From Gracilaria domingensis (taxonomy: Eukaryota; Rhodophyta; Florideophyceae; Gracilariales; Gracilariaceae): DNA of 64,000 nucleotides. Shown here piece after piece: positions 1 to 64,000 of the stretch; positions within the stretch are counted from its first letter, which is position 1; each line of letters begins with the position of its first letter. Location of the stretch: NCBI GenBank assembly GCA_022539475.1, contig VCMS01000081.1, forward strand, positions 118,905-182,904. The letters run 5' to 3'. A program made the position numbers and the translations under genes. The notes beneath the pieces are model-generated. The model was given only the letters and a program-made list of their open reading frames with translations, made no database searches and was not told the origin of the DNA.

Positions 1-168
1 GATGGCTGAGATATCCCTGAAGAGACGTTGCTTCATTGTGATATGCTTCTTCTGGCACGCCACTTTGTGTATGTTTGTGCCGCTACACTGGGCAGAACAA
101 GCGAAATAATCGAAGGTTCAGTAGATGTTTCGAAGCAGCTCAGTAGTTCATGAACAATATTACGAAGC

Positions 169-960
169 GTGGACAGGGAATCCTATCGTCAATGGGTCGA
201 TGAATTCATCTTGGAAATTGCGGCTTTGCTGCAGTCAAAGATAAGCATGACCTGGGCTGCTTCTCGGATTCTGCGCAAACTCAAAAACCCCGTGAGGGCG
301 AAACTGGGCAGGAATTTGAGCGAGACGGATGTGGAAAAGCGGTTTACTGAAATAGTTTTGACCCTCTGTAAAGGGCGGAACTATCGACACAGCCGTATGC
401 TTCATAAAGCCTTCGAGCTGTTCCTTATTTCTTCCACCACGTGGGGATTCACCCGGGGAGACCTGCTTCAACTGGAATCATATCTTGCACCTGTACTGCC
501 TTTGATGGCTGGTTCATTAGCGGTAGTCGAAGCTGGGGTTTTGAAATGGTACGAAGTTGGCTCCATATTTTTGTTATCGTTTGTTTACGGCGGTTTAATA
601 TTTGTTTCATCGATAAGCAAGCTTGGCGTATCTGTCTGGCTGCGTACGGCTGCTGTTGGTTTTGAAATTGCTTTCACAATCCTTGTTTTGCTTGATTTGC
701 AATTCGAAATGCATAGAGACTATCATGGGAGCGATAATGATTTGTTTTCCACAGCACAAGCAACCGTAAAGGATAGAACGAAGAAAAGACAGAAGACGAG
801 ATTCCTCCAGATGAAGCAACTTGTGTGTGCGGAGAAGCGTGGAGAAGAGCGATACAGAAGCATTCGAATAATGAGGTTTCGAAAGAGAAGAGTTCTCATG
901 GATGTCGTGCTACACCTAGCCTTTTGGGCTGCAACAATTATAACAGGCGCAGTTCTTTGA
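169..960 (+). CDS. Predicted multi-pass membrane protein, 5' end uncertain
   Basis: I do not recognise the family. The open frame ends with TGA at 958-960 and holds about four hydrophobic stretches: LAPVLPLMAGSLAVVEAG, a second around SIFLLSFVYGGLIFVSS, a third around FEIAFTILVLLDL, and a C-terminal one ending WAATIITGAVL. A basic loop (KDRTKKRQKTR) lies between the third and fourth. The frame opens at a GTG (169) after an in-frame TGA at 151; the first in-frame ATG is at 247. The residues before that ATG look like protein, so an upstream exon is possible. An ATG at position 2 opens a short signal-peptide-like frame (MAEISLKRRCFIVICFFWH). A GT donor near 73 and an acceptor at 175-176 would join the two in frame. 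That splice model is inference, and the window edge prevents checking the promoter. Confidence 0.45.
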   Translation: MDRESYRQWVDEFILEIAALLQSKISMTWAASRILRKLKNPVRAKLGRNLSETDVEKRFTEIVLTLCKGRNYRHSRMLHKAFELFLISSTTWGFTRGDLLQLESYLAPVLPLMAGSLAVVEAGVLKWYEVGSIFLLSFVYGGLIFVSSISKLGVSVWLRTAAVGFEIAFTILVLLDLQFEMHRDYHGSDNDLFSTAQATVKDRTKKRQKTRFLQMKQLVCAEKRGEERYRSIRIMRFRKRRVLMDVVLHLAFWAATIITGAVL

Positions 961-1549
961 CAACATGGATAAACTTGTGAGTCTGGAGGCTTTTCAACTG
1001 ACAGCATTTGCGTTGATATTCCTGAATGACAGCGTGGTTGAACCAACTTTGTACGCATGGATCATGGAGCACGCTTTGGGCGAGGTGGCAATGCAGGCAC
1101 GCAGTTTAACAGGCTTAATAGCAGGCCTGCTCACTAGGTTCTGCAGACTGCAATGTACTTCAGCGCAACGGGTATAGAGACGAGTTTTTCTGTTCAGCCC
1201 AACTGTGTTCCTCTGAACTGAAATGGTCTCTCTTCGAAATGCAACATGTCGAGGACTAACTCTTATCGAGGATTCGCTCGAGAGAGGACGATGAAGGAAG
1301 ACAGGCCATTTCCAAAGCGGCGCGCTAGAGGGGCCTGTCTTAATATTAAGTTTTAAATTAAAAGTATGGAACCATGCTACATTTTGGAAATCTTCTCAGG
1401 AGCGCGAAAAAGAACTCGTTCGCTCTCATGTCTCTATTGGACTTAAAAGCATCGACAACTCGCCCACTCCGTCCTCTCCCAAGCACACAGAAGCTCTCGA
1501 GGAGTTGCCCTAATTATCTACCGCTCTGCAGCTTCTAGTTAAAAACAAC
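961..1549. other. Intergenic region, probable CSTF2 promoter and 5' UTR
   Basis: No supportable gene. It contains an AT-rich patch near 1342-1368 with the palindrome CTTAATATTAAG, then pyrimidine-rich sequence leading to the CSTF2 start codon. No clear TATA box at a convincing distance was seen. Confidence 0.35.
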
Positions 1550-2629
1550 ATGGGACGACCCCCGGGAACCACCGTGTTCGTTGGTAACATCTCATATGAT
1601 ACTACGGAGGAACAGCTGAACGAAGTCTTTTCGCAAGTTGGAAACGTCGTCAACTTCCGCCTAATGCACGACAATGAGACCGGGCGTGCCAAGGGATATG
1701 GTTTCTGCGAATACGAGGACAAAGAAACCGCCATGAGTGCCCGCCGCAACCTGAACGGTACCATGCTCAATGGCCGCCCACTTCGAGTCGACTTCACAGA
1801 TAGTGACAAACAGATCGCCGCGCGAAATGGACCAAACCTCAACCCGAACCTGTCTGCACCGCCAAACAAGCCTGGAGTCCAGAACATACCCCAGAAGCCT
1901 GCCCACCAAATGCCCAACCACCCGAATATGCAGCCTGCGGGATTGCCACCTGCCCTGGCCTCCGCCAATCCTTCAATGGAGCGCATGTCTTTGCCAGAAA
2001 TCCATCAAACCATGGTCCATCTAAAGAAGGCCATCGTTCAGAATCCCAACGAAATGCGCGACTTACTCCTTGCTAACCCACGTCTAGCACAAGCCATAAT
2101 GCAGGGTCAGTTAATGTTAGGGATGGTGCCGCCGCCTATGATGCCTACCCCACAATCCCATCCACCTATGCAACCAAGACCTCCACCTCAGCCAAGACAA
2201 CGACCGCCACCATCTGCGCCACCACGCAATCAACCGCCGCCGCGCAACAAACCACCGCCACGGAATCAGCCTCCTCCGCCTCTCGCGCATGTTGCTCCCC
2301 CCGCACACGTGAATGCAGCCCCACCCCCACAGAACGGCCCCCCTCCGCAGCCGAATATGCCACATGGGGGCATGCAGATGCCGGGCCCGGGCATGCCATT
2401 TGCGCAGGGAATGGGAGAACAAGAGGCATTCCTTCAAAGGGTTATGAGCATGACACCGGAGGAGATATCACAGTTACCAGCTGATTACTCCAACTATGTG
2501 ATGGAGCTGAAGCAAGTTCTGGCTATGCATGGCGCTGGAGGCCTAAACCCGGGCATGAACCAGCCTATGCCACCCGGCATGCCCCCTGGAGGACCACACC
2601 CGCCACAACCTCAAAAACAGTTCCGGTAA
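1550..2629 (+). CDS. CSTF2: Cleavage stimulation factor subunit 2 (CstF-64), RRM protein
   Basis: A nuclear 3'-end processing factor that binds the GU-rich element downstream of poly(A) sites. The 359-residue product has one N-terminal RRM (about residues 8-86) with RNP2 VFVGNI and RNP1 KGYGFCEY, and the ALRNLNG-like helix typical of CstF-64. A hinge region (about 144-190; MSLPEIHQTMVHLKKAIVQN and NPRLAQAIMQGQ) matches the segment that binds CstF-77/symplekin. A long proline, asparagine and arginine-rich linker follows. The C-terminal helical domain (about 293-330; MSMTPEEISQLPADY) matches the conserved Pcf11-binding end. Start and stop are unambiguous and no intron is needed. It ends tail-to-tail with ORC3, 232 bp away. 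It is shorter than animal CstF-64, mainly in the linker. Confidence 0.92.
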   Translation: MGRPPGTTVFVGNISYDTTEEQLNEVFSQVGNVVNFRLMHDNETGRAKGYGFCEYEDKETAMSARRNLNGTMLNGRPLRVDFTDSDKQIAARNGPNLNPNLSAPPNKPGVQNIPQKPAHQMPNHPNMQPAGLPPALASANPSMERMSLPEIHQTMVHLKKAIVQNPNEMRDLLLANPRLAQAIMQGQLMLGMVPPPMMPTPQSHPPMQPRPPPQPRQRPPPSAPPRNQPPPRNKPPPRNQPPPPLAHVAPPAHVNAAPPPQNGPPPQPNMPHGGMQMPGPGMPFAQGMGEQEAFLQRVMSMTPEEISQLPADYSNYVMELKQVLAMHGAGGLNPGMNQPMPPGMPPGGPHPPQPQKQFR

Positions 2630-2861
2630 AACTTGCAATTATGAGTATAATGCTAGAGAAGCTAAACGAGCTGATGTGATGGAGTCTGTATGAGAGAAAC
2701 GGAGGGAGAGTCTAAAACAAGAGCGTTTCGATAGAACTGCTCTGTTTCAAGTATATTCGCAAATCTTATCCAGGAGCAAATTGTACCAACTCGCTCAAAA
2801 TGAAGAAACCAACCCTTGATCAAAGTTAACATGCAGAGTATCAGAATGATGGAATACAGGT

Positions 2862-4877
2862 TTACTCGAAGACTAATCGGGCAACGTGATCTGACTTGCG
2901 GTTTGTGTACTTCATCACACCTAAAACCTCCAGTTCAGAGCACGCCCTCGCGAAGCGAGACTGAAGTTCAGCTGGGCGGACCTCGGCAATTTGGACATTT
3001 CCGCCATCATCTTGTCTGGCAGCAGCTGCAATAACAACGGACGCAAAACTGTTGTACCAATCGTACAGACCCACTAATCGCCCACCTTCAGCAAGAATTC
3101 TGTATGCGACTGCCGTATCGGCGTGGAAAGAAGCCGAGCTAGGGCCAAGTATCTTCTGCGGTTGACGCATTGCGGTGAACAATGAAGTTCTTGGCTCCAC
3201 TGGCCCTCCCATTCCTCCACAGTAAGATTGCAATTCGGCGATATCGGACACGAGTACTGTTTGGTACAGAGGAATCTCGTTCAAAGACTTGACCAGTTTG
3301 GACATGCGCAGAATGACAGACTCTAGCTTCTTCCGAACTGGTACTAAGGGATCAGAGCTTTGTACTTCGTTCGCCACCGCCGTAATAATCTGTCGTCTAC
3401 GATTCCTAGCGGCGCCACCCCCTTTTGCGTACCTACTTGAAGTGGTCTGAGACTTCCGCCTATTTTGCAGTGGATGGCTTTGTTCTTCAGATAAGCTGCT
3501 CAAGTCCTTCAGAATTTTCTCTGCTTCTCGCATAAGTGAGCTCATCTCTTCATCGTTCGAGGCTTCCAGAGAACGAGATATCTCTTGTATAATCGTTTTC
3601 AACGTTCTTCGTATCAATGGTTTGCCTGCTTTTCGTATCATTCCGAACAGAGGAGTAATAAACCGATCAAATTTGACCTCACCAGCATCGTCTTCTACCA
3701 AGAACGCTCTAAAGACATTGATGCGCAAATCATTCATAAGTTCCCTGCGATGAAGGTCATCAACATGTTCCCAGCGTGGTGTGATATCATACGCTCGACA
3801 AAGTTGAATCACGAGTCGTTGAAGAGTCTCTAGCCTTACTCTTCGTACCCATAGTTGTTGACAGGCTTTCAAACAGAGGTTACGATTAGCCTCTCGAATG
3901 GGAAGACCGTTGGTGTGGCTTTCATCCTGAATGCACTTTTTCTCCACAACATCTAAATGTTCTTTCCTTAGCAACCTAAACAAATGTTGTTTGATTTCAG
4001 GTCCTTCTGAAGGTCCTTCTTCCAGGCTTTGCGCTGCGCGTTCTTCGAGAACTTGACAGAATACTGCCGCCAAAGGCTCACGATAGAAGTGCAAAGTAAA
4101 GAGTAGCCGCAGAAAGCGCATCACCATTGATATTGTACGATCTTGTGAAACGAATTCTCGATACAAGAAATCGAATACCTCTCTTGACAACTCTAGACCT
4201 GCCTCTTGTATAGCGTTCACGACATGACGAAAGCATTCTGCTGGAGTAGGCATCGAGATTATAGTCGGAAGAATTATAGCAGCTTCTGCAATTCCCAGCG
4301 CAGAGTGAAATCGAGCGTCTGACACTCCCACACCCAAAACGAGAGTGATAGGTGGAATCTTTTTTTGCGCAAGAAGTTCAGCTTCTTCAGACTCACGCAT
4401 CTTTCCACATTTGTAGACCATGTCACGGATTACGGACTCCGGTAGCCGATCGACATCGTCCACGGCCACTATTGTCTGCTTTGAGAAATCAGCTGACTCC
4501 AGCTCTCGTAGCATGGCAGCTATGTTTCCATGCTCCGCTGCTGTCATGGATATAACATTTGAATTTTCTATTGCCCATAGGTGCTTCACCACTCTTTGAA
4601 AAGCTTGCTCTCGATCTCCAGCAGCAGCCGCTGCGCCGAGAACAACACACGCTGCTACAATTTCATTTTCCTTAGAGAAGTGGTTCACAACTTTGACAAG
4701 CTTTATTAATGAGCCTTTATACAGAGAATTGAGTTCATCTTGCACAGAAAGTTCGAATCTTTTCCACGCTTCTTGAGCCGGGTTTGGTGCACGATTTGTT
4801 TGACGCGATTTCGGTCGTTTACACAAGACTGTCGTCGGTGCTGAGACAAGCTCGTTTGTTCTCGATCTTTTTGTCAT
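2862..4877 (-). CDS. ORC3: Origin recognition complex subunit 3
   Basis: A subunit of the complex that marks replication origins and loads MCM. The 671-residue single-exon product has a degenerate AAA+ region without a clear Walker A, as expected for ORC3. It includes IVAVDDVDRLPES (about 132-145) and the characteristic PPITLVLGVGVSDARFHSAL (about 171-190). The ORC3 insertion helices follow (RTISMVMRFLRLLFTLHFYREPL). The C-terminal winged helix is the best evidence: GGRLVGLYDWYNSF and then LEVLGVMKYTNRKSDHVARL, near the family's ECGRLINLYDW and LGFIK..RKTDHV..L signatures. The start is the first ATG and the N-terminus is basic. It shares a 504-bp divergent promoter region with CCT7. Confidence 0.9.
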   Translation of the reverse strand: MTKRSRTNELVSAPTTVLCKRPKSRQTNRAPNPAQEAWKRFELSVQDELNSLYKGSLIKLVKVVNHFSKENEIVAACVVLGAAAAAGDREQAFQRVVKHLWAIENSNVISMTAAEHGNIAAMLRELESADFSKQTIVAVDDVDRLPESVIRDMVYKCGKMRESEEAELLAQKKIPPITLVLGVGVSDARFHSALGIAEAAIILPTIISMPTPAECFRHVVNAIQEAGLELSREVFDFLYREFVSQDRTISMVMRFLRLLFTLHFYREPLAAVFCQVLEERAAQSLEEGPSEGPEIKQHLFRLLRKEHLDVVEKKCIQDESHTNGLPIREANRNLCLKACQQLWVRRVRLETLQRLVIQLCRAYDITPRWEHVDDLHRRELMNDLRINVFRAFLVEDDAGEVKFDRFITPLFGMIRKAGKPLIRRTLKTIIQEISRSLEASNDEEMSSLMREAEKILKDLSSLSEEQSHPLQNRRKSQTTSSRYAKGGGAARNRRRQIITAVANEVQSSDPLVPVRKKLESVILRMSKLVKSLNEIPLYQTVLVSDIAELQSYCGGMGGPVEPRTSLFTAMRQPQKILGPSSASFHADTAVAYRILAEGGRLVGLYDWYNSFASVVIAAAARQDDGGNVQIAEVRPAELQSRFARACSELEVLGVMKYTNRKSDHVARLVFE

Positions 4878-5381
4878 TTTCTCCTCTTAATCCTTACAAG
4901 AGGAGAGTGGTTGAAATCTGCTAGCACTTCATCATTCACTCACGTCTCAAGAAGAAAAGGCAATCAAAAAAATGTACATGGGTGGCGAAAGAATGGTCTG
5001 TGTTTAAAGCGATGCGTGACAAAGCGGACTCGTACGAAGAGTGGTAGCGAAGAACAAGCCTTCACGAGGCCTCAAAATCTGCTAGCAGTAGAGTATGAAA
5101 AGGACTCTACCCTTGATAGAAAAATTATTGGACGTTTTGCATATATGTTTTTGGGGATCCTACATAGATCTATGTCGATCAACACGGAACGCGGTCGGTG
5201 TCACGGTCGGTGGGCCAAATCCGTATTTCGTTTTGATCATTCCCCGAGACCATTCAAAGCCCTCGTCTCCCTCCTTCTTAGCCAGGACAGGGTATCACTT
5301 TTCGTAGACACAACAACCAGTGCGAGGATCAGATCTAGACTAACGATTCCACCCAGGTATTTCGGAAAACGACTGTGAAAG
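4878..5381. promoter_or_regulatory. Divergent promoter region between ORC3 and CCT7
   Basis: A 504-bp gap between two start codons facing away from each other. It must hold both promoters. No clear TATA box is visible next to either start. A plus-strand open frame across 4911-5378 has no recognisable protein character and I treat it as chance. Confidence 0.5.
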
Positions 5382-7189
5382 ATGAGCCAGTTTCTTGCTC
5401 CCCAGATCGTGTTTCTTAAAGAAGGAACAGATACAAGTCAGGGTCTTGGTCAACTTGGTAAGTTTTATGCGATGTTCGTCACAAGTCAATATTTAGCGAG
5501 AGCGAGAAGTAGAACAAGAAATTGAAATGCTGACAACCGATAATCCCAGTGTCAAATATCAATGCATGTCTCGCTATCGTGGATATAATGCGAACGACTT
5601 TAGGGCCGAGGGGTATGGATAAGCTCATCAACGAGGGAAATGGAAAAGTGACTATATCAAATGATGGCGCTACAATTCTCAAACTCCTGGACATTACTCA
5701 TCCGGCCGCACGCACTCTGGTCGATATAGCCAAATCGCAAGACGCGGAGGTTGGAGATGGGACAACGTCTGTTACTCTCTTGGCCGGCGAAATGCTTAAA
5801 AACTGCAAGGATTACGTCCAAGACGGTCTTCACCCCCGTACTGTTATTCGCGCTTATCGAAAAGCGGCAATGCTCGCAGTAGAGCGAGTGCGGGAACTAG
5901 CTGTTGACATTCATGGAAAGGATGCCAAAGAGACTAGACTGCTGTTGCAGAGATGTGCATCTACTTCCTTGAACTCGAAGCTCATTGCTCACCACAAAGA
6001 GTTTTTCTCCAGCATTGTAACCGATGCCGTGCTTTCGCTTGACGAGGGTCTTGATCTGTCGATGATTGGTATCAAGAAAGTTCAGGGCGGATCAGCTACC
6101 GATTCGATGCTTGTCAAGGGCGTGGCTTTTAAAAAGACATTTTCGTACGCAGGCTTCGAACAACAACCGAAGAAATTTTTGAACCCCAAGGTCATAACTT
6201 TGAACATAGAATTAGAGCTAAAGGCTGAAAAGGAGAATGCTGAAGTAAGAGTCGATTCAACTAAAGAGTATCAGGCCATTGTGGACGCGGAATGGGACAT
6301 TATCTATGAGAAACTGGACAAGATCGTGAAGACTGGTGCAAAGGTAGTTCTGTCCCGTTTGGCAATTGGAGACCTTGCTACTCAATACTTTGCAGACAGA
6401 GATATTTTCTGCGCTGGGAGAGTTTCCGAGGCGGATTTGAGTCGCGTGACGAGGGCTGTTGGTGGAGTGGTTCAAACTACGATGAACAGTGTCGTTGAGT
6501 CAGACTATGATACCATTCTTGGCACCTGTGAGCTTTTCGAGGAGGTTCAAATAGGGAACGAACGGTACAACATGTTTACAGGATGTCCAAAAACGAAAAC
6601 TGCCACCATTATAGTAAGGGGTGGTTCGGAGCAGTTCATGGCAGAAACAGAACGCTCTCTGCATGATTCGATTATGATTGCTCGTCGGACGATTAAGCAT
6701 TCAACTGCTGTCGCAGGTGGTGGTGCGGTCGAAATGGAGCTCAGCCGATCTCTACGTGATTATTCCCTCAAGGTACATGGTAAGGAACAGCTTCTGATTC
6801 TTGCCTTTGCTAAGGCCCTTGAAGTTATTCCTAGAACTCTGAGCGACAACGCCGGTTTTGACTCTACTGATATTCTCAACAAGCTTAGAGCAAAGCATGC
6901 TACCGGAGAGGACGGTAAGTGGTATGGTGTGGACATAGAAGAAGCAGGAATATGCAACACATGGGAAACCTTTGTGTGGGAACCGGCTTTGGTTAAGATT
7001 AATGCCATCAGCGCTGCAACTGAAGCTGCATGCATGATACTTTCCGTTGATGAAACTGTCCAGAATCCACAGAGTGAATCGTCTCAACCAGCTCCGACGG
7101 GAGGACGTGGTCCCGGTGGTGGCATGGGCGGAATGATGGCTGGTGCTGGTCGGGGCGTCAGAAAATTCAAAGGACGTGGAGGACGCTGA
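5382..7189 (+). CDS. CCT7: T-complex protein 1 subunit eta (CCT7), two exons
   Basis: A subunit of the cytosolic group II chaperonin TRiC/CCT that folds actin, tubulin and other proteins with ATP. Exon 1 is 5382-5457, the intron 5458-5549 (92 nt, GTAAGT...CCCAG), exon 2 5550-7189, giving 571 residues. Exon 1 encodes the conserved lead [15 protein letters not shown]. Exon 2 continues [12 protein letters not shown], then [24 protein letters not shown] and the ATPase signature VGDGTTSVT. Later motifs are [11 protein letters not shown] and the apical and equatorial helices. The eta assignment rests on the [10 protein letters not shown] start and the glycine/arginine-rich tail ending KFKGRGGR. A single-exon reading would miss the first 25 codons. 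The gene ends tail-to-tail with the WD40-TPR gene. Confidence 0.95.
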
Positions 7190-7692
7190 CTTGACCAAAT
7201 CGATACCACCTCAGCTGCAATGTAAGAAAGTGATATGGCTAATCACATAGATATTGCTTGAGTATGGTCCATAAATGCTCAAACAATGTCTTGAGCGAGA
7301 GTTGCGTAACTTACTCAGGGTGCCATGTAAAGACGTTCTGTATTCCTCCGCGACAAATGGCTCAGAAGACAATTCTCTCCGAAGTATCGGCTCTTAGGCC
7401 ATTTGTTCACACATCGTTCCGTGAACTCGCAATTGCAATTGTCTTGCGACAGAAAGAAAACCTAGGAAGGGAAGGGAATGAGTCGTTTACTGCCAAACTG
7501 CTCTTATAAAAAAGACAAGCACAGCCAACACCTCACTTTTCTTAGTCTCTTCTACTTTCTATCAGCTACATTTAGAACCACACGCTCCATGCCTTGCATT
7601 CACTTCGCGGCTTCAATATTTCTTCGTTCCACGCCCAGCTGCCTATGAACCGAATTCTCACACCCGTACTGCTTCGAGCCTGAACTCTGCCA
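7190..7692. other. Convergent intergenic region, nothing recognised
   Basis: A 503-bp tail-to-tail gap that should hold both 3' UTRs. An 83-codon frame at 7258-7509 has no recognisable features and is not called. Confidence 0.4.
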
Positions 7693-9843
7693 TTATTCTT
7701 CGCTACTTGACAAATCTGGGGTAAGTACTTTTATCGTACTGTCTATGCCAGAAACAAGCACCATGGATCGGTAGGGGTGCGGCAGAACACAGTTGACAAT
7801 TTGGTCGTCGGCGGAAACTCTGGTTAGCAGTTCGCAGGTCCCTGCAGACCACATATAAACAAAACCGTCGTCGGACCCCGACAGAACCACTTGATTGTCA
7901 GCCCCATAGAATCGAGCTTCCTTTATATCAGTCTTTTCGCTTTGGTGTCCATGATACCTCTTGCAGGGAAGCTCCTTTCGTGGTCGGACGCCCCATAGCG
8001 CTTCTGAGTCGAACCCTGCCAACAGTCTCTTTTCTTCAGCTTCCAGTGCTTTCAGCTCTCTCGCAAAATGATGTGGAATATGGTCTTGATTCATAACTCT
8101 TACCCAGTACTCCTTTGCACTTGCCAAACGACGGTTTGTTTGTGAGTTCGGGTTATGCGGTTCGAGGTCCGCAATTTTTTCATCGAACGCAAAGAGAAGC
8201 ATGTTCAGTTTAGAGGAAGCAAGTTTCTCTACTAGGCGAACCAAGATTTGTTTTCGCAGCCGTGAAGACTCTGTGCTGTAAAGGCGAGATGATTCTTCCT
8301 CAGTTCCTAAGGCTTCTCTATATATGTCATCTCTGAGCAGAGAACAGTCATACATGGATCCTGGGGCGTCAGCAGTCTTATGGCCATTAGAACTTGGACG
8401 CTTGCTAAACAGCTTCCACCTTCTCTCCATCAGCTCACTGCAGAGCTCTCTAAGATGTTCGAAGCGCCTTCTTGTGACTAATCCATTTACTCCGGGTTGC
8501 AAAACTCCGACTGGCGAGTATGGTATCATTCTATACATTGCTCTTATTTGCTGGAACTCGAAGATCATCAACCATATTTTGGCTTTCAGTTCCCATTTTC
8601 CTACGGATTCTGGGAAACATGGTGGACACATCGGGCCATTGGATCCCCATAGAGCAGTGATACGCTGAGGCCGTTCCCTAACAAGGTTGATTAAGAGTTG
8701 AAGGGTTTCAAACGCTTCTCGAAAGTCACTATAGTTTTCGCGCAAAAGCAAACTCTCGGCTTTATAGAGTAACGCAAGTATATTTTGAGGTTCCAATTCG
8801 AGTACGCGGTTCGCTTTCGCTATTGCGGTTTTCGCGCAACTGACCGAACCATTTAAGAGCCGTTCAGCAGCCTCCTGAATTAGTAACCACACTACACGCT
8901 TCCTTTCGGACTTGAACCTAAAGCCTGGAGAATATGGCACTGACTGTGATTGTTGACGACGATTGAAAACATGAACTGCGTCCATGTAGTACGATGCCAC
9001 AATTTGGTTTGCATCAGTTGAAAAGGTGGCAAATGTAACATATGCTGGATGCATGAGGTCGCTTGGAGAACACCGCTCCGGAGCCAACTCATACAAGTGA
9101 GAAGGGCAATAGGACTCGATGCAGGTGGTGCGCGACTTGAGTTGCGAGATTCGGGGGGAATTGAGGCGATTGCTGGTATTGAAACGAAGGTCGAATATTC
9201 GCAAATAGGGGTCACCAGAAGACACCAGGATGTGATTAGGGAAAACTGGCGATGGTATGGCGGAGTTGATGCCATTCGAAAATGGGTTGGTGCACGGAAT
9301 GTTGACGACGATTATAGAGGAATCCGACGGATGGGCGGTGGGAGGAATTCTAGCGTCGAATAAACGTGAGGTTCCGTCCTTTGACGCAGTGATGAAAACG
9401 TTTGCATCTAACGGTGCAACGGTCTTGACGGAATCCGTGTGACAAATCCATCTAAGGCTCTTTGAGGTCTCGACGTTAGTGAGGTGAACTTGTTGATCCA
9501 AGCCTGCAGAGGCCACAAGGGAGTTGCCGGTGTTTGGCATGAAGGCGACTCCGAAAATGTTGTTGATGTGGCCCGGGGTGACTACTCCCTTAGGAAGGAC
9601 GAGGTTGTGGTCTTCGACGGACCAGATCCGGAGAGTGCAGTCATCTGAGCCGGAGAGAAGAAACTTTCCTTCTTCGTCCAGCGCCAGACGGTTGACACAA
9701 CCCATGTGACCTGCCAGCTGCAGCGACCAGTCCATGTTGCGGGTTAGAGAGTGGTGGCCATGCAGAAAGCTCTCGGGGCGGGAAATCAGGTCGCATTCTC
9801 GCCGACGAAGAATGGACGACAGGTTGCGAAATCCCACGTCCAT
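7693..9843 (-). CDS. WDTC1: WD40-TPR protein of the WDTC1/DCAF9-ASG2 family
   Basis: A probable substrate receptor of CUL4-DDB1 ubiquitin ligases. WD repeats start at about residue 40 (LAGHMGCVNRLALDEEGKFL, GSDDCTLRIWS) and include LVASAGLDQQVHL, TASKDGTSRLFDAR and SSGDPYLRIFDLR. A TPR-like helical region follows (NGSVSCAKTAIAKANRVLEL, ILALLYKAESLL). The C-terminal pair of WD repeats has the family signature VVLSGSDDGFVYMWSAGT and VNCVLPHPYRSMVLVSGID. I chose the ATG at 9843 (good context, GCCATGG, 716 residues). The frame stays open upstream to 10125, but those 94 codons are low-complexity Pro/Ser/Arg and look like GC-rich leader. The exact orthologue within this WD40-TPR family is less sure than the family. 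Confidence 0.85.
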   Translation of the reverse strand: MDVGFRNLSSILRRRECDLISRPESFLHGHHSLTRNMDWSLQLAGHMGCVNRLALDEEGKFLLSGSDDCTLRIWSVEDHNLVLPKGVVTPGHINNIFGVAFMPNTGNSLVASAGLDQQVHLTNVETSKSLRWICHTDSVKTVAPLDANVFITASKDGTSRLFDARIPPTAHPSDSSIIVVNIPCTNPFSNGINSAIPSPVFPNHILVSSGDPYLRIFDLRFNTSNRLNSPRISQLKSRTTCIESYCPSHLYELAPERCSPSDLMHPAYVTFATFSTDANQIVASYYMDAVHVFNRRQQSQSVPYSPGFRFKSERKRVVWLLIQEAAERLLNGSVSCAKTAIAKANRVLELEPQNILALLYKAESLLLRENYSDFREAFETLQLLINLVRERPQRITALWGSNGPMCPPCFPESVGKWELKAKIWLMIFEFQQIRAMYRMIPYSPVGVLQPGVNGLVTRRRFEHLRELCSELMERRWKLFSKRPSSNGHKTADAPGSMYDCSLLRDDIYREALGTEEESSRLYSTESSRLRKQILVRLVEKLASSKLNMLLFAFDEKIADLEPHNPNSQTNRRLASAKEYWVRVMNQDHIPHHFARELKALEAEEKRLLAGFDSEALWGVRPRKELPCKRYHGHQSEKTDIKEARFYGADNQVVLSGSDDGFVYMWSAGTCELLTRVSADDQIVNCVLPHPYRSMVLVSGIDSTIKVLTPDLSSSEE

Positions 9844-10133
9844 GGCGACGGGGGAGGGGGGGGAGGGGGGACGGCGTGAAGCGTGGAAGCGGAGGCACGA
9901 GAGGCAGCGTGCCGTGGAAGGTGAGCGCGAGGGGGCGGAAGTAGGTGGAGCAAGGCAGGAGATGAGAGCGGCACGGATGATGCGAGTCAGTGAATGGTGA
10001 CTGCTTGCAGCCGGTGGAGGGCGGCGCGGAAGGCAAGCATCACAGCGGAGGGACGGGCTGCGGGCGGGCGAGGGGTCGACAGAGACGGAGCGAATGGTGC
10101 GGGATTTAGTGAGATGCGCTGTCACCTGCGAGC

Positions 10134-10964
10134 ATGGCGCGTGATATCAAAACGCACCGCGGTGACGAATCAACGCTGCGCGCGTCGCAGACGCGTGCGC
10201 GGCGTGATTTCAACGCATGGCAGCGTGCCACCAGCCGCGTCCCGCCCCCGTCAACGGCAGCCGTCATGCAGCCGCCGTCGCCTGCGGCGCAGCGCGCCCT
10301 CGCCGTCGTGGGCGCCGACGCGCTGCCCGTCAAGACCAGGGCGCAGCTGAAGCGGGAGCTCAACGACACGCTTGCGCCTGGCGAAGAAGGCCACTTTTTG
10401 AACCACGTCGAGGCGCAGTTGGACCGATTTCATCACCAGCTCGCCGACCTCAGCGCGAGAAGAGCCGCGATTATGCGCCACATCTCCGTGCGCGAACGCA
10501 AGCTGAACGACTGGAAGGGTAAAATTCCGCGGACTACCCATGCCAATGAAGCAGACGCGCAGAGAGAAATGCAACGAGCTGGACGCATGCCGTGCATCTG
10601 CATCGCGCGCTTTCGAAACCAACATGAGATTGTTGTAGAAAGCGCGCTTTGTAACGCATTGCAAGGCGTTGAGGGCTTTTCAAAGCTGTGGTTGCTCTGC
10701 ATGGCTCCGCCAGACCTGCGTTTTCGTGCCATGTGTTCAGGGCGTGATATATATTTGTGCTTGGTGCACGTTCGTCATTGTGATGTTAGGGCCGGACTGC
10801 TGACTATTGACCCAATACAATATGAAGGGGATTCGGACAAACTTAACCAAGTAGCTGTTTTTGATATCAAGCCCTACCTGTCTTATTGCGAGGCATGGAC
10901 AGAAAAGCAACCTGTTATGCAACATGTATTAAATGATGAGAGCGTTATCAAACCTCCATCATAA
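10134..10964 (+). CDS. Conserved-looking hypothetical protein
   Basis: I do not recognise this protein. It has 276 residues from the first ATG. The first 44 residues are GC-rich and poor in protein character, and a second ATG at 10266 (MQPPSPAAQRALAVVGAD) may be the real start. The middle has an amphipathic helix (HFLNHVEAQLDRFHHQL, then RRAAIMRHISVRERKLNDW) that could be a coiled coil. The C-terminal half looks globular (RMPCICIARFRNQHEIVVES, DIYLCLVHVRHCDVRAG). It is divergent from the WD40-TPR gene with 290-420 bp between starts, so the two may share a promoter. Confidence 0.6.
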   Translation: MARDIKTHRGDESTLRASQTRARRDFNAWQRATSRVPPPSTAAVMQPPSPAAQRALAVVGADALPVKTRAQLKRELNDTLAPGEEGHFLNHVEAQLDRFHHQLADLSARRAAIMRHISVRERKLNDWKGKIPRTTHANEADAQREMQRAGRMPCICIARFRNQHEIVVESALCNALQGVEGFSKLWLLCMAPPDLRFRAMCSGRDIYLCLVHVRHCDVRAGLLTIDPIQYEGDSDKLNQVAVFDIKPYLSYCEAWTEKQPVMQHVLNDESVIKPPS

Positions 10965-11257
10965 CTTGATGTCATAAGCATCAGTTATCACACTGATAGA
11001 AGGGGGTCATAACATTTGGTGTTTGAATCTTTGCCCAACTCGAACATCATGTTCCTGTTTGCCTCTGCTAATTCTCCGAAGCCCAAAGCTCCACCTTTGG
11101 TATGTCTGACAGGAATAGAATCTTTTCACCAAAGTTTTTCGAGGCAGCCCTGGTTCATCGCTTGTGTACTGTATCTTCGGGCCTGCAATCCTCCTGAGGC
11201 GTCAGTCAATCAGAGCATTGTGTTTGTTGATCGTTCATTGACCGTCCTTTTAGCAGA

Positions 11258-12460
11258 ATGCGATCTCCTATCATTGCTTTCCTGCTTTGTCCATGCATGG
11301 CCTCTTCGCAACCACCTTCTGATGGCGCCCAGAAGAAGGTTTTTGTGTTTGGTCTGGGATATGCGGGTTCTAGAATTGCTCAGCAGCTAGGTATGGAACT
11401 CATATTAACTTTTACATGTCCTTCGACAACGCCCTGGCCCTGACAAACATTCGTTTATGTCTGGTTGCCTGGATCGAAGTGGAAGCAGGGGCTTCTGTCG
11501 CTGGTGTTACACGGTCTTCGGTAAGCACTTCATCTGTTCATAAGCATGGAATGGCTACTCTCTCTTCCAAGAAGGCATCTAAACTTGAGACTATGGCTTT
11601 TGTGGATTACCACATTAGGAACTCGACACATGTCTTGTCCACTGTAGCCCCTGACGCGTCACGCAATGAAGACCCTATCTTAGCGCAACACGGAGATCTA
11701 CTTCGTAACCCTCACTCCGTGAAGTGGCTTGTAAGTTCCCAAAACCCAGTTTACTCTTTTTCCACGATCTGCCCCTATACGACTTGTGATTTCTAACTCG
11801 TATGACCGTTGAACAAAACGAGACTAGGGTTATCTCTCTAGCACCAGCGTATACGGCGATCATGGCGGTGCCTTGGTCGACGAGAATAGTTCCATTCTAA
11901 ACCCCTCTCTGAAAGGTCAACTGCGACTCGAAGTGGAAAACAAGTGGCTTGACCTGGCCAAACATGTTGAAGTTCCAACATGCATTTTCCGCGTGGCAGG
12001 AATATATGGTCCTGGTCGAAATGCTCTGCAAACATTGCTTCGAAACCCGAATGTGGTGAATCAAACGAAGGACACGCTCGACATGATCGTTTCCCGTATC
12101 CATGTGGCAGATCTGGCGAACGCAGTAACATCAGCCATCTGTTTGGAAACCGGTGAGACCGACACAGAGATTTCCATCTCGTTGGATCAAGTTTACAATA
12201 TAAGCGATGATCTTCCAGCCAGTCGACGGTCCGTATTCACATACGCAGAAGCACTGCTACGAAACTTGGAACTCTCACAGGACAACACCAAATACAGATA
12301 TCAACCTCTTTCCGTTCGTCACAGAATAAGGGCTAGCAAACAAGTTTCGAATGCAAAGATGAAGAATAAGCTTGTGCCAAACCTACATTTCCCGTCGTAT
12401 CGAGAAGGTCTGGGTGCCATTGCTCAAGAATTGCGGGAATCAAAGCGGTTGTCGGGATGA
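11258..12460 (+). CDS. Extended SDR, NAD(P)-dependent epimerase/dehydratase-like, three exons
   Basis: An oxidoreductase of the YeeZ-like extended SDR group; substrate unknown. My model is exon 1 11258-11390, intron 11391-11479 (GTATGG...AAG, 89 nt), exon 2 11480-11730, intron 11731-11827 (GTAAGT...TAG, 97 nt), exon 3 11828-12460, for 338 residues. Exon 1 carries a signal-like start and the Rossmann glycine motif VFVFGLGYAGSRIAQQL. Exon 2 continues VEAGASVAGVTRS and THVLSTVAPDAS. Exon 3 has GYLSSTSVYGDHGGALVDE, then FRVAGIYGPGRNAL, SRIHVADLANAV, VYNISDDLPA and the terminal FPSYREGLGAI. All joins restore family motifs exactly in frame. The N-terminus could direct the protein to an organelle or the secretory path. 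It ends 90 bp from NCBP2, tail-to-tail. Confidence 0.85.
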
Positions 12461-12550
12461 GTATAGATTCTGACAAAGACATGATGCGGCGAGATTGTCG
12501 CGACGCGCCATGACGAGCACGACACACAGTGACAATGAAGCTTCTCACTT

Positions 12551-13662
12551 CTACTCGTCATCTTTCCTTCCTCTGTCGAATCGCTCGTTCCGCATTGGTT
12601 CGCCATCTCTAGGAATAGGGGGTCCCATTTCTGAAACTGCATCCATAGGTACCATTGGTGCACCAGGGACCGGAGGCGGCATAGGAGGATTCATTATTCC
12701 GGGCGGTGGCGCCATGCCCATCATCGGGGGAGGTTGAGGAGGGAAGGACGGGCCTCGAAGTCTCTTGTATCTTGGCTCGTAATTGTTGTCTTGTGAATTG
12801 AAGTCATCTGGCTCCCGCCTTCTCTTCACAGGCCCCTGACCCATGCCGCCGAAGTAGCGAGCAGGAGGCTGCCCGGGCGGACCATGCCCAGGTGGACCAT
12901 GTCCCGGAGGGCCATGATATGGGCGACCTCGACCTCTGCCCCCACGCCGACCTCTTCCCATTCTACGACCTCTATCGCCGTATGGTCGCCCTCGTCCTCC
13001 TGGACCCGGAGGACCTGCAAATGGCTGTGGATGTGCCGCAGCGCCGCTCCACATTTGCATACCGGTCATTCCAGTTTGTGAGTCCCTGGCCCTCCCAAAG
13101 CCACCTCTTCCAGGATCGTAATCCACTCTGTGCTCGTCGCGAACTTGTCCACCGGAACGTCCGCGCCCATACTGTCTGCCGTCGGAAAAGCCGACGTCAT
13201 AGTCGACTCGAATGGTCCTTTCATCCAACTTGGTTCCAGAGAGAAAGTTGACGCTATTCTCTGCATCGCATCTTCTGTAGTACTCGACGAAGCAAAATCC
13301 GCAAGGAGTCTTCTTGTGTCGGTCTAGCCCCATGATGATACGCCGAATCTCTCCAGCTTTAGAGAAAAGATCGAATATTTGTTCTTCTGTTGTGTAGAAG
13401 GAAAGATTTCCGACATAAAGAGTTGTGCTCTGTTTGAGAGCGGTTTCTCGTTGTTTCTGACCACATCAAAGAGTGAACGCCAATAAATGGAAAGAACGGC
13501 GTCGTTGCAGATTAGTACAATGGAAATAGTCGGCCACATTGTCCTTCGAATATACAGTGAAGAAGAACGCAGAGAGAAACTTACCTGCCCACCATGAAAG
13601 CGTCTATCCTGATATAGACTGATCGGTTTGGCTATTTCGGATCTAAAAAGCTTGGTGGCCAT
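12551..13662 (-). CDS. NCBP2: Nuclear cap-binding protein subunit 2 (CBP20), two exons
   Basis: The small subunit of the nuclear cap-binding complex; it binds the m7G cap and aids splicing and export. Exon 1 is 13662-13585, the intron 13584-13457 (128 nt, GTAAGT...TCAG), exon 2 13456-12551, for 327 residues. Exon 1 ends [12 protein letters not shown], as in CBP20. Exon 2 begins [20 protein letters not shown], with the RRM continuing [39 protein letters not shown] and the cap-pocket tail [18 protein letters not shown]. The C-terminal 190 residues are an unusual Gly/Arg/Pro/Met-rich extension ([32 protein letters not shown]). Animal CBP20 is about half this length; plants also carry extensions. 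Confidence 0.93.
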
Positions 13663-16321
13663 TTCGGGAACAAAAGTAGGGCAACACTAGTCGGAAACAA
13701 AACCCAGCTTCTAATAGGGAACGAGTGTCGGAACCCTTCCGCATGCGATGCTCCTTCCCAAGAGGTTCAAGTCACTGCAACATGTAAGTAAGAGCTGTAG
13801 AAGAACAGCACCGGGTGAGCCCCCAAGGGATTCAAACTTTGTCGTGACCACGAGGAATATATGTCGTTCGAAACCCCAACTGATCGACAAACGGTATAGT
13901 ATCGGCGAGAACAGAACAGTTGCCTTACGAAACAGTGTGAGAGCGAAGTTCTGCGCGAAGTGATAAGCTCGGGGCGATAGCGCGTCTAGATTCTGCATTC
14001 CAGAGGCACTTGTAGCACTATTAACTTTTGGAGACAACCTTTCTCCAACCTTTTCAAGGCCCATATTGCTTACAGAGAAACAGGGCAGAAGGTACGTAAC
14101 AATCTTCAATTCGATTTCAGGTCAACCAATTTAAATTTGTCAGTTCCGTACCATGCTGTTTCTGTGCTTCATTCGTTCGTCTCTCATGCGAGATACAGCA
14201 ACCGTTTTGAGTAGATCTGTTACCGACGGTATCTTGAGGATACCAACGTTACACACTTTGTTTATGCCGTGGAGCAAGTCCAAACCTCGGCGCCTGATGC
14301 CTACCACGTCAAGACTGCAAGTGTCGGCGCGTATCTGTTTGTCTACATTAACTCGCAGAACGCGAGCAACAGCTTCTCATTTCCATTTCATCCCAAGCTC
14401 TACCCCACAAACGACTCTTGTTCATTGTGCTCTACATAAAAGGTTTCTGCATTTCTGTTTTCTCGTAACTCAGAATAAAACCTAACGTTTTTGTTCCGAA
14501 AGCCACTTTTACTGAAATCAATCGTAACATATATATAACATCAAATGACATGCAAATGACCACCATTGCCACTCACAGTACGAATCATAAAGCACTTCAT
14601 CTCGCACGAACATAGGTAGTGCGATTCCAAGAAAGCAAAACTTCCCTAAAGAAAAGACCTCACTAAGAAGGTAGTAGATAATTTCTGTTCGCGGTAACTG
14701 TGGTGACAGAAACCACTTGAACTAGATGAAAATAATGCTCCCCCAACGACAAATAGTTTAGCTCGTGCGCCGCCATTATCTGCAAAAGGGTTCCTACGAG
14801 GGCTACTCTTTACTGTTTAAGGCCTTTCCACATAAAGACATGGACAAATTTGCGATTGTCCCGAAAACGTCATTTTAGTGATAGCGTCGGCGGTTACAGC
14901 CAAAAGGGCAAAAAGGATAAAAGTAAACTTTGCTCTCATAGAGTATCAGTCCAATTGGACAAAGAAGCACTAGCCAAATATAAGCTTACGTAGATATAAT
15001 GCTACAGAAAGCAAAGAACCACAACAAAAACACAAAAACAGGGAGGGAGCACCAAACAATAGACAAAAAGATTAAAAAGAACAAACAAGAACAATATATG
15101 TATTGAGATATGAATAGATTTGTCTCATAACTTGACCATGAAAACAAAGACAAGTGCTTTAAAAGATAGTATCGTTTTTCTTTCTAAGTGTCTCATAATA
15201 ACAGCAGGTCCTGTGGTGGACGCGCAGATCATGTTTGCTGTAGAGAACCGGATGTCGCAAGCCTTGCAGTAGACATCCAGCTTGTTATATCTTGAACGGC
15301 TCAAAGCTCTACGATGGCGATGGCCGGCTTGATTCACTTCAAGCCGGCGCTGGCTCTGCACCTTGATTTCACAGATACGACAGCGCTTGAAGATTTACTT
15401 ACGAGGCGGAAGGTCATGATGAAGCTTCTTTTTCTCAGTGGCTACGCGAAAGATATGACGCTCGGTCAAGAGACTGCACAGCCGACTTTCTTATCTGCTG
15501 AACAGAATCGCGGACTTCTTCTAGACGATCGTTCGGATCAACTACAGACGAATACCTGCTGGATGAAACAAAAGACCTTGGCACTTGATTTGAAACAAAC
15601 AAGAAGTTAGTAGACACACGAAATGCCAAAAGAGCAGCTGCGAACAACCTACACGTAAACGATTGCCTCAGAGACATAGTTCAATAGAGTTCTTACGCCT
15701 TAATACAGTTTTTCCGGCAACAACAGGTGCAAAAACAACACTATGTGAGGAACGGAATCGCAACACGATAGAAACAGTGAAACCAGAGTCCAAGGCCGAG
15801 ATGAGAAGCAAGGGAATAGATGCAGGCAGGGAGAGCCCGCAAAACGACGAAGTAACGGAGGGGAGCAACAAGTAAGACAACCGCGGTGGGCGGAAACGGG
15901 AGCGAAAGATAACGAGAACAAAGACGACAAAGGAAACCACCGCGGAGAAGACGGAGGGAAGAGAAACCAAGTAGAACGAACTTCGGAAGAGAGAGTCACG
16001 CCCGCACAGGGCTAACCCAACGGTGGGGTAGTGCAGACGCCTTGCCAACTCATACAAGACGAGCCCAGACGAAGGGCTGTGTGAGTACCAGTGAGCGTTG
16101 GCGGGCGGTGAGACCAGGCCGCCAAAGGGGGGAAGTGAGAGAGGTTGAGGATTTCGGGGGAGGGAAAGGTTGAGACGACAAATGGAAAAGGAAGGAAGAA
16201 CAGATGAAAAGTGAAGGGTGGGAGGAGGTCGTCAAAGAGGAAGTGGTATGGCCGGAGTTGGGTCGGAGGCGACCACTCCGACCTCTTTGTACTGTTTGCT
16301 CCCCTAAAAACGGGCTTGGAG
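13663..16321. other. Low-coding region left of the retrotransposon
   Basis: No confident gene. A frame at 14215-14439 (LEDTNVTHFVYAVEQV, VGAYLFVYINSQN) reads like a small secreted or extracellular protein exon. It is preceded by an in-frame TAG at 14212 and a plausible intron (GTACGT at about 14091 to TTTCAG at 14120). I cannot build a full gene. 14,490-15,690 is AT-rich and empty to my eye. 15,690-16,321 is purine-rich on the plus strand and resembles a transposon leader; nothing definite. Confidence 0.3.
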
Positions 16322-16326
16322 ATCGT
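16322..16326. repeat. Target-site duplication ATCGT, left copy
   Basis: ATCGT directly abuts the left LTR and is repeated at 28158-28162 directly after the right LTR. Five bases is the usual Ty3/Gypsy duplication length. Confidence 0.9.
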
Positions 16327-17301
16327 TGTGGAGCAAAACCCCAGCGATGGGATCGTCTCTCAAGGCGTTCGAGTCCTTGTTCTCTAGACGAGGTGAACTC
16401 AGTGGTGAGCGCTCCGAACACGGATAGTGCGGGTGTAGGATCGCCCGTGGTACGGGATATACCTACGGAGGTTGAGGGGTGAACTGGTCTGATCCAGGAG
16501 TCCGGCGAAAAGCGACGGAATAGGGAAGAGAAAAGGTACGGTAGAGCGGTGTAAGCCCTAGGTAAAAGGAGGAAAAGGAGAGAAAAGCCAAGGAGGAACC
16601 CTCAACGGGGCCTGCGACAATCGGCAACAGACCCGGCGACGGGAGACGGGGGTTTTGTATTAAACCCACGGGCCAATAACTCTATACAGAGAGGATACGG
16701 AAAAACCACCTGACACAATTAAGAAGTAATCTGCAGGTAAAGACAACTAAAACAATGGTCCAAAGACGGAAATAAGCCCGAGGTCAACAGCTGTGTAGGT
16801 CAGTAGTGCCTGAATGATCCCGAGGGATGAATCTAGTTCGTACCGTACGCGGTGACCCTTCTGAGGGAGTTGTACACTTTGCGCAGGCGAACGTAGTTCA
16901 GAGCCGAACTCGGTTACCCTTTACTGAAGGAGGAGGTGACCGGGAGGTCACCTCTTATATCGTGACCGATAAATTAGTTAAACTAAATTAAATAATCTAA
17001 TGCACACCTAAGCAGGTCCATACACGTGGTGCACGTGAGAACCCGCGGCAGCGGCCAGTAAAATATCCGACAATCATACCAAAACATTTTTGAACACGCC
17101 CATTCCTACAGACGCGTCCACGCGACCAGTACTCACCTATGCCACGTCATGGCCGACCCCTCAGGGTGCCGTACCTCAGTACTGCCGAAAAGCATCCCAT
17201 CCGTGGGCCAATACTCATACCTTCCGAGTACCCGGAATCATCCCTACCAGGGATTTATGGAAACCATCCCAGTGCATCGAGCGAGCACGTTTTGCTCTAC
17301 A
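16327..17301 (-). repeat. Left LTR (3' LTR of the minus-strand element)
   Basis: A 975-bp LTR starting TGTGGAGCA and ending TGCTCTACA. It matches 26796-28157 closely once the 393-bp insertion in that copy is removed. Small differences include the G/A in the first terminal repeat and an 8-9 bp indel near the end. Confidence 0.92.
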
Positions 17302-17318
17302 TATCCCCCTCCTTAGGG
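17302..17318 (-). other. Polypurine tract
   Basis: On the minus strand the bases just before the 3' LTR read AAGGAGGGGGATA, a typical plus-strand primer for reverse transcription. It fixes the direction of the element. Confidence 0.8.
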
Positions 17319-17381
17319 CAGGAAACATCCGGTTTGCCAGCGAAGACTCGTCAGCGAGCGGGTATATAAGCACGGTCCATA

Positions 17382-18944
17382 ATGGACATATCCGAGATTC
17401 GGGCTCCTCGTGAGAACGAGATACACTCGCAAGCGCATTTCTCTTCTCTGCATTTAGACGACTCAGTACTTGAAGTTTCACCTACGATCGACGACTTGAT
17501 GAACCCTCACCAGGGCGACGAGCATCATCCCCAAGCCGGGGCTCCGAACGCTTCGGGTCCCGCAACTCCTGCGACAGGCTACCTCGGCGGTTTCGCTTCC
17601 GCTCCTCTGCCTCAGAGCCAACACCATACGACTACACCGAACCCGGTTGACGTTGCGACGTGGAATTCCGCGCAAGCAGTGCCCTTGTTGGCACCTCCAG
17701 CCGGCTGGACAGCGCATGAATCGCTCCTCATTCAAGATCCGACTACCGGAGGAAGCTGGGCCTATTCCAGAGCGCACTGGTTTCACCCGACGGCGGTTCG
17801 AAATGGTGCGTTGATGGACTCATACAGCGAGAACGGTATGCTGCCTGGCGGCCTACACCGAGATATGGTGGATTCATGGGATTGGAGACACCGCTTGGCG
17901 GTTCCATCTCACGTGTTGTCACGGAAACGGAGCGGCCGTGGGTACGAAACGCTGGATGAAGCGCGCGCGGCTATGGCTTGATTGGCATAATTTCGGAAGG
18001 ACCGAGCCTCGTTCCCTGAGAGGATTCCCGAGTCATACGGGTTCGACCTTTTACGGTTCCGAACTTACGGAGAGATCAAGTATGGCTCGAACCTCGCAGA
18101 CTTCCAAGCGGCGGAAAATTTCCCGGAGTCGATGCCGGCCGACATTCTCCTGTTCAGCACGCGTATTCTGCGAGAGGAGTTTCGCCATTTGCATCGACCG
18201 TCGGGACCGGGAAGCTTCTTCGACAGACTGCGGAACGAACGCAAGTAGAGATCTCGATTCGGGTACCTGGTCCCGCAATAGAATTCAGAGATTGAACGTT
18301 TGCGTCCGGACGCACTAGAGGGTCGATTCGCTCCACTCTCATCGTGGTTGGCTCACTATGAGGTGCCACGCGGGTGTGTTCCGGAATTGTCCCCTTGCGG
18401 CTCCTATGTCGGTTCACGCATGATTGCGAATCCGCACTCGGAGTACTGGATGCTCTTCATATCCGAATGGCCAGCTCGCGTTGCCGCATTCATGCTGTGG
18501 GAAGCATACAACCAGAACCATGTTTGGTATTTGCCTCCGAGATTACGGAATGTGATCAGATCACTGGACTAATACACCGCACTCGGTTCGGAAGACAACG
18601 TCAGCGAATTTATCAGCCTTATCGATCTCATCGATTCAATTGATTGGAGTACCGTTCCGGCGGAAAACGTCCCCAGGGAAACTCGTTCGTATCACGACCG
18701 TTCGGCAGGGCGAAGACATCCGGGTGCCGGAGACTTCGTGTATTACGATCCCTGGGAGGGAGTTACCGTCCCGAAAGAGCGGGCTCTTGTCCTACGCAGA
18801 CTTCCTCGGGTGGTTCCGAATGATCACCCCATTGGGTTTATGTTTTCCGACAACTATTACTCCGTAGCAGAGGAGGATGATCCAATTGTGGACCATACTG
18901 TGGGAGACCCGGGAACGGGAGGTTTGTCGGCGGCTTCGCAGTAG
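17382..18944 (+). pseudogene. Antisense extra ORF inside the Gypsy element, single frame with five in-frame stops
   Basis: A protein-like frame of about 520 codons runs opposite to pol, between the chromodomain and the 3' LTR. I do not recognise it. It stays in one frame throughout and is broken only by stop codons at 17979 (TGA), 17988 (TAA), 18246 (TAG), 18279 (TAG) and 18570 (TAA), ending at 18942. Protein-like segments include GGSWAYSRAHWFHPTAVR, ESYGFDLLRFRTYGEIKYG, SEYWMLFISEWPARVAAFML and GDFVYYDPWEGVTVPKER. A TATA-like TATATAA lies at 17363, close to the first ATG; a later ATG at 17499 may fit the promoter better. It could be an env-like or captured gene. Each stop is one C-to-T change from CGA, CAA or CAG, which suggests deamination-type decay. 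Confidence 0.6.
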
Positions 18945-19569
18945 TTTCGGTCATCGGAAGGGCGGTTGTGCCAGTTGCTGCTATTGGTTGGGGCGTAAGC
19001 CATTCGCAGGAAAACATCGACCCTCGCGTGGTAGCGATGCGCAACCAACTTCTCGGACTCAGAGTGCCGGGTCCACCGGATATGTATGACCTCGTTAGCA
19101 GTGGGGGCTCAGGCCTTCGCGAGTAACCCCCCTCAGACGGGGCCGTTCAACCCTGGAGGTGCCGGTCCTTCGACAGGATGGCAGTGATCCCAACCGTGGG
19201 TTCCCTCCATGATGGGCTGTTGGCAGGCTCTGCGACCAACGCACTCCATAATAGCTAGCGGTACAACTTCTCCTTAGAATAAAATCGACTTCGATATCAC
19301 TTCCTTCATAACCGGATTACGGTTCAACGCTTTTGGCGCACGATCGTTCCAATACGATTCTCCATTATGCGTGTAGCTTCACGACATGTTCACACGGACC
19401 GTTAGACGGTAGCTCGCTTCTTTCGGATAAATCGGCGTCCGTTTGACGGAAATCATCTTTCTTCTTCATCCCTTCGATACTTCCTTCCTTAGGAACAAAA
19501 CAAACTTCTTGGTAGTACCATTCTCCCACGAGTGGGCCCGTCGATTGCCGTTACGACGCAGCGGCACTG
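18945..19569. other. Gypsy internal region without recognisable coding
   Basis: About 600 bp between the antisense ORF and the chromodomain. Nothing recognised; probably 3' untranslated internal sequence of the element. Confidence 0.35.
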
Positions 19570-19803
19570 TCACCCTACTTGGGCTTTATCCAAACCTGGA
19601 GGCAGCCCTAGGCGCTTAGGCCGATAGTAGGCGAGAACCTTTGACCGAGGTAAGTGTTCGATCGGCTCGAAAGTATCCTCCTCAGGGGAGTATCCGTACC
19701 AATGGACTTGGTATTCAGTCTCCCCATCGGGGTTCACGACGTGACTCAAGATGCGTTCAATAACGAATTGCTGTGGGAACACTTCCCGTTCGCGGGCCTC
19801 CAT
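19570..19803 (-). pseudogene. Chromodomain at the 3' end of pol (chromovirus-type)
   Basis: The 77 residues contain a clear chromodomain: FVIERILSHVV, YQVHWYGYSPEEDTFEPIEH and then SKVLAYYRPKR. The aromatic-cage pattern (Y/F-V-E-IL, W-x-GY, E-x-TF-EP) is kept. Such domains are fused to Gypsy integrases and steer integration to marked chromatin. It lies about 950 bp beyond the integrase frame with frame breaks between, so it is no longer continuous with it. Confidence 0.85.
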
Positions 19804-20748
19804 GACATATGCGCCACTCCTGCTGGCGCAGTATCACTTGGAGAGGTTCTGTAGCTGCCTAAAATCACTCAGGTGAAGCTTTCCTAGTGTTGGAGACGGC
19901 CTTACTTTCGCAGTCTTCCACGCATTCCGCTGCGGCGGCCGTACTGTTACCCGCGTCCTACGCGTCCTATTCTCGAGCTAGAGGGTTAATTGCAAAGCTC
20001 TCGAACAGACGAGTCCAACGGTATCGCTTTCTTCGCTGATAGTCGAAAGACTGACGAACGGTAGTACTTCCGTTTGATGAATCTCCCGGCCTTCACGGGG
20101 ATAACCGTTTCGGTGACGGAGGTGCGTACGCCACTCCCTTAACAGGGCGGCGGTTTACCCGGCCATGGGGCATATGCGACAAGTTCTGATTGGCTCTGCG
20201 CCACAGATTGGCGACCACGTCAAGCGTGCGCGTGCCGTGCTGGGCCATCCGTTCGCGAAAGGTCGCCGACCACTCATCATTAGGGCTTTCCACGTTGTAA
20301 CGTGCATCGTGTTGCACGCGCCTGGGGCTAGCAGGCCTCGTTTCACGGAGGTTTCACTCCTGCAGTGGCGGCGGGGCTCCAAGTCTCCCCACGCGACGTG
20401 GTTCACACTGTAGAGTGTCGGCTTCCAAGAAAGCGTTAAAAGTCCGACAAGGGAATCGATAATGATTGTTAAAATTCCTCACAACTCCTTCACAAGACCT
20501 TCCCGTTCAGGAATGCCGTGCTATTCTTCCCCGTGCAGCGGGTGGTCCGGATCAGCGGAAACCGTTTTCATAGTTCGGCTGTGCTTCTCAGCGCGGTTAC
20601 GCGAGTTCAAGCGGTTAGATGTCCCAGAGTGGGTAGCTGCTTCTGCGACGGCGTCGCGCCTCTCGCGGGCACGTTCCGTGATACCGGAGACCGATACGGC
20701 GGACTCCTCACGATTGGGGTGCGACAAGGCAACGGTGCCACTAGATTC

Positions 20749-21993
20749 TCATAAAGGAGCGACTGGATTGTCAGTGTGGATCACATTTCCCGCGGTTGGG
20801 GATCCGGGCGACACCGGAGCATCAATGCCATTCGCAACAGCTGCGGTACCCTCCCCCTTCTTAAGTGGCACCACGGGCTCCATCAGGAGATGGGGTGGGG
20901 GGGTTACTCTTGTAATTACTCGTGCAGAGTCGTTGGAATTAGTCAAAGTAGTAGCAAGTTCAGTTCTGTGGTCAGAAGTACCTACTGTAGGTAGATCAAT
21001 TAATTCTCGATCCGGGTGCGGAAGAATCGCCGGGCGCGACGGTAGTGTAGCGGCTGTTGACAGTTCTGCCTCCTGTTGAGGATCCCCTGATCGGGTATTG
21101 GTTGAGGTGGGCCCGGTTGCGGTGGGTGGCGTCGGGGCGGGCACAACGCGGTCACGCGAGATTCGTTCATGACGTCCGTCAATGTCGAGTACGACGGTAT
21201 CCGGATTGACGGAAATGACGCGATATGGTCCATCAGCGATGGGGGAGAGCTTGTGTTTCTTTTCCTTGTCAGGATTATAATACTCCTTCCGAAGGAAGAC
21301 AAAGCTGTTGGGCTCTACCACCACTGGTGTACCGCGAATTCGGCGATCGAAATTACGCTTGTACGTAAGCTGTGCCTTTTCCATGTCCTTCCGGGCTACC
21401 GGTACCATCTTGGTTAACCAATTTTTCCAGGTGTCCTTGTACATCCGTGGTGACGGGAAAGACGCTAGCGTCGGTTGTGATTCGATTGCTACCGGTGGCG
21501 GTCTCCTCGAAAGAACGAGTTCAAACGGCGAAAGCGTCGTTACCCGATGCACCTGGGTGTTATACGCGTACGTAATAGCATCGGTGTACAAGTCCCAATC
21601 CTTTGGGTGATCCGCAACATAGGATCGTAATGCGTTAAGCATTATACGATTAAATCGTTCTACCTGCCAATTACACTGGGGATGATAGGTTGTAGTTAAC
21701 AAATTCTTGACGTCCAAGATATGGGATACGTCCATAAAGAACTTTGACGCAAATTGCGAGCCATTGTCTGAAAGCAGATTAACAGGTGGCCCGTAAGTGA
21801 AGACCCAATGCGTCACAAATACTTGTGCGACTTCCGCTGCAGTGATCCGCCTCAACGGAACCGTTCGCATTAACTTCGAAAACCTGTCTGTGATAACCAG
21901 GAGATACCGGTGAACGCATGCGGTTCGAATTAATTCGCTCAGAATGTCGATAGCGACGAACTCTAAAGGAGCCCGGGCTGGGAACAGCGTCAT
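20749..21993 (-). pseudogene. Gypsy integrase core and C-terminal region
   Basis: A 414-residue frame with the retroviral integrase catalytic triad: D16 (FVAIDIL), D76 (LLSDNGSQF) and E112 (NWQVERFNR), 35 residues between the last two, a DD35E fit. NAYNTQ-like and SPFELVLSRRPPP motifs follow. A GPY/F-like module comes later (IADGPYRVISV, VVLDIDGRHERISRDRVVP). The tail is low-complexity. The frame starts mid-domain, so upstream residues are in the neighbouring frame; integrity is lost although the core is intact. Confidence 0.88.
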
Positions 21994-22008
21994 CGACTTC
22001 GAATTTTC

Positions 22009-22731
22009 TCAGAGTTTGACGTTGTTCTTGGCGCATTCCGTGCATGAACGGCGTACTGCATAGCAGTCGAATGCCATAGCTGGCCAATAAAAGTTTCTTC
22101 GGAGAGTTAGACACAACTTCCTGCCACCAGGGTGTCCCCCAATCTTTGCATAGTGCAATTGTAGGGAGTGTGGAACCACAATTTGAGGGCTTGGCCCAAC
22201 AATCCTAACGAGGAATCCCTGATCGTTAGTGAGAAAGGGTATCTTGAATCCCCCGTTGAGTCGGGCCCTTATCTGAGTACAGAAAGGATCCCCGTGCTGT
22301 TCACTTATTACCTCTTCAGCGGTAATGGGTTCAAATAAGCCAGGCGGTGGCTCGACCGTTTCCGCGACGAGAATATCGTCACAGACGTCATCCGTAATTT
22401 CGGAGTTTTTCTCAACGTCTTCCACCAAGAAGCATGGTATGTCGGTGTCGTCGACAGGTTCTGCCTTACCAGACGTTTCTAACGGAGAAAGCGCATCAGC
22501 CTGCATGTTCAGGGTGCCCCGTTTGTACCGGAAATCAAAATCGAATTCCGATAGGCGGAGGCGCCAACGCCTAAGGCGACCCGACGGCTCGGAGATCTCC
22601 ATAAGCCAGCGGAGGGCCGAATGATCGATATGCACCTGAAAATGGGTTTCCATGAGATAAGGTCCTAAAGTACACAGCGCCCAAACGACGGCGAGAAAAA
22701 TTTTTCTCAGAGACTGAGTAATTACGCTCAT
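22009..22731 (-). pseudogene. Gypsy RNase H and integrase zinc-binding domain
   Basis: RNase H segment (LGPYLMETHFQVHIDHSALR, RWRLRLSEFDFDFRYKRGTL, NMQADALS), a spacer, then the HHCC zinc domain of integrase (LQLHYAKIGGHPGGRKLCLT, CTECAKNN). It is out of frame with the upstream RT. Between them lies an in-frame TGA and a small frameshift near 22690-22745. Confidence 0.85.
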
Positions 22732-22768
22732 GCACGTTCAATGAACGAGACCAGTATCCAACTGGACG

Positions 22769-23671
22769 TCACTCGCCTTCCTTCGAGACTTGAAACAATG
22801 CACACCCCACTTGGTGGTCACTGGAATCAGTATCAACTTCATATGGAAGCCCTGGTGTGGGCAACGCCAGAATCGGCGGAGACGTCACAGGGTCGATTAA
22901 CGACGAGAAGGCGGATGCTTCCGCATCGCCAAAGGGTTCTAGTTTAACTGGCTGTCCTTTCCTGAGGAGAAAGATGAGAGAAGCTGCAGTATCAGCGAGA
23001 TTCGGGACGAACCGACGGTAGAAATCACACAAACCGAGAAATGATCGGAGTTCCGTTTGAGTTGTCGGATGTTTCGCTTCCTTCAGCGACTTCACCCTTA
23101 CCTCGTCGACCGAGAGCTTCCCTGGGCGGATAATGTGGCCCACGTATTTCACCGAGTCGGTAAAGAATTCGCATTTCTTGAGCTTCAAGGTAACACCTGC
23201 GTCACGCAGAACCTGTATCACACCCCTCACATGGGACATATGTTCATCCATACTGTTGGAAAATACGACAATGTCTTTCAAGTACGCAAGACAAGTGTTC
23301 CACTTGAATCTGGCCAACAGAATATCAATCGCGCGCTGAAACGTAGCGGGAGCATTCATTAGCCCGAAGCGAATCCGTTTGAAACGGTACAGTCCTTGGT
23401 GACATACAAACGCTGTCTTGTCGCGATCTTCCTTTCGAATTGGAACCTGCCAGTGACTCCAATTGGAGTCAAGGGGGGTAAATACTCTGGCGCTTCCCAG
23501 CGAGTCGATGTACTCATCCATCCGTGGAATCGGATACACGTCTTTGACGGTAACGGCGTTGAGTCGCCTGTAATCGATGCTAAAACGCCACGATCCATCC
23601 GACTTCGGAACAAGTACACCGGGCGATGCCCACGACGACTGAGCTGGCTGAATTACGTCGGCACGTAGCAT
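22769..23671 (-). pseudogene. Gypsy reverse transcriptase with altered active site
   Basis: RT fingers and palm are clear: SSWASPGVLVPKSDGSWRFS, DYRRLNAVTVKDVYPIPR, GLYRFKRIRFGLMNAPATFQ. The normally invariant YxDD box reads YLKD (residues 130-133), so the first active-site aspartate of the pair is lysine. Motif A reads FTPLDSNW, keeping its aspartate. The thumb and connection follow (FLGLCDFYRRFVPNLADTA). In-frame sequence continues upstream to about 23757, where an AT-rich interruption (about 23757-23840) splits the segment before MWDGSLGTIGITEHR-like coding. The enzyme should be inactive. Confidence 0.88.
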
Positions 23672-23902
23672 CTCCTCGACTTCAGACTTTTCTTCTTCCC
23701 GCGCTTTCGGGCCTGCCGGATACGGGTGTTGCGCGATGGGGCGAATATCTGGGAGTATAAACGTTTCACAAGTGTTGAAAATATTTAATACAATATATCA
23801 AGTTTCGTAAAACAAACCTTACGAAATAAATTTCATTAAATTTTTAATACGGTGCTCCGTAATTCCAATTGTTCCAAGGGAACCGTCCCACATCGGAGTA
23901 AA

Positions 23903-24580
23903 TTATCTGAGCATGTCTCGCAACTTCTCGCGATGAGGCGCTGGGACATGATCCAGATTCAACTTCTCTAATTCCTCCACAGGATTCGTCTGTTCTGTGC
24001 CAGGGGGCAGCGCTGATTTAACCGGAGTGAACGGTCGTTCGTGGCCCCGACTAACTAGATTCACCTCTTCAGTAGCAACTGCTTCTGGTACGGCGGAGTT
24101 TCCAGTTCTGGAGGAATCCGACAAAACGGAGTTTTCAGGACGCACCTCCCCCTCCTTAGCTTCGGGCACACCGAGAACCTCGGACGTTGAGATTCTTGTC
24201 TGTACGAGTGCCTTTGGATGCGGCAGGGCCGAATCCAGTACCTGGTGTTTGACTAGCCACTGAGTGGTTTTGCCAAAGTTGGCAACCAGTACCTTGAAAG
24301 ATTGATCGGGCTCGATAGAAACAACACCATTAGCTAAAGCGAGCTGTCGCTGATTGTATAACGATGAAGACGGTTGAACTAGTCGAATTCCATGTTGTTT
24401 GGAGATGCACTGTACCCACACCTGGGATTCCGGTGGGATTGAAACGGATTTCGCTATACGAAACTTTGTTGATTTGGGATCCACATTTGGAACCTCCTGA
24501 GCCACAGGTAGCGAAACGCGCTTCCGGATTGCGCCCCTCAACGGCTTCCGAACAATGGGAATGGTTATACCGTCTTCCAT
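23903..24580 (-). pseudogene. Gypsy pol spacer between protease and RT
   Basis: A 225-residue frame that continues the protease-side sequence (CDFCDRFVESIRPRAK lies just upstream at about 24640-24590). It ends in the acidic-helical pre-RT region VEELEKLNLDHVPAPHREKL. It aligns by position with the variable segment of Gypsy pol. No enzyme motif of its own. Confidence 0.6.
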
Positions 24581-24661
24581 TTCCAGGGTTTTCGCCCTCG
24601 GGCGTATGGATTCAACAAAGCGGTCGCAAAAATCACAACCGAGTATAACCGGTGCACCCTA

Positions 24662-24899
24662 GCAAAATCCATTGTCATTGAATCATCATGCGGCGGTAAA
24701 TGAAATTGATGCCTTTCAATAAAATGTAAGGGCACTTTCGAGAAATCTAATTTTTTCAAAAAATCACACTCATGGAAATGTCAGTGAAACAAAAACTTAC
24801 TTATTTTTCAATGACGTTGGTCATATTTCCTTACTACACCAGTCATCTTGTCTGCAAGTCTACTGAAAACCCTTTTAGTTTTCCCTTAACGAGTTTTGC
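24662..24899. mobile_element. AT-rich insertion in the protease region, possible small TIR element
   Basis: About 238 bp of AT-rich DNA splits the protease coding between NSLAAS and GAPVILGCDF. Its edges show a short inverted repeat (GCAAAATCC / GAGTTTTGC) flanked by CTA and CTG, close to a 3-bp duplication. The boundary is tentative. Confidence 0.35.
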
Positions 24900-25455
24900 C
24901 TGAGGCAGCGAGTGAATTGCAGACAACAAATTCAAGTTTCACCACGTAGGTGGCAAGTCTCACTGTGAGAGTTAAGTAACCAACCGTGCGCAACGAGTTT
25001 TTGTTCGCGTCTGCGATATCCAAGCCTGGACCATAGCGAACGAATTCCCGAAGTGCCGGGGGCACTAACGAAGAGTGAATGAGATTGGGCGCAACGCCCG
25101 TGTCCAACACAGACAGTTGACGAACCATAAACTGGTGTGATAAGCCGAGATGGGGATAAACCTTGTAATTCCTCTTGGCCATCACAAGGACTCTATCCGG
25201 GCTACAGAAATTTCGGGACCGTACCCACGGACGACGGAGAACCGTTAGAAGCTCTGAGTCCACGTGAGATTGAGCCATCTTCCTCGTAAGGATCTTCCTC
25301 TCAAGAAAAGTGACCTGGGAGGGAAGCGGCGGCGCCTCGGGCGTCTCCCACTTCGGCTCAGGAGACGCCCCTCCCGCAGGGGAAACTCCAAAGTTTAGTT
25401 TTTTGGGCGGGGTTGGCCGGTCTCGGCAAACTCTGTCCAGAGTGGGAAACAGCAT
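24886..25455 (-). pseudogene. Gypsy aspartic protease region
   Basis: A 189-residue frame containing the retropepsin-like LDTGVAPNLIHSSLV motif with the catalytic DTG, then GYLTLTVRLATYVVKLEFVV and NSLAAS. The C-terminal part of the protease lies beyond the AT-rich insertion. The upstream half is proline-rich and links to gag. Confidence 0.75.
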
Positions 25456-25609
25456 TTCCGGGTTCGGGGTTGGTCACAGTTACCTGTTCAGCCTGGTTCC
25501 GAGGTTCCTCAGTTCGAACGTTCTGTCCTGTAACAGGATTGCCAAACTTGGCCCTTTCCTCTTCATAGTTCTTACTCGGAACACGAGCACTGTCAGCTGG
25601 TGGCAAGGA

Positions 25610-26614
25610 CTCATACTACCTGATAATTTTCGGTAACTCCCGAGCGGGCAACATGCACACGGGTGCAATATGACCGGGTCGGTAACAAATATGGCAGATG
25701 GTCGTCACCGACTTATCGAAAGACCGATCACCATCTGGTAGTCGTTGTGGTTAGGCATTCACCCATCCTGGGCCTGAGAAACGGCTGCCGTTGTTCGCGT
25801 AAGCGAGTGGAGCGGCTTGTACCCGTGTTTCTCCCATATAGAGTGCGAGGTCACCTTCCAAGGTCGGAGTCGACGACGACGGAATGTCAGAAGACCCATA
25901 CGAATCCGGAGCACTTCCAACGAAGTGGACGTTACCCAGATCCGGGTTCGCGCAGTTTCCACGTTCCAAGGAAAGAGATGGAGATGACTCGTTGACGTGC
26001 AGCGGCATTGAGCGACGGGGTTTCAGCGGGCGCCGAGCACGGAGAACTTCGCCTTCTGCTTGGGCATACTGGACCAATTCCAGATACGTAATCCTACGTC
26101 TCTCTTCGCGATATCGCGCCACCAACGCCTTGATAGAAGGGTCCAACCCACCCACGAACATCATGCATCTCTCCTGAGCGGAGTACACATTTCCACAGCG
26201 ATGAAACGCTTTATTCAACCGAGTGGAGTAAACCGTTTCGGTCTCTTCAGTCTTCTGTTTCTTATCTCGTAGAGCGAACGTCGCGTTTTAAATCGCGCTT
26301 CCTGTTGCATAGGACCTCAGGAGATATTGGACCGCTTCCGGCCAACAACTGACACCTCCCTCAGATGCACGGGACGAACCTCGGACCGAGTTAAACTGAT
26401 CTTCAGCCATCCCTGACAGAAAATAGGGTAAAGCGAGAAACGCTCTCCGGGGTTCCGGGACCTGTTCATTGTCAGGCGACCTTGCAGGTACGGAGACGCG
26501 AGAACGCGGAGGCTTAGGCGGAGGCACTCCAGCATCTCTGGTCACAACTTTTCGAGAGTTCGGCGCAGGTGGCGCCATACCGGGCCGCGGTGTACCGAAC
26601 AGCGGTAAGATCAA
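25610..26614 (-). pseudogene. Gypsy gag with CCHC zinc knuckle
   Basis: Two frames make up gag. The upstream piece (26614-26288) has VQYLLRSYATGSA and PRRAFLALPYFLSGMAEDQF. The next (26218-25751) has the conserved gag C-terminal core CMMFVGGLDPSIKALVARYR and ERRRITYLELVQYAQAEGE. A zinc knuckle CHICYRPGHIAPVC (C-x2-C-x4-H-x4-C) is read at about 25700-25655 in another frame. Frameshifts separate the parts. Confidence 0.75.
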
Positions 26615-26775
26615 ATTAATAACGAGAGATCTCGATACTCCAAAGAGTAAGTAACGAACAACAAATAAAACACTCTAGAGAGTCTACTGTTCAACAGTAG
26701 CTTCCCTAAAACCAAAAGATCACTAATCGTGAGACTCCTCGACAAGAACGAGAACGAAGGAAAGAATCAAACCCG

Positions 26776-26793
26776 TTCCAGCTCGGGAGACCA
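26776..26793 (-). other. Primer binding site
   Basis: Two bases inside the right LTR the minus strand reads TGGTCTCCCGAGCTG, beginning with the TGG that pairs with tRNA CCA ends. I could not name the tRNA. Confidence 0.65.
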
Positions 26794-26795
26794 CT

Positions 26796-28157
26796 TGTAG
26801 AGCAAAACCCCAGCGATGGGATCATCTCTCAAGGCGTTTGAGTCCTTGCCCTCTAGACAAAGTGAACTCAGTGGTGAGCCCTCCGAACACGGATAGTGCG
26901 GGTGTAGGACCGCCCGTGGTACGGGATATACCTACGGAGGTTGAGGGGTGAACTGGCCTGATCCAGGAGTCCGGCGAAAAGCGACGGAATAGTGAAGAGA
27001 AAAGGTACCGTAGAGCGATGTAAGCCCTGAGTAAAAGGGGGAGAAGAAGTGAAAAACCAAAGAGGAACCATCGACGGGGCCTGCGACAAGCGGCAACAGA
27101 CCCGGCGACGGGAAACGGGGGTTTCGAATTAAACCCACGGGCCAATATCTCTATACAGAGAGGAGACGGAAAAACCACCTGACACAGGTAAGCAGTAATC
27201 TGCAGGTAAAGACAACTAAAACAATGGTCCGAAGACGGAAATAACCCCGAGGGCAACAGCTGTGTAGGTCAGTAGTGCCTGAATGATCCCGAGGGATGAA
27301 TCTAGTTCGTACCGTACGCGGTGACCCTTCTGAGGGAGTTGTACACTTTGCGCAGGCGAACGTAGTTCAGAGCCGAACTCGGTTACCCTTTACTGAAGGA
27401 GGAAGTGACCGGGAGGTCACCTCTTATATCGTGACCGATAAATTAGTTAAACTAAATTAAATGATCTAATGCGCACCTAAGCAGGTCCATACACGTGGTG
27501 CACGTGAGAACCCGCGGCAGCGGCCAGTAAAATATCCGACAATCATACCAAAACATTTTTGAACACACCCATTCCTAAAGACGCGTCCACGCGTCCAGTA
27601 CTCACCTACCCTATAAGAAATTTTTTCAAAATTGTGAACGTAACATGAAGGCAATCGGATGTTGTAGACCCTTACATTACATTCATTAAGCATTCCGCGC
27701 GACCTCCATTTTGGCACGGTGCATATTAAATTTTCAATTTTTTCAATTTTGTGAATGTCATATGAGGGTGTGCTGAGGTTGTTCTCATTGCATGATAGGC
27801 TGTTCTGAGTGCGTTATGACACTTGCACTATCCTTTCCCACTCCTCTTACACTCACAGCACACTCCCTTTTGGCACCCTAAATGAGGTCATAGGAGGCGA
27901 TTTTAATCCTCCATTCCACCACATAGTGCGCTCCTATTTTTGAAAAACCATCCAATTTACATCCGCGCGTGATCCGCAAGCCGCAAAAATTTCTTATAGG
28001 GCTATGCTACGTCATGGCCGACCCCTCAGGGTGCCATACCTCAATACTGCCGAAAAGCATCCCATCCGTGGGCCAATACTCATACCTTCCGAGTACCCGG
28101 AATCATCCCTACCAGGGATTTATGAAAACCGTCCCCGTGCATCGGGCGTGCTCTACA
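26796..28157 (-). repeat. Right LTR (5' LTR) interrupted by a small element
   Basis: Starts TGTAGAGCA and ends TGCTCTACA, the perfect terminal inverted repeat. Without the insertion at 27609-28001 and its 3-bp duplication it is about 966 bp and matches the left LTR. Confidence 0.92.
27609..28001. mobile_element. 393-bp MITE-like element nested in the LTR
   Basis: It is absent from the left LTR, which gives an empty-site control. Terminal inverted repeats are CCCTATAAGAAATTTTT, 17 bp perfect. It is flanked by a 3-bp duplication CTA (27606-27608 and 28002-28004). No coding capacity. A 3-bp duplication fits PIF/Harbinger or CACTA-type transposases, but I cannot assign the superfamily. Confidence 0.85.
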
Positions 28158-28162
28158 ATCGT

Positions 28163-28566
28163 TGTTTTGACTCCCGCCAATAAACAGGCGTTGCGTGTAC
28201 AACTATGGCCCTCTGCCCTATAACTTTCGGGTTAAAGGCGGTGGGGTACGATACATACAGATAGGTGAGCGCTTCTGCCATCGGGTTTTGACTGTGGCAA
28301 CATTTGGTGGGCCCCCCTCACCTAGGTTTGGTTTTTAAACCACTATGAAGAATCTAGGGTTCGTGAGGTTTATGCCACGCGTACTACAGTGGCACCCTGC
28401 TGTCGCGGCCGGTATTTTGCCACACGTATTACAGTGGCGTCCTGCGCGGCAGAGGGGCATGTGGCCACGTGGTTCACCTGTGCTCACTTCTAGTGGCGCT
28501 ATTTAGCATTTTCTTGGCGGGGCTCGCTCACGCCAAAGTCCGGCCCTGCTACGCCGCCCTTCTTTC
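28163..28566. other. Right flank of the retrotransposon, short direct repeat
   Basis: No gene seen. An imperfect direct repeat of about 30 bp (GCCACGCGTACTACAGTGGC and GCCACACGTATTACAGTGGC) lies near 28373-28443. It reads as older intergenic DNA split by the element. Confidence 0.35.
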
Positions 28567-28995
28567 ATGATGTCTGTTCACGTCGGCGCTTGTGATGGGG
28601 AGGCCAGTACTGGTTCCCACTCCGCTATCGACGTCGAGCCCGACCGGGACGCGGTGCTGGAGAATGGCGTTGCTGAGGACGAGGTGCCCGCGACGGGTGC
28701 CTTCATTGCTGACACCGTTGCGGGCACAGGAGGTGGTGGACCGGCTAGGGGCGGGGGACACTTGTCGCCCCGCGAGGCGATGAAGGAGGTGAACACGTGG
28801 CTTCTTCGCTAGTGTAACGGCGAGCGCTATGCCGAGGAAACCGTGCTCGATGTCTTGACTTTGGCCCCGCCAACGTACGTGCACCGCCTGAGAGACGGGA
28901 CGCGGTTTGCTATGCACTGCTTTAAGCTTTCAAAAGCAAGGGAAGCTGCAACGGCCGCTCTGGTTCGCGACATTGACGCATACTTATCTCAGTGA
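28567..28995 (+). pseudogene. Unknown short protein gene with one in-frame TAG
   Basis: Not recognised. A frame from ATG 28567 runs with a TAG at 28810-28812 and stays open to TGA at about 28993-28995. The second half reads as protein (YAEETVLDVLTLAPPTYVH, then RDGTRFAMHCFKLSKAREA). The first half is acidic and Gly/Ala-rich. It could be a small gene broken by one nonsense change, or chance coding in GC-rich DNA. Confidence 0.35.
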
Positions 28996-30941
28996 ACTAC
29001 TCCTTTTTGACTACTGACCTGTATTTCTTGTCTGCTCGCGTGTTTCCATACTCACATGTCGATTCTTAACGGTTTGTCATCGGTCCTTGATCGATGACAG
29101 CAAAGGGAGAAATGGCTCTATCAGATATGCTTTTATTTTTTCGGCTCGCAAGGTTATTATATCTTATTTTCTTTTATTACACGTGTGACAACTGTGCATG
29201 TCTTGTCTTTATGTGGAAAGACCCTTAAGTTGGGATACATGTCAGAGATTCCTTGTGAGAAGTATTTCTCAGATCGAAAGAATGGACCAACTACTCACGG
29301 ATGGAATGAATGGTACATTGACTGCACTCAAAAATTTAACTGCTTCACACAGAAACGGAGCCAAATAAGAGTGGTATTGAATGCTGTATGGCCTAACAGT
29401 TTTACTGCAGTCCAATGCTTGAATAACATCGGCATTCAAACGGTATGCAGCCAGGGCTGTGTTGCAATTAATTGCTATTGCAATATGTTGCAATATGCAA
29501 TAATTATTGCATATTGCAAGTATTTTGAGCTACTGCAATACGAATTGCAGTTTCATTTCATATTGGAGCTCATATTGCAAAATGGTATGATACTGTTAGA
29601 TTTGTTGCTTTACGAAAATATATATCGTAGTAAATTCAGATCAGTAGCCAAGATGGAAAGTCTCTGGAGCATTTCAAGGAACATATTGACTGACAATAGA
29701 AAAACCTTGACACCGCAAATGTTCATTCAAAGTATTAGCTTCTATGAAGGGTGAACAAAAGATTTTGAGACAAAGATTTGGATTCCAAATCAATACATGG
29801 TGCAGGATCAGATCAAGTTATGGCACGCATTGAACAGAATGCCGCCAAAGAGCCTTTAATATCAAACTGAAAATTGTAATCCAGATAGAAATGTAGACGT
29901 TAAAGTTTAGATTGCATTCTTGAGCATGCATCGGCATTGGTTAGCTGCCCAATATTGCTAGAATACTGCAAACCCGTTCGGTTAATGCTAATTTTATTGC
30001 AGATTTGGGGTGCTAATATTTCAGTTATTGTGGACGCCATTTTGCGTAACCAGAGACAACCTCGCGGGTGCTGACAAACCCCAAAAGAGCAACACGAGAA
30101 ATGCTCGAGTGTAACAGCGTAGAAGGGGAAAGATAATATCGTAGCTCAGCGATAAACGCAATAGCCAAACAATAGAACTGAAGCAACACATCCTGTCCGA
30201 ATGTTCACGTCAAAACAAAGAACCGACGACAAAAAGGCAGTCCAAGTAGCTAATAGATGCACCGCACGACCCAAGTTCGTTAGCAGAACAAAGGCGTCGG
30301 TACTCTTAAACCCGTCGCAGTGTGCACACGAGCCCAACGGAGGGCGACACACTACAACTTCAGGAAGGGGAGGGCGGGAGACCGAGACGCCCGTAGAGAG
30401 AAAGAAAAGGGGGGGGGGAGAAGGTTCATGGCAGAGAAGCACAGACCTTGCTAAAGGGAAGCGGGTATGCCAAAGGAGAGGTTCGACGACGCAGATGGGG
30501 AGAGATGAGAGAGGGTTGGGCGGTCGTCGTGAGGGAGGACGAGGTCTGCCCGAGGCGAATTAGTGATGAGGTCTCGAGCTCGGGGGTTTATATAGAAAGC
30601 TGCACTTGAGATATAGTCTGACGTGGCGTGTTCCCTCTATGCTGCACCTGGAAAGAATTGAGTTATTTTCGTAACGTTTCTCTAAAGTGGGTACGTGATC
30701 GAGGATCCATGTCGGGGTGCTGCCCGACTTCATTACATGTCATGATGTATGTCCCTGTAACAGCATTATGTTATTTGAATATCGGTCAATGTCCCCTTGG
30801 CCCTCCAGCTATCTAGGTATACCGTATCAAAATCTTGTGCCGACTGTCACGAACCAGGATAAAGGTCCTTCCTTTCTATGCTTTGCCACGAGTTTTCCGT
30901 TCCTCACGATGCCGATCTTAGTTACTTTTCTCCGTTGAACA
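28996..30941. other. Intergenic region with TTGCAATA repeats
   Basis: An open frame at 29185-29754 is long but its sequence is dominated by TTGCAATA-type repeats. It includes a perfect 32-bp palindrome at 29488-29519 (TTGCAATATGCAATAA and its mirror), so I do not call a gene. 30,060-30,600 is purine-rich and ends with a TATA-like TTTATATAGAAA near 30588. It might be a promoter or old LTR remnant. Confidence 0.35.
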
Positions 30942-31408
30942 TGTCGGCCAAGCAAGTTCTCACTATGGTCACTGATGATGATACGGACCATTCCTCTGCC
31001 CCCCGTCTACGTTCTAGCGTGATTGCTCACGAAGCCGAAGAGGTCAACAGTGATGTCGTTACCACGGAAGAAGCGAAGAAAGAACTTTCTGCTCATGCAG
31101 AAGAAAAGGTGGAGGCCGAAATTGCCGAGTTTGAAGTCGTTCTATATTGTTTGCTCTCCGCAGAAGCAAAGCAAGCCCTCGATCTCTATGGAGGCGTACG
31201 GGCTTTACCGCCGTTTTTTGTCGGTGGCTTGGGTTTCGGCCTTACGTTGTCGGCGCTAGCCCACCGCTCAACCCGTCGTTCTGCCATAGTGGGTCGAGTG
31301 CGCGCAGTGGCCCGTGACAAAGTTTTCGGCGGTGCTGCCCATCCTTCGAAAAAGAGGAGGATGGGCGATGATGGCCACGTTGATGATCGCACACCCGCAA
31401 AGACCTGA
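30942..31408 (+). CDS. Hypothetical small protein
   Basis: Not recognised. From the ATG at 30942 it has 155 residues (MSAKQVLTMVTDDDTDHSS). An acidic, Glu/Ala-rich helical stretch (TTEEAKKELSAHAEEKVEAE) precedes a hydrophobic patch (LPPFFVGGLGFGLTLSALAH) that could be one membrane segment, and a basic tail (HPSKKRRMGDD) that looks like a nuclear signal. The frame also stays open upstream to 30878. Confidence 0.4.
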
Positions 31409-31599
31409 GTCCCGGCGTTATGCATCCGATCTGAAACCCTTGCTCAGTAAATACTGCGTCTGCTTTCTTCACATCGTGTAATCCCAGTTTCAATAGGAGC
31501 AGCTCTTGCATCGCACGAGCGTGCGTGCGGTCCTTCGGCTTCAATGGCAATAGCGCGCGGTGCCCTCGTCTGGGCCGCGCAACAGCGCGCGGGGCCTCC

Positions 31600-32093
31600 C
31601 TAATGCGCCGCGCCAACCGGCGTGGCGATTCTTCGATGCGGCGCGCCAGCGAGGCGGGGCGACTCCGTGTCGCGGCGCGCCGGCTGATCGCAGAGTCTCC
31701 TTGACGTGCCGCGCGATTCGGCACGGCGACACTCTGATGCGCCTCGCCAGCGCGGCGCGGCGTCTCCATGATATGCCGCCTCAGCCGGCGCGGCGACTCT
31801 CTGATGCGGCGCCCCAGCGCGGTCCGGCGTCTCCTTGATGTGCCGCGCCAGCCGGCGCGGCTACTCTCTGATGCGGCGTGCCAGCGCGGCGCAGCGTCTT
31901 CATGATGCGCCGAGCCAGCCGGAGCGGCGAGTCTCTGATGCGCCGCCTCAGCGCGGCGGGGCGTCTCCTTGATGTGTCGCGACAGCCGGCGCGGCGACTC
32001 TCTGATGCGGCCCGCCACCGAGGCCCGGCGTGTTTATGATGCGCCGAGCCAGCCGGCGTGGCGGTTTCCTGCGTCGCGCCGTGCCAGCGAGAG
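31600..32093. repeat. GC-rich minisatellite, 33-bp units
   Basis: Diverged 33-bp units such as CGGCGCGGCGACTCTCTGAT...GCGCCAGC repeat about 14 times. Because 33 is a multiple of three, one minus-strand frame (32018-31242) is open throughout and would give an 11-residue periodic Arg/Ala/Ser protein (RRIRESPRRLA, RHIKETPRRAE). I treat the ORF as a by-product of the repeat unless transcripts show otherwise. Confidence 0.75.
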
Positions 32094-32919
32094 CGTGTGC
32101 TTCACACTCGACAGGTCGGCGAGCGAGATGAGGGCTCGGCGTCTAACCGGCGCCCTCATCCTGATTTTAGTGAGCTGGCGAAAAACTTTTGGGGATGTCC
32201 CAGGAGATCCCTTGGACACCTACCCAGTAACTGCCACCACAAAAATGCAAAAGAAGAAACATTCTTACGAGCTGACACAGACTTGGACTCTTGTGTTTTG
32301 ATTTTTGGGCAGCAGACGGAAACCTCATTGTTTGCTGAAGAAATCTCGTTCGTTTGCTCCAGATTTACAGAGCTGTTCATATCGGTGCAACAAAACAGCA
32401 AACACAATTGATTTCGAAGTAAATGTTTTGAGGTGCTTCCGACCAATCATTTCAGCAAAACCGCTGGCGGATACTACATAACTTGAATGTTTTACGCTAC
32501 TGATAGTTATAAAAGTGTGCTCCGTGTTGTCAGCGCATTCATGCTCCACTCTATGCCACTCCATGATTCCTGCTTTGTACCAAAGCTCGTTTGCGGGTCC
32601 CCACAGTCAAATATACGAGAGCAAAACGAGGAGGATGGTGAAGAAGCCATATAGCACACATTTTAGGAGCAAGAAGATATTTATCCTTCCGAAATGTCTT
32701 GTATGTCTTGGCCGTTATTTTCGGTTCTTTGATTTCGGCTTGTTGCCTCCTGCTAGTTTCGGTTTAAAGAATTTCCAAATTCAAGGTGGTTCTAACTGAA
32801 GCATTACGAGCTTCATTCGATCTCAGCTTTGAACAACGCTGGAGGTTGATCCTAATCTTTCCGGTTTCCTTTGCTTTCTTCTATTGTTCTGCACCACCTT
32901 CAGTACTCCACAACGAAAA

Positions 32920-34603
32920 ATGCTCTACTGCAGCGTATGCAACCACGTTGTCACTGTCGCGGCTATCCTCAATCTTCATGCTAGAAGGTCTCATTCGCGA
33001 AAAATATGTGGGTTGTATTCAACGTTCAACTGTCTCTCAAACATTTCAATCTGGCGAGTCTTAGCTGCTTGAGAGTAACAATGATGCGAAGGAACCTGTC
33101 GAAGTGGATAATTGATACGAGTGACTTGGTGAGCGGGCTGTCCACAACCAGTTTGATAGCGAGCTTCCTGATCACGAGACTTCAGATCCCATATCCAGGG
33201 AGGTATGCTCGTTCTTTGAAAACTTCGAACACTTGTCTTTCCTACTTTGAAATGACCTTCAAGAACCAGAGTAGTTGGTTTATCGGTCCTGCGAAATTCT
33301 CCTGAAAGAGTCAATAGAAGGCAGATTCCGCTTGCTGCTGCGACGAAAGAATAGCAAATGGTACTCGACATAGAGAAACACAATCCAGAGCCCATGCGAC
33401 ATATTTCGAATCAATTCGAAACGCCTGAATCATTCTCGAAGTATGTAGAACAGGTGCGAAAAGAGAACGTTCGTCAAGAAGGATGGAGAAAAGCCTCAAT
33501 TGATACAACATATGGAACCAACGAAACAGGCGTATTTCGCTCTTCACTCTACTTAATGATGAAAGAACTAGAAATTGTAGGTGGTGAATCTGGAGTACCA
33601 GAGTTTTCTATGAGATTCAATGGCCGCGAAAAAAACGCGTACTAGTCTCCTTAGGACTCGGAGATGGTGCAGAGGTATGACAAAGACCCGTCGAGACACA
33701 TGAAAATTTTCGCTGTTGATGTGTACTGCGATGGAATCATTGTGGCCAACTCTGAAACTAGAGTGCCACCACACTCCGAATACGCTTGAGTAACTTGAGA
33801 AGGAGTTCACAGTTTTTGCATGAGGTTGGAATGGCTCCATGCATAGACTTTGATGGTTTTGGGGCTTCAAAACCTAAATAACGAAGAGAGCGACTTAGGT
33901 TGTCTCAAAGGTTGCTGTTCGTGGCATTGAAGGAACTCATTGATGCTTCGGTGTTTGGCAATGAGCAGTTGCGACGCTCATCATTGCCAGAATCGCAATG
34001 ATTGACGCAGATCAACCGCAGGGAAGGGTGTTCTTTTGTTTGAAAGGCGCAGATAGCTAAGCGATTTCTACGGTGTGTGCTATTCCATTCAAGCCAGTAG
34101 TGTCGATTACGCATGACAAAGATCCGAACAATGGCGATTGCGAATACATACAACCTTCCAAACGTATCGTGACGAATATTTTTCGTAACCAATTGGTTTG
34201 CGCTATAAAAAACTTACCAGAGGCTCCATTGACGCGAGCATTGCTAGAAAGTCAGAAAGAAACTCTTCAACAAGCGATAATTGTTCTAATGGGGCAAATT
34301 ACTCATAAGCATCCTCCAGCGTTAGCAACATTTCATGGTCTTGGTAACACCCACTTCTTGCTCTACGATACACCATGTTTTTATTCTCTCCATGTCATGG
34401 ATCTCGGAGTGTATCGAATCATCCAAGATATTGCAGGTGAAATACTTCGTCAACACTTGAATTGTTTGTTATCTGCTACGAAGGCAATTGCTGCTGCAAA
34501 CAGACGTATGCTAGAGACCACAGCTTACGCTCTCATTGCAAGAACTGCTGCCTTCCTTGTTAATCCAAATGAAAAACAAGCCGGTATGATTGGCTTAGTT
34601 TGA
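32920..34603 (+). pseudogene. Decayed Plavaka/KDZ-like transposase with N-terminal C2H2 finger
   Basis: The relic begins at ATG 32920 with a C2H2 finger (YCSVCNHVVTVAAILNLHARR then SH). Several stop-broken frames follow: SREVCSFFENFEHLSFLL near 33220, and 33358-33645 with ISNQFETPESFSKYVEQVRK. The best-preserved frame is 34073-34603, with PFKPVVSITHDKDPNNGDCE, FRNQLVCAIKNLPEAP and CFYSLHVMDLGVYRIIQDIA. That order (polar substrate block, LP, then an LHxxDLGV box) resembles Plavaka/KDZ transposases. It is clearly non-functional. It is distinct from the intact transposase at 57-60 kb and may represent an older family. Confidence 0.5.
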
Positions 34604-35133
34604 CGGGAGCACTCTCCGTTTCTGTGTTACGAGTTAAAGGGCATTTCTACAAGAAACACGGATGATGACAACGTTTTTCAGACAGCTCTTCAGCTCATAA
34701 CAGTGTACAGAGATATATTTAGCGCAAATAAGGCGTCTTCAAAAGCTAGCAGAACTGAGGGCGTAATTCGGGGCCTTCAAGAGAAACTTTCAAAACTCAG
34801 AAAGCTTCTCTGCTTTGATCTCGGGACAAAGTGAATATAAAGCTTCATCGACTTGTTAGGCACGTTGAAGATCACCTGCACAACTCTGGATGATTTCGCA
34901 TTGGAGCGACAGATACGAACGAGGCCATGCACAAAGTGTCCAAGAAGGTATTTTAATCAACGAACCGGCATCGCATCCAAATAGCAACACAGATCGTATC
35001 ATCACTGCGGAGCACTGTTTCTGGTGCAGGCGTTTTATCCACATCATACTCCGAAAGCTGTTCTCCTATTTTTCAAGAAAACATTGTTACCAATCCTGAG
35101 ACAGACACACATCCAAAAGAAAGCGCTGCTGTC

Positions 35134-36380
35134 TTGGACAGAAAGAGCAGCACAACACTGGCAACCAAAATAGCTAAGCGTATATCTCATGGTAGTAGTC
35201 CGGAGGAAATCGAGAGAATCACATTATGCACTGCGTTTGAAGAGAAAGAAATGATGTTCTTCCTTAAGAGGAGATCTGAAATCATAATAAATGTAAAATA
35301 CGACTGGTGGGATTCAGACGATGGTTCTTATGTTAGGCATTTGATTTCCGCAGTGGCGAATGTGAGAGGCTGGTGCCGCCAAGATTCAGTTAAGTACGTA
35401 CTTATGTATACATGAAAGATAACCGCAGAAGAACGGGATTGATTCAATCCATATTTTCACTTCTGGAGAAGCCAGCGATTTGCGTGGCACTCATTCGAAG
35501 GCTGATAGAAACAGAGCCGGAGGATGGAAATGTCAAGAGTGTGCGTGATCATGGTAATCGAAGATTCAAGTGTGAGCTCGACATCTGTGTAAACGTTTAT
35601 ATTGATTGTGTCCCGATACACGATAAGATGCCTGTCATGCTTGTAAGAGATCCATTCGATATTGGAAAGAGACATGGTCCAGAGAAAAGCCTTGTTTGCA
35701 TGCCAGATACTTTGGAAGAGCGCAAAAAAGCACACTTCTTTGAGATAGCTGCATATCGCTACACTTCGTTCGCAGAATAATTCTGTTGAAGAAAAGACTG
35801 TAGTATAGTGGGACGGGTCACTAACCACTGGAGGAATGGTCCAAAGTATTAAGGGCCAACGGTGAAACCACTGATAAAAAGTTGCATTTGCCGGTCGCTA
35901 TCGGTCGTGCCTACAGAAGACGGCGAGCAACGTAGCGATGGCTTGAAAACATTAAAGTCTTTGGTGCTTGCCAGCCTAGGGGGTCAGATAATTGGCAAGG
36001 GAACTTCTGCGTTACAACGGGAGGGAGACGCACCTCAAGCAGCTTAAGTATCAGCTGCGAGGTGCCTTGATCTCTATAATGGTGCATTGAAACCCGGTGC
36101 ATCACGTATAGTATCTATTTTACCTATGGCACAAAAATAATTCATTAAAAGATACGTTCTAAATACATCCGGTGAGTTGCACTTGTACGACCGGTTGTTC
36201 GCTCCAGAACTATGCACCACGAAGGAATACCAACCAGCATACAATACTATAAGGGCCATCTTCGGACATCTTGTTGAAGCACATGAGCAACGAGAGGCTG
36301 TAATTAAAGCATTTATGCGCTTTATAACGCAGTATTCAGCCACTTGGAAGAAAGGTGTAAGTTTCAAACGCAAAGCATGA
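35134..36380 (+). pseudogene. Further transposase-like fragments
   Basis: Short plus-strand frames follow the relic above: 35134-35415 (ERITLCTAFEEKEMMFFLKR), 35412-35780 and 36177-36380 (GELHLYDRLFAPELCTTKEY, REAVIKAFMRFITQYSATWK). They read like protein and keep the same strand, so they are probably the C-terminal part of the same decayed element or of an ORF it carried. No motif is strong enough to name. Confidence 0.3.
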
Positions 36381-39300
36381 CATAGAGTGTAACAAATAAA
36401 GGTAACGAAGTAGTGGGACTTAACCGATAGCTCCGAGGATGGAGAACTTTTCATCGTTATTGTGACTGTATCTAAACAACGGGGTCTTTTTAATAATCAA
36501 AACAGAGCCATTGACGCTCTTTTGTCGGCCACGTGCACCCTTTTCCGACTTATCTCGACCACAGACGGTCGAAGGCAGAACAAAAAGTTATCTTCTTATC
36601 TCCAGCCGCTCTCAGATGGGGTTACTGAAGCTTCATCTGTCCATGACTCTGGCCTTACCGAAACAGTCTCACACACAGCGCTTCATAGTCATCTTTATCG
36701 TATAGATCTTCGACAAATTGGCTCTCGTCCGTGCAATGTCGCTGTGTCCTTAACATTCCGTCGAATTCTGAGTCGGTGGCAGAAGTTGAGCTCAATTTGC
36801 CAACGCCTGCATGATGACAAAGCGAACCCAAACGCGCGGCACCATTAAGGCATCAGAGTTCGAAAAGGCATGAAATTGCGACTCAAGATTCATATTCTCT
36901 GCCCTTACGGGAGGTTAAAAAAATTCCCTGCGGTGGCAGTGGTAACAAATGACGTTTTGTGCTGACATTTGCCGCAACGGCCCCTCTTTTCAAGTTTTAG
37001 TATATAAGCCGTGTCTGAGGCAACACTACACCATTTGTCGCCACCGGCGGCGTGTACAACGTCGGTCTTCAGATGATGGAGACCAACGATTGCCAAGCAA
37101 TTCCGGTCTGGGATGCGAAATCAACAGAGAAAACAGTAGAGGCCGCAACAGTGATCTGATTCGCTAGCAGCAAGGGCGCCAAAATGAATCGATTGGTAGA
37201 CAAAGGGCCGCAACTATGTTATTATTGGTTGACAAATGAACGTCGGCTTTCTCGGTAGTGAATCAATCTACACAGGTGTCGACGTTTCACTGAAAGTGGA
37301 ATCCATGTCCACTGTCACATTCACAACGCTACAAAAACAGCAGAAAACTTTTAGAATTGAAAAAATATAATTGTATCCACGTATTTAATCCAAAAGCCTC
37401 CAATGCAATTCTGCGGCAATATATTTCACTTGAGTTTATAGTCACCAATCGTTTCCTTTAAGCAGTAAACAACTAGCAGCCTTTATATCCTGTTCCAAAA
37501 GTTTAAATAATTCAGTCTCCAAACTTTTTTTGACTTGAAAAACCTTCAAATATTAGCAACAAACCTCGTCGATGTAAATGTTTTGATTCTCATTTTTATT
37601 TGATTGAATTATTTTTTTAAATTAAAACAGTTATAACAAACAATTGTAAGAGAAGAAAATTATTTCTGTCAACAAAACCTACAGTTTACGCACTAACGGC
37701 ATGAACAATCTTGCAGCTTTCAAAGTGCTTTCAAAACCAAAAGATTAATATAAATTCCACGACTGATTTTCTAATAACGCACTGTAAAACCCATATATAT
37801 TTCCCTGTGAGACAAAGTGATGAGCGATGGATGTACATTGGATGAAACTTTGGGACATCTATGTGATATCAGTCGGGTATTTTCTGCGCCTGCAGGATAT
37901 CCAAGTGATATGCGCTGGTACCCCGTTCGATGCCCCCAATTGATGCTCTTTACATGTCCTTTGGATGTACGAATACTATTCAAAAGATATTCATATGATA
38001 CACGAAGACTTGTCCAATGGATGTCCGGAAATCCACGGTGCATCATTCGGACATCAAAAAATCCAATGGCCATCTCTTGATACATCATATGCGTATCAGG
38101 TGGTTATCATTTGGATATACTTCTTGCATCATCTCAGCATCATTTACGTATATCATCTGGAAATCTTAAGGAGATCAAATGGACATCTTCAGGTTTCGTA
38201 ATTCTAATATGAGTTATCTGGGGGATATCATCGGGACATCAATTCACCTCCCTGGGGATACATTTATCAACTTCAAATATGATAAAAACCTAGCCTCATA
38301 ACACAGAATTAAAAATGTTGAGCTTTATACGCGATCTGAGCATTTAAGCAATCTAATTATGAATATTCGAAATAAAATATATATTGCTCTCATCACTAAT
38401 TATTTCTTTCATCCAATACCTTTTTGTAGTAGCATCGTATCTACAGGGCTTTTTACATTTTTTGTTCCAAACCAAAGAAATCATGCCGGACGTACTCCTA
38501 CAACAAAGATTAGGGGACAATAGGCAGAACGTTTAAGCAGTAGAAATTCACTTAAGGAGGTTTTTGTGGTCTGAGAGGTAGAAGTGCAGCGTAATTCTGA
38601 TCTCGAACTGTATGAGCTGAAGTATCTCCTCACTTTAATAGAAGGCAAGCTTCTCATGCACTGAAAAATAAATTCGAAAACCTATTTATGAACGAGATCT
38701 ATATGTCTTGGAACACGAAATTAAAGCAAAAGCTTTCTGTAAATGTCCCAAAAGCGATGCAGTCAATGATACTATCAAATAATCTCATAGTAGTTCTATG
38801 TTTGCTGACCTTGAACTTGAAGCACTGCCATTGTAATTTAAAGCATTACGGGACCACGTGAGAACTTTCAAGATCCTGTACATCAAAATGCTCCAATCGT
38901 ATCATCTATTTAATGAATCCTACTGCAATGATGTAGTTTGTCAACTGAAACCCGTAATGATTCTTTTTGCTTTATAATTGTACCCTCAATCATATACCAG
39001 AAATATATAAAATTGTACAGTAGTCTTGTACAAATCACGGTAATCTATATTGAAAACCTGTTTCTCTCAATACAAAGCGTTCCAAGACATTTCCTAACCA
39101 ACATTTTACATGGCTACATGCATGGTACTATGGGAACAAGATAGTTCTTAGCCGAATAGTAATCATTAACTGTTCTCTGGCTCAAAAGTACGCTAGGGTT
39201 TAGACCGAATTCTCTTTTCTAGAGATGAATATGAAAGCTGTCCATACTTATAGGAATAGGGAAATCACACTAGTAGTTTCAGAAAGATATTGATATTGGT

Positions 39301-40636
39301 GACCGCAGCTTAGTCGCATTAGATTGCACTGCGTTGGCTCATTCCACGAGATACATGTGTCTAACTTAGTACATTAAGTGCTTCACAAAATATGGTCTAC
39401 CATTCTGCTCATAGAAACATTCTAAATGTAGTGAATTCAATTCTACATAGAATGTTCTCATTCGAATGGAAAAGATTCCTTTTTGGGCACTGGAACATGT
39501 TGGTACTTTTTATAGAGAGAAATAGCTCACAGTACACACTCATGGAGAGCGTGACACTCATATCATAGTTAGAAGCGTATAGTAGAGGGTGCTGATGTAA
39601 TTGTAGCATTTTTAACTTGCCGTTTGTAGATGCTAGACCGCTTCTTGTAATATAACGCAATACTCTCGGGCACGACATCTTTCACTACAAACTTTGCTCA
39701 CTACTGTTTCAAAATGTTCAACAAAAGAGGTTGGTTGGCACGGTACAGGTGATAGCTTCACTACGGGTAGTGTGATTATATCCCAAGCGAAGATGAAAGT
39801 ATCTCAAAGGTGTCACTTGTGAGGTATTGTCAAGTGAAAAGAATGTTATGTACAAATTTTCGTGACAACATTTTTGTTGTAAGGTTTGACTTCAAATGAT
39901 TACACCACCATTTCGCTACTTCTGTTATACGGAGTATAACACTTTGGACGCTCTGTATGGGTGATCGTTAGGCATGTACTTGTTCCGTATCATCGATATC
40001 TCTGATTCACAGATGAGACAAAAAATGGGTATAGTAAGCAGTGCTCTGAAATCTCAAACCGATCCAGATGTACTAAGATGTACATATTTTGGGAACACGT
40101 TTCATCATTCAAAACAATATGAAAACAGAAAGGTATTCTAATCCGCATTCTAACAATACACACATCGATTGCAATTAATCATTGCAATCTTGTAGAACTT
40201 TAGATAAATCGGCAATTACTTGATCCGTTCCATCAGTTGTACAATGACTTTCACTGTTACCGGACCGTTATAGCAGTTTCATGCCTCAGACAAAACGGCA
40301 CAGTATACTTTCCGTAATGCCGAACTTGGCCACTGATTTAGGCCAAAACTTTGACTGCATTTGATTCTCTTCACTAGTGAGCGAAGAAATCGTGACTACA
40401 AGTAACTAGTTCTCTCGAGTATCACTCTAATCGTTTTTATGATGCTTCAGACCGAAGAATGCCCTAGTTTGCAAGTGCACATGTGGAGCATTCTACAAAT
40501 TTCCTAACCAGCTACATTCATGCCTCAAAATTTGCAATAAAAAAGTGTACACTCAGTATCTGCACTGCACTGCTGCCTAACAAATCAAAGCAGAACAAGC
40601 CACCGTCATTTATTCAAATCAAATAAGCTCTAGTAG
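36381..40636. other. Long AT-rich non-coding stretch
   Basis: About 4.3 kb with only short open frames and no recognised protein. 36462-36848 has a weak plus-strand frame. 37,800-38,240 is enriched in GGATATC, GGACATC and GGATGTC-type half palindromes. The rest shows nothing I can name; it is likely decayed repeat DNA. Confidence 0.45.
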
Positions 40637-40642
40637 TAGGGA

Positions 40643-40877
40643 GTGTCGCACACGTGTGGTGCGGCTTCGTCTGTGTTCTGCAAAGTGGAATATAGTCTGT
40701 TCGCTTTGGAAACTAAGCTAGTTTTGGGGTTATTTGGGGCGCGCGAGGGGGTGGCAGAGGCTGGCACTAAAAAAAATTTAGAAATTTTGGAATATTAAAT
40801 TCTATTTCGCGCAGTTTAGTTCTTCGGTCCCCTAGTTTTTGTAGAGGTTCTACTTCGCCGCACCACCCCATTCACTC
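40643..40877. repeat. Imperfect inverted repeat of about 25-30 bp arms
   Basis: The left arm GAGTG...GTGGTGCGGCTTCG pairs imperfectly with the right arm CGCCGCACCACC...CACTC. It could be a small foldback element or a promoter feature near the following locus. Confidence 0.3.
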
Positions 40878-41136
40878 TTTTCCGCGACCCTCTCTCAAAA
40901 CTGCACTCGTGCTAGTTTGCGTTTCCATTTTCTCGCATGTTGCAATGCCAATCGCAACTTATCCCACCTCAATCATCCCATCACTTCTTCCCAGTTCACA
41001 CCACCCCCGCTATTTACCCATTTCTCGCCCATCACGCGTTCGCATCCTCTCTCTCCGTCTCCGCAAACGTCATTTTATAGAAGTCAGGTGGACAACTCTC
41101 CCCCTTCTCGTATACCCGCCTCGCCCCAAAACGGCT

Positions 41137-42066
41137 TCAAATCCCCCCCATCCTTCTCTCCTCCTGTCCCCTCAGAATCCCTTTCGCAGTCCGCGCTACC
41201 TCCGTCGCACTCCTAAACCCAGTCACCACCGGAGCTCCGACTCCCTCCCGCGGCACCTCCTCCACCACCTTCTTCATCTCCTTACGCCTCTTCTTCAGAC
41301 GGCTCTTCCCATCCCCAACCCCACCACCCTTTGTCTTCGGTGTCACAGGGGACCCCTTCTGCACCGCCACACTTCCCACACTTCCCTTCTCCGTCTTTCC
41401 CTCCACACCTTCTTTCACCGTCTCCTCTTCTGCCAATCTTTGCCTCTTGCCCAGCTCCTTCACCTCCTTCTCCAGCACGTCCAACGTCTCGTTCAGAACC
41501 CTATTCTCCTCCCGCAACTCTCCAACCTCCCTTCCCGCACACTCCACTATCCCATACACATGATTTCTCATCTCCACTCCCAATACCGACAACGAATTCC
41601 GCAGGCTCGAAATCGCCTCAACCGAAACACCACTACCACCCCCACTCAGCACCACACCACCCATTTCCGTTACAATCTCCACAATTCCATCGTCCAGTTG
41701 CTCCTTCATCACCAACCCCAACATCCCCACTCTCGCCTTCATCTCCCCCACAAACCGCATCTCCCTGTCACCCTCTCCGCCCCCACTCTCTATCTGGTCT
41801 CCAACCTCTAACTGACTCAGATGCACCGCACCCCTTCTCTTCATTGTGACCCCCTCCACTTCCAATTCTACACCCTTGTCCACCTCATCACCATCCCCTC
41901 TCCTCGCCTCACACTTCTTTCCTTCATCGTCCACTTCCTTCTTCTGCGACATCCGACCAGCCGCCGTAATCACGTCCTCTTCCCGCCTTGGTGACGGCGT
42001 CGGCGGTACCTCCTTCCCCTCCAACAGCACCAACAGCTCCTCATCCTTCACGTATCCGTTCGACAT
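41137..42066 (-). CDS. Hypothetical coiled-coil protein
   Basis: Not recognised. It has 309 residues from ATG 42066 (MSNGYVKDEELLVLLEGKEV). There is an acidic/basic N-terminal half, a central hydrophobic helix region (RNSLSVLGVEMRNHVYGIVE) and a coiled coil (EVGELREENRVLNETLDVLE then KEVKELGKRQRLAEEE). The Lys/Arg-rich C-terminus (SRLKKRRKEMKKVVEE) could be a nuclear or nucleic-acid-binding segment. The opposite strand is also open because of base bias. I prefer the minus strand since it has heptads and a normal start. It could be an ORF1-like mobile-element protein. Confidence 0.5.
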   Translation of the reverse strand: MSNGYVKDEELLVLLEGKEVPPTPSPRREEDVITAAGRMSQKKEVDDEGKKCEARRGDGDEVDKGVELEVEGVTMKRRGAVHLSQLEVGDQIESGGGEGDREMRFVGEMKARVGMLGLVMKEQLDDGIVEIVTEMGGVVLSGGGSGVSVEAISSLRNSLSVLGVEMRNHVYGIVECAGREVGELREENRVLNETLDVLEKEVKELGKRQRLAEEETVKEGVEGKTEKGSVGSVAVQKGSPVTPKTKGGGVGDGKSRLKKRRKEMKKVVEEVPREGVGAPVVTGFRSATEVARTAKGILRGQEERRMGGI

Positions 42067-42608
42067 CTTCAGAAGAAGAAATAGTAGTTGGATCGAAGTT
42101 TCCGCTGCGATACAGTGAAATCGAGCTAAACTGTGCTGTCAACCCCCACTGTCCAACCACACGGGCTATATCCAGCACCATGATTGTCCCTGTTTCCCTC
42201 ATCCCATTTCCCGCCAAAACATCTACTGTACACCTTCGCACCTTCCACTATTTAAGCGCCATCTCTCTGTCCCCTCTTCACATAGTCCCCACCCACCTCG
42301 CCTCGACCGGCGATATTTTTCTCTTCCACCATAACCTCACTCGATGGTTATAGCAAAACAGGAAGATATTGCCAGTGGAGGCAAGCTAGGGACTAGTGAT
42401 TGTACTTAAGAGTTGCTCACCCTCTGTCTCGAGTGGGGGCATGTTCTTCTTCCGTCACATCCTGTGTGGGTTGTGACAAAAAAGAATATGTCACCACTCG
42501 ACACCGGATGGGTAACAATGATAGCACGTAGAGTAGTTCATCCTCCCTCTCAGCGTCCACTGGGGATATATTGGATCTGATACCATCAGATGACAGTTCA
42601 AAAACAGT

Positions 42609-42779
42609 ATGGATTATCGTTTAGTTATAGCGCCATCAATTTTGGCTTCAGGCTTTGCTCGCCTTTCAGATGAAGCGAGTGTAATGGAAGAGGCTGGAGC
42701 GGAATGGCTGCATATAGATGTAATGGATGGTCATTTTGTGGCGAACCTTACTGTTGGACCGCCTGTTGTGAAGCTATAG
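42609..42779 (+). pseudogene. Ribulose-phosphate 3-epimerase N-terminal fragment
   Basis: The 56 residues match the start of ribulose-5-phosphate 3-epimerase: [32 protein letters not shown] and LTVGPPVVK. This covers the first strand, the metal-site H-x-D-VMDGHFV region and the next loop. A TAG follows at 42777 and the remaining about three quarters of the barrel is absent, so this is a truncated copy. Confidence 0.85.
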
Positions 42780-43165
42780 AACCCGTTCACGTCATGTATG
42801 AAGCCAAAATGGCTCCTTTCATCCTGGATTCAAGCTCCCCGTAACTCGTACGTTACAACTACTTTACAACTCAGGTTCAAAATCAGTTTCATTCATTGTA
42901 AACTTTCTACTCTTCCACCTACTTTTCATAAAACATCATCACACTTTGTGGCTTGTCGTCTCACACAAGCCCTATCATTCATTCAGTACAATCACATATC
43001 ATACATTTCGCTCACTTTCACAAATTGAACCATGTTCCCGTTCTGCGCTTCCCAACCGTTTGTACTTAAGTATCGTGCTTTACCCCAGCAGTTCTCCACC
43101 CCATCTTCCATTTTTATCGTCACACAAAAACACTCCAACACTTGCAATGAACTCCCCAGTCCGAC

Positions 43166-44049
43166 ATGCCTCCGTCTCCGCCTCCGAGTCCCAGATACTC
43201 TGACGTCCCTCAGGCTTCATCTCCCACCCGAAGGACTCGGGCCGTTATTGTGGGAAGGGGGCGTATAGGTACCATGCTGGCGAACGAACAAGATATGGCC
43301 ATTTCCGCACAAGAATTCTGCAGCATGGCTGCTACCTCTCATCTTTCTGATGTACCGATACTAGTTTGTGGAAGAACGAACACCCTGGAGACCGTAATTC
43401 TGGCTTGCCCTTATTCGCTCAGAGAGAATCTCGTTTTCTTCCAGAATGGAGACATCATACCATTGGTTTCGAAGCTCGGTGTGGACAAATGTTCAAAAGT
43501 TGTCCTATACGTTGGTGTCCCCTCAAGAAACGCAGCTCCGCAGGATGGTTTCACTTCTCAAAGTTCGGATGGTCTCACTGTCGCAACAGGAAAGTGGGCC
43601 TCCAACGTTGCAGACAGGTTTAGGTCTAGGGTCTCACTTGCGGAGTTGTCGACGAAGACACATTTCTCGTAAGCTATTATGAGAAGCTCGTGTGGCTATC
43701 AGCGTTCAACATCGTCGGGGCCTCAAGAGGTTTCATTCCTATGGACGTAGTCGCTACGGAGTGCAGTACGGTTGTGCTCACATTAATGAAAGAGCTGTTG
43801 AAGATAGTTTCGCTTAAGACAGGTACTACTTTCAACCTGGAAGAGACCGTTGGGCGACTTCTTGCATATGGGAAAACTCTCGTTGGCTTCCCTACTTCTT
43901 TCTCCGACTTTCAGTTTAGGAACGCGTACTTCTACGACTTTTCCCGCCAAGAAAGAAACATTGTAGGCGGTGACCCCGCTCCTTTTCATACAAACTACGT
44001 CAACGTTGTTAAGGAAAAGTTATCCCCCTCCCCATTCCCACAGCTTTGA
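43166..44049 (+). pseudogene. Ketopantoate-reductase-like gene with a frameshift
   Basis: The first part (43166-43635) has a Rossmann nucleotide site AVIVGRGRIGTML, then ENLVFFQNGDIIPLV and DGLTVATGKWASNVADRF. A one-base frame change near 43615-43640 moves the coding to the frame reading CGVVDEDTFLVSYYEKLVWL, SAFNIVGA, LLAYGKTLVGFPTSFSDF and DPAPFHTNYV. These match, in order, the two halves of the PanE/ApbA-like family. The second half is intact. It could be a pseudogene or a sequencing error; the neighbouring truncated genes favour decay. Confidence 0.65.
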
Positions 44050-44670
44050 GGTTAGAACACATGACTTTTCGGTGTTGTAAACCTTTTAGAGATAGTTAAA
44101 CATAAAAGTTATCGAAATGATCTGTTCCTATTACATTACTTATATTGTTCGTCCTTCTGCGGTTCAAATATGCCCCTTTAAATCCTACATCCCTTATCAC
44201 TAATACCTGGCTAAGTTTTTGCTAGATGGAAAAGGGTCAATCCACATCATTAAAGTGCACGATACTAGTAACGAAAAAAGTACAAAATTGTGATATTTCT
44301 GAAGAACTAAGCCTTTGCAATACTTGGGGCACCCGTATAAAATAAGGTAAACCTTTTATGGGTTTCAACCCTTAATGGAGGTTGTTTTACTGATCTTGAT
44401 TTCTAAGCTCAGGTTGAAGATATTCATAGTATTCTTTACCCACTTGAACCCGTACATATAATTTATGACTAAATCATCCTTTCTTTACTTCAAATCGATG
44501 CAAAAGCTTCTCGTCGTAGTAACGTTTTCAAACAGTACTACAATACCCGCATATGGTCGTTCTTAGACTCTTTTTATACTACGAAACACCTTGTGAACAT
44601 CAATCATATCCTTCTCATTCGTATACCTACACCCATTTGCAAAACGAACCCTTTCGAAAGCTTTCAAAAC
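44050..44670. other. AT-rich intergenic region, nothing recognised
   Basis: No supportable gene between the reductase relic and the phosphatase-like gene. Confidence 0.4.
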
Positions 44671-45461
44671 ATGTATAACTCAGAAGTTAGAGCCCAAGAA
44701 GTAACTCCTCAGCAGCTGGCTAACGAAACATTCGAAAATGGCTACGCCGTGATTAGTGATATTGACGGTACTCTGAAAAGAGCTGGGGAGAACCTTCCTG
44801 CCGAAACAGTCAAATGCATGAAGTACATCAATGCACGTGTTGGTTTCGGAATTGATACTTGGCGAGATATAGAGGATGCTGAGAGTTTCATGGAGCACCT
44901 GGGGGGCTACACTTTTGGCATCTCTGGAAACCAAGGCGCACGGGTGAGATTATCCAATGGTACCGAAATTGATCACGATCTTGACAGGGAAGGCTACAAA
45001 AGATGTGAAGCCGAATTTGAGAGACTTGCACTCTCCTTAAATGAATCGCACGGACTTCACAAAGAGCGTCAAGAAGCAGTTGTGAGCACTAGAAAAGACA
45101 GTGAACTCCCTAACTTCACGTACAATGGAGTGTCGAAGTGGAAAACAGAAGTTAACTCCGGTACTTCAAAAGTGTTGACATCCTTTCCGAACCTGGTTGC
45201 GTACCCTCAAGATGAAAACTGTGACATAGGGGACATTCGTTTTACAAAAATAGTGGGGCGCTAGCCTCGGTTGAAACCGACCCCCAGTTCGACATACATT
45301 TAATCGTTGCTTTCGGAAACGCTTCCAATGGTGGTCCTCTATATGAAATGGCAACCCTGGCAGTCCATGTGAAGGGAAACGACCCTCCAGCAGCGGTAAC
45401 ATATCTTGTTGATGGGGTGGAGGACGTGCATGAGACCATCAGAAGGGTGGCAGAACTGTAA
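44671..45461 (+). pseudogene. Trehalose-phosphatase-like HAD gene with a frameshift
   Basis: The start ATG at 44671 opens MYNSEVRAQEVTPQQLANET. HAD motif I is present as VISDIDGTLKRAGENLP with both aspartates. It continues RVGFGIDTWRDIEDAE, GYTFGISGNQGARVRL and LVAYPQDENCDIGDIRFTK. The frame stops at 45262, but an adjacent frame continues LIVAFGNASNGGPLYEMATL and VEDVHETIRRVAEL to 45459-45461. So one frameshift separates the catalytic and the GDD-like C-terminal part. The GDDxTDE motif is degenerate. It is the inverted, diverged paralogue of the gene at 45595-46473. Confidence 0.6.
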
Positions 45462-45594
45462 GGGTACAGAAAATGCAAGTGTCAATGGTTTAGAAATGCT
45501 CTTGGAATTTGTTTCAAGTGCTACGATGCCTGTAATACTTAGCTATGATATGAGATCTCAGTAATAAGAGTGTCGTATATATCTCAATACCCTT

Positions 45595-46473
45595 TTATGA
45601 TTCATGGTGGTTTTTATCGTGCTGCTTTTCCTCGTAGCCGTACAACAGAGCCACCAACATAATTGTCGAATGTACATCCTCTACGCTTTCGAACAGGTTG
45701 TGTACTCCACCCGGGATACAATCTTCTTTGACGTGAACGCCGTACATGCCTACCTCATGCAAAGGCCCGTCGCTCAAAGCACTTCCGAACGTCACGACGT
45801 CATCCGTATCAATAAATCTCGGTTCATTATCCACAAGATTTTCTCCTCCGCTTCCTTTTGTGTATCGCTTGTCCACAATTTCGCAACTTTTATCGCCGGG
45901 ATAGATAACAAACGCATCCATCTTCTGCAACAGGTCCCCAATAGCAGAATCCACTTCTTCTCTCCACTGCCACAGTTTGTTGTACACGAAATTGGGAAGG
46001 CCACTATCACTTCTGGTCTCCACGAACCCCTTGTCATCATCATTCACAATACCATGCCTCCTATTCAAATCCCTTTCCAGGAACAGTAGTCCGACAATAG
46101 TGTGGTCAAGGGTGTGATCATTGAATGCAGCCTTAATTTCCCTCTCGTCAGAGAAACGGAGGAAAGCTCCATGATTCGCCGAGACACCAAACTTATAGTC
46201 TCCGAGTCCTTCCATTTTCCCCTCCACGTCACCCACATCACCGCCTGTGACAAGTCCGAAACCAACACGTTCGTCAATGAACTTCATACACTTCACAACT
46301 TCTTCTGGAATTGACTCTCCTTCTATTCTCAACGTTCCATCAACGGAACTTAATATACCGTAACCATTGGCATATATGAACTTAGACAAGGTATTGGGTG
46401 ACATTTCCGCCAAGTCTCTCTGTTCCTCTGCCATTTTCCTGATACAATCACCATACTGCCACAAGTACCGCAT
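45595..46473 (-). CDS. Trehalose-phosphatase-like HAD protein lacking the nucleophile
   Basis: An uninterrupted 292-residue frame with the trehalose-phosphatase arrangement: GYGILSSVDGTLRIEG, FGLVTGGDVGDVEGKMEGLG, FGVSANHGAFLRF, KMDAFVIYPGDKSCEI and VTFGSALSDGPLHEV. In HAD enzymes motif I is DxD; here it is SVD, so the nucleophilic aspartate is serine. The motif IV acidic residues are also changed. It is therefore probably not a phosphatase, although the fold looks intact. A second ATG (46434, MAEEQRDLAEMSP) is an alternative start. It converges with its frameshifted paralogue, 133 bp apart. Confidence 0.6.
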   Translation of the reverse strand: MRYLWQYGDCIRKMAEEQRDLAEMSPNTLSKFIYANGYGILSSVDGTLRIEGESIPEEVVKCMKFIDERVGFGLVTGGDVGDVEGKMEGLGDYKFGVSANHGAFLRFSDEREIKAAFNDHTLDHTIVGLLFLERDLNRRHGIVNDDDKGFVETRSDSGLPNFVYNKLWQWREEVDSAIGDLLQKMDAFVIYPGDKSCEIVDKRYTKGSGGENLVDNEPRFIDTDDVVTFGSALSDGPLHEVGMYGVHVKEDCIPGGVHNLFESVEDVHSTIMLVALLYGYEEKQHDKNHHES

Positions 46474-46769
46474 AGACAGGAACTGTATAGACTTCTCAGT
46501 TTCATACTTCTCTTAAAAGCAACCTTAAGTGCAGTTTCAGAAATGTTAGGACGCTACATGTTCAATTGCGAATTAACTGGTGCCACCAATGATGTTAACG
46601 ATACCGAGCATTTGGCATGTTGCAATTAGACGCAACTGGACCAAAGACGTTTGACATTTGTTCAATTACCAGCCTGCCGCACCTTTTCAATGTTCATATG
46701 TATAGCCTTGTAATAGTATACTACTCTTAATACTCGCAAGACACTCATAATTTACTAATCATCTCATTC

Positions 46770-49700
46770 TCATCCACTTCGAGGCGCTCGCAGCCTCATT
46801 ATTGGCAAATCGTCATCACTACTACTCTCGAGCACTTCGGTTCTACCGGCGTCCGCTTCCACACCAATCTCCACGACCACTTGGTCTTCGTCCATGTCAA
46901 CCGCCCCGACCTCTTTATCGGACAACAGTTCATCCTCCGCCTCTTCCTCCTCGTCACCATTGACAAACGTGGGTCGGAAATCCCGCACCCGATGAACAGC
47001 ATCAGGTAGTGCGTAGCCCTCTGGTACCATGTACATGTGGTATCTAACCAGCCAATCCATAGACTCGGGCCTATCCACCTTGTCCTTCCCACTTGCTCCA
47101 GCATGTGTCACATCACCACGGCCCACGAATACAGAGTACGGTGGGATGATTATCTTCTTCGCTGGATACACCTCCGACATCACTCGCAACTGTTGGTTGT
47201 TCATCCCCACCAGTTGATGGCTTCCAGCGCTCACCCAGAGAGGAAAGCCCTCTTTCCCAGAGGCCATTACAAAGTATCCGGGGTTGCCAGTATTCATTGT
47301 TTCCTTTGTAACCAGACCACTGAAGTCGGTGTGCAGCGTCTGGCGCTTGCACTTTCTCGTCGTCCCCAGAAATCGACCACCAGTTTTCGGAGTGTACATC
47401 TTCACAGCTTCCCTTTCATTGTCCCATTGTCCCAAAGCCGCAGCAATTGTACCCATTCGAACATCAAGTAAAGCACGCGACCTTACAACCCACCTGAGCT
47501 CCTCATTATCCTCCGGATTTTCCACCGTACCCCAACGTGTCGACATCACTCTCCCCCCAAATGGTCCATCGCTACCGTCCTTCCATCCTTCATCATCGTT
47601 GATTATTTGAACAAACGACTTCTGTTCCTCTCCTTTCCGTATATCCGGCATCGCTCCATACTCATTCTCGAAGAAGTCCACCAACTTCCCCGACACATCT
47701 CCGAACTCCCGAACTTCTTCCAACTCCTCCCATTTAGGGACACCATTATCCGTCGCAAAGCCATCAAGCACGCAATATCCTTTCTGCTTTAGCTCAGCTT
47801 GCATTCGGGCGAAGAAAATTTGCCCAAATTCGTCATGCTCCTTCGCAGCAACCCACAGCACCTCTTCATCATCCATACCTGTCGGTCGAGTACGAGGATA
47901 CTGCATACCAAATGTCTCCGCCCGTAGGCGATGTTCAGCCCTTGCAGCGTGCCAAAGGACAAGATGGTGTACATCTCTGAGATTAGAGACACTTAGCAGC
48001 TCCGACCTATGTCCCTTCGGCAAGTGAATGACTCTGAGCCAGGGATCCTTGTGCTCAATTACGTTCTTCCCTTGCCATTCCTGCGGTCTCAGCCTGGCAT
48101 ACCCGCACCATGATGGGTTCGGTGGGCCATCATATGGGTCTCCTCGAACAAGTCCGTGCTCCTCAGATTCCGGAAGAGCTGTAGGTAACTCGTCATCAAA
48201 TGACCCCCCACCTGTCTCTTGCTGATCGTCTGGCGCAGCATCTTTCACGACGGTGACAACCCGTGGAACTGTCACAGAAAGAAGCTCATCGTCATCCACA
48301 AATGCAGAACTGCCTGCGTTCTCTGCATTCGCTCCCTCTCCCAATGCCACGAACTGAACCTTCATCGACCTTCCTCTCAGCACATGTTCATTTAGTTGAG
48401 ACATCAGGTCATCCGGTGTCATGCTGTTCAGAGTAGATCTGATCTGTTGTGTGAAAGTCTTTCTCCGTTTCTTCCTCGGCGGAGTCCGCTGTTCTTCTTC
48501 AGAGCTATCCAGAACTTCTATGGCACCTCGATTTTGGCCGTGCTCAGTTTCCCTATAACTCACCTGTGCCCGTTCTCGTGCACTTCTTCGCGGCTCCCCT
48601 TCTTCACTGGCAGATGTTGCAGCAGCAGCAGCGGGAGTCCTCCTCTTCGTCACGGACTGCTTCACTGGTGCGGGGGGCGGAATTACCTTGAGCGTCGTCC
48701 GCAATCGATTCTGAACGGAAGTCGTGGCAATTCTAATTGAGTTCGTCCTGCTCCGAACACGCGGCAATGTGTTGAAGTTCACAAATTGTCCCAAAAGGAA
48801 CTGATACATAGCTGCGTTGTTGTCTGGGTCTTCAACGTCATCTTCATTCGATGGAGCAGAAAGACTGACTTCGCGTTTCAGGAACACTTCCATGGACTCT
48901 TCCTCGTTCAGTTCATTCCTCACTGCTCGAGCCGCGCGGAACAGAGACACTGCTCTATCATAAAAGAAACCTCGAACCTCCTCAAAGCTTTTCCATTGCT
49001 TTGTCTTCGTCGACTTGCCCTTCAATAGAAACATCTGAAGACAATCAAGAATGAAGGAAAACTCCTCGGCATCCAAAACATATAGCGGAGTATGGGACAG
49101 ATGTATGAGACCTATGTCACTCACACTCTCACATATATCCTCGAAATGGGCCAGCATTCCCTCACGAGACATGAGTTGCAGGACGACATTGGCATATCTC
49201 AGATACTGACGCTCTTGCACAGTCCCAATCAGTTGGCTCTCCTTGAACACTTCTGTCACTTCTGCAGGATCCACGTCTGCCGGCGTCACCCCCTCAACAT
49301 CTTCAGTTAGAATGGAGACCACACTAACTATAGAGTGTATCTTGTCTGCAAACATCATCCTTCGCATGGTACTCGTCGACTCATTGAGGTACAAAGCAAC
49401 ACATAACAATTCTTTCATCCCAATGGGCCTCCCATCTCTTCGTATCAGCAGATTGCAACGCCAAAACTCGGCTAATGGCTTCCACTTCGGTGCACCAGTC
49501 GCTGCCAAATATTGTATAGTTTTCAGACGATGCAAACCATCTACAATGAAGCACTTCTTCGTTAGGCGTCCCTTGTCAGTATCCCTCTCTCCCGTAGTAG
49601 CATCTTGTAAGGCCACCACTGGAGAACCCATCGACTGCAATATCCCCCGCTCCTCCATACTCTTCACAAGGGCTTCAACGTGGCGTTTACTTACTCCACG

Positions 49701-50687
49701 GAGTAAATTGGGCGGAGTGTCCACCAGAGTGATGTCAACAGTAACAACAACCATCCGGTACTGATTGAGGTTCACCTTTGGTACCTTCTGACGAATTCGT
49801 CTGTACGTCTTGCTCCGAGTAGGTGTCCCTTGTGTTCCAGACCGCTCGCCAGAAACACTTGAACGTGCCATTCTTGCGGACAGAAGCACAACGTCATCGT
49901 CCTGCTGCTCCGCAGTTTCTGGTGCAGTTTGGGGTACAGATGGACCAGCTCCTTGCGCGGATTGCGCATCCGCGTCTAGAAGGGGACCTTTCATGATCTC
50001 ATCTTCCTCCTCTTGCACAGCCGTCCCCTGCTGAACCGTCTGTTTCGACGCAGAAGATCCCCTTGTGTCGACGGTCTGATTCATCGCAGGAGAAGCCCTT
50101 TTCGACCCAGTGGGCTTCGTAGCGGTGGTAGACTTTGTTTGACCTGTCCGCTTCGTAGCTGGGGATGCTCTCGTCTCCATAGACCGCTTCGTAACAGACG
50201 ACGGACCTGCCTGCGGAGGTGCTACTGATGCGCTATCTCTCGGTGTTGATGAACTTCGAATTGGCTCCGTGCGGCTTGTCGGCGTCATCACCTCACTCAT
50301 AGCGCTTACCGTTCCTCGCTTGGACGCCGGAATGCTGGCTGCCACCGGTTCCATCATTTTCTCATCCCAAGGAGCGGCCGTCCGGAGATCCTGGATATAT
50401 TGTGGAAGATCCAGGCCCTCCGCCCGGTAAGGGTAGAACGTCTGACCGCTTCGACTGATGAGAATATTATGAACCACCACAAGACCTGAGTCCAATTGCT
50501 TCCCGTGCAACTCGCGGCGTAGAACACTTCCAATTTCATGCAGCAACGCTCCCCCGACTATCACCTTTCCTTCATTCTCAATATCCATCTGCAGAGAAAC
50601 CCGCATTCCACCTTGCAATAATCGAGTGCTCCGCCGAGTGCGAGGAGTCACGCTTTGCGTACGCTTTCGAACACGAGTTGGCTTCAT
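46770..50687 (-). CDS. ParB-like domain fused to a 2OG-Fe(II) dioxygenase-like domain
   Basis: A 1305-residue intact single-exon protein. Residues 1-100 are basic then globular; 110-300 are low-complexity Ser/Thr/Pro. Residues about 310-460 resemble the ParB/sulfiredoxin fold: LLRGVSKRHVEALVKSMEER, GILQSMGSPVVAL, then KKCFIVDGLHRLKTIQYLAA, where ParB proteins have G(E/D)RR. A helical region follows (470-600) and a second basic linker with nuclear-signal-like RKKRRKTF. The C-terminal 950-1230 looks like a double-stranded beta-helix dioxygenase: H1119 and D1121 (KRQTLHTDFSG), distal H1195 (VFVGRGDVTHAGA) and R1215 as a likely 2-oxoglutarate ligand. The tail is acidic. It is divergent from the methyltransferase unit and next to the palindrome array. 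Which substrate it oxidises (DNA base, protein or other) cannot be told. The ParB call is moderate, the HxD...H call somewhat stronger. Confidence 0.7.
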   Translation of the reverse strand: MKPTRVRKRTQSVTPRTRRSTRLLQGGMRVSLQMDIENEGKVIVGGALLHEIGSVLRRELHGKQLDSGLVVVHNILISRSGQTFYPYRAEGLDLPQYIQDLRTAAPWDEKMMEPVAASIPASKRGTVSAMSEVMTPTSRTEPIRSSSTPRDSASVAPPQAGPSSVTKRSMETRASPATKRTGQTKSTTATKPTGSKRASPAMNQTVDTRGSSASKQTVQQGTAVQEEEDEIMKGPLLDADAQSAQGAGPSVPQTAPETAEQQDDDVVLLSARMARSSVSGERSGTQGTPTRSKTYRRIRQKVPKVNLNQYRMVVVTVDITLVDTPPNLLRGVSKRHVEALVKSMEERGILQSMGSPVVALQDATTGERDTDKGRLTKKCFIVDGLHRLKTIQYLAATGAPKWKPLAEFWRCNLLIRRDGRPIGMKELLCVALYLNESTSTMRRMMFADKIHSIVSVVSILTEDVEGVTPADVDPAEVTEVFKESQLIGTVQERQYLRYANVVLQLMSREGMLAHFEDICESVSDIGLIHLSHTPLYVLDAEEFSFILDCLQMFLLKGKSTKTKQWKSFEEVRGFFYDRAVSLFRAARAVRNELNEEESMEVFLKREVSLSAPSNEDDVEDPDNNAAMYQFLLGQFVNFNTLPRVRSRTNSIRIATTSVQNRLRTTLKVIPPPAPVKQSVTKRRTPAAAAATSASEEGEPRRSARERAQVSYRETEHGQNRGAIEVLDSSEEEQRTPPRKKRRKTFTQQIRSTLNSMTPDDLMSQLNEHVLRGRSMKVQFVALGEGANAENAGSSAFVDDDELLSVTVPRVVTVVKDAAPDDQQETGGGSFDDELPTALPESEEHGLVRGDPYDGPPNPSWCGYARLRPQEWQGKNVIEHKDPWLRVIHLPKGHRSELLSVSNLRDVHHLVLWHAARAEHRLRAETFGMQYPRTRPTGMDDEEVLWVAAKEHDEFGQIFFARMQAELKQKGYCVLDGFATDNGVPKWEELEEVREFGDVSGKLVDFFENEYGAMPDIRKGEEQKSFVQIINDDEGWKDGSDGPFGGRVMSTRWGTVENPEDNEELRWVVRSRALLDVRMGTIAAALGQWDNEREAVKMYTPKTGGRFLGTTRKCKRQTLHTDFSGLVTKETMNTGNPGYFVMASGKEGFPLWVSAGSHQLVGMNNQQLRVMSEVYPAKKIIIPPYSVFVGRGDVTHAGASGKDKVDRPESMDWLVRYHMYMVPEGYALPDAVHRVRDFRPTFVNGDEEEEAEDELLSDKEVGAVDMDEDQVVVEIGVEADAGRTEVLESSSDDDLPIMRLRAPRSG

Positions 50688-50756
50688 GTTGAACAGCTAT
50701 TGCAGTGAAAGGTGTATATCAACAATACGCTCGCTCTGGACGATACAAGAACGGAT

Positions 50757-50838
50757 GCGAGCCTTTAAATGGCGACTTACGCTGGGCACCCCCGCTTTCG
50801 GCAGCTCCTCCCAGCGCACTGCCAGTCTCGTCCGTGTC
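50757..50838 (-). promoter_or_regulatory. Shared promoter block, left copy
   Basis: About 80 bp nearly identical, in opposite orientation, to 51946-52033, with only about six differences. It includes GGCACCCCCGCTTTCGGCA and a TATA-like TTTAAAT at 50764. It lies upstream of the ParB-dioxygenase gene start (50687). Confidence 0.7.
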
Positions 50839-51042
50839 CTGTCCGTGGCCGCTCGCACGCTGCTTGTACGCTTTAGAGTCGTGGAGTTCGCGCAATGATG
50901 ACTCACGCGAGCAATGGTCGCGCTCTCTAATCATGCTCTTCAAATGCTTTGCATAGTAGTCAAGAGTACACTCATTCACTTCCATGTACAGCCTACTCCC
51001 GCCAATACACGTGGACAGCGGCGGCAACGTACCGGCGGCCGG

Positions 51043-51810
51043 GTGTAGCGAAATCACTGCGGGGCGGCGTGTTTTGGGAGGTCCCGGGAAGGCGCCGGAA
51101 TGTGGCCATTTTATGCCCGCGGGCGGGGCGGGTCGGTCGTGTTAGAGTAGGTACCCTAACACGACCGGACCCCCCCGCCCGCGGGCATAAAATCGCACAT
51201 TTTTCAAAAAATCGCCCAAAACTTGCCCGCGGGCGGGGGGTTCCGGTCGTGTTAGGTTACCTACCCTAACACAAACCACCCCCCCCCCCCCCCGCCCTCG
51301 GGCACGTTCTGGCCACATTCTGGCGCCCTCCGGAGACCTCCCAAAACACACCTCCCGGCACTTTCTGTACCCACTGCGTCACCTCAGTGCACCATCCCGT
51401 CTTCTCCACCCTCCAGACACTCCCTAATTTCAGGGATGGTGCACTGAGGTGACGCAGTGGGTACAGGAAGTGCCGGGAGGTGTGTTTTGGGAGGTCTCCG
51501 GAGGGTGCCAGAATGTTGCCAGAACGTGCCCGCGGGCGGGGGGGGGCGGGGCCGGTCGGTCGTGTTAGGGTAGGTACCCTAACACGACCGGAACCCCCCG
51601 CCCGCGGGCATGAAATCGCACATTTTTCAAAGAATCGCCCAAAACGTGCCCGCGGTCGGGGGTGTCCGGTCGTGTTATGGTACCTACCCTAACACGACCG
51701 AACCCCCCCCCCCCCTCCGCCCGCGGGCACGTTCTGGCCACATTCTGGCACCCTCCGGAGACCTCCCAAACACTCCTCCCGGCACTTCCGGCAGTGATTT
51801 CGCTGCACAC
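51043..51810. repeat. 768-bp inverted repeat containing four palindromes
   Basis: The arms (51043-51398 and 51433-51810) are inverted copies around a 34-nt spacer. Outer ends read GTGTAGCGAAATCACTGC and GCAGTGATTTCGCTGCACAC. Each arm contains GCCCGCGGGC blocks and two copies of a roughly 32-bp palindrome built from GTCGTGTTAGGGTA and its mirror, at about 51131-51165, 51244-51274, 51556-51590 and 51668-51698. A central segment is itself inverted between arms. No target duplication is obvious. It may be a foldback/MITE insertion, a replication or partition site, or an operator array. Confidence 0.85.
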
Positions 51811-51945
51811 GCCGTGCACATATATCAAACTAGAGAAAACTAGCGCTTCACACTCACTTGATCCGCCACTTTTAGCCCAATACGCGACCTTTGCAATAGC
51901 TCCGAATCGCGACGTGGCCGACATGCGACGCTATCGCACCGAGCG

Positions 51946-52033
51946 GACACGGACAGGGACGAGATTGGCAGCGCGCTGGGAGGAGTTGCCGAAAGCGGGG
52001 GTGCCCAGCGCAAGTCGCCATTTAAAGGCTCGC
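51946..52033 (+). promoter_or_regulatory. Shared promoter block, right copy
   Basis: The inverted counterpart of 50757-50838. Here the TATA-like ATTTAAA is about 35 bp before the first ATG (52056) of the methyltransferase unit. The conservation suggests coordinated transcription of the two divergent transcription units. Confidence 0.7.
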
Positions 52034-52055
52034 CTTTGTTGTATGCGCTGAAGCG

Positions 52056-52805
52056 ATGGATTCCACCGATGATGGAGAGGAGATACAGCCTATTGACATG
52101 AGTGCTCCGCCTCCGGCGTTCCATGCATATGTCAGACTTGTCTTGGTTCTTCGCGATGCTTTGGCAAACAGCGATGGAGGCCCTGATCGGCCACGGGACG
52201 TGGGGTTTAGAGGGCTAATAGAGTTCTGCGCCGAGAACTATAAGGATATTCCGGAGGCAAGGAAAATGTTTGAGGAGGCCACTAACTCCAAGAACCTGCA
52301 GAACTTGACACTGCAACAGCTGCGAAAGAGTGTTGTGAATAACAAACCTGTGGAACAACGATATCTTGTAACGAAGCTTCTTGACAAGAAAGACGGGGAT
52401 GAGTACCAGAGACGCCGCGATTTTTTCCTTCTCTCTATGGATATGGGTATATACCCACTGGTGCGATGCCTGGTTGGTTATTTCATGACCAGGAGAAAGC
52501 AGGTTCTGAAGACGACAGTGTTCATCCCACCAACAGCTGTGAACCCATTTGAGGTCGTTATATACTTATCATACCTCGGCCACAAAATGGGAGAGAACGA
52601 CAACATCCGAATGATGAAGAAGAAACAACCGAAAAAGAAACGAAAATTGAACCATGCACCATCTGTGTACATACCCACTTTTACGTCGTTCTCCAAAGAC
52701 AACTGTGATCGACTGGGATTCGCTATCAGTGAGGTCGTATGGGCATGGAGTTGTTTTGCGGCTCATCTTGGATACACGAACGTTCAGCATATGGTGAAAC
52801 CATAA
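52056..52805 (+). CDS. Unknown N-terminal domain of the methyltransferase-SET reading frame
   Basis: Not recognised as a family. It has 249 residues, alpha-helical in character (RLVLVLRDALANSDGGPDR, EARKMFEEATNSKNLQNLT, RRRDFFLLSMDMGIYPLVRC), with a basic patch (KKKQPKKKRKL) that could be a nuclear signal. It ends in TAA at 52803-52805, and exactly two codons later the methyltransferase ATG follows in the same frame. It may be a separate protein or the N-terminus of a larger one divided by a stop. It sits directly downstream of the shared promoter block. Confidence 0.6.
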   Translation: MDSTDDGEEIQPIDMSAPPPAFHAYVRLVLVLRDALANSDGGPDRPRDVGFRGLIEFCAENYKDIPEARKMFEEATNSKNLQNLTLQQLRKSVVNNKPVEQRYLVTKLLDKKDGDEYQRRRDFFLLSMDMGIYPLVRCLVGYFMTRRKQVLKTTVFIPPTAVNPFEVVIYLSYLGHKMGENDNIRMMKKKQPKKKRKLNHAPSVYIPTFTSFSKDNCDRLGFAISEVVWAWSCFAAHLGYTNVQHMVKP

Positions 52806-52811
52806 ATTTAC

Positions 52812-54500
52812 ATGAATATGCAGACGTTGAAGTATACGGCGCTAGAGACACGGGAGTCTGGTTATACAGACCTCGAAACCGTATGCACCCACGATAGCCT
52901 CTATAGCTTACGGGCTGATCAGATGAGGAACTGGATAGAGTTTTCGGAGATACGGATGGATACCGTATCTGGTTCTGACTCCGGTGAGTTGCCTGCTCGA
53001 TTTCAGAAGTTTTCGGAGTTGCTATGGAAACCGATACAGAATATGCGTCATGCGGCAGGGTTCCATGTCGGCATTCACGCGAAACCTGATATTGAGCTGA
53101 CGAAAACCCCTAAAACTTCCGGTAATGCCGAACCTTCTTCGACCAAGTCTGCCCCACCCCCACCTCGTCGAGAGTATATGAACCTCGTGAGCTCCGATAG
53201 CGACGACTTCGAGAAGCCGGTGAATCTTGCGGAGCATGAATCTCGGGTTGCCGGTTACAACATCCAAAAGACTGGTATTGAGCCGCCCATGAAGGGGATA
53301 TCCAGTCTCCTTCGAATGAATATGGACAAGGTGTGGAAGGGGATGAGAAATTCACACTTTGTAGCGTACAACTGTGACATGAAGGACCTAAGGCACACAC
53401 ACGAAACGTTTGTGAATCAGAGTGAGATTTTATGGGGTGAGGCACAGCTTGTCCTAACAGACCCTCCCTTTAACACTCGAAGGAAGAGGAACAAACGGAA
53501 TAGTGCTCACGATGTCTTCAGTGAGGATGACATGATCCGTACGGCTGACTTAATAAGTTCCGCGCTTCGGTCAGGTGGGCATTTCATTATATTCTGTGCC
53601 ATGGCACAGTTTCATGTTTGGCACAGGATACTTTCGGAAACGGCGAGTACGAAGGATGAAGCTGGAAGCGAAGGTAAACCAGAACTCACGCCTTCGTTTA
53701 AATTGGATGCGAATCCACTGGTGTTCATCCGGGATCGAAGTAATGTTGGAGGGAATCCACGGAAGTTTGGGATACAGCCCGTAACGGAGTACGCCGTTCA
53801 TGGGGTGAATCGTGGATTGCGACCATCGGAGGAAGCCAGTCTTACTCCATTTGAGGAGAACACTTTCATTCCTTCTACTTTCCCGGCTAACAGGAATGTA
53901 ATTGACCGGGTGCCAAAACCGAGAGCGGGGGAGTGGTTGACATGGAAGGTACATGAGCCAGGTAGTTCAGTACCAGGTGGGCAGTACATAAGACCGGAGC
54001 AGAAGTCCAGGGAGTTGATGAAAGAGTTGATATGTCGCTTCACAAGACCGGATGATCTTGTCATGGACATGTTCGCGGGAACTTTTTCTACGGGTATGGC
54101 GTGCCTATCGCTGACAAAGCATAGGAAGTTCTTGGGGCGCGAGAATAATAGGCCATGTTTCAGCCATGCGAAGCACCATATAACGACTCTTATGGCCGAA
54201 GTTATTCGCGGGGGGAAGAATGACATCCTGGTTGAACAGGAGGTGGTGGATGCGGCTTCAACGACTTATGAACGAGTTCCCTATCGAGACCGAGGTCGGC
54301 TTGAATGGGAGGCTCCATTTGGTTACCCCCAGTACCAAGTGATGCCTGGACATATTACTCAGTTCCTAGGAAGATACTGGAAGGACTGGGACTTTGTCGA
54401 CAAGTGTGGACAGCATACTGTACATCTTTGGGAGGAGAAGTACCGAGGAGCTCTGAATCTAATGGATATGCATATGCTGTTGACTGTTGAAGCCAATTGA
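52812..54500 (+). CDS. Beta-class DNA amino-methyltransferase (N6-adenine or N4-cytosine type)
   Basis: A 562-residue protein with bacterial/phage-type amino-MTase motifs in the circularly permuted beta order. Motif IV comes first, LVLTDPPFNTRRK (DPPF at 217-220), followed by a motif V-VI-like LRSGGHFIIFCAMAQ. A long variable region (about 270-390) would hold target recognition. The SAM-binding motif I comes near the end, DDLVMDMFAGTFSTGMACL (FAGTFSTG at 421-428), preceded by a motif X-like QKSRELMKELICRFTRP. Residues 1-170 are an extra eukaryote-like region with a Ser/Asp patch. Such MTases use AdoMet to methylate the exocyclic amine of adenine or cytosine. The gene lies in frame between an unknown domain and a SET domain, separated only by stop codons. 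Confidence 0.8.
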   Translation: MNMQTLKYTALETRESGYTDLETVCTHDSLYSLRADQMRNWIEFSEIRMDTVSGSDSGELPARFQKFSELLWKPIQNMRHAAGFHVGIHAKPDIELTKTPKTSGNAEPSSTKSAPPPPRREYMNLVSSDSDDFEKPVNLAEHESRVAGYNIQKTGIEPPMKGISSLLRMNMDKVWKGMRNSHFVAYNCDMKDLRHTHETFVNQSEILWGEAQLVLTDPPFNTRRKRNKRNSAHDVFSEDDMIRTADLISSALRSGGHFIIFCAMAQFHVWHRILSETASTKDEAGSEGKPELTPSFKLDANPLVFIRDRSNVGGNPRKFGIQPVTEYAVHGVNRGLRPSEEASLTPFEENTFIPSTFPANRNVIDRVPKPRAGEWLTWKVHEPGSSVPGGQYIRPEQKSRELMKELICRFTRPDDLVMDMFAGTFSTGMACLSLTKHRKFLGRENNRPCFSHAKHHITTLMAEVIRGGKNDILVEQEVVDAASTTYERVPYRDRGRLEWEAPFGYPQYQVMPGHITQFLGRYWKDWDFVDKCGQHTVHLWEEKYRGALNLMDMHMLLTVEAN

Positions 54501-54548
54501 TATCGCTTACATATAGCATCTTCTAAGATTCGACATCCCCGTGCTGGT

Positions 54549-55067
54549 ATGGGGGTGTTCACGGAACATAAGATATTGGCTGGGGAAACTATCTGTCATT
54601 TTTATGGAACTTTGGTATACACGGATCTGACGAACCGGAAGGAAAGACACTTAACGTATGGAAGTGGCTGTCTCGGAGCAACTCCAGTGCGGTACAAGTT
54701 GTTTTCTATGATGGTCACTGTGACTGGTACGGAGTTTCTGCACCTGAGAAACAGACCAGGACAGGGTCAGGATAGAAAGGAGAGCGAAGTCTACATTGTC
54801 CCGGCGCCTTTTTGTATCGGGGGCTACATTAACGACGCCGGATATCATGCCGGGGATCCCGATTTATCGGAGCCCCGGTCAAACAGGACTCGAAGTGCCA
54901 ATGTGCAGGTGGTGGAAGCGAAGTCCGTGATACAGTTTAAGTCCGACCTTCCTAACTATGCTCTACTTCGTTGTAGAGCAGTAAGAGATATTGAGAGGGG
55001 CGAAGAGTTGTATTTCAACTACGGAGAGCAGTACGCCTGGGACTGGGCTCTGACATTGGAGCAATAG
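54549..55067 (+). CDS. SET-domain protein lysine methyltransferase-like
   Basis: It has 172 residues from the first ATG, containing most of a SET domain: GVFTEHKILAGETICHFYGT, GGYINDAGYHAGDP, RSANVQVV in place of the RxxNHSCxPN box, and DIERGEELYFNYGEQYAWDW with the catalytic-region ExxFxYG. The frame is open upstream of the ATG for 16 codons back to the methyltransferase stop (TGA 54498-54500). Those codons (IASSKIRHPRAG) are the expected SET N-terminus before GMGVF. So the ATG probably does not mark the true start, and the domain was once or still is translated together with the methyltransferase. Pre- and post-SET cysteine clusters are absent. Confidence 0.75.
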   Translation: MGVFTEHKILAGETICHFYGTLVYTDLTNRKERHLTYGSGCLGATPVRYKLFSMMVTVTGTEFLHLRNRPGQGQDRKESEVYIVPAPFCIGGYINDAGYHAGDPDLSEPRSNRTRSANVQVVEAKSVIQFKSDLPNYALLRCRAVRDIERGEELYFNYGEQYAWDWALTLEQ

Positions 55068-55311
55068 ATGAGTTCAGTACCGAATAGAAAGTAAATATGC
55101 TTGTGAATGTTGCGGCTGCCTGCAATACGCGTTGTTGTACATGTACACTGGAGCTCTTCATCTGTAAAGGCGATATTTGCGACCCATTGGGCACCTAAAA
55201 TTCCTAAAAAGCAGGAACTGCGGAGTCTCCCGGAATATCTGAACCATGCACCCCCCCTCACCCCTTCCCCCCCCAACAATTTCGTTTCATTACCCCGTTT
55301 ATCTCCACAAC
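55068..55311. promoter_or_regulatory. Short intergenic region before the coiled-coil gene
   Basis: A 244-bp gap with a C-rich run (CCCCCCTC, CCCCCCCC) just before the next ATG. No motif named. Confidence 0.3.
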
Positions 55312-57291
55312 ATGGGTATAACGCCGAGAAAGCGAAATAGTACGCAGCGGAACAAGAGTGGACAGAAGAAGAGAAGAGCATCGGATGATACGAATCAGGC
55401 TACAAGCACCGCACTTCCTAAACGGAAGTCGTCCTCGACGAAGGAGAGAGTCAGTGGGCATCCTTCTACAGTACTCTCTCGCCCATCTCGCAGCGGAGCG
55501 TCTTCCGGGATTGCGTCAAGAATTCGTGGATCAGCGAACGATGTCGTGCCGTCAACTGTAGATAATGCAGATCGTGCATCTGTCTCTGCTCCTCAAGAAG
55601 ATGAGGTAACTCGGCGCAGCGGGTCAGGACAGGAGGGCATCGCAACTGGAACTGAAGAGGTTCGTATGACACCAAAACTTTCATGTCCCCGGCCGATATC
55701 GAAAACCGGAGCTACTGGGGCGCGGGTTACGCCGCCCAGTGGATCTGGACAACAAGGGACAATGACGAGAAGTCGTGAGAGCCCTAGTATATTAAGATCG
55801 TCACGTCCATCCCTGTCTTCTAGAACTGGGGCCGCTATGAATCGTATCATGCCTCGCAATGGGTCCGGACAAGGGAGAAAGACAATAAGAAATCGAGAGA
55901 CAACTGATAGAAGAGTTACTCCTCGATCTTCCCCTCTTTCCAGAACGGGTGCCGTTGCAGCTCGTACGAGGCCTAATTCATCTGATATACCATGCCATGG
56001 AGGAGGCCAGACACGGGAGTTGGAGCTCGGAGCCGTGCCAAGGGTGGACACAGAACGCCTGCAGCCTCTCGTGTCTAAGGGTATGGCACATGAGGATAGT
56101 TCCGATAACGAAATAACACCGAATCCTGCGGCATTACCGGGGCCTATCGCCGAAGAGGCTAGGGAAATACCGGAAGATATCCACACTGGTGTGAAATCAA
56201 CCTCTATGAACAGACGTGATCTTTTAAATGAACTGAATTGCTTGAAAGAAAAGGTTAAGACGCTACAAGAGGACTTGATAGTTCGGGGTATTCTAGTGAA
56301 GGTCGCCCAAGAGCAGAGTACGGCTTTGAAAAAGAGGCTTGAAGAGAAGGATCTAGTCATTGAAGGGCTAAGAGGGGCACTGAAACAGGAGGGAGATAGG
56401 AGTACACGTGCTGGTGAACCTGGGCAGACATGTCGAAAGAAGCATAAAATTGAGGTGTACGACGAGTTTCGAGGGGTTGCTCGAGCAATGTATCACAACA
56501 TGCTCACGTGGGCAAGGAGAGAAACAAGTGAGCTATGGCTCGAAGGTGAGTGGCTCACCCGAAATTGGGGTAACCGTGCCGAGAAGGTGGAAGACGCAAC
56601 TGAGAGTGGGGAAGGGCTTATTGAGCCGGAGGAAGGTGGTTCATACATGGTTCCTAAAAACCCCGTGGAGCTCTTGGGTAGTTTTGGCATGTTCAAACCG
56701 TCGGTAGAGGGGGGGTCAGATGCTTTGCTGAAGAAAATGGTTGAAAGCGAGTTGAAGGAGTTGAGCTGGGAAGGTATTAGAAAAGCATCTCTTACCGACA
56801 GGTGTATACTGGAACTTTGTGGAGATATTTGCCTTAGGCAGAGAATGCGGCATACCATGAGTGACGTCGTGGGCGTTCGTAAGAGAAATACGAGGGATAA
56901 ACTATTTCTGCTCCTGGGGTACGATCTGATTTGGAGAAGAACAAAACTGGTAGAAGAGAATGCTGACGAACTCACAATGCAGTTGAAGGAAGCGCAGGAG
57001 AACATACTGCGTCTTGACGAAAATGGAGTACCGAACACTTCATGGTGGAGAAAAGCCCCATTTGTTCGTCTAAAGTACTCCAATGCGGACAATGTCGAGG
57101 ATATGCCGACGGAAGATCAAGACTTGTTCTTCCGAAACCGTGTCGGGGTACAAGTACTGAAGGAGTTTATTGGGTATGATGTGGAAGACAAGGATACGGG
57201 CACCTTTTTAGATGGCAAAATATGTGGTCGATGTTTGTTGCGGGGGGTAAAACCTCGAAATACCGGACGAATGCCACCTCTGGTGCGGTAA
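55312..57291 (+). CDS. Large coiled-coil protein of the composite element, unknown function
   Basis: 659 residues from ATG 55312 (MGITPRKRNSTQRNKSGQKK); an in-frame ATG 22 codons upstream gives a proline-rich start that I think unlikely. The N-terminal half is basic and low-complexity with a repeated unit of about 45 residues (RSGSGQEGIATGTEEV, PSGSGQQGTMTRSRES, RNGSGQGRKTIRNRET). The middle has a coiled coil (LLNELNCLKEKVKTLQEDLI, KKRLEEKDLVIEGLRGALKQ). The C-terminal 250 residues are helical and conserved-looking (YDEFRGVARAMYHNMLTWAR, CGDICLRQRMRHTMSDVVGV). Its 3' end overlaps the transposase gene by 125 bp, tail-to-tail. It could be a transposase accessory or DNA-binding partner. Confidence 0.65.
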   Translation: MGITPRKRNSTQRNKSGQKKRRASDDTNQATSTALPKRKSSSTKERVSGHPSTVLSRPSRSGASSGIASRIRGSANDVVPSTVDNADRASVSAPQEDEVTRRSGSGQEGIATGTEEVRMTPKLSCPRPISKTGATGARVTPPSGSGQQGTMTRSRESPSILRSSRPSLSSRTGAAMNRIMPRNGSGQGRKTIRNRETTDRRVTPRSSPLSRTGAVAARTRPNSSDIPCHGGGQTRELELGAVPRVDTERLQPLVSKGMAHEDSSDNEITPNPAALPGPIAEEAREIPEDIHTGVKSTSMNRRDLLNELNCLKEKVKTLQEDLIVRGILVKVAQEQSTALKKRLEEKDLVIEGLRGALKQEGDRSTRAGEPGQTCRKKHKIEVYDEFRGVARAMYHNMLTWARRETSELWLEGEWLTRNWGNRAEKVEDATESGEGLIEPEEGGSYMVPKNPVELLGSFGMFKPSVEGGSDALLKKMVESELKELSWEGIRKASLTDRCILELCGDICLRQRMRHTMSDVVGVRKRNTRDKLFLLLGYDLIWRRTKLVEENADELTMQLKEAQENILRLDENGVPNTSWWRKAPFVRLKYSNADNVEDMPTEDQDLFFRNRVGVQVLKEFIGYDVEDKDTGTFLDGKICGRCLLRGVKPRNTGRMPPLVR

Positions 57292-60214
57292 GTGCAGAAT
57301 CAAGGAGAGATATTCGAATCACAGCGACTACCTGGGCAACCCAAGTCTCTGAATCTTCTCCGCTTACCAATACAGTGGAAAACTTTGGCTTTCTACTGGG
57401 GCCAAATGCTGGAGAAGCGAAGACACGTTGGATGATGGGGTATTTGGGTCGTCCCAGCTTAAGTGCCTTAGAAGACGAATCGAAGTGTTCAAGAGTCGGA
57501 ACGAAACCGCCTTTCACGAGAGCCGAATTCACCAGAGTTATCCTTGTCTTTTCTGGGAAGTATGTAATAGAGTGCTCATCCAGTGTTTCTTTCACGAGAC
57601 TGAGGAAAGGAGGAAGGGCCTGCTCACCAATTTGATCAAGAATCGACCTTGTGTCCGTACTTGAGAACATCTCTCTAACAGCAGTCCATGTTTTTGAACT
57701 GGACATACTTGAAACACAATGTTGAAGAGCTCGTAAAGTGAAAGAACGCCCTCTCATTGCAAACCGAGGAAGCTGTGTGGAAGTTCCTGGTAAACCTGGA
57801 TTACGCTGGTAAGGAGTATTGCCATTCCATTGCTTTCTAACATGTCGGTGCTCAATGGAGCGAATAGTCTCCTCCACAGCCGTTGCTGTTCTTCTGGACG
57901 TCTTTTTGTAGTGTCTCTTAAATAGCAGGTGTGCATGTTCGTATATGCCTGCGTCGTAGTACTTGATACTTCCCAGACGGCGAATATCGTCCACGAGATG
58001 ATCGAGAAGATGAAACTTCAGAGTTCCCAGTCTGGAGGGATGAAAATCCGCCAGAGTCTTTGTTGCGGAACGCTTGAAGGCTTCAATCTCCGATATAAGA
58101 CACAGGAGAGAGCTTTCAGTCCAATACGGGTCACGATTGTATCTGAATAAAGTCGAGAGCAAGTCCGAGTACTGAGAGAAAACGGTTGTGATTGGGGCAA
58201 CGTCCTGTTCTCCACAGCATATGTCAAAGAATGCTCCTATGAAGGGGAAGACCATGTCAAGTGTTTTGTAGTTTTTGGCCTCCAGCATTCCACGGAGACC
58301 GTCTTTCGTGAAGATGCCATTCAAAGATTTGCCTTTCTCCTGCGTGGAGAAATCGATATGTAAACCTTTGGCAGGAGAATCACGTTCTATGGCAGCTAGA
58401 ATTGCGTTTGCATGGTTGAGGAGTTGGGTGCGTATCGTTCGAAATGAACGCGATGCAGATGTTCCTATTGTGGTGCACAGGGTGTCTGTCTGCAGTCTCT
58501 CGATTGTGGCCGTTTTTATCAGCTTTGAGATGCCGAGATGCAAGTTGTGTAATGGTTCGAATGAGAACAGACTGTATGGAGACAATCCCGGGATCATTCC
58601 AAGGCTTACGGAAGTTTCGAGGAACGAAGGAATGAGAGATATGGAATTTGAACGCATCAGAGTATCCGCTTGAGATCTCCTCTCCCTCGCACGACGTGGA
58701 CGTCTTTCCGCCTCGTCTTTTTGTGCATGTTGCAAGATAGCTGTGTATGTCTTTGGGATGCTTTTCGTGTGCTTTTGAGAACGTCCGTTGAATGAGGTGG
58801 GAATAGGACTGCATAAAGATGAGCGAGGGGCTTTGCATCTATGACACGGGCTTTCCGTTTTGGTCCCATGAAGAATGTACAGAATGTCCTTAGCCTCAGA
58901 AATATCCGCACAATAACTTGCAAGCAGAGGATGGCACACTCGACTTAGTTTGCCTTCGCCGATGAACTGAAAACCTTTCTGCTTGAGATTTAGAATGGGC
59001 TCCAGGACTTGACGAAGAGATTCTTGAAGGATTTGCATCCTGGACTCGCGTAGAGACTTGCTAGAAACGAATGGCATTGCGTCTGCTTCAGATGCGGAAA
59101 CCTCGATCAGTGTGGTAGGGAAGTATGCCACTACTGTGAGGTCATCACGGATGCACTTACCGCGAAGCTCGTCAGAGAAGTTGAGAAATATGAGGTGAAG
59201 AGGATAGGCGGTAACCGATGTTTGCTTTAGAGTTGTTGAAGACTTATCGGTGTATACCTGCAGAAGACCTACGAAAGATTCACTGTAACTTATTTCTTGG
59301 GAGTACCATACTATTCTACTATCCAAAGAGCCCATGACCATTTCCTTAAGTTTTGAGGTGGCGTCTCTTGCGAGAGAGCCGGACATGGGGTGAGATAATT
59401 TCATGGAGTGGGTCTGAGGTATAGGGTGGAAGAATGTGTTTTCGTTGTTAGCCAACTGGAGCTGTTTCACAAGTGTCTGAACGGGGTCTCTCGTGTAGAG
59501 GGTGGCGCTGAACTTACATCCTTCTGGCGAGACAGTTCTGCGATTGAAACCGTCCTTTGAGGCGTATCGTTCGAAAATGGCGTTCTTCAGTTCTGTACAG
59601 CGCTTGGAACTTGTTATGGTCTCGTTGAATCGCTTTTGCGAGGATCGCGGGTCCCGAAGTAGCCCAATTAGCTCGTCCGCCTCACGATGACCAAGGTTGG
59701 AAGCTACTGAAGCCAGACAAACCGTGAGATAATCCATATGCAAATCACCAAGGGCCTCCTCAGAAGGCACTGGGCGGGAACTGCTTCCGTGTTCTCGCTC
59801 TAATGACGCGGGACTCGGGGAAGGAGAAACACAATGCGAAGTGTCCGGAATGGGAGGGGCGCACGGAGTGGGGTCGACGATGTCCTCGGACACCGGAGGC
59901 TCGGGAAGGCGACAAGGGGCAGTGACCGTTTCGGAAGATGCGGGGGCGGGCGCGGAAACCTTGAGACGCTTGCTTCTCCGAATGGGCCGGCTATTGTCGT
60001 CTTCCAGCGCTGCTTTCAGACGAAACGGGCAATGGTTGACATGCTGTTGAAGAGATAAGACTCCTCGGCGAGTAACGAAGGGGCACCCACGCTTCTTATG
60101 TGTACAGTAGTAGACCATGGGAAGAAGAAATGAACGAGAAACGACGACAAAGACTGCAAGGGAAGGTTGTAAGAAGGGAGAAGGAGGTCGAGCGACAGTC
60201 AAGATCGACGTCAT
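57167..60214 (-). CDS. Plavaka/KDZ-superfamily DDE transposase
   Basis: An intact single-exon frame of 1015 residues. The first 32 residues are hydrophobic and doubtful; the ATG at 60118 (MVYYCTHKKRGCPFVTRRGV) is a good alternative, opening directly on a zinc-finger-like motif (C-x6-C...H-x3-C). The RNase H-fold core is visible: VYTDKSSTTLKQTSVTAYPL (D323), then SYCADISEAKDILYILHG (D437), a zinc pair SPCHRCKAP, and FEPLHNLHLGISKLI. The late block KFHLLDHLVDDIRRLG, YDAGIYEHAHLLFKRHYKK has the E...H and Lys/Arg helix of the family. These blocks match Plavaka and related KDZ transposases in order. Intactness suggests recent activity. The position at the end of the block fits a transposon-encoded enzyme. 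Confidence 0.7.
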   Translation of the reverse strand: MTSILTVARPPSPFLQPSLAVFVVVSRSFLLPMVYYCTHKKRGCPFVTRRGVLSLQQHVNHCPFRLKAALEDDNSRPIRRSKRLKVSAPAPASSETVTAPCRLPEPPVSEDIVDPTPCAPPIPDTSHCVSPSPSPASLEREHGSSSRPVPSEEALGDLHMDYLTVCLASVASNLGHREADELIGLLRDPRSSQKRFNETITSSKRCTELKNAIFERYASKDGFNRRTVSPEGCKFSATLYTRDPVQTLVKQLQLANNENTFFHPIPQTHSMKLSHPMSGSLARDATSKLKEMVMGSLDSRIVWYSQEISYSESFVGLLQVYTDKSSTTLKQTSVTAYPLHLIFLNFSDELRGKCIRDDLTVVAYFPTTLIEVSASEADAMPFVSSKSLRESRMQILQESLRQVLEPILNLKQKGFQFIGEGKLSRVCHPLLASYCADISEAKDILYILHGTKTESPCHRCKAPRSSLCSPIPTSFNGRSQKHTKSIPKTYTAILQHAQKDEAERRPRRARERRSQADTLMRSNSISLIPSFLETSVSLGMIPGLSPYSLFSFEPLHNLHLGISKLIKTATIERLQTDTLCTTIGTSASRSFRTIRTQLLNHANAILAAIERDSPAKGLHIDFSTQEKGKSLNGIFTKDGLRGMLEAKNYKTLDMVFPFIGAFFDICCGEQDVAPITTVFSQYSDLLSTLFRYNRDPYWTESSLLCLISEIEAFKRSATKTLADFHPSRLGTLKFHLLDHLVDDIRRLGSIKYYDAGIYEHAHLLFKRHYKKTSRRTATAVEETIRSIEHRHVRKQWNGNTPYQRNPGLPGTSTQLPRFAMRGRSFTLRALQHCVSSMSSSKTWTAVREMFSSTDTRSILDQIGEQALPPFLSLVKETLDEHSITYFPEKTRITLVNSALVKGGFVPTLEHFDSSSKALKLGRPKYPIIQRVFASPAFGPSRKPKFSTVLVSGEDSETWVAQVVAVIRISLLDSALTAPEVAFVRYFEVLPPATNIDHIFCHLKRCPYPCLPHHTQ

Positions 60215-60914
60215 GCTGAGAACGGAGAATATATTTTGAGTTTAAATCACGTGCTTTCGTTCAAAAAGGAACGTAGGTACACGTCGACCTCAACACAAGG
60301 GTGTACTTCTCGTATTATCTACCACTGGTTATAAACCTGTGGTTTCGCAACATTGTAGGCTGTACACTTGTCCAATCTCGCACAGAAAAATGAATCTCTT
60401 CCCTCCGCCGCCGCCGCCGCCCGTCCGACGTCCGACCTTCTGTTACCGTCGTGATCCGTGCCATCCACATCCTCGCGTTATACTCCGCTCCGTCCTTCTT
60501 TTTTCCTCCCTCTACCTTATGGAGGCTCCTTAAAGTACAGGGCGGAAAAAAGTAGGACGGAGTCATCCGTATCTCACGGATGTATTCCGTGCAGTCTATT
60601 CGTACGTTCTTCCATATCCTTCCACGTATCTTTGCTCTAAACTAACCAATCCTCACCACGTTTCTTCGCGCTCTGCGACATGCAAACGGCAGGAAATAAG
60701 TTTTCACCCTCAACTTCTTCTATTTGCCCAAGATATAGAACGAGTTGAAGGGTGAAAACGGGAACCCGGTAACCCAAAGCGACGACTGTAAGTACGCGAA
60801 CAATGGTTCATTTCGTTGCGCCATAGGCTCTAGCTTCGCCTCTTACGCTCCTTTTCAAAAGTAGCGCAAGACGCGAGAAGCTAGAGCCTACTGCGCAACA
60901 AACCAAGTTGGTTT
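60215..60914. other. Hairpin-bearing intergenic region, transposase promoter side
   Basis: This includes the likely transposase promoter. Two inverted repeats stand out: GTTTTCACCCT at 60700-60710 with AGGGTGAAAAC at 60749-60759; and 60815-60837 (GTTGCGC, TAGGCTCTAGCTTC) with 60877-60899. No gene seen. Confidence 0.6.
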
Positions 60915-60920
60915 CTTAGC

Positions 60921-61650
60921 GATCTTGGATCTCTGAGTGTTCGGGATAGACGATTCTGGTACTTGGTTGGGACATAGGCTGCTCTCTCGTTTATCGCATC
61001 TTGCGTTATGTTTGCTGCATGGGCATTATTGGTGTCCTTGCTTGTGAGTTCTCGCTTCGACACCTTTCGCGCTTCACGATTAATGATTTGCTGGTAATCT
61101 AACCAATCCCTTTCCTTCTTCTTCTTCCTTTTGCGAGTTACTAGGTCCCTCGACTTTTCTAGCGCAACGTTTCTGTTTTGTTTTATCAATGGTACGTTCC
61201 ATCGCATTTCAAACGTACCCAACGGAGAATTGACTAACTTATGGATACTTTCTGCTTGCGTATACAGGTAAATGACCAATTTCATTTCGTCTCTCAAGAT
61301 CGATGTCTGACTGTTCGAGATAGGCGATTCTGGTGCTTGGTTGGGACATAGACTGCATTCTCGTTTATCGCATCTTGCGGTATGTTTACTGCATGGGCAT
61401 TCTTGGTGTCGTTGCTTGTGAGTTATCGCTTTCAAACCTCTCGCGTTTTACGATGAATGGATTGCTGGTAATCTAACCGATCCCTTTCCTTCTTCTTCTT
61501 CCTTTTGCGGCTATTAGGTCCCTCGAATTTTCTAGCTCAACGTTTCTGTTTTGGTTTATCAATGGTTAGTTCCATCGCATTTCAAATGCATTCAACGGAG
61601 CATTGACTAACTTATGGATACTTTCTGCTTGCGTATACAGGTAAATGACT
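60921..61650. repeat. Tandem duplication of a roughly 360-bp unit, period 373
   Basis: Copy 1 (60921-61277) and copy 2 (61299-61650) share long blocks such as CCCTTTCCTTCTTCTTCTTC and GCTTGCGTATACAGGTAAAT. GTATAC starts at 61260 and 61633. Differences are scattered, with roughly one in ten bases changed by eye. A minus-strand frame (61435-60881) reads through copy 1 and reads like protein (DEMKLVIYLYTQAESIHKLV, ERAAYVPTKYQNRLSRTLRD), so the unit may come from a coding sequence. Confidence 0.85.
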
Positions 61651-61686
61651 TTTGATGCGGACGTAGCTCACGAGTTGCAGGTGCAG

Positions 61687-61823
61687 GTTCCTCAAGTAGG
61701 GAACCATGCATCTCGGCATGGTTCCCTACATGAGGAACGGAGAGGATGAGACGCTTCGCGCCTCATCCTCTCGGAGTGCGTATTTGTTCTACCGATACCG
61801 CCCTCTGCGGCATCTGCCGCAGA
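61687..61823. other. Cluster of three consecutive hairpins
   Basis: Hairpin 1 has 23-nt arms, 61687-61709 and 61716-61738 (GTTCCTCAAGTAGGGAACCA...), with one mismatch and a 6-nt loop. Hairpin 2: GAGAGGATGAG (61740-61750) with CTCATCCTCTC (61762-61772). Hairpin 3: TCTGCGGCA (61804-61812) with TGCCGCAGA (61815-61823). No terminator or RNA family recognised. Confidence 0.8.
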
Positions 61824-62200
61824 TTGCGCCTACACCCGCTCCATCATGGGGAAATGGTACATGTAATATAGCGAAGTAGTGGTTAGCAAAAGCGGTCGAT
61901 AGAAGAGTAGATACGAATAAAACGGTATGATTTCATAATGGACATCATCTGTACTAGCAACAGTATTCCATGCGTTGCAGGGTATCATTCCGCAGAAGGT
62001 ATCGTGTAATGTGCACCTTAATGGAAACTGAACCTAGACTTCGCGAAATACCGTTCAGGTAGCCCTCGACTAAAGAACTGGCACGAGTGGAAAACTCACC
62101 AGTATTTACTGCACAGCGATTCTGGACGACCCAAGCAATTATCTTCAAATTTTGAAATAATTGATCTCGATATTTTTTCAAAAAATTTACTGGACGACCC
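61824..62200. other. Short region before the LINE fragment
   Basis: Contains CTGGACGACCC at about 62112 and 62192 (third copy near 62212). A minus-strand frame (62180-61954) reads faintly like protein (VNFLKKYRDQLFQNLKIIAW) but is not recognised. Confidence 0.3.
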
Positions 62201-62803
62201 TTGCCACTTTCTGGACGACCCTCGCCAAAAACTAGCATCTGCAAGAGACAGACGCAGTGTAGCAGTCTACAACATCTTGCCGCAAAGCTGGATGAGCTCA
62301 GTCCCACTTGCGTAGTGTACGTATCCTGGACTCCCAGCCACTGTGGCGTAGATCAAAACGAAAAAGTCGGCACTCTTGCCAAGAGCGGCTTGTATATTTC
62401 CATACGTCTTCAAGCAGACGTTTCGATGGATTATGCCGACGTGAAAGCAATCTTAAAGCTCAAATCAAAGAGCAAAAACATTGCGGGACAATCCGTGGAA
62501 ATTTTTGATGACCAACGCGAGGCGCGGAGATCGGAAGTTGTGCTAGCGCAACTCTGCACGGGACACGTACCTGCACTCCACCCGGTGGCGTCTTATTTAG
62601 ACCAACGCCTACCGAAGTGCGAGTGCGGTACAAACGTCAAAAAGAATGTCGAACACGTTCTTTTCCCATGCCCGCTTAGAAGTGTTTCACGGCGAAACGA
62701 GCTCCCACCACCAAGAGAGCGAGAAGACAAACCTCTGTTAGAGTTGATTAAGCGAAACCCCTCGAAAATTTTGTCCTTCTTAAGGAGAGAGAATTACGTT
62801 TAG
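62201..62803 (+). pseudogene. 3' fragment of a non-LTR retrotransposon (LINE) with RNase H end
   Basis: The 200-residue frame carries the end of a LINE RNase H domain (VVYVSWTPSHCGVDQNEKVG, TLAKSG; normally WxPSHxGIxGNExAD, so the aspartate is altered). The typical post-RNase H module follows (VVLAQLCTGHVPALHPVASY, then PKCECGTNVKKNVEHVLFPC). RT and endonuclease are missing, as in 5'-truncated LINE insertions. It abuts the truncated second Gypsy element. Confidence 0.75.
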
Positions 62804-62815
62804 AATACTATAGCG

Positions 62816-64000
62816 TACTTTTCCTGCTTCTTCGCAATAAGGAGTTGCAGACCATACTAAAGAAGAAGAAGAACCTTGGTCGTTTAAAGCGAACTGAATC
62901 TGAAAACCTCCATTGAGGCGAGAGCGTATCCGCGTACAGAATGGATCGGACATCTGCTCTCTGATCATCTCCTCAGAAGTAATAGGCACAGAGGAACCCA
63001 ACGGGGGTTCCGTGGATTCGGTAACGAATAAATCGTCACACACGTCATCATCTATTGTCTCGATCAAACCATCCTTGGTCATAACCATAAAACAGGGTAT
63101 CTCAAAGTCTTCCGTGGCCGACGTATAAGCGTTAGTCCTTAGCCAAGAAAGGACATCTGCTTGGCAGTTCAGAGAACCTTTCTTATAATGAACTTCGAAA
63201 TCGAATTCCGCTAAACGGAGACGCCAGCGCAATAACCTGCCATAGGGTTCCGATATTCCGAAGATCCAACGGAGAGCCGAATGGTCGGTATGCACCACGA
63301 AGTGAGTACCCATTAAGTGGGGTAGCAGTATGTTCAATGCCCAGACGACGGCTAAACATTCTTTCTCAGATACTGAGTAGTTCTTCTCATGAACGTTCAG
63401 TGTCCTTGACCAATAGCCAATCGTTCTACGAGTTCCGTCTTCCAAGGTTTGGAACAAAGCGCAACCAACTTGGCAGGCACTAGCGTCTGTGTCAACCGAG
63501 TATGGTAACCCAGGAGTTGGTAAAGCCAAAACTGGTGGTGACTCTACAGCGTCCACAACGGATTAAGATGTGGAAGCTTCCCTTCCCTGGAGGGTTACGG
63601 CTCAACTGGCCTGACTTTCTTCAAAAGTTCGTTAAGGGGAGGCGAGATCTCGGCAAAGTTCGGGACGAATCTAAGATACACGTTACAAAGTCTAAGAGAA
63701 GAACGGAGTTCCGTTTGATTCCCCAGGTAAAACTTTCCGTCATTGATGTTTCAATTGTTTCTCAGCATGTGAAGAAAAAATTTTTAATGTTCAAGGCAAC
63801 TTCGTTGGCTTAAATTTTTGAAAAGTAATTAATTCGTTATATCTTCATTGCATTTTGAGCCAATGAGAACATAATGACTTTGATCACGGTTTACTGAAGA
63901 AAAGAGCGCGCACGATAGAAAATCAGTCGAATATCTGATTCAATTTCATTGCACGAGTTTTCGCTGGGTTCGTCGGATGCTTAGCTTCCTTCAAGGATTC
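62816..64000 (-). mobile_element. Second Ty3/Gypsy element, partial, running off the window
   Basis: Minus-strand RNase H (63556-62816): VESPPVLALPTPGLPYSVDT, RTIGYWSRTLNVHEKNYSVS, THFVVHTDHSALRWIFG. Upstream RT thumb sequence lies at 63720-63590 (FVPNFAEISPPLNELLKKVR). It is related to the element at 16-28 kb (shared DPFCT.IR.RLNGGF segment) but not identical. Homology stops at about 62,870, so it is truncated at the LINE side. An insertion at 63722-63968 splits the RT. RNase H is well conserved. Confidence 0.85.
63722..63968. mobile_element. 247-bp AT-rich TIR element in the second Gypsy RT
   Basis: It splits RT coding at a point where the first Gypsy element reads without interruption. 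The ends are CCCAGGTAAAACT and the mirror of CCCAGCGAAAACT, 13 bp with two mismatches. The flanks duplicate TTC (63719-63721 and 63969-63971). No coding. It resembles, but differs from, the 393-bp element in the LTR. Confidence 0.65.

Follow-up and report, generated by a model that had tools for sequence, protein, structure and literature searches.

The window (the whole 64,000-nucleotide stretch analysed, from the 78-Mb genome of the red alga Gracilaria domingensis) contains a DNA transposon whose transposase is of Plavaka type, present as one degraded copy of 21.6 kb (40668-62254), in which a gene for a DNA methyltransferase (MTase) fused to a SET domain and a divergent gene for a protein with ParB-like and putative dioxygenase parts lie on either side of an array of palindromes (Table 1). 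Judging from these sequence features, we infer that self-marking that keeps its copies active is the likely function of the element. The original prediction had drawn a single mobile unit from 46770 to 60214; the genes it named are there, but the true element reaches beyond them on both sides.

Table 1. Features of the element, in coordinates of the window
Feature	Position	Strand	Remarks
Whole element	40668..62254	.	Common ends in copies with differing flanks; collinear copies
Left terminal inverted repeat, CGTCTGTGTTCTGCA	40668..40682	+
Open reading frame, 333 aa	41137..42138	-	Family not assigned with confidence; Pfam gave nothing beyond weak coiled-coil-type matches
Open reading frame, 173 aa	43151..43672	+	300-415 codons in three other copies
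Frame with HAD-IIB hydrolase match	44473..45264	+	E 1.9e-5
Frame with weak HAD hydrolase match	45595..46512	-	E 4.8e-4, just below Pfam cut-off
ParB-like (DGLHR) and C-terminal putative 2OG dioxygenase (HTD...H...R) protein, 1305 aa	46770..50687	-	Frame open in window
Left arm of 90-nt inverted repeat (91%)	50750..50839	.	Just upstream of ParB-dioxygenase gene
Palindrome array between divergent genes	51040..51811	.	Sites GGTCGTGTTAGGGTA..TACCCTAACACGACC, up to 3 mismatches
Array sites	51135-51166, 51245-51276, 51558-51589, 51668-51699
Right arm of 90-nt inverted repeat (91%)	51951..52040	.	Just upstream of MTase-SET gene
N-terminal region of MTase-SET protein	52056..52805	+	Ended by TAA in window
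Beta-class DNA amino-methyltransferase domain (predicted)	52806..54500	+	DPPF, FAGTFSTG
SET domain	54501..55067	+	In frame with MTase in intact copies
Coiled-coil protein gene	55246..57291	+	Often 820-870 codons in other copies
Plavaka transposase	57167..60214	-	E 7.7e-15; C-terminal part lost in window; 1100-codon frame elsewhere
349-bp tandem duplication adjoining right end	60928..61649	.	60928-61276 / 61302-61649, 90% identical
Right terminal inverted repeat, CGTCTGTCTCTTGCA	62240..62254	-	Read on - strand

Ends and copies of the element

The original prediction had found no outer terminal repeats, but the element is bounded by short terminal inverted repeats, with 12 of 15 bases matching and termini that read CGTCTG..CAGACG, and 2-bp target duplications occur beside them. 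With up to 2 mismatches, a 26-base left-end pattern has 573 matches in the genome and a 25-base right-end pattern has 563. No subterminal 8-mers common to both ends were found; both ends nevertheless carry GCTAGTTTT(T)GG. At least 47 end pairs among the listed ends have a mean length of 14.3 kb, and about 560-570 elements of that length would amount, as a rough estimate, to some 8 Mb or roughly a tenth of the genome, so that the element could account for part of the red algal repeat load.

Ten sampled copies on ten contigs form long collinear blocks with the window in the same order, mostly 95-98% identical, and element copies have sharp ends and flanks that differ between copies. After one of the 28 end pairs first read (C57) was dropped because it skips another left end, an exact 2-bp target duplication was present in 15 of the 27 proper pairs, whereas shuffled pairs gave a mean of 2.4 and reached 15 in none of 20,000 shuffles; flank identity of 3 bp or more was seen in none of the 28 pairs. 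By size class, the duplication was found in 12/12 pairs of 10-11 kb, 1/6 of 11-20 kb and 0/6 of 22 kb or more. A 20.1-kb copy with the duplication holds the palindrome array, the MTase-SET region (52056-55344) and a Plavaka match. Aligning other copies for common ends and target duplications, the check that had been proposed, thus yielded both, and collinearity, sharp ends and the 20.1-kb copy support the claim of one element.

It is very improbable that several separate elements have piled up in the region or that it reflects misassembly of repeat-rich DNA, although the longest copies give that reading some footing, with no duplication in the six proper pairs of at least 22 kb. The element on the window contig (C81) recurs on C71, where it shares the right flank and differs in the left one; one or more of the long copies must therefore be a chimera, produced in assembly or by recombination. 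Many matches also lie only a few kb from where a contig starts, which means that contigs often end inside the repeat. Against this stand the same gene order on ten contigs, four end pairs that lie 22.6-22.9 kb apart (C34, C23, C5 and C29) and the 20.1-kb copy with its duplication, and a pure assembly artefact is rejected. End pairs 22.3-24.3 kb apart are found elsewhere in the genome. No copy with every gene intact was seen among those read. Copies with only part of the genes, named beforehand as a counter-case to unity, do exist, but the two that were read (L216 and L070) appear to have arisen by deletion from this or a related element and not as independent units of one gene.

Genes of the element and the palindrome array

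The Plavaka domain (PF18759, E 7.7e-15, above cut-off) has at least 123 matches in the genome. The predicted D323 and D437 agree with the frame when counted from the Met at 60214, and a CHRC, corresponding to the C(2)C motif of Plavaka, lies 20 residues past the second catalytic D. The exact 2-bp duplications fall within the 2-3 bp of Plavaka, but the termini are not those of fungal Plavaka (TGT..ACA or CATCA..TGATG), and CGTCTG..CAGACG therefore indicates a separate lineage with a Plavaka-type transposase, neither PlavakaA nor PlavakaB. The original prediction had also linked the element to KDZ transposons, a link that the evidence does not support: the available portion of Kojima 2025 (PMC12730594) connects Plavaka with EnSpm rather than with KDZ and lists 8-bp target duplications for the KDZ element Zisupton. 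No KDZ family was matched in the Pfam scan of the element frames and, with 0/28 pairs matching at 3 bp or more, a KDZ element is rejected.

What had been described as separate MTase and SET genes are both present as domains, but in intact copies they belong to one gene: in 3/8 loci a single open frame of 1055 codons runs from the short protein at 52056 through the MTase into the SET, and this frame has no internal stop in 9 of 78 genome matches. The window frame is split by a TAA (52803-52805), a deletion of about 126 bp at 52865/52866 and a TGA near 54498. The features first noticed are borne out by motif positions, with DPPF at residue 219 preceding FAGTFSTG at 423 (motif IV before motif I), and by Pfam, which matched adjacent window frames to N6_N4_Mtase (PF01555, E 1.9e-13) and SET (PF00856, E 8.4e-9). 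Among proteins of solved structure, the MTase part is most closely related to DpnA, CcrM, MboIIA and RsrI, all of them adenine enzymes, and its two best NCBIfam matches are adenine-specific. We predict a beta-class amino-methyltransferase of N6-adenine type joined to a SET-domain lysine methyltransferase, the SET part having weak profile matches to KMT2C, KMT5A and EZH2, and the epigenetic "writer" role proposed for the pair is plausible on these assignments.

A SET match lies on the same strand, at a median of 387 bp past the MTase match, in 60/94 A-type matches and in 3/3 on contig C382; among the matches listed, SET accompanied 0/32 B-type MTases, and SET is thus not essential to the layout. 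In a second set of MTases, 14 of 32 have a convergent Plavaka match 5.5-8 kb downstream, the same convergent layout as in the window element.

The prediction of a dioxygenase signature joined to a ParB-like motif stood, since DGLHR and HxD...H...R share a single 1305-aa frame. The ParB-like part matched a PHROG ParB-like profile weakly (E 0.0026 over 43 residues) and Pfam GmrSD_N at 0.22, and DGLHR or DGQHR is present in relatives P0017-P0020. HxDF is kept in all four of these and the distal H and R in three (P0017 ends earlier). The C-terminal part is a putative 2OG-Fe(II) dioxygenase, a motif-level call that neither profile nor fold supports: Tet_JBP was not matched by Pfam in the frame, scanned as 1308 codons, at E up to 1, PDB profile searches with the C-terminal part returned no chain at E 1 and 10, and AlphaFold models from five-row alignments, which were left unused, had a mean pLDDT of 40 (1000 aa) and 36 (C-terminal 371 aa). 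A third homologue search with a profile matched only two G. domingensis proteins.

Four further reading frames at 41137-46512 are part of the element, two of them with weak HAD-hydrolase matches; the frame at 43151 had no match in the Pfam scan, and its GRGRIGTML motif suggests NAD binding. The coiled-coil gene (scanned from 55312) had no Pfam match, and about 762 bp, present in most of the other copies read, are missing from the window copy near 57222.

The large size and DNA-modifying genes are reminiscent of giant-virus inserts, and IMG/VR contigs carry distant relatives of the MTase, but an endogenous virus or virus-derived element has next to no probability as an alternative. Scanning IMG/VR and prokaryotes with the MTase alignment returned distant MTases only, the 55 IMG/VR matches being 21-51% identical and mostly confined to a short MTase core. 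Capsid, polymerase and packaging families were matched in none of the ten element frames scanned with Pfam, and on this result, together with the Plavaka transposase, short inverted repeats and 2-bp duplications, the viral reading is rejected.

The 32-bp palindromes between the MTase-SET and ParB-dioxygenase genes have 882 sites in the genome, and at least one exact palindrome is present in 11 of the 14 paired elements on C1-C16. Both L216 and L070 kept the array, while the MTase-SET and dioxygenase genes are absent from them.

The element might also acquire genes passively, the MTase-SET, dioxygenase and HAD genes being passengers with no role in its life. We consider this quite unlikely, although part of the evidence leans that way. 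A 10.1-kb derivative carries foreign DNA, which from its translation appears to include a phytoene-desaturase-like stretch, and a 375-base piece of that stretch recurs at 40 places; in the coiled-coil, Plavaka and ParB-dioxygenase genes copies differ without any excess at third positions, and many frames are broken. The full ParB-dioxygenase frame was open in 0/10 other stretches (two without the gene, one starting inside it), and the MTase-SET frame was broken in all four fully readable copies picked via the coiled-coil gene. Against passenger status, 14 homologues share 26-43% identity with the MTase(-SET) protein, which is thus conserved, with DPP invariant in 15/15 rows of the alignment, and the other MTase-Plavaka set has the same convergent layout. 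MTase-SET variants common to at least two copies were synonymous in 26/52 cases against 0.25 expected, in a sample biased towards synonymous change, since 10 of its 15 rows were the leading entries of a list ranked by protein match; singletons in four otherwise chosen copies (8/25 synonymous) were indistinguishable from neutral (p 0.27).

A possible self-marking mechanism

The ends, 2-bp duplications, gene order, fused frame and array, with its retention in two derivatives, are the observations on which we build a model that we hold to be somewhat better than evenly supported, in which the MTase-SET protein marks the element's own copies at the array against silencing and derivatives ride along. 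The transposase would cut and paste units between CGTCTG ends, and the array would act as both a cis-acting site and a two-way promoter, which the ParB-like half of the divergent protein may bind or sense. The MTase-SET protein would place N6-methyladenine and a lysine methyl mark on the array, keeping it open and the element transcribed; the dioxygenase half may tune or remove a methyl mark, and derivatives retaining ends and array could be mobilized in trans. Both the dioxygenase's substrate and whether the mark activates or silences are conjecture.

The same marks might instead restrain the element, with MTase-SET silencing or timing it so that copy number stays tolerable and the array serving as a self-repression operator. 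In bacteria, the timing of Tn10 transposition is set by Dam methylation. The palindromic sites, placed between divergent genes, have an operator-like look, and many copies are shortened or broken, which would fit a family whose intact copies are suppressed. More than 560 end matches of each kind indicate a family that has multiplied, and the present evidence does not separate an activating from a silencing mark; we regard restraint as unlikely, if less so than passenger status.

Anti-silencing self-marking can be extended, in a form that is possible but doubtful, to a private 6mA-based chromatin on hundreds of copies, in which a double writer and a ParB-like partner with an eraser aim at the array, in a host with no recognisable cytosine methylation, and derivatives with only ends and array exploit it. 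Cytosine-C5 methylase (PF00145) had 0 matches in the G. domingensis genome, while 10 of 14 control genomes matched; the Tet_JBP and MT-A70 genome searches matched no control genome and are uninformative. Copy-specific changes, judged by eye, showed no striking CpG excess of the kind that would indicate CpG decay from host 5mC. 6mA in multicellular eukaryotes is disputed, and the element offers a testable case for adenine methylation with a defined role and target in such an organism.

Comparison with known systems

Among the closest counterparts is PlavakaB of Agaricales fungi, which carries TET/JBP (Kojima 2025, PMC12730594). As the available text describes it, PlavakaB likewise combines genes for DNA-modifying enzymes with a Plavaka transposase, makes target duplications of 2-3 bp and has a proposed role in escape from silencing; unlike it, our element ends in CGTCTG..CAGACG and not in TGT..ACA or CATCA..TGATG, has an adenine-type MTase-SET and a ParB/putative-2OG protein with no Tet_JBP match, and resides in a red alga whose genome gave no match to a C5 methylase. 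In Chondrus crispus, 16-20 kb En/Spm (CACTA) families with 4-5 ORFs (Kojima et al. 2013, cited in PMC6431247) are similarly giant, CACTA-related, multi-ORF elements of a red alga and, from their description, possibly belong to the same group; the cited passage does not name the products of the extra ORFs. The giant Plavaka repeats of Amoebidium, many of whose genes are for tyrosine recombinases that have dinoflagellate or red algal hits, differ from the present element in that the available portion of the source mentions no MTase-SET (PMC11244446).

In Phytophthora, DNA transposons of the Harbinger (HarbingerS) and MuDR kinds have also taken up a gene for a SET histone methyltransferase (cited in PMC12730594), but they belong to other transposase superfamilies, and the passage that cites them mentions no DNA methyltransferase fusion. 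N4CMT of bdelloid rotifers, a host gene with a chromodomain fusion that makes 4mC and marks transposons, is likewise a eukaryotic case of a DNA amino-methyltransferase of bacterial type that is linked to a domain associated with chromatin (PMC8885841), whereas the MTase studied here is encoded within a transposon, has SET as its fusion partner and is most like adenine enzymes. Transposons with DNA-mark erasers (fungal TET/JBP) or SET genes are already known, and a fused DNA-adenine and SET writer beside a ParB-like/putative dioxygenase gene and an operator-like array would be their writer-type counterpart.

Ends, copies and target duplications

Our search of the G. domingensis genome (G000; 77.9 Mb, 680 contigs) found collinear long blocks, mostly 95-98% identical to the window, in ten copies of the element (ten contigs, 14-20 kb read for each), and the alignment of copies proposed in the original prediction revealed sharp common ends. 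The window and five copies share a right end at 62254, beyond which the sequences are unrelated, and the left end at 40668 is common to the window, two C257 copies and one C218 copy. The original prediction had proposed one large transposon at 46770-60214, with DNA methyltransferase, SET, ParB-like/dioxygenase, coiled-coil and Plavaka genes, that would write, and might erase, its own mark, and had detected no outer repeats; its unity is strongly supported, but its extent has to be revised to these two ends, and the repeats do exist, as an imperfect inverted repeat with 12/15 bases matching. Allowing up to 2 mismatches, 573 left and 563 right ends were matched genome-wide, with 0 matches for the backward control patterns of both ends. 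The copies vary in structure: inverted copies were met upstream of those on C296, C465 and C257, those on C264 and C192 have different DNA to the left of the palindrome array, that on C164 is missing the coiled-coil gene, and that on C465 ends abruptly at 56.9 kb. The right end of the window copy abuts apparent retroelement pieces, which places this copy among other repeats.

Target duplications at the copies, also anticipated, were recovered in part. End positions were the first 100 listed places for each end pattern, and flanks were examined for 28 left-right pairs among them, one of which (C57) was dropped because it skips another left end. An exact 2-bp duplication was present in 15/27 proper pairs, a number reached in 0/20,000 shuffles of the pairs (mean 2.4, maximum 9), and none of the pairs examined had a flank match of 3 bp or more. 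By size, duplications were found in 12/12 pairs of 10-11 kb, 1/6 of 11-20 kb, 2/3 of 20-21.5 kb and 0/6 of at least 22 kb (0/7 counting C57). The missing duplications in the longest copies are evidence against reading the genes as one unit, but chimerism is a likely reason for this failure: the C71 copy has the same broken interior and right flank as the window copy and a different left flank, so different loci must have been joined in one or both of them, through assembly or recombination. Duplications do flank two long pairs: C6 (21.3 kb), in which transposase and right-end sequence replaces the MTase position of the full copy and is followed by DNA unmatched in the window, and C8 (20.1 kb), which carries the palindrome array, the MTase-SET region in order and a Plavaka match. 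C8, whose MTase-SET frame is broken, is the sole copy linking these three to one insertion. A single mobile element carrying a predicted writer is strongly supported.

Coordinates of features in the window and elsewhere in the genome
Feature	Location	Remarks
Window	G000:C81:118905-182904	
Element copy	window 40668-62254	degraded
Probable LTR retrotransposon	window 16326-28151	direct repeats 95% identical, flanking integrase and reverse transcriptase frames
HAD-hydrolase-like frames	window 44473-46512	inside element; two, one per strand
MTase-SET region matched in C8	window 52056-55344	
Frame interpreted as retroelement piece	window 62165-62803	abuts right end; no Pfam match
Frame interpreted as retroelement piece	window 62780-63562	abuts right end
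B MTase + Plavaka variant	C12:68428-75424	
B MTase + Plavaka variant	C22:687175-694182	
B MTase + Plavaka variant	C247:75803-82790	
B MTase + Plavaka variant	C277:56834-63832	
B MTase + Plavaka variant	C399:6462-13693	and others
MTase-SET ORFs, third type	C382: 10484, 36683, 110684	1169-1170 codons each
Derivative L070	C32:313160-323159	contains foreign DNA
375-base piece	bases 1799-2173 of L070	40 genome places, 91-100% identical

Enzyme genes and host methylation

The MTase, SET and Plavaka genes first recognised by their motifs were borne out by profile matches in the window (N6_N4_Mtase, E 1.9e-13; SET, 8.4e-9; Plavaka, 7.7e-15), and all motifs and catalytic residues cited were located in its frames. 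In 3/8 loci a single open frame of 1055 codons runs through the N-terminal region, MTase and SET; the frame is free of internal stops in 9/78 genome matches, and in the window it is disrupted by a TAA, a deletion of ~126 bp and a TGA. Among the matches listed, at least 60 of 94 A-type MTases, the set of the main element, have a SET on the same strand at a median of 387 bp downstream. A library of 5.8 billion proteins yielded 14 homologues, 26-43% identical, 9 of them with a precomputed SET domain, and DPP is among the motifs that stay unchanged across 15/15 alignment rows. The best solved relatives of the profile are DpnA, CcrM, MboIIA and RsrI; an unnamed methyltransferase ranks lower, and the SET part weakly matches KMT2C, KMT5A and EZH2.

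Variants common to copies of MTase-SET were synonymous in 26/52 cases versus 0.25 expected (p 8e-5), but 10/15 rows of this test had been taken from a list ranked by protein match. A further eight copies were chosen through the coiled-coil gene; masking removed one and contig ends truncated three, which left four for use. The singletons of these four were synonymous in 8/25 cases (p 0.27), and all four MTase-SET frames are broken. Comparison among copies showed no third-position excess in the coiled-coil, Plavaka and ParB-dioxygenase genes.

The ParB-dioxygenase frame is open in the window and in 0/10 stretches from other copies. Its ParB-like part has a PHROG match (E 0.0026) and a DGxHR motif; the putative dioxygenase part is recognised by its HxD...H...R motif alone, with no support from profile searches or fold prediction. 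Two G. domingensis database proteins, P0015 and P0016, are 93% and 87% identical to it, and four further relatives, 28-38% identical, have the same architecture. The database names of the two, Mediator subunit 15-like and SasA, look wrong for their domains, and both gene models omit the dioxygenase core. A profile search of the genome, parts of which are masked, gave no match to C5 cytosine methylase (PF00145), whereas equivalent searches were positive there for PF01555, PF18759 and PF00856, and the PF00145 control was positive in 10/14 control genomes, all prokaryotes. Erasure of 5mC is therefore an unlikely role for the putative dioxygenase.

A second set, the B MTases, accounts for 32 of 129 typed matches, set apart mainly by profile boundaries, and we infer that they form one family. 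None of the 32 has a SET beside it among the matches listed, and at least 14 have a convergent downstream Plavaka (13 of these at 5.5-5.9 kb), a variant that differs from the Plavaka of the main element; the same layout occurs in at least 18 of the 97 non-B matches. MTase-Plavaka neighbours within 15 kb, among the matches listed, are convergent downstream in 33/40 cases. A third type is represented by three MTase-SET ORFs on C382.

Palindrome array and deletion derivatives

The divergent ParB-dioxygenase and MTase-SET genes are separated by a GC-rich array of 32-bp palindromes, bordered by a 90-nt inverted repeat with one arm at each of the two gene starts. With both 11-base arms exact, the pattern occurs at 882 genome sites and its control at 0. 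For each of the first 50 sites a listed element end is found no more than 25 kb away, a weak observation alone because ends are dense; among paired elements on C1-C16, 11/14 have at least one exact palindrome and 3/14 have none.

Two deletion derivatives bear on the role of this array. L216 (C19; 10.3 kb, with duplication) is a version of the element that has lost large internal stretches, MTase, SET and dioxygenase among them; what remains is the left 3.5 kb, the ParB gene start, the array, the bulk of the transposase gene and the right part. L070 (C32; 10.1 kb) is a more diverged relative that retains both ends, an array and part of the transposase, its MTase-SET remnant being a single 164-bp match (67%) to the gene start. 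Because both keep the array without the enzymes that it would drive, the array probably has a cis-acting role. The foreign DNA inside L070 suggests that a CACTA-like element captured a gene, and its 375-base piece is, in our reading of the sequence, possibly phytoene-desaturase-like.

Relation to known elements

Most likely, the predicted writer would mark the element's own copies and so keep them active; the putative dioxygenase may be an eraser. The open-licence literature searched, in its accessible text, yielded no recognisable publication on a Plavaka element with such MTase, SET, ParB and dioxygenase genes. The accessible part of Kojima 2025 (PMC12730594) reports TET/JBP genes from fungal Plavaka and other transposons and groups Plavaka with EnSpm, with duplications of 2 or 2-3 bp, but the Plavaka termini described there differ from those of the G. 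domingensis element. For the red alga Chondrus crispus, the accessible part of PMC6431247 describes En/Spm families that are large and have 4-5 ORFs, and these, judged by description alone, may be related to the element of G. domingensis.
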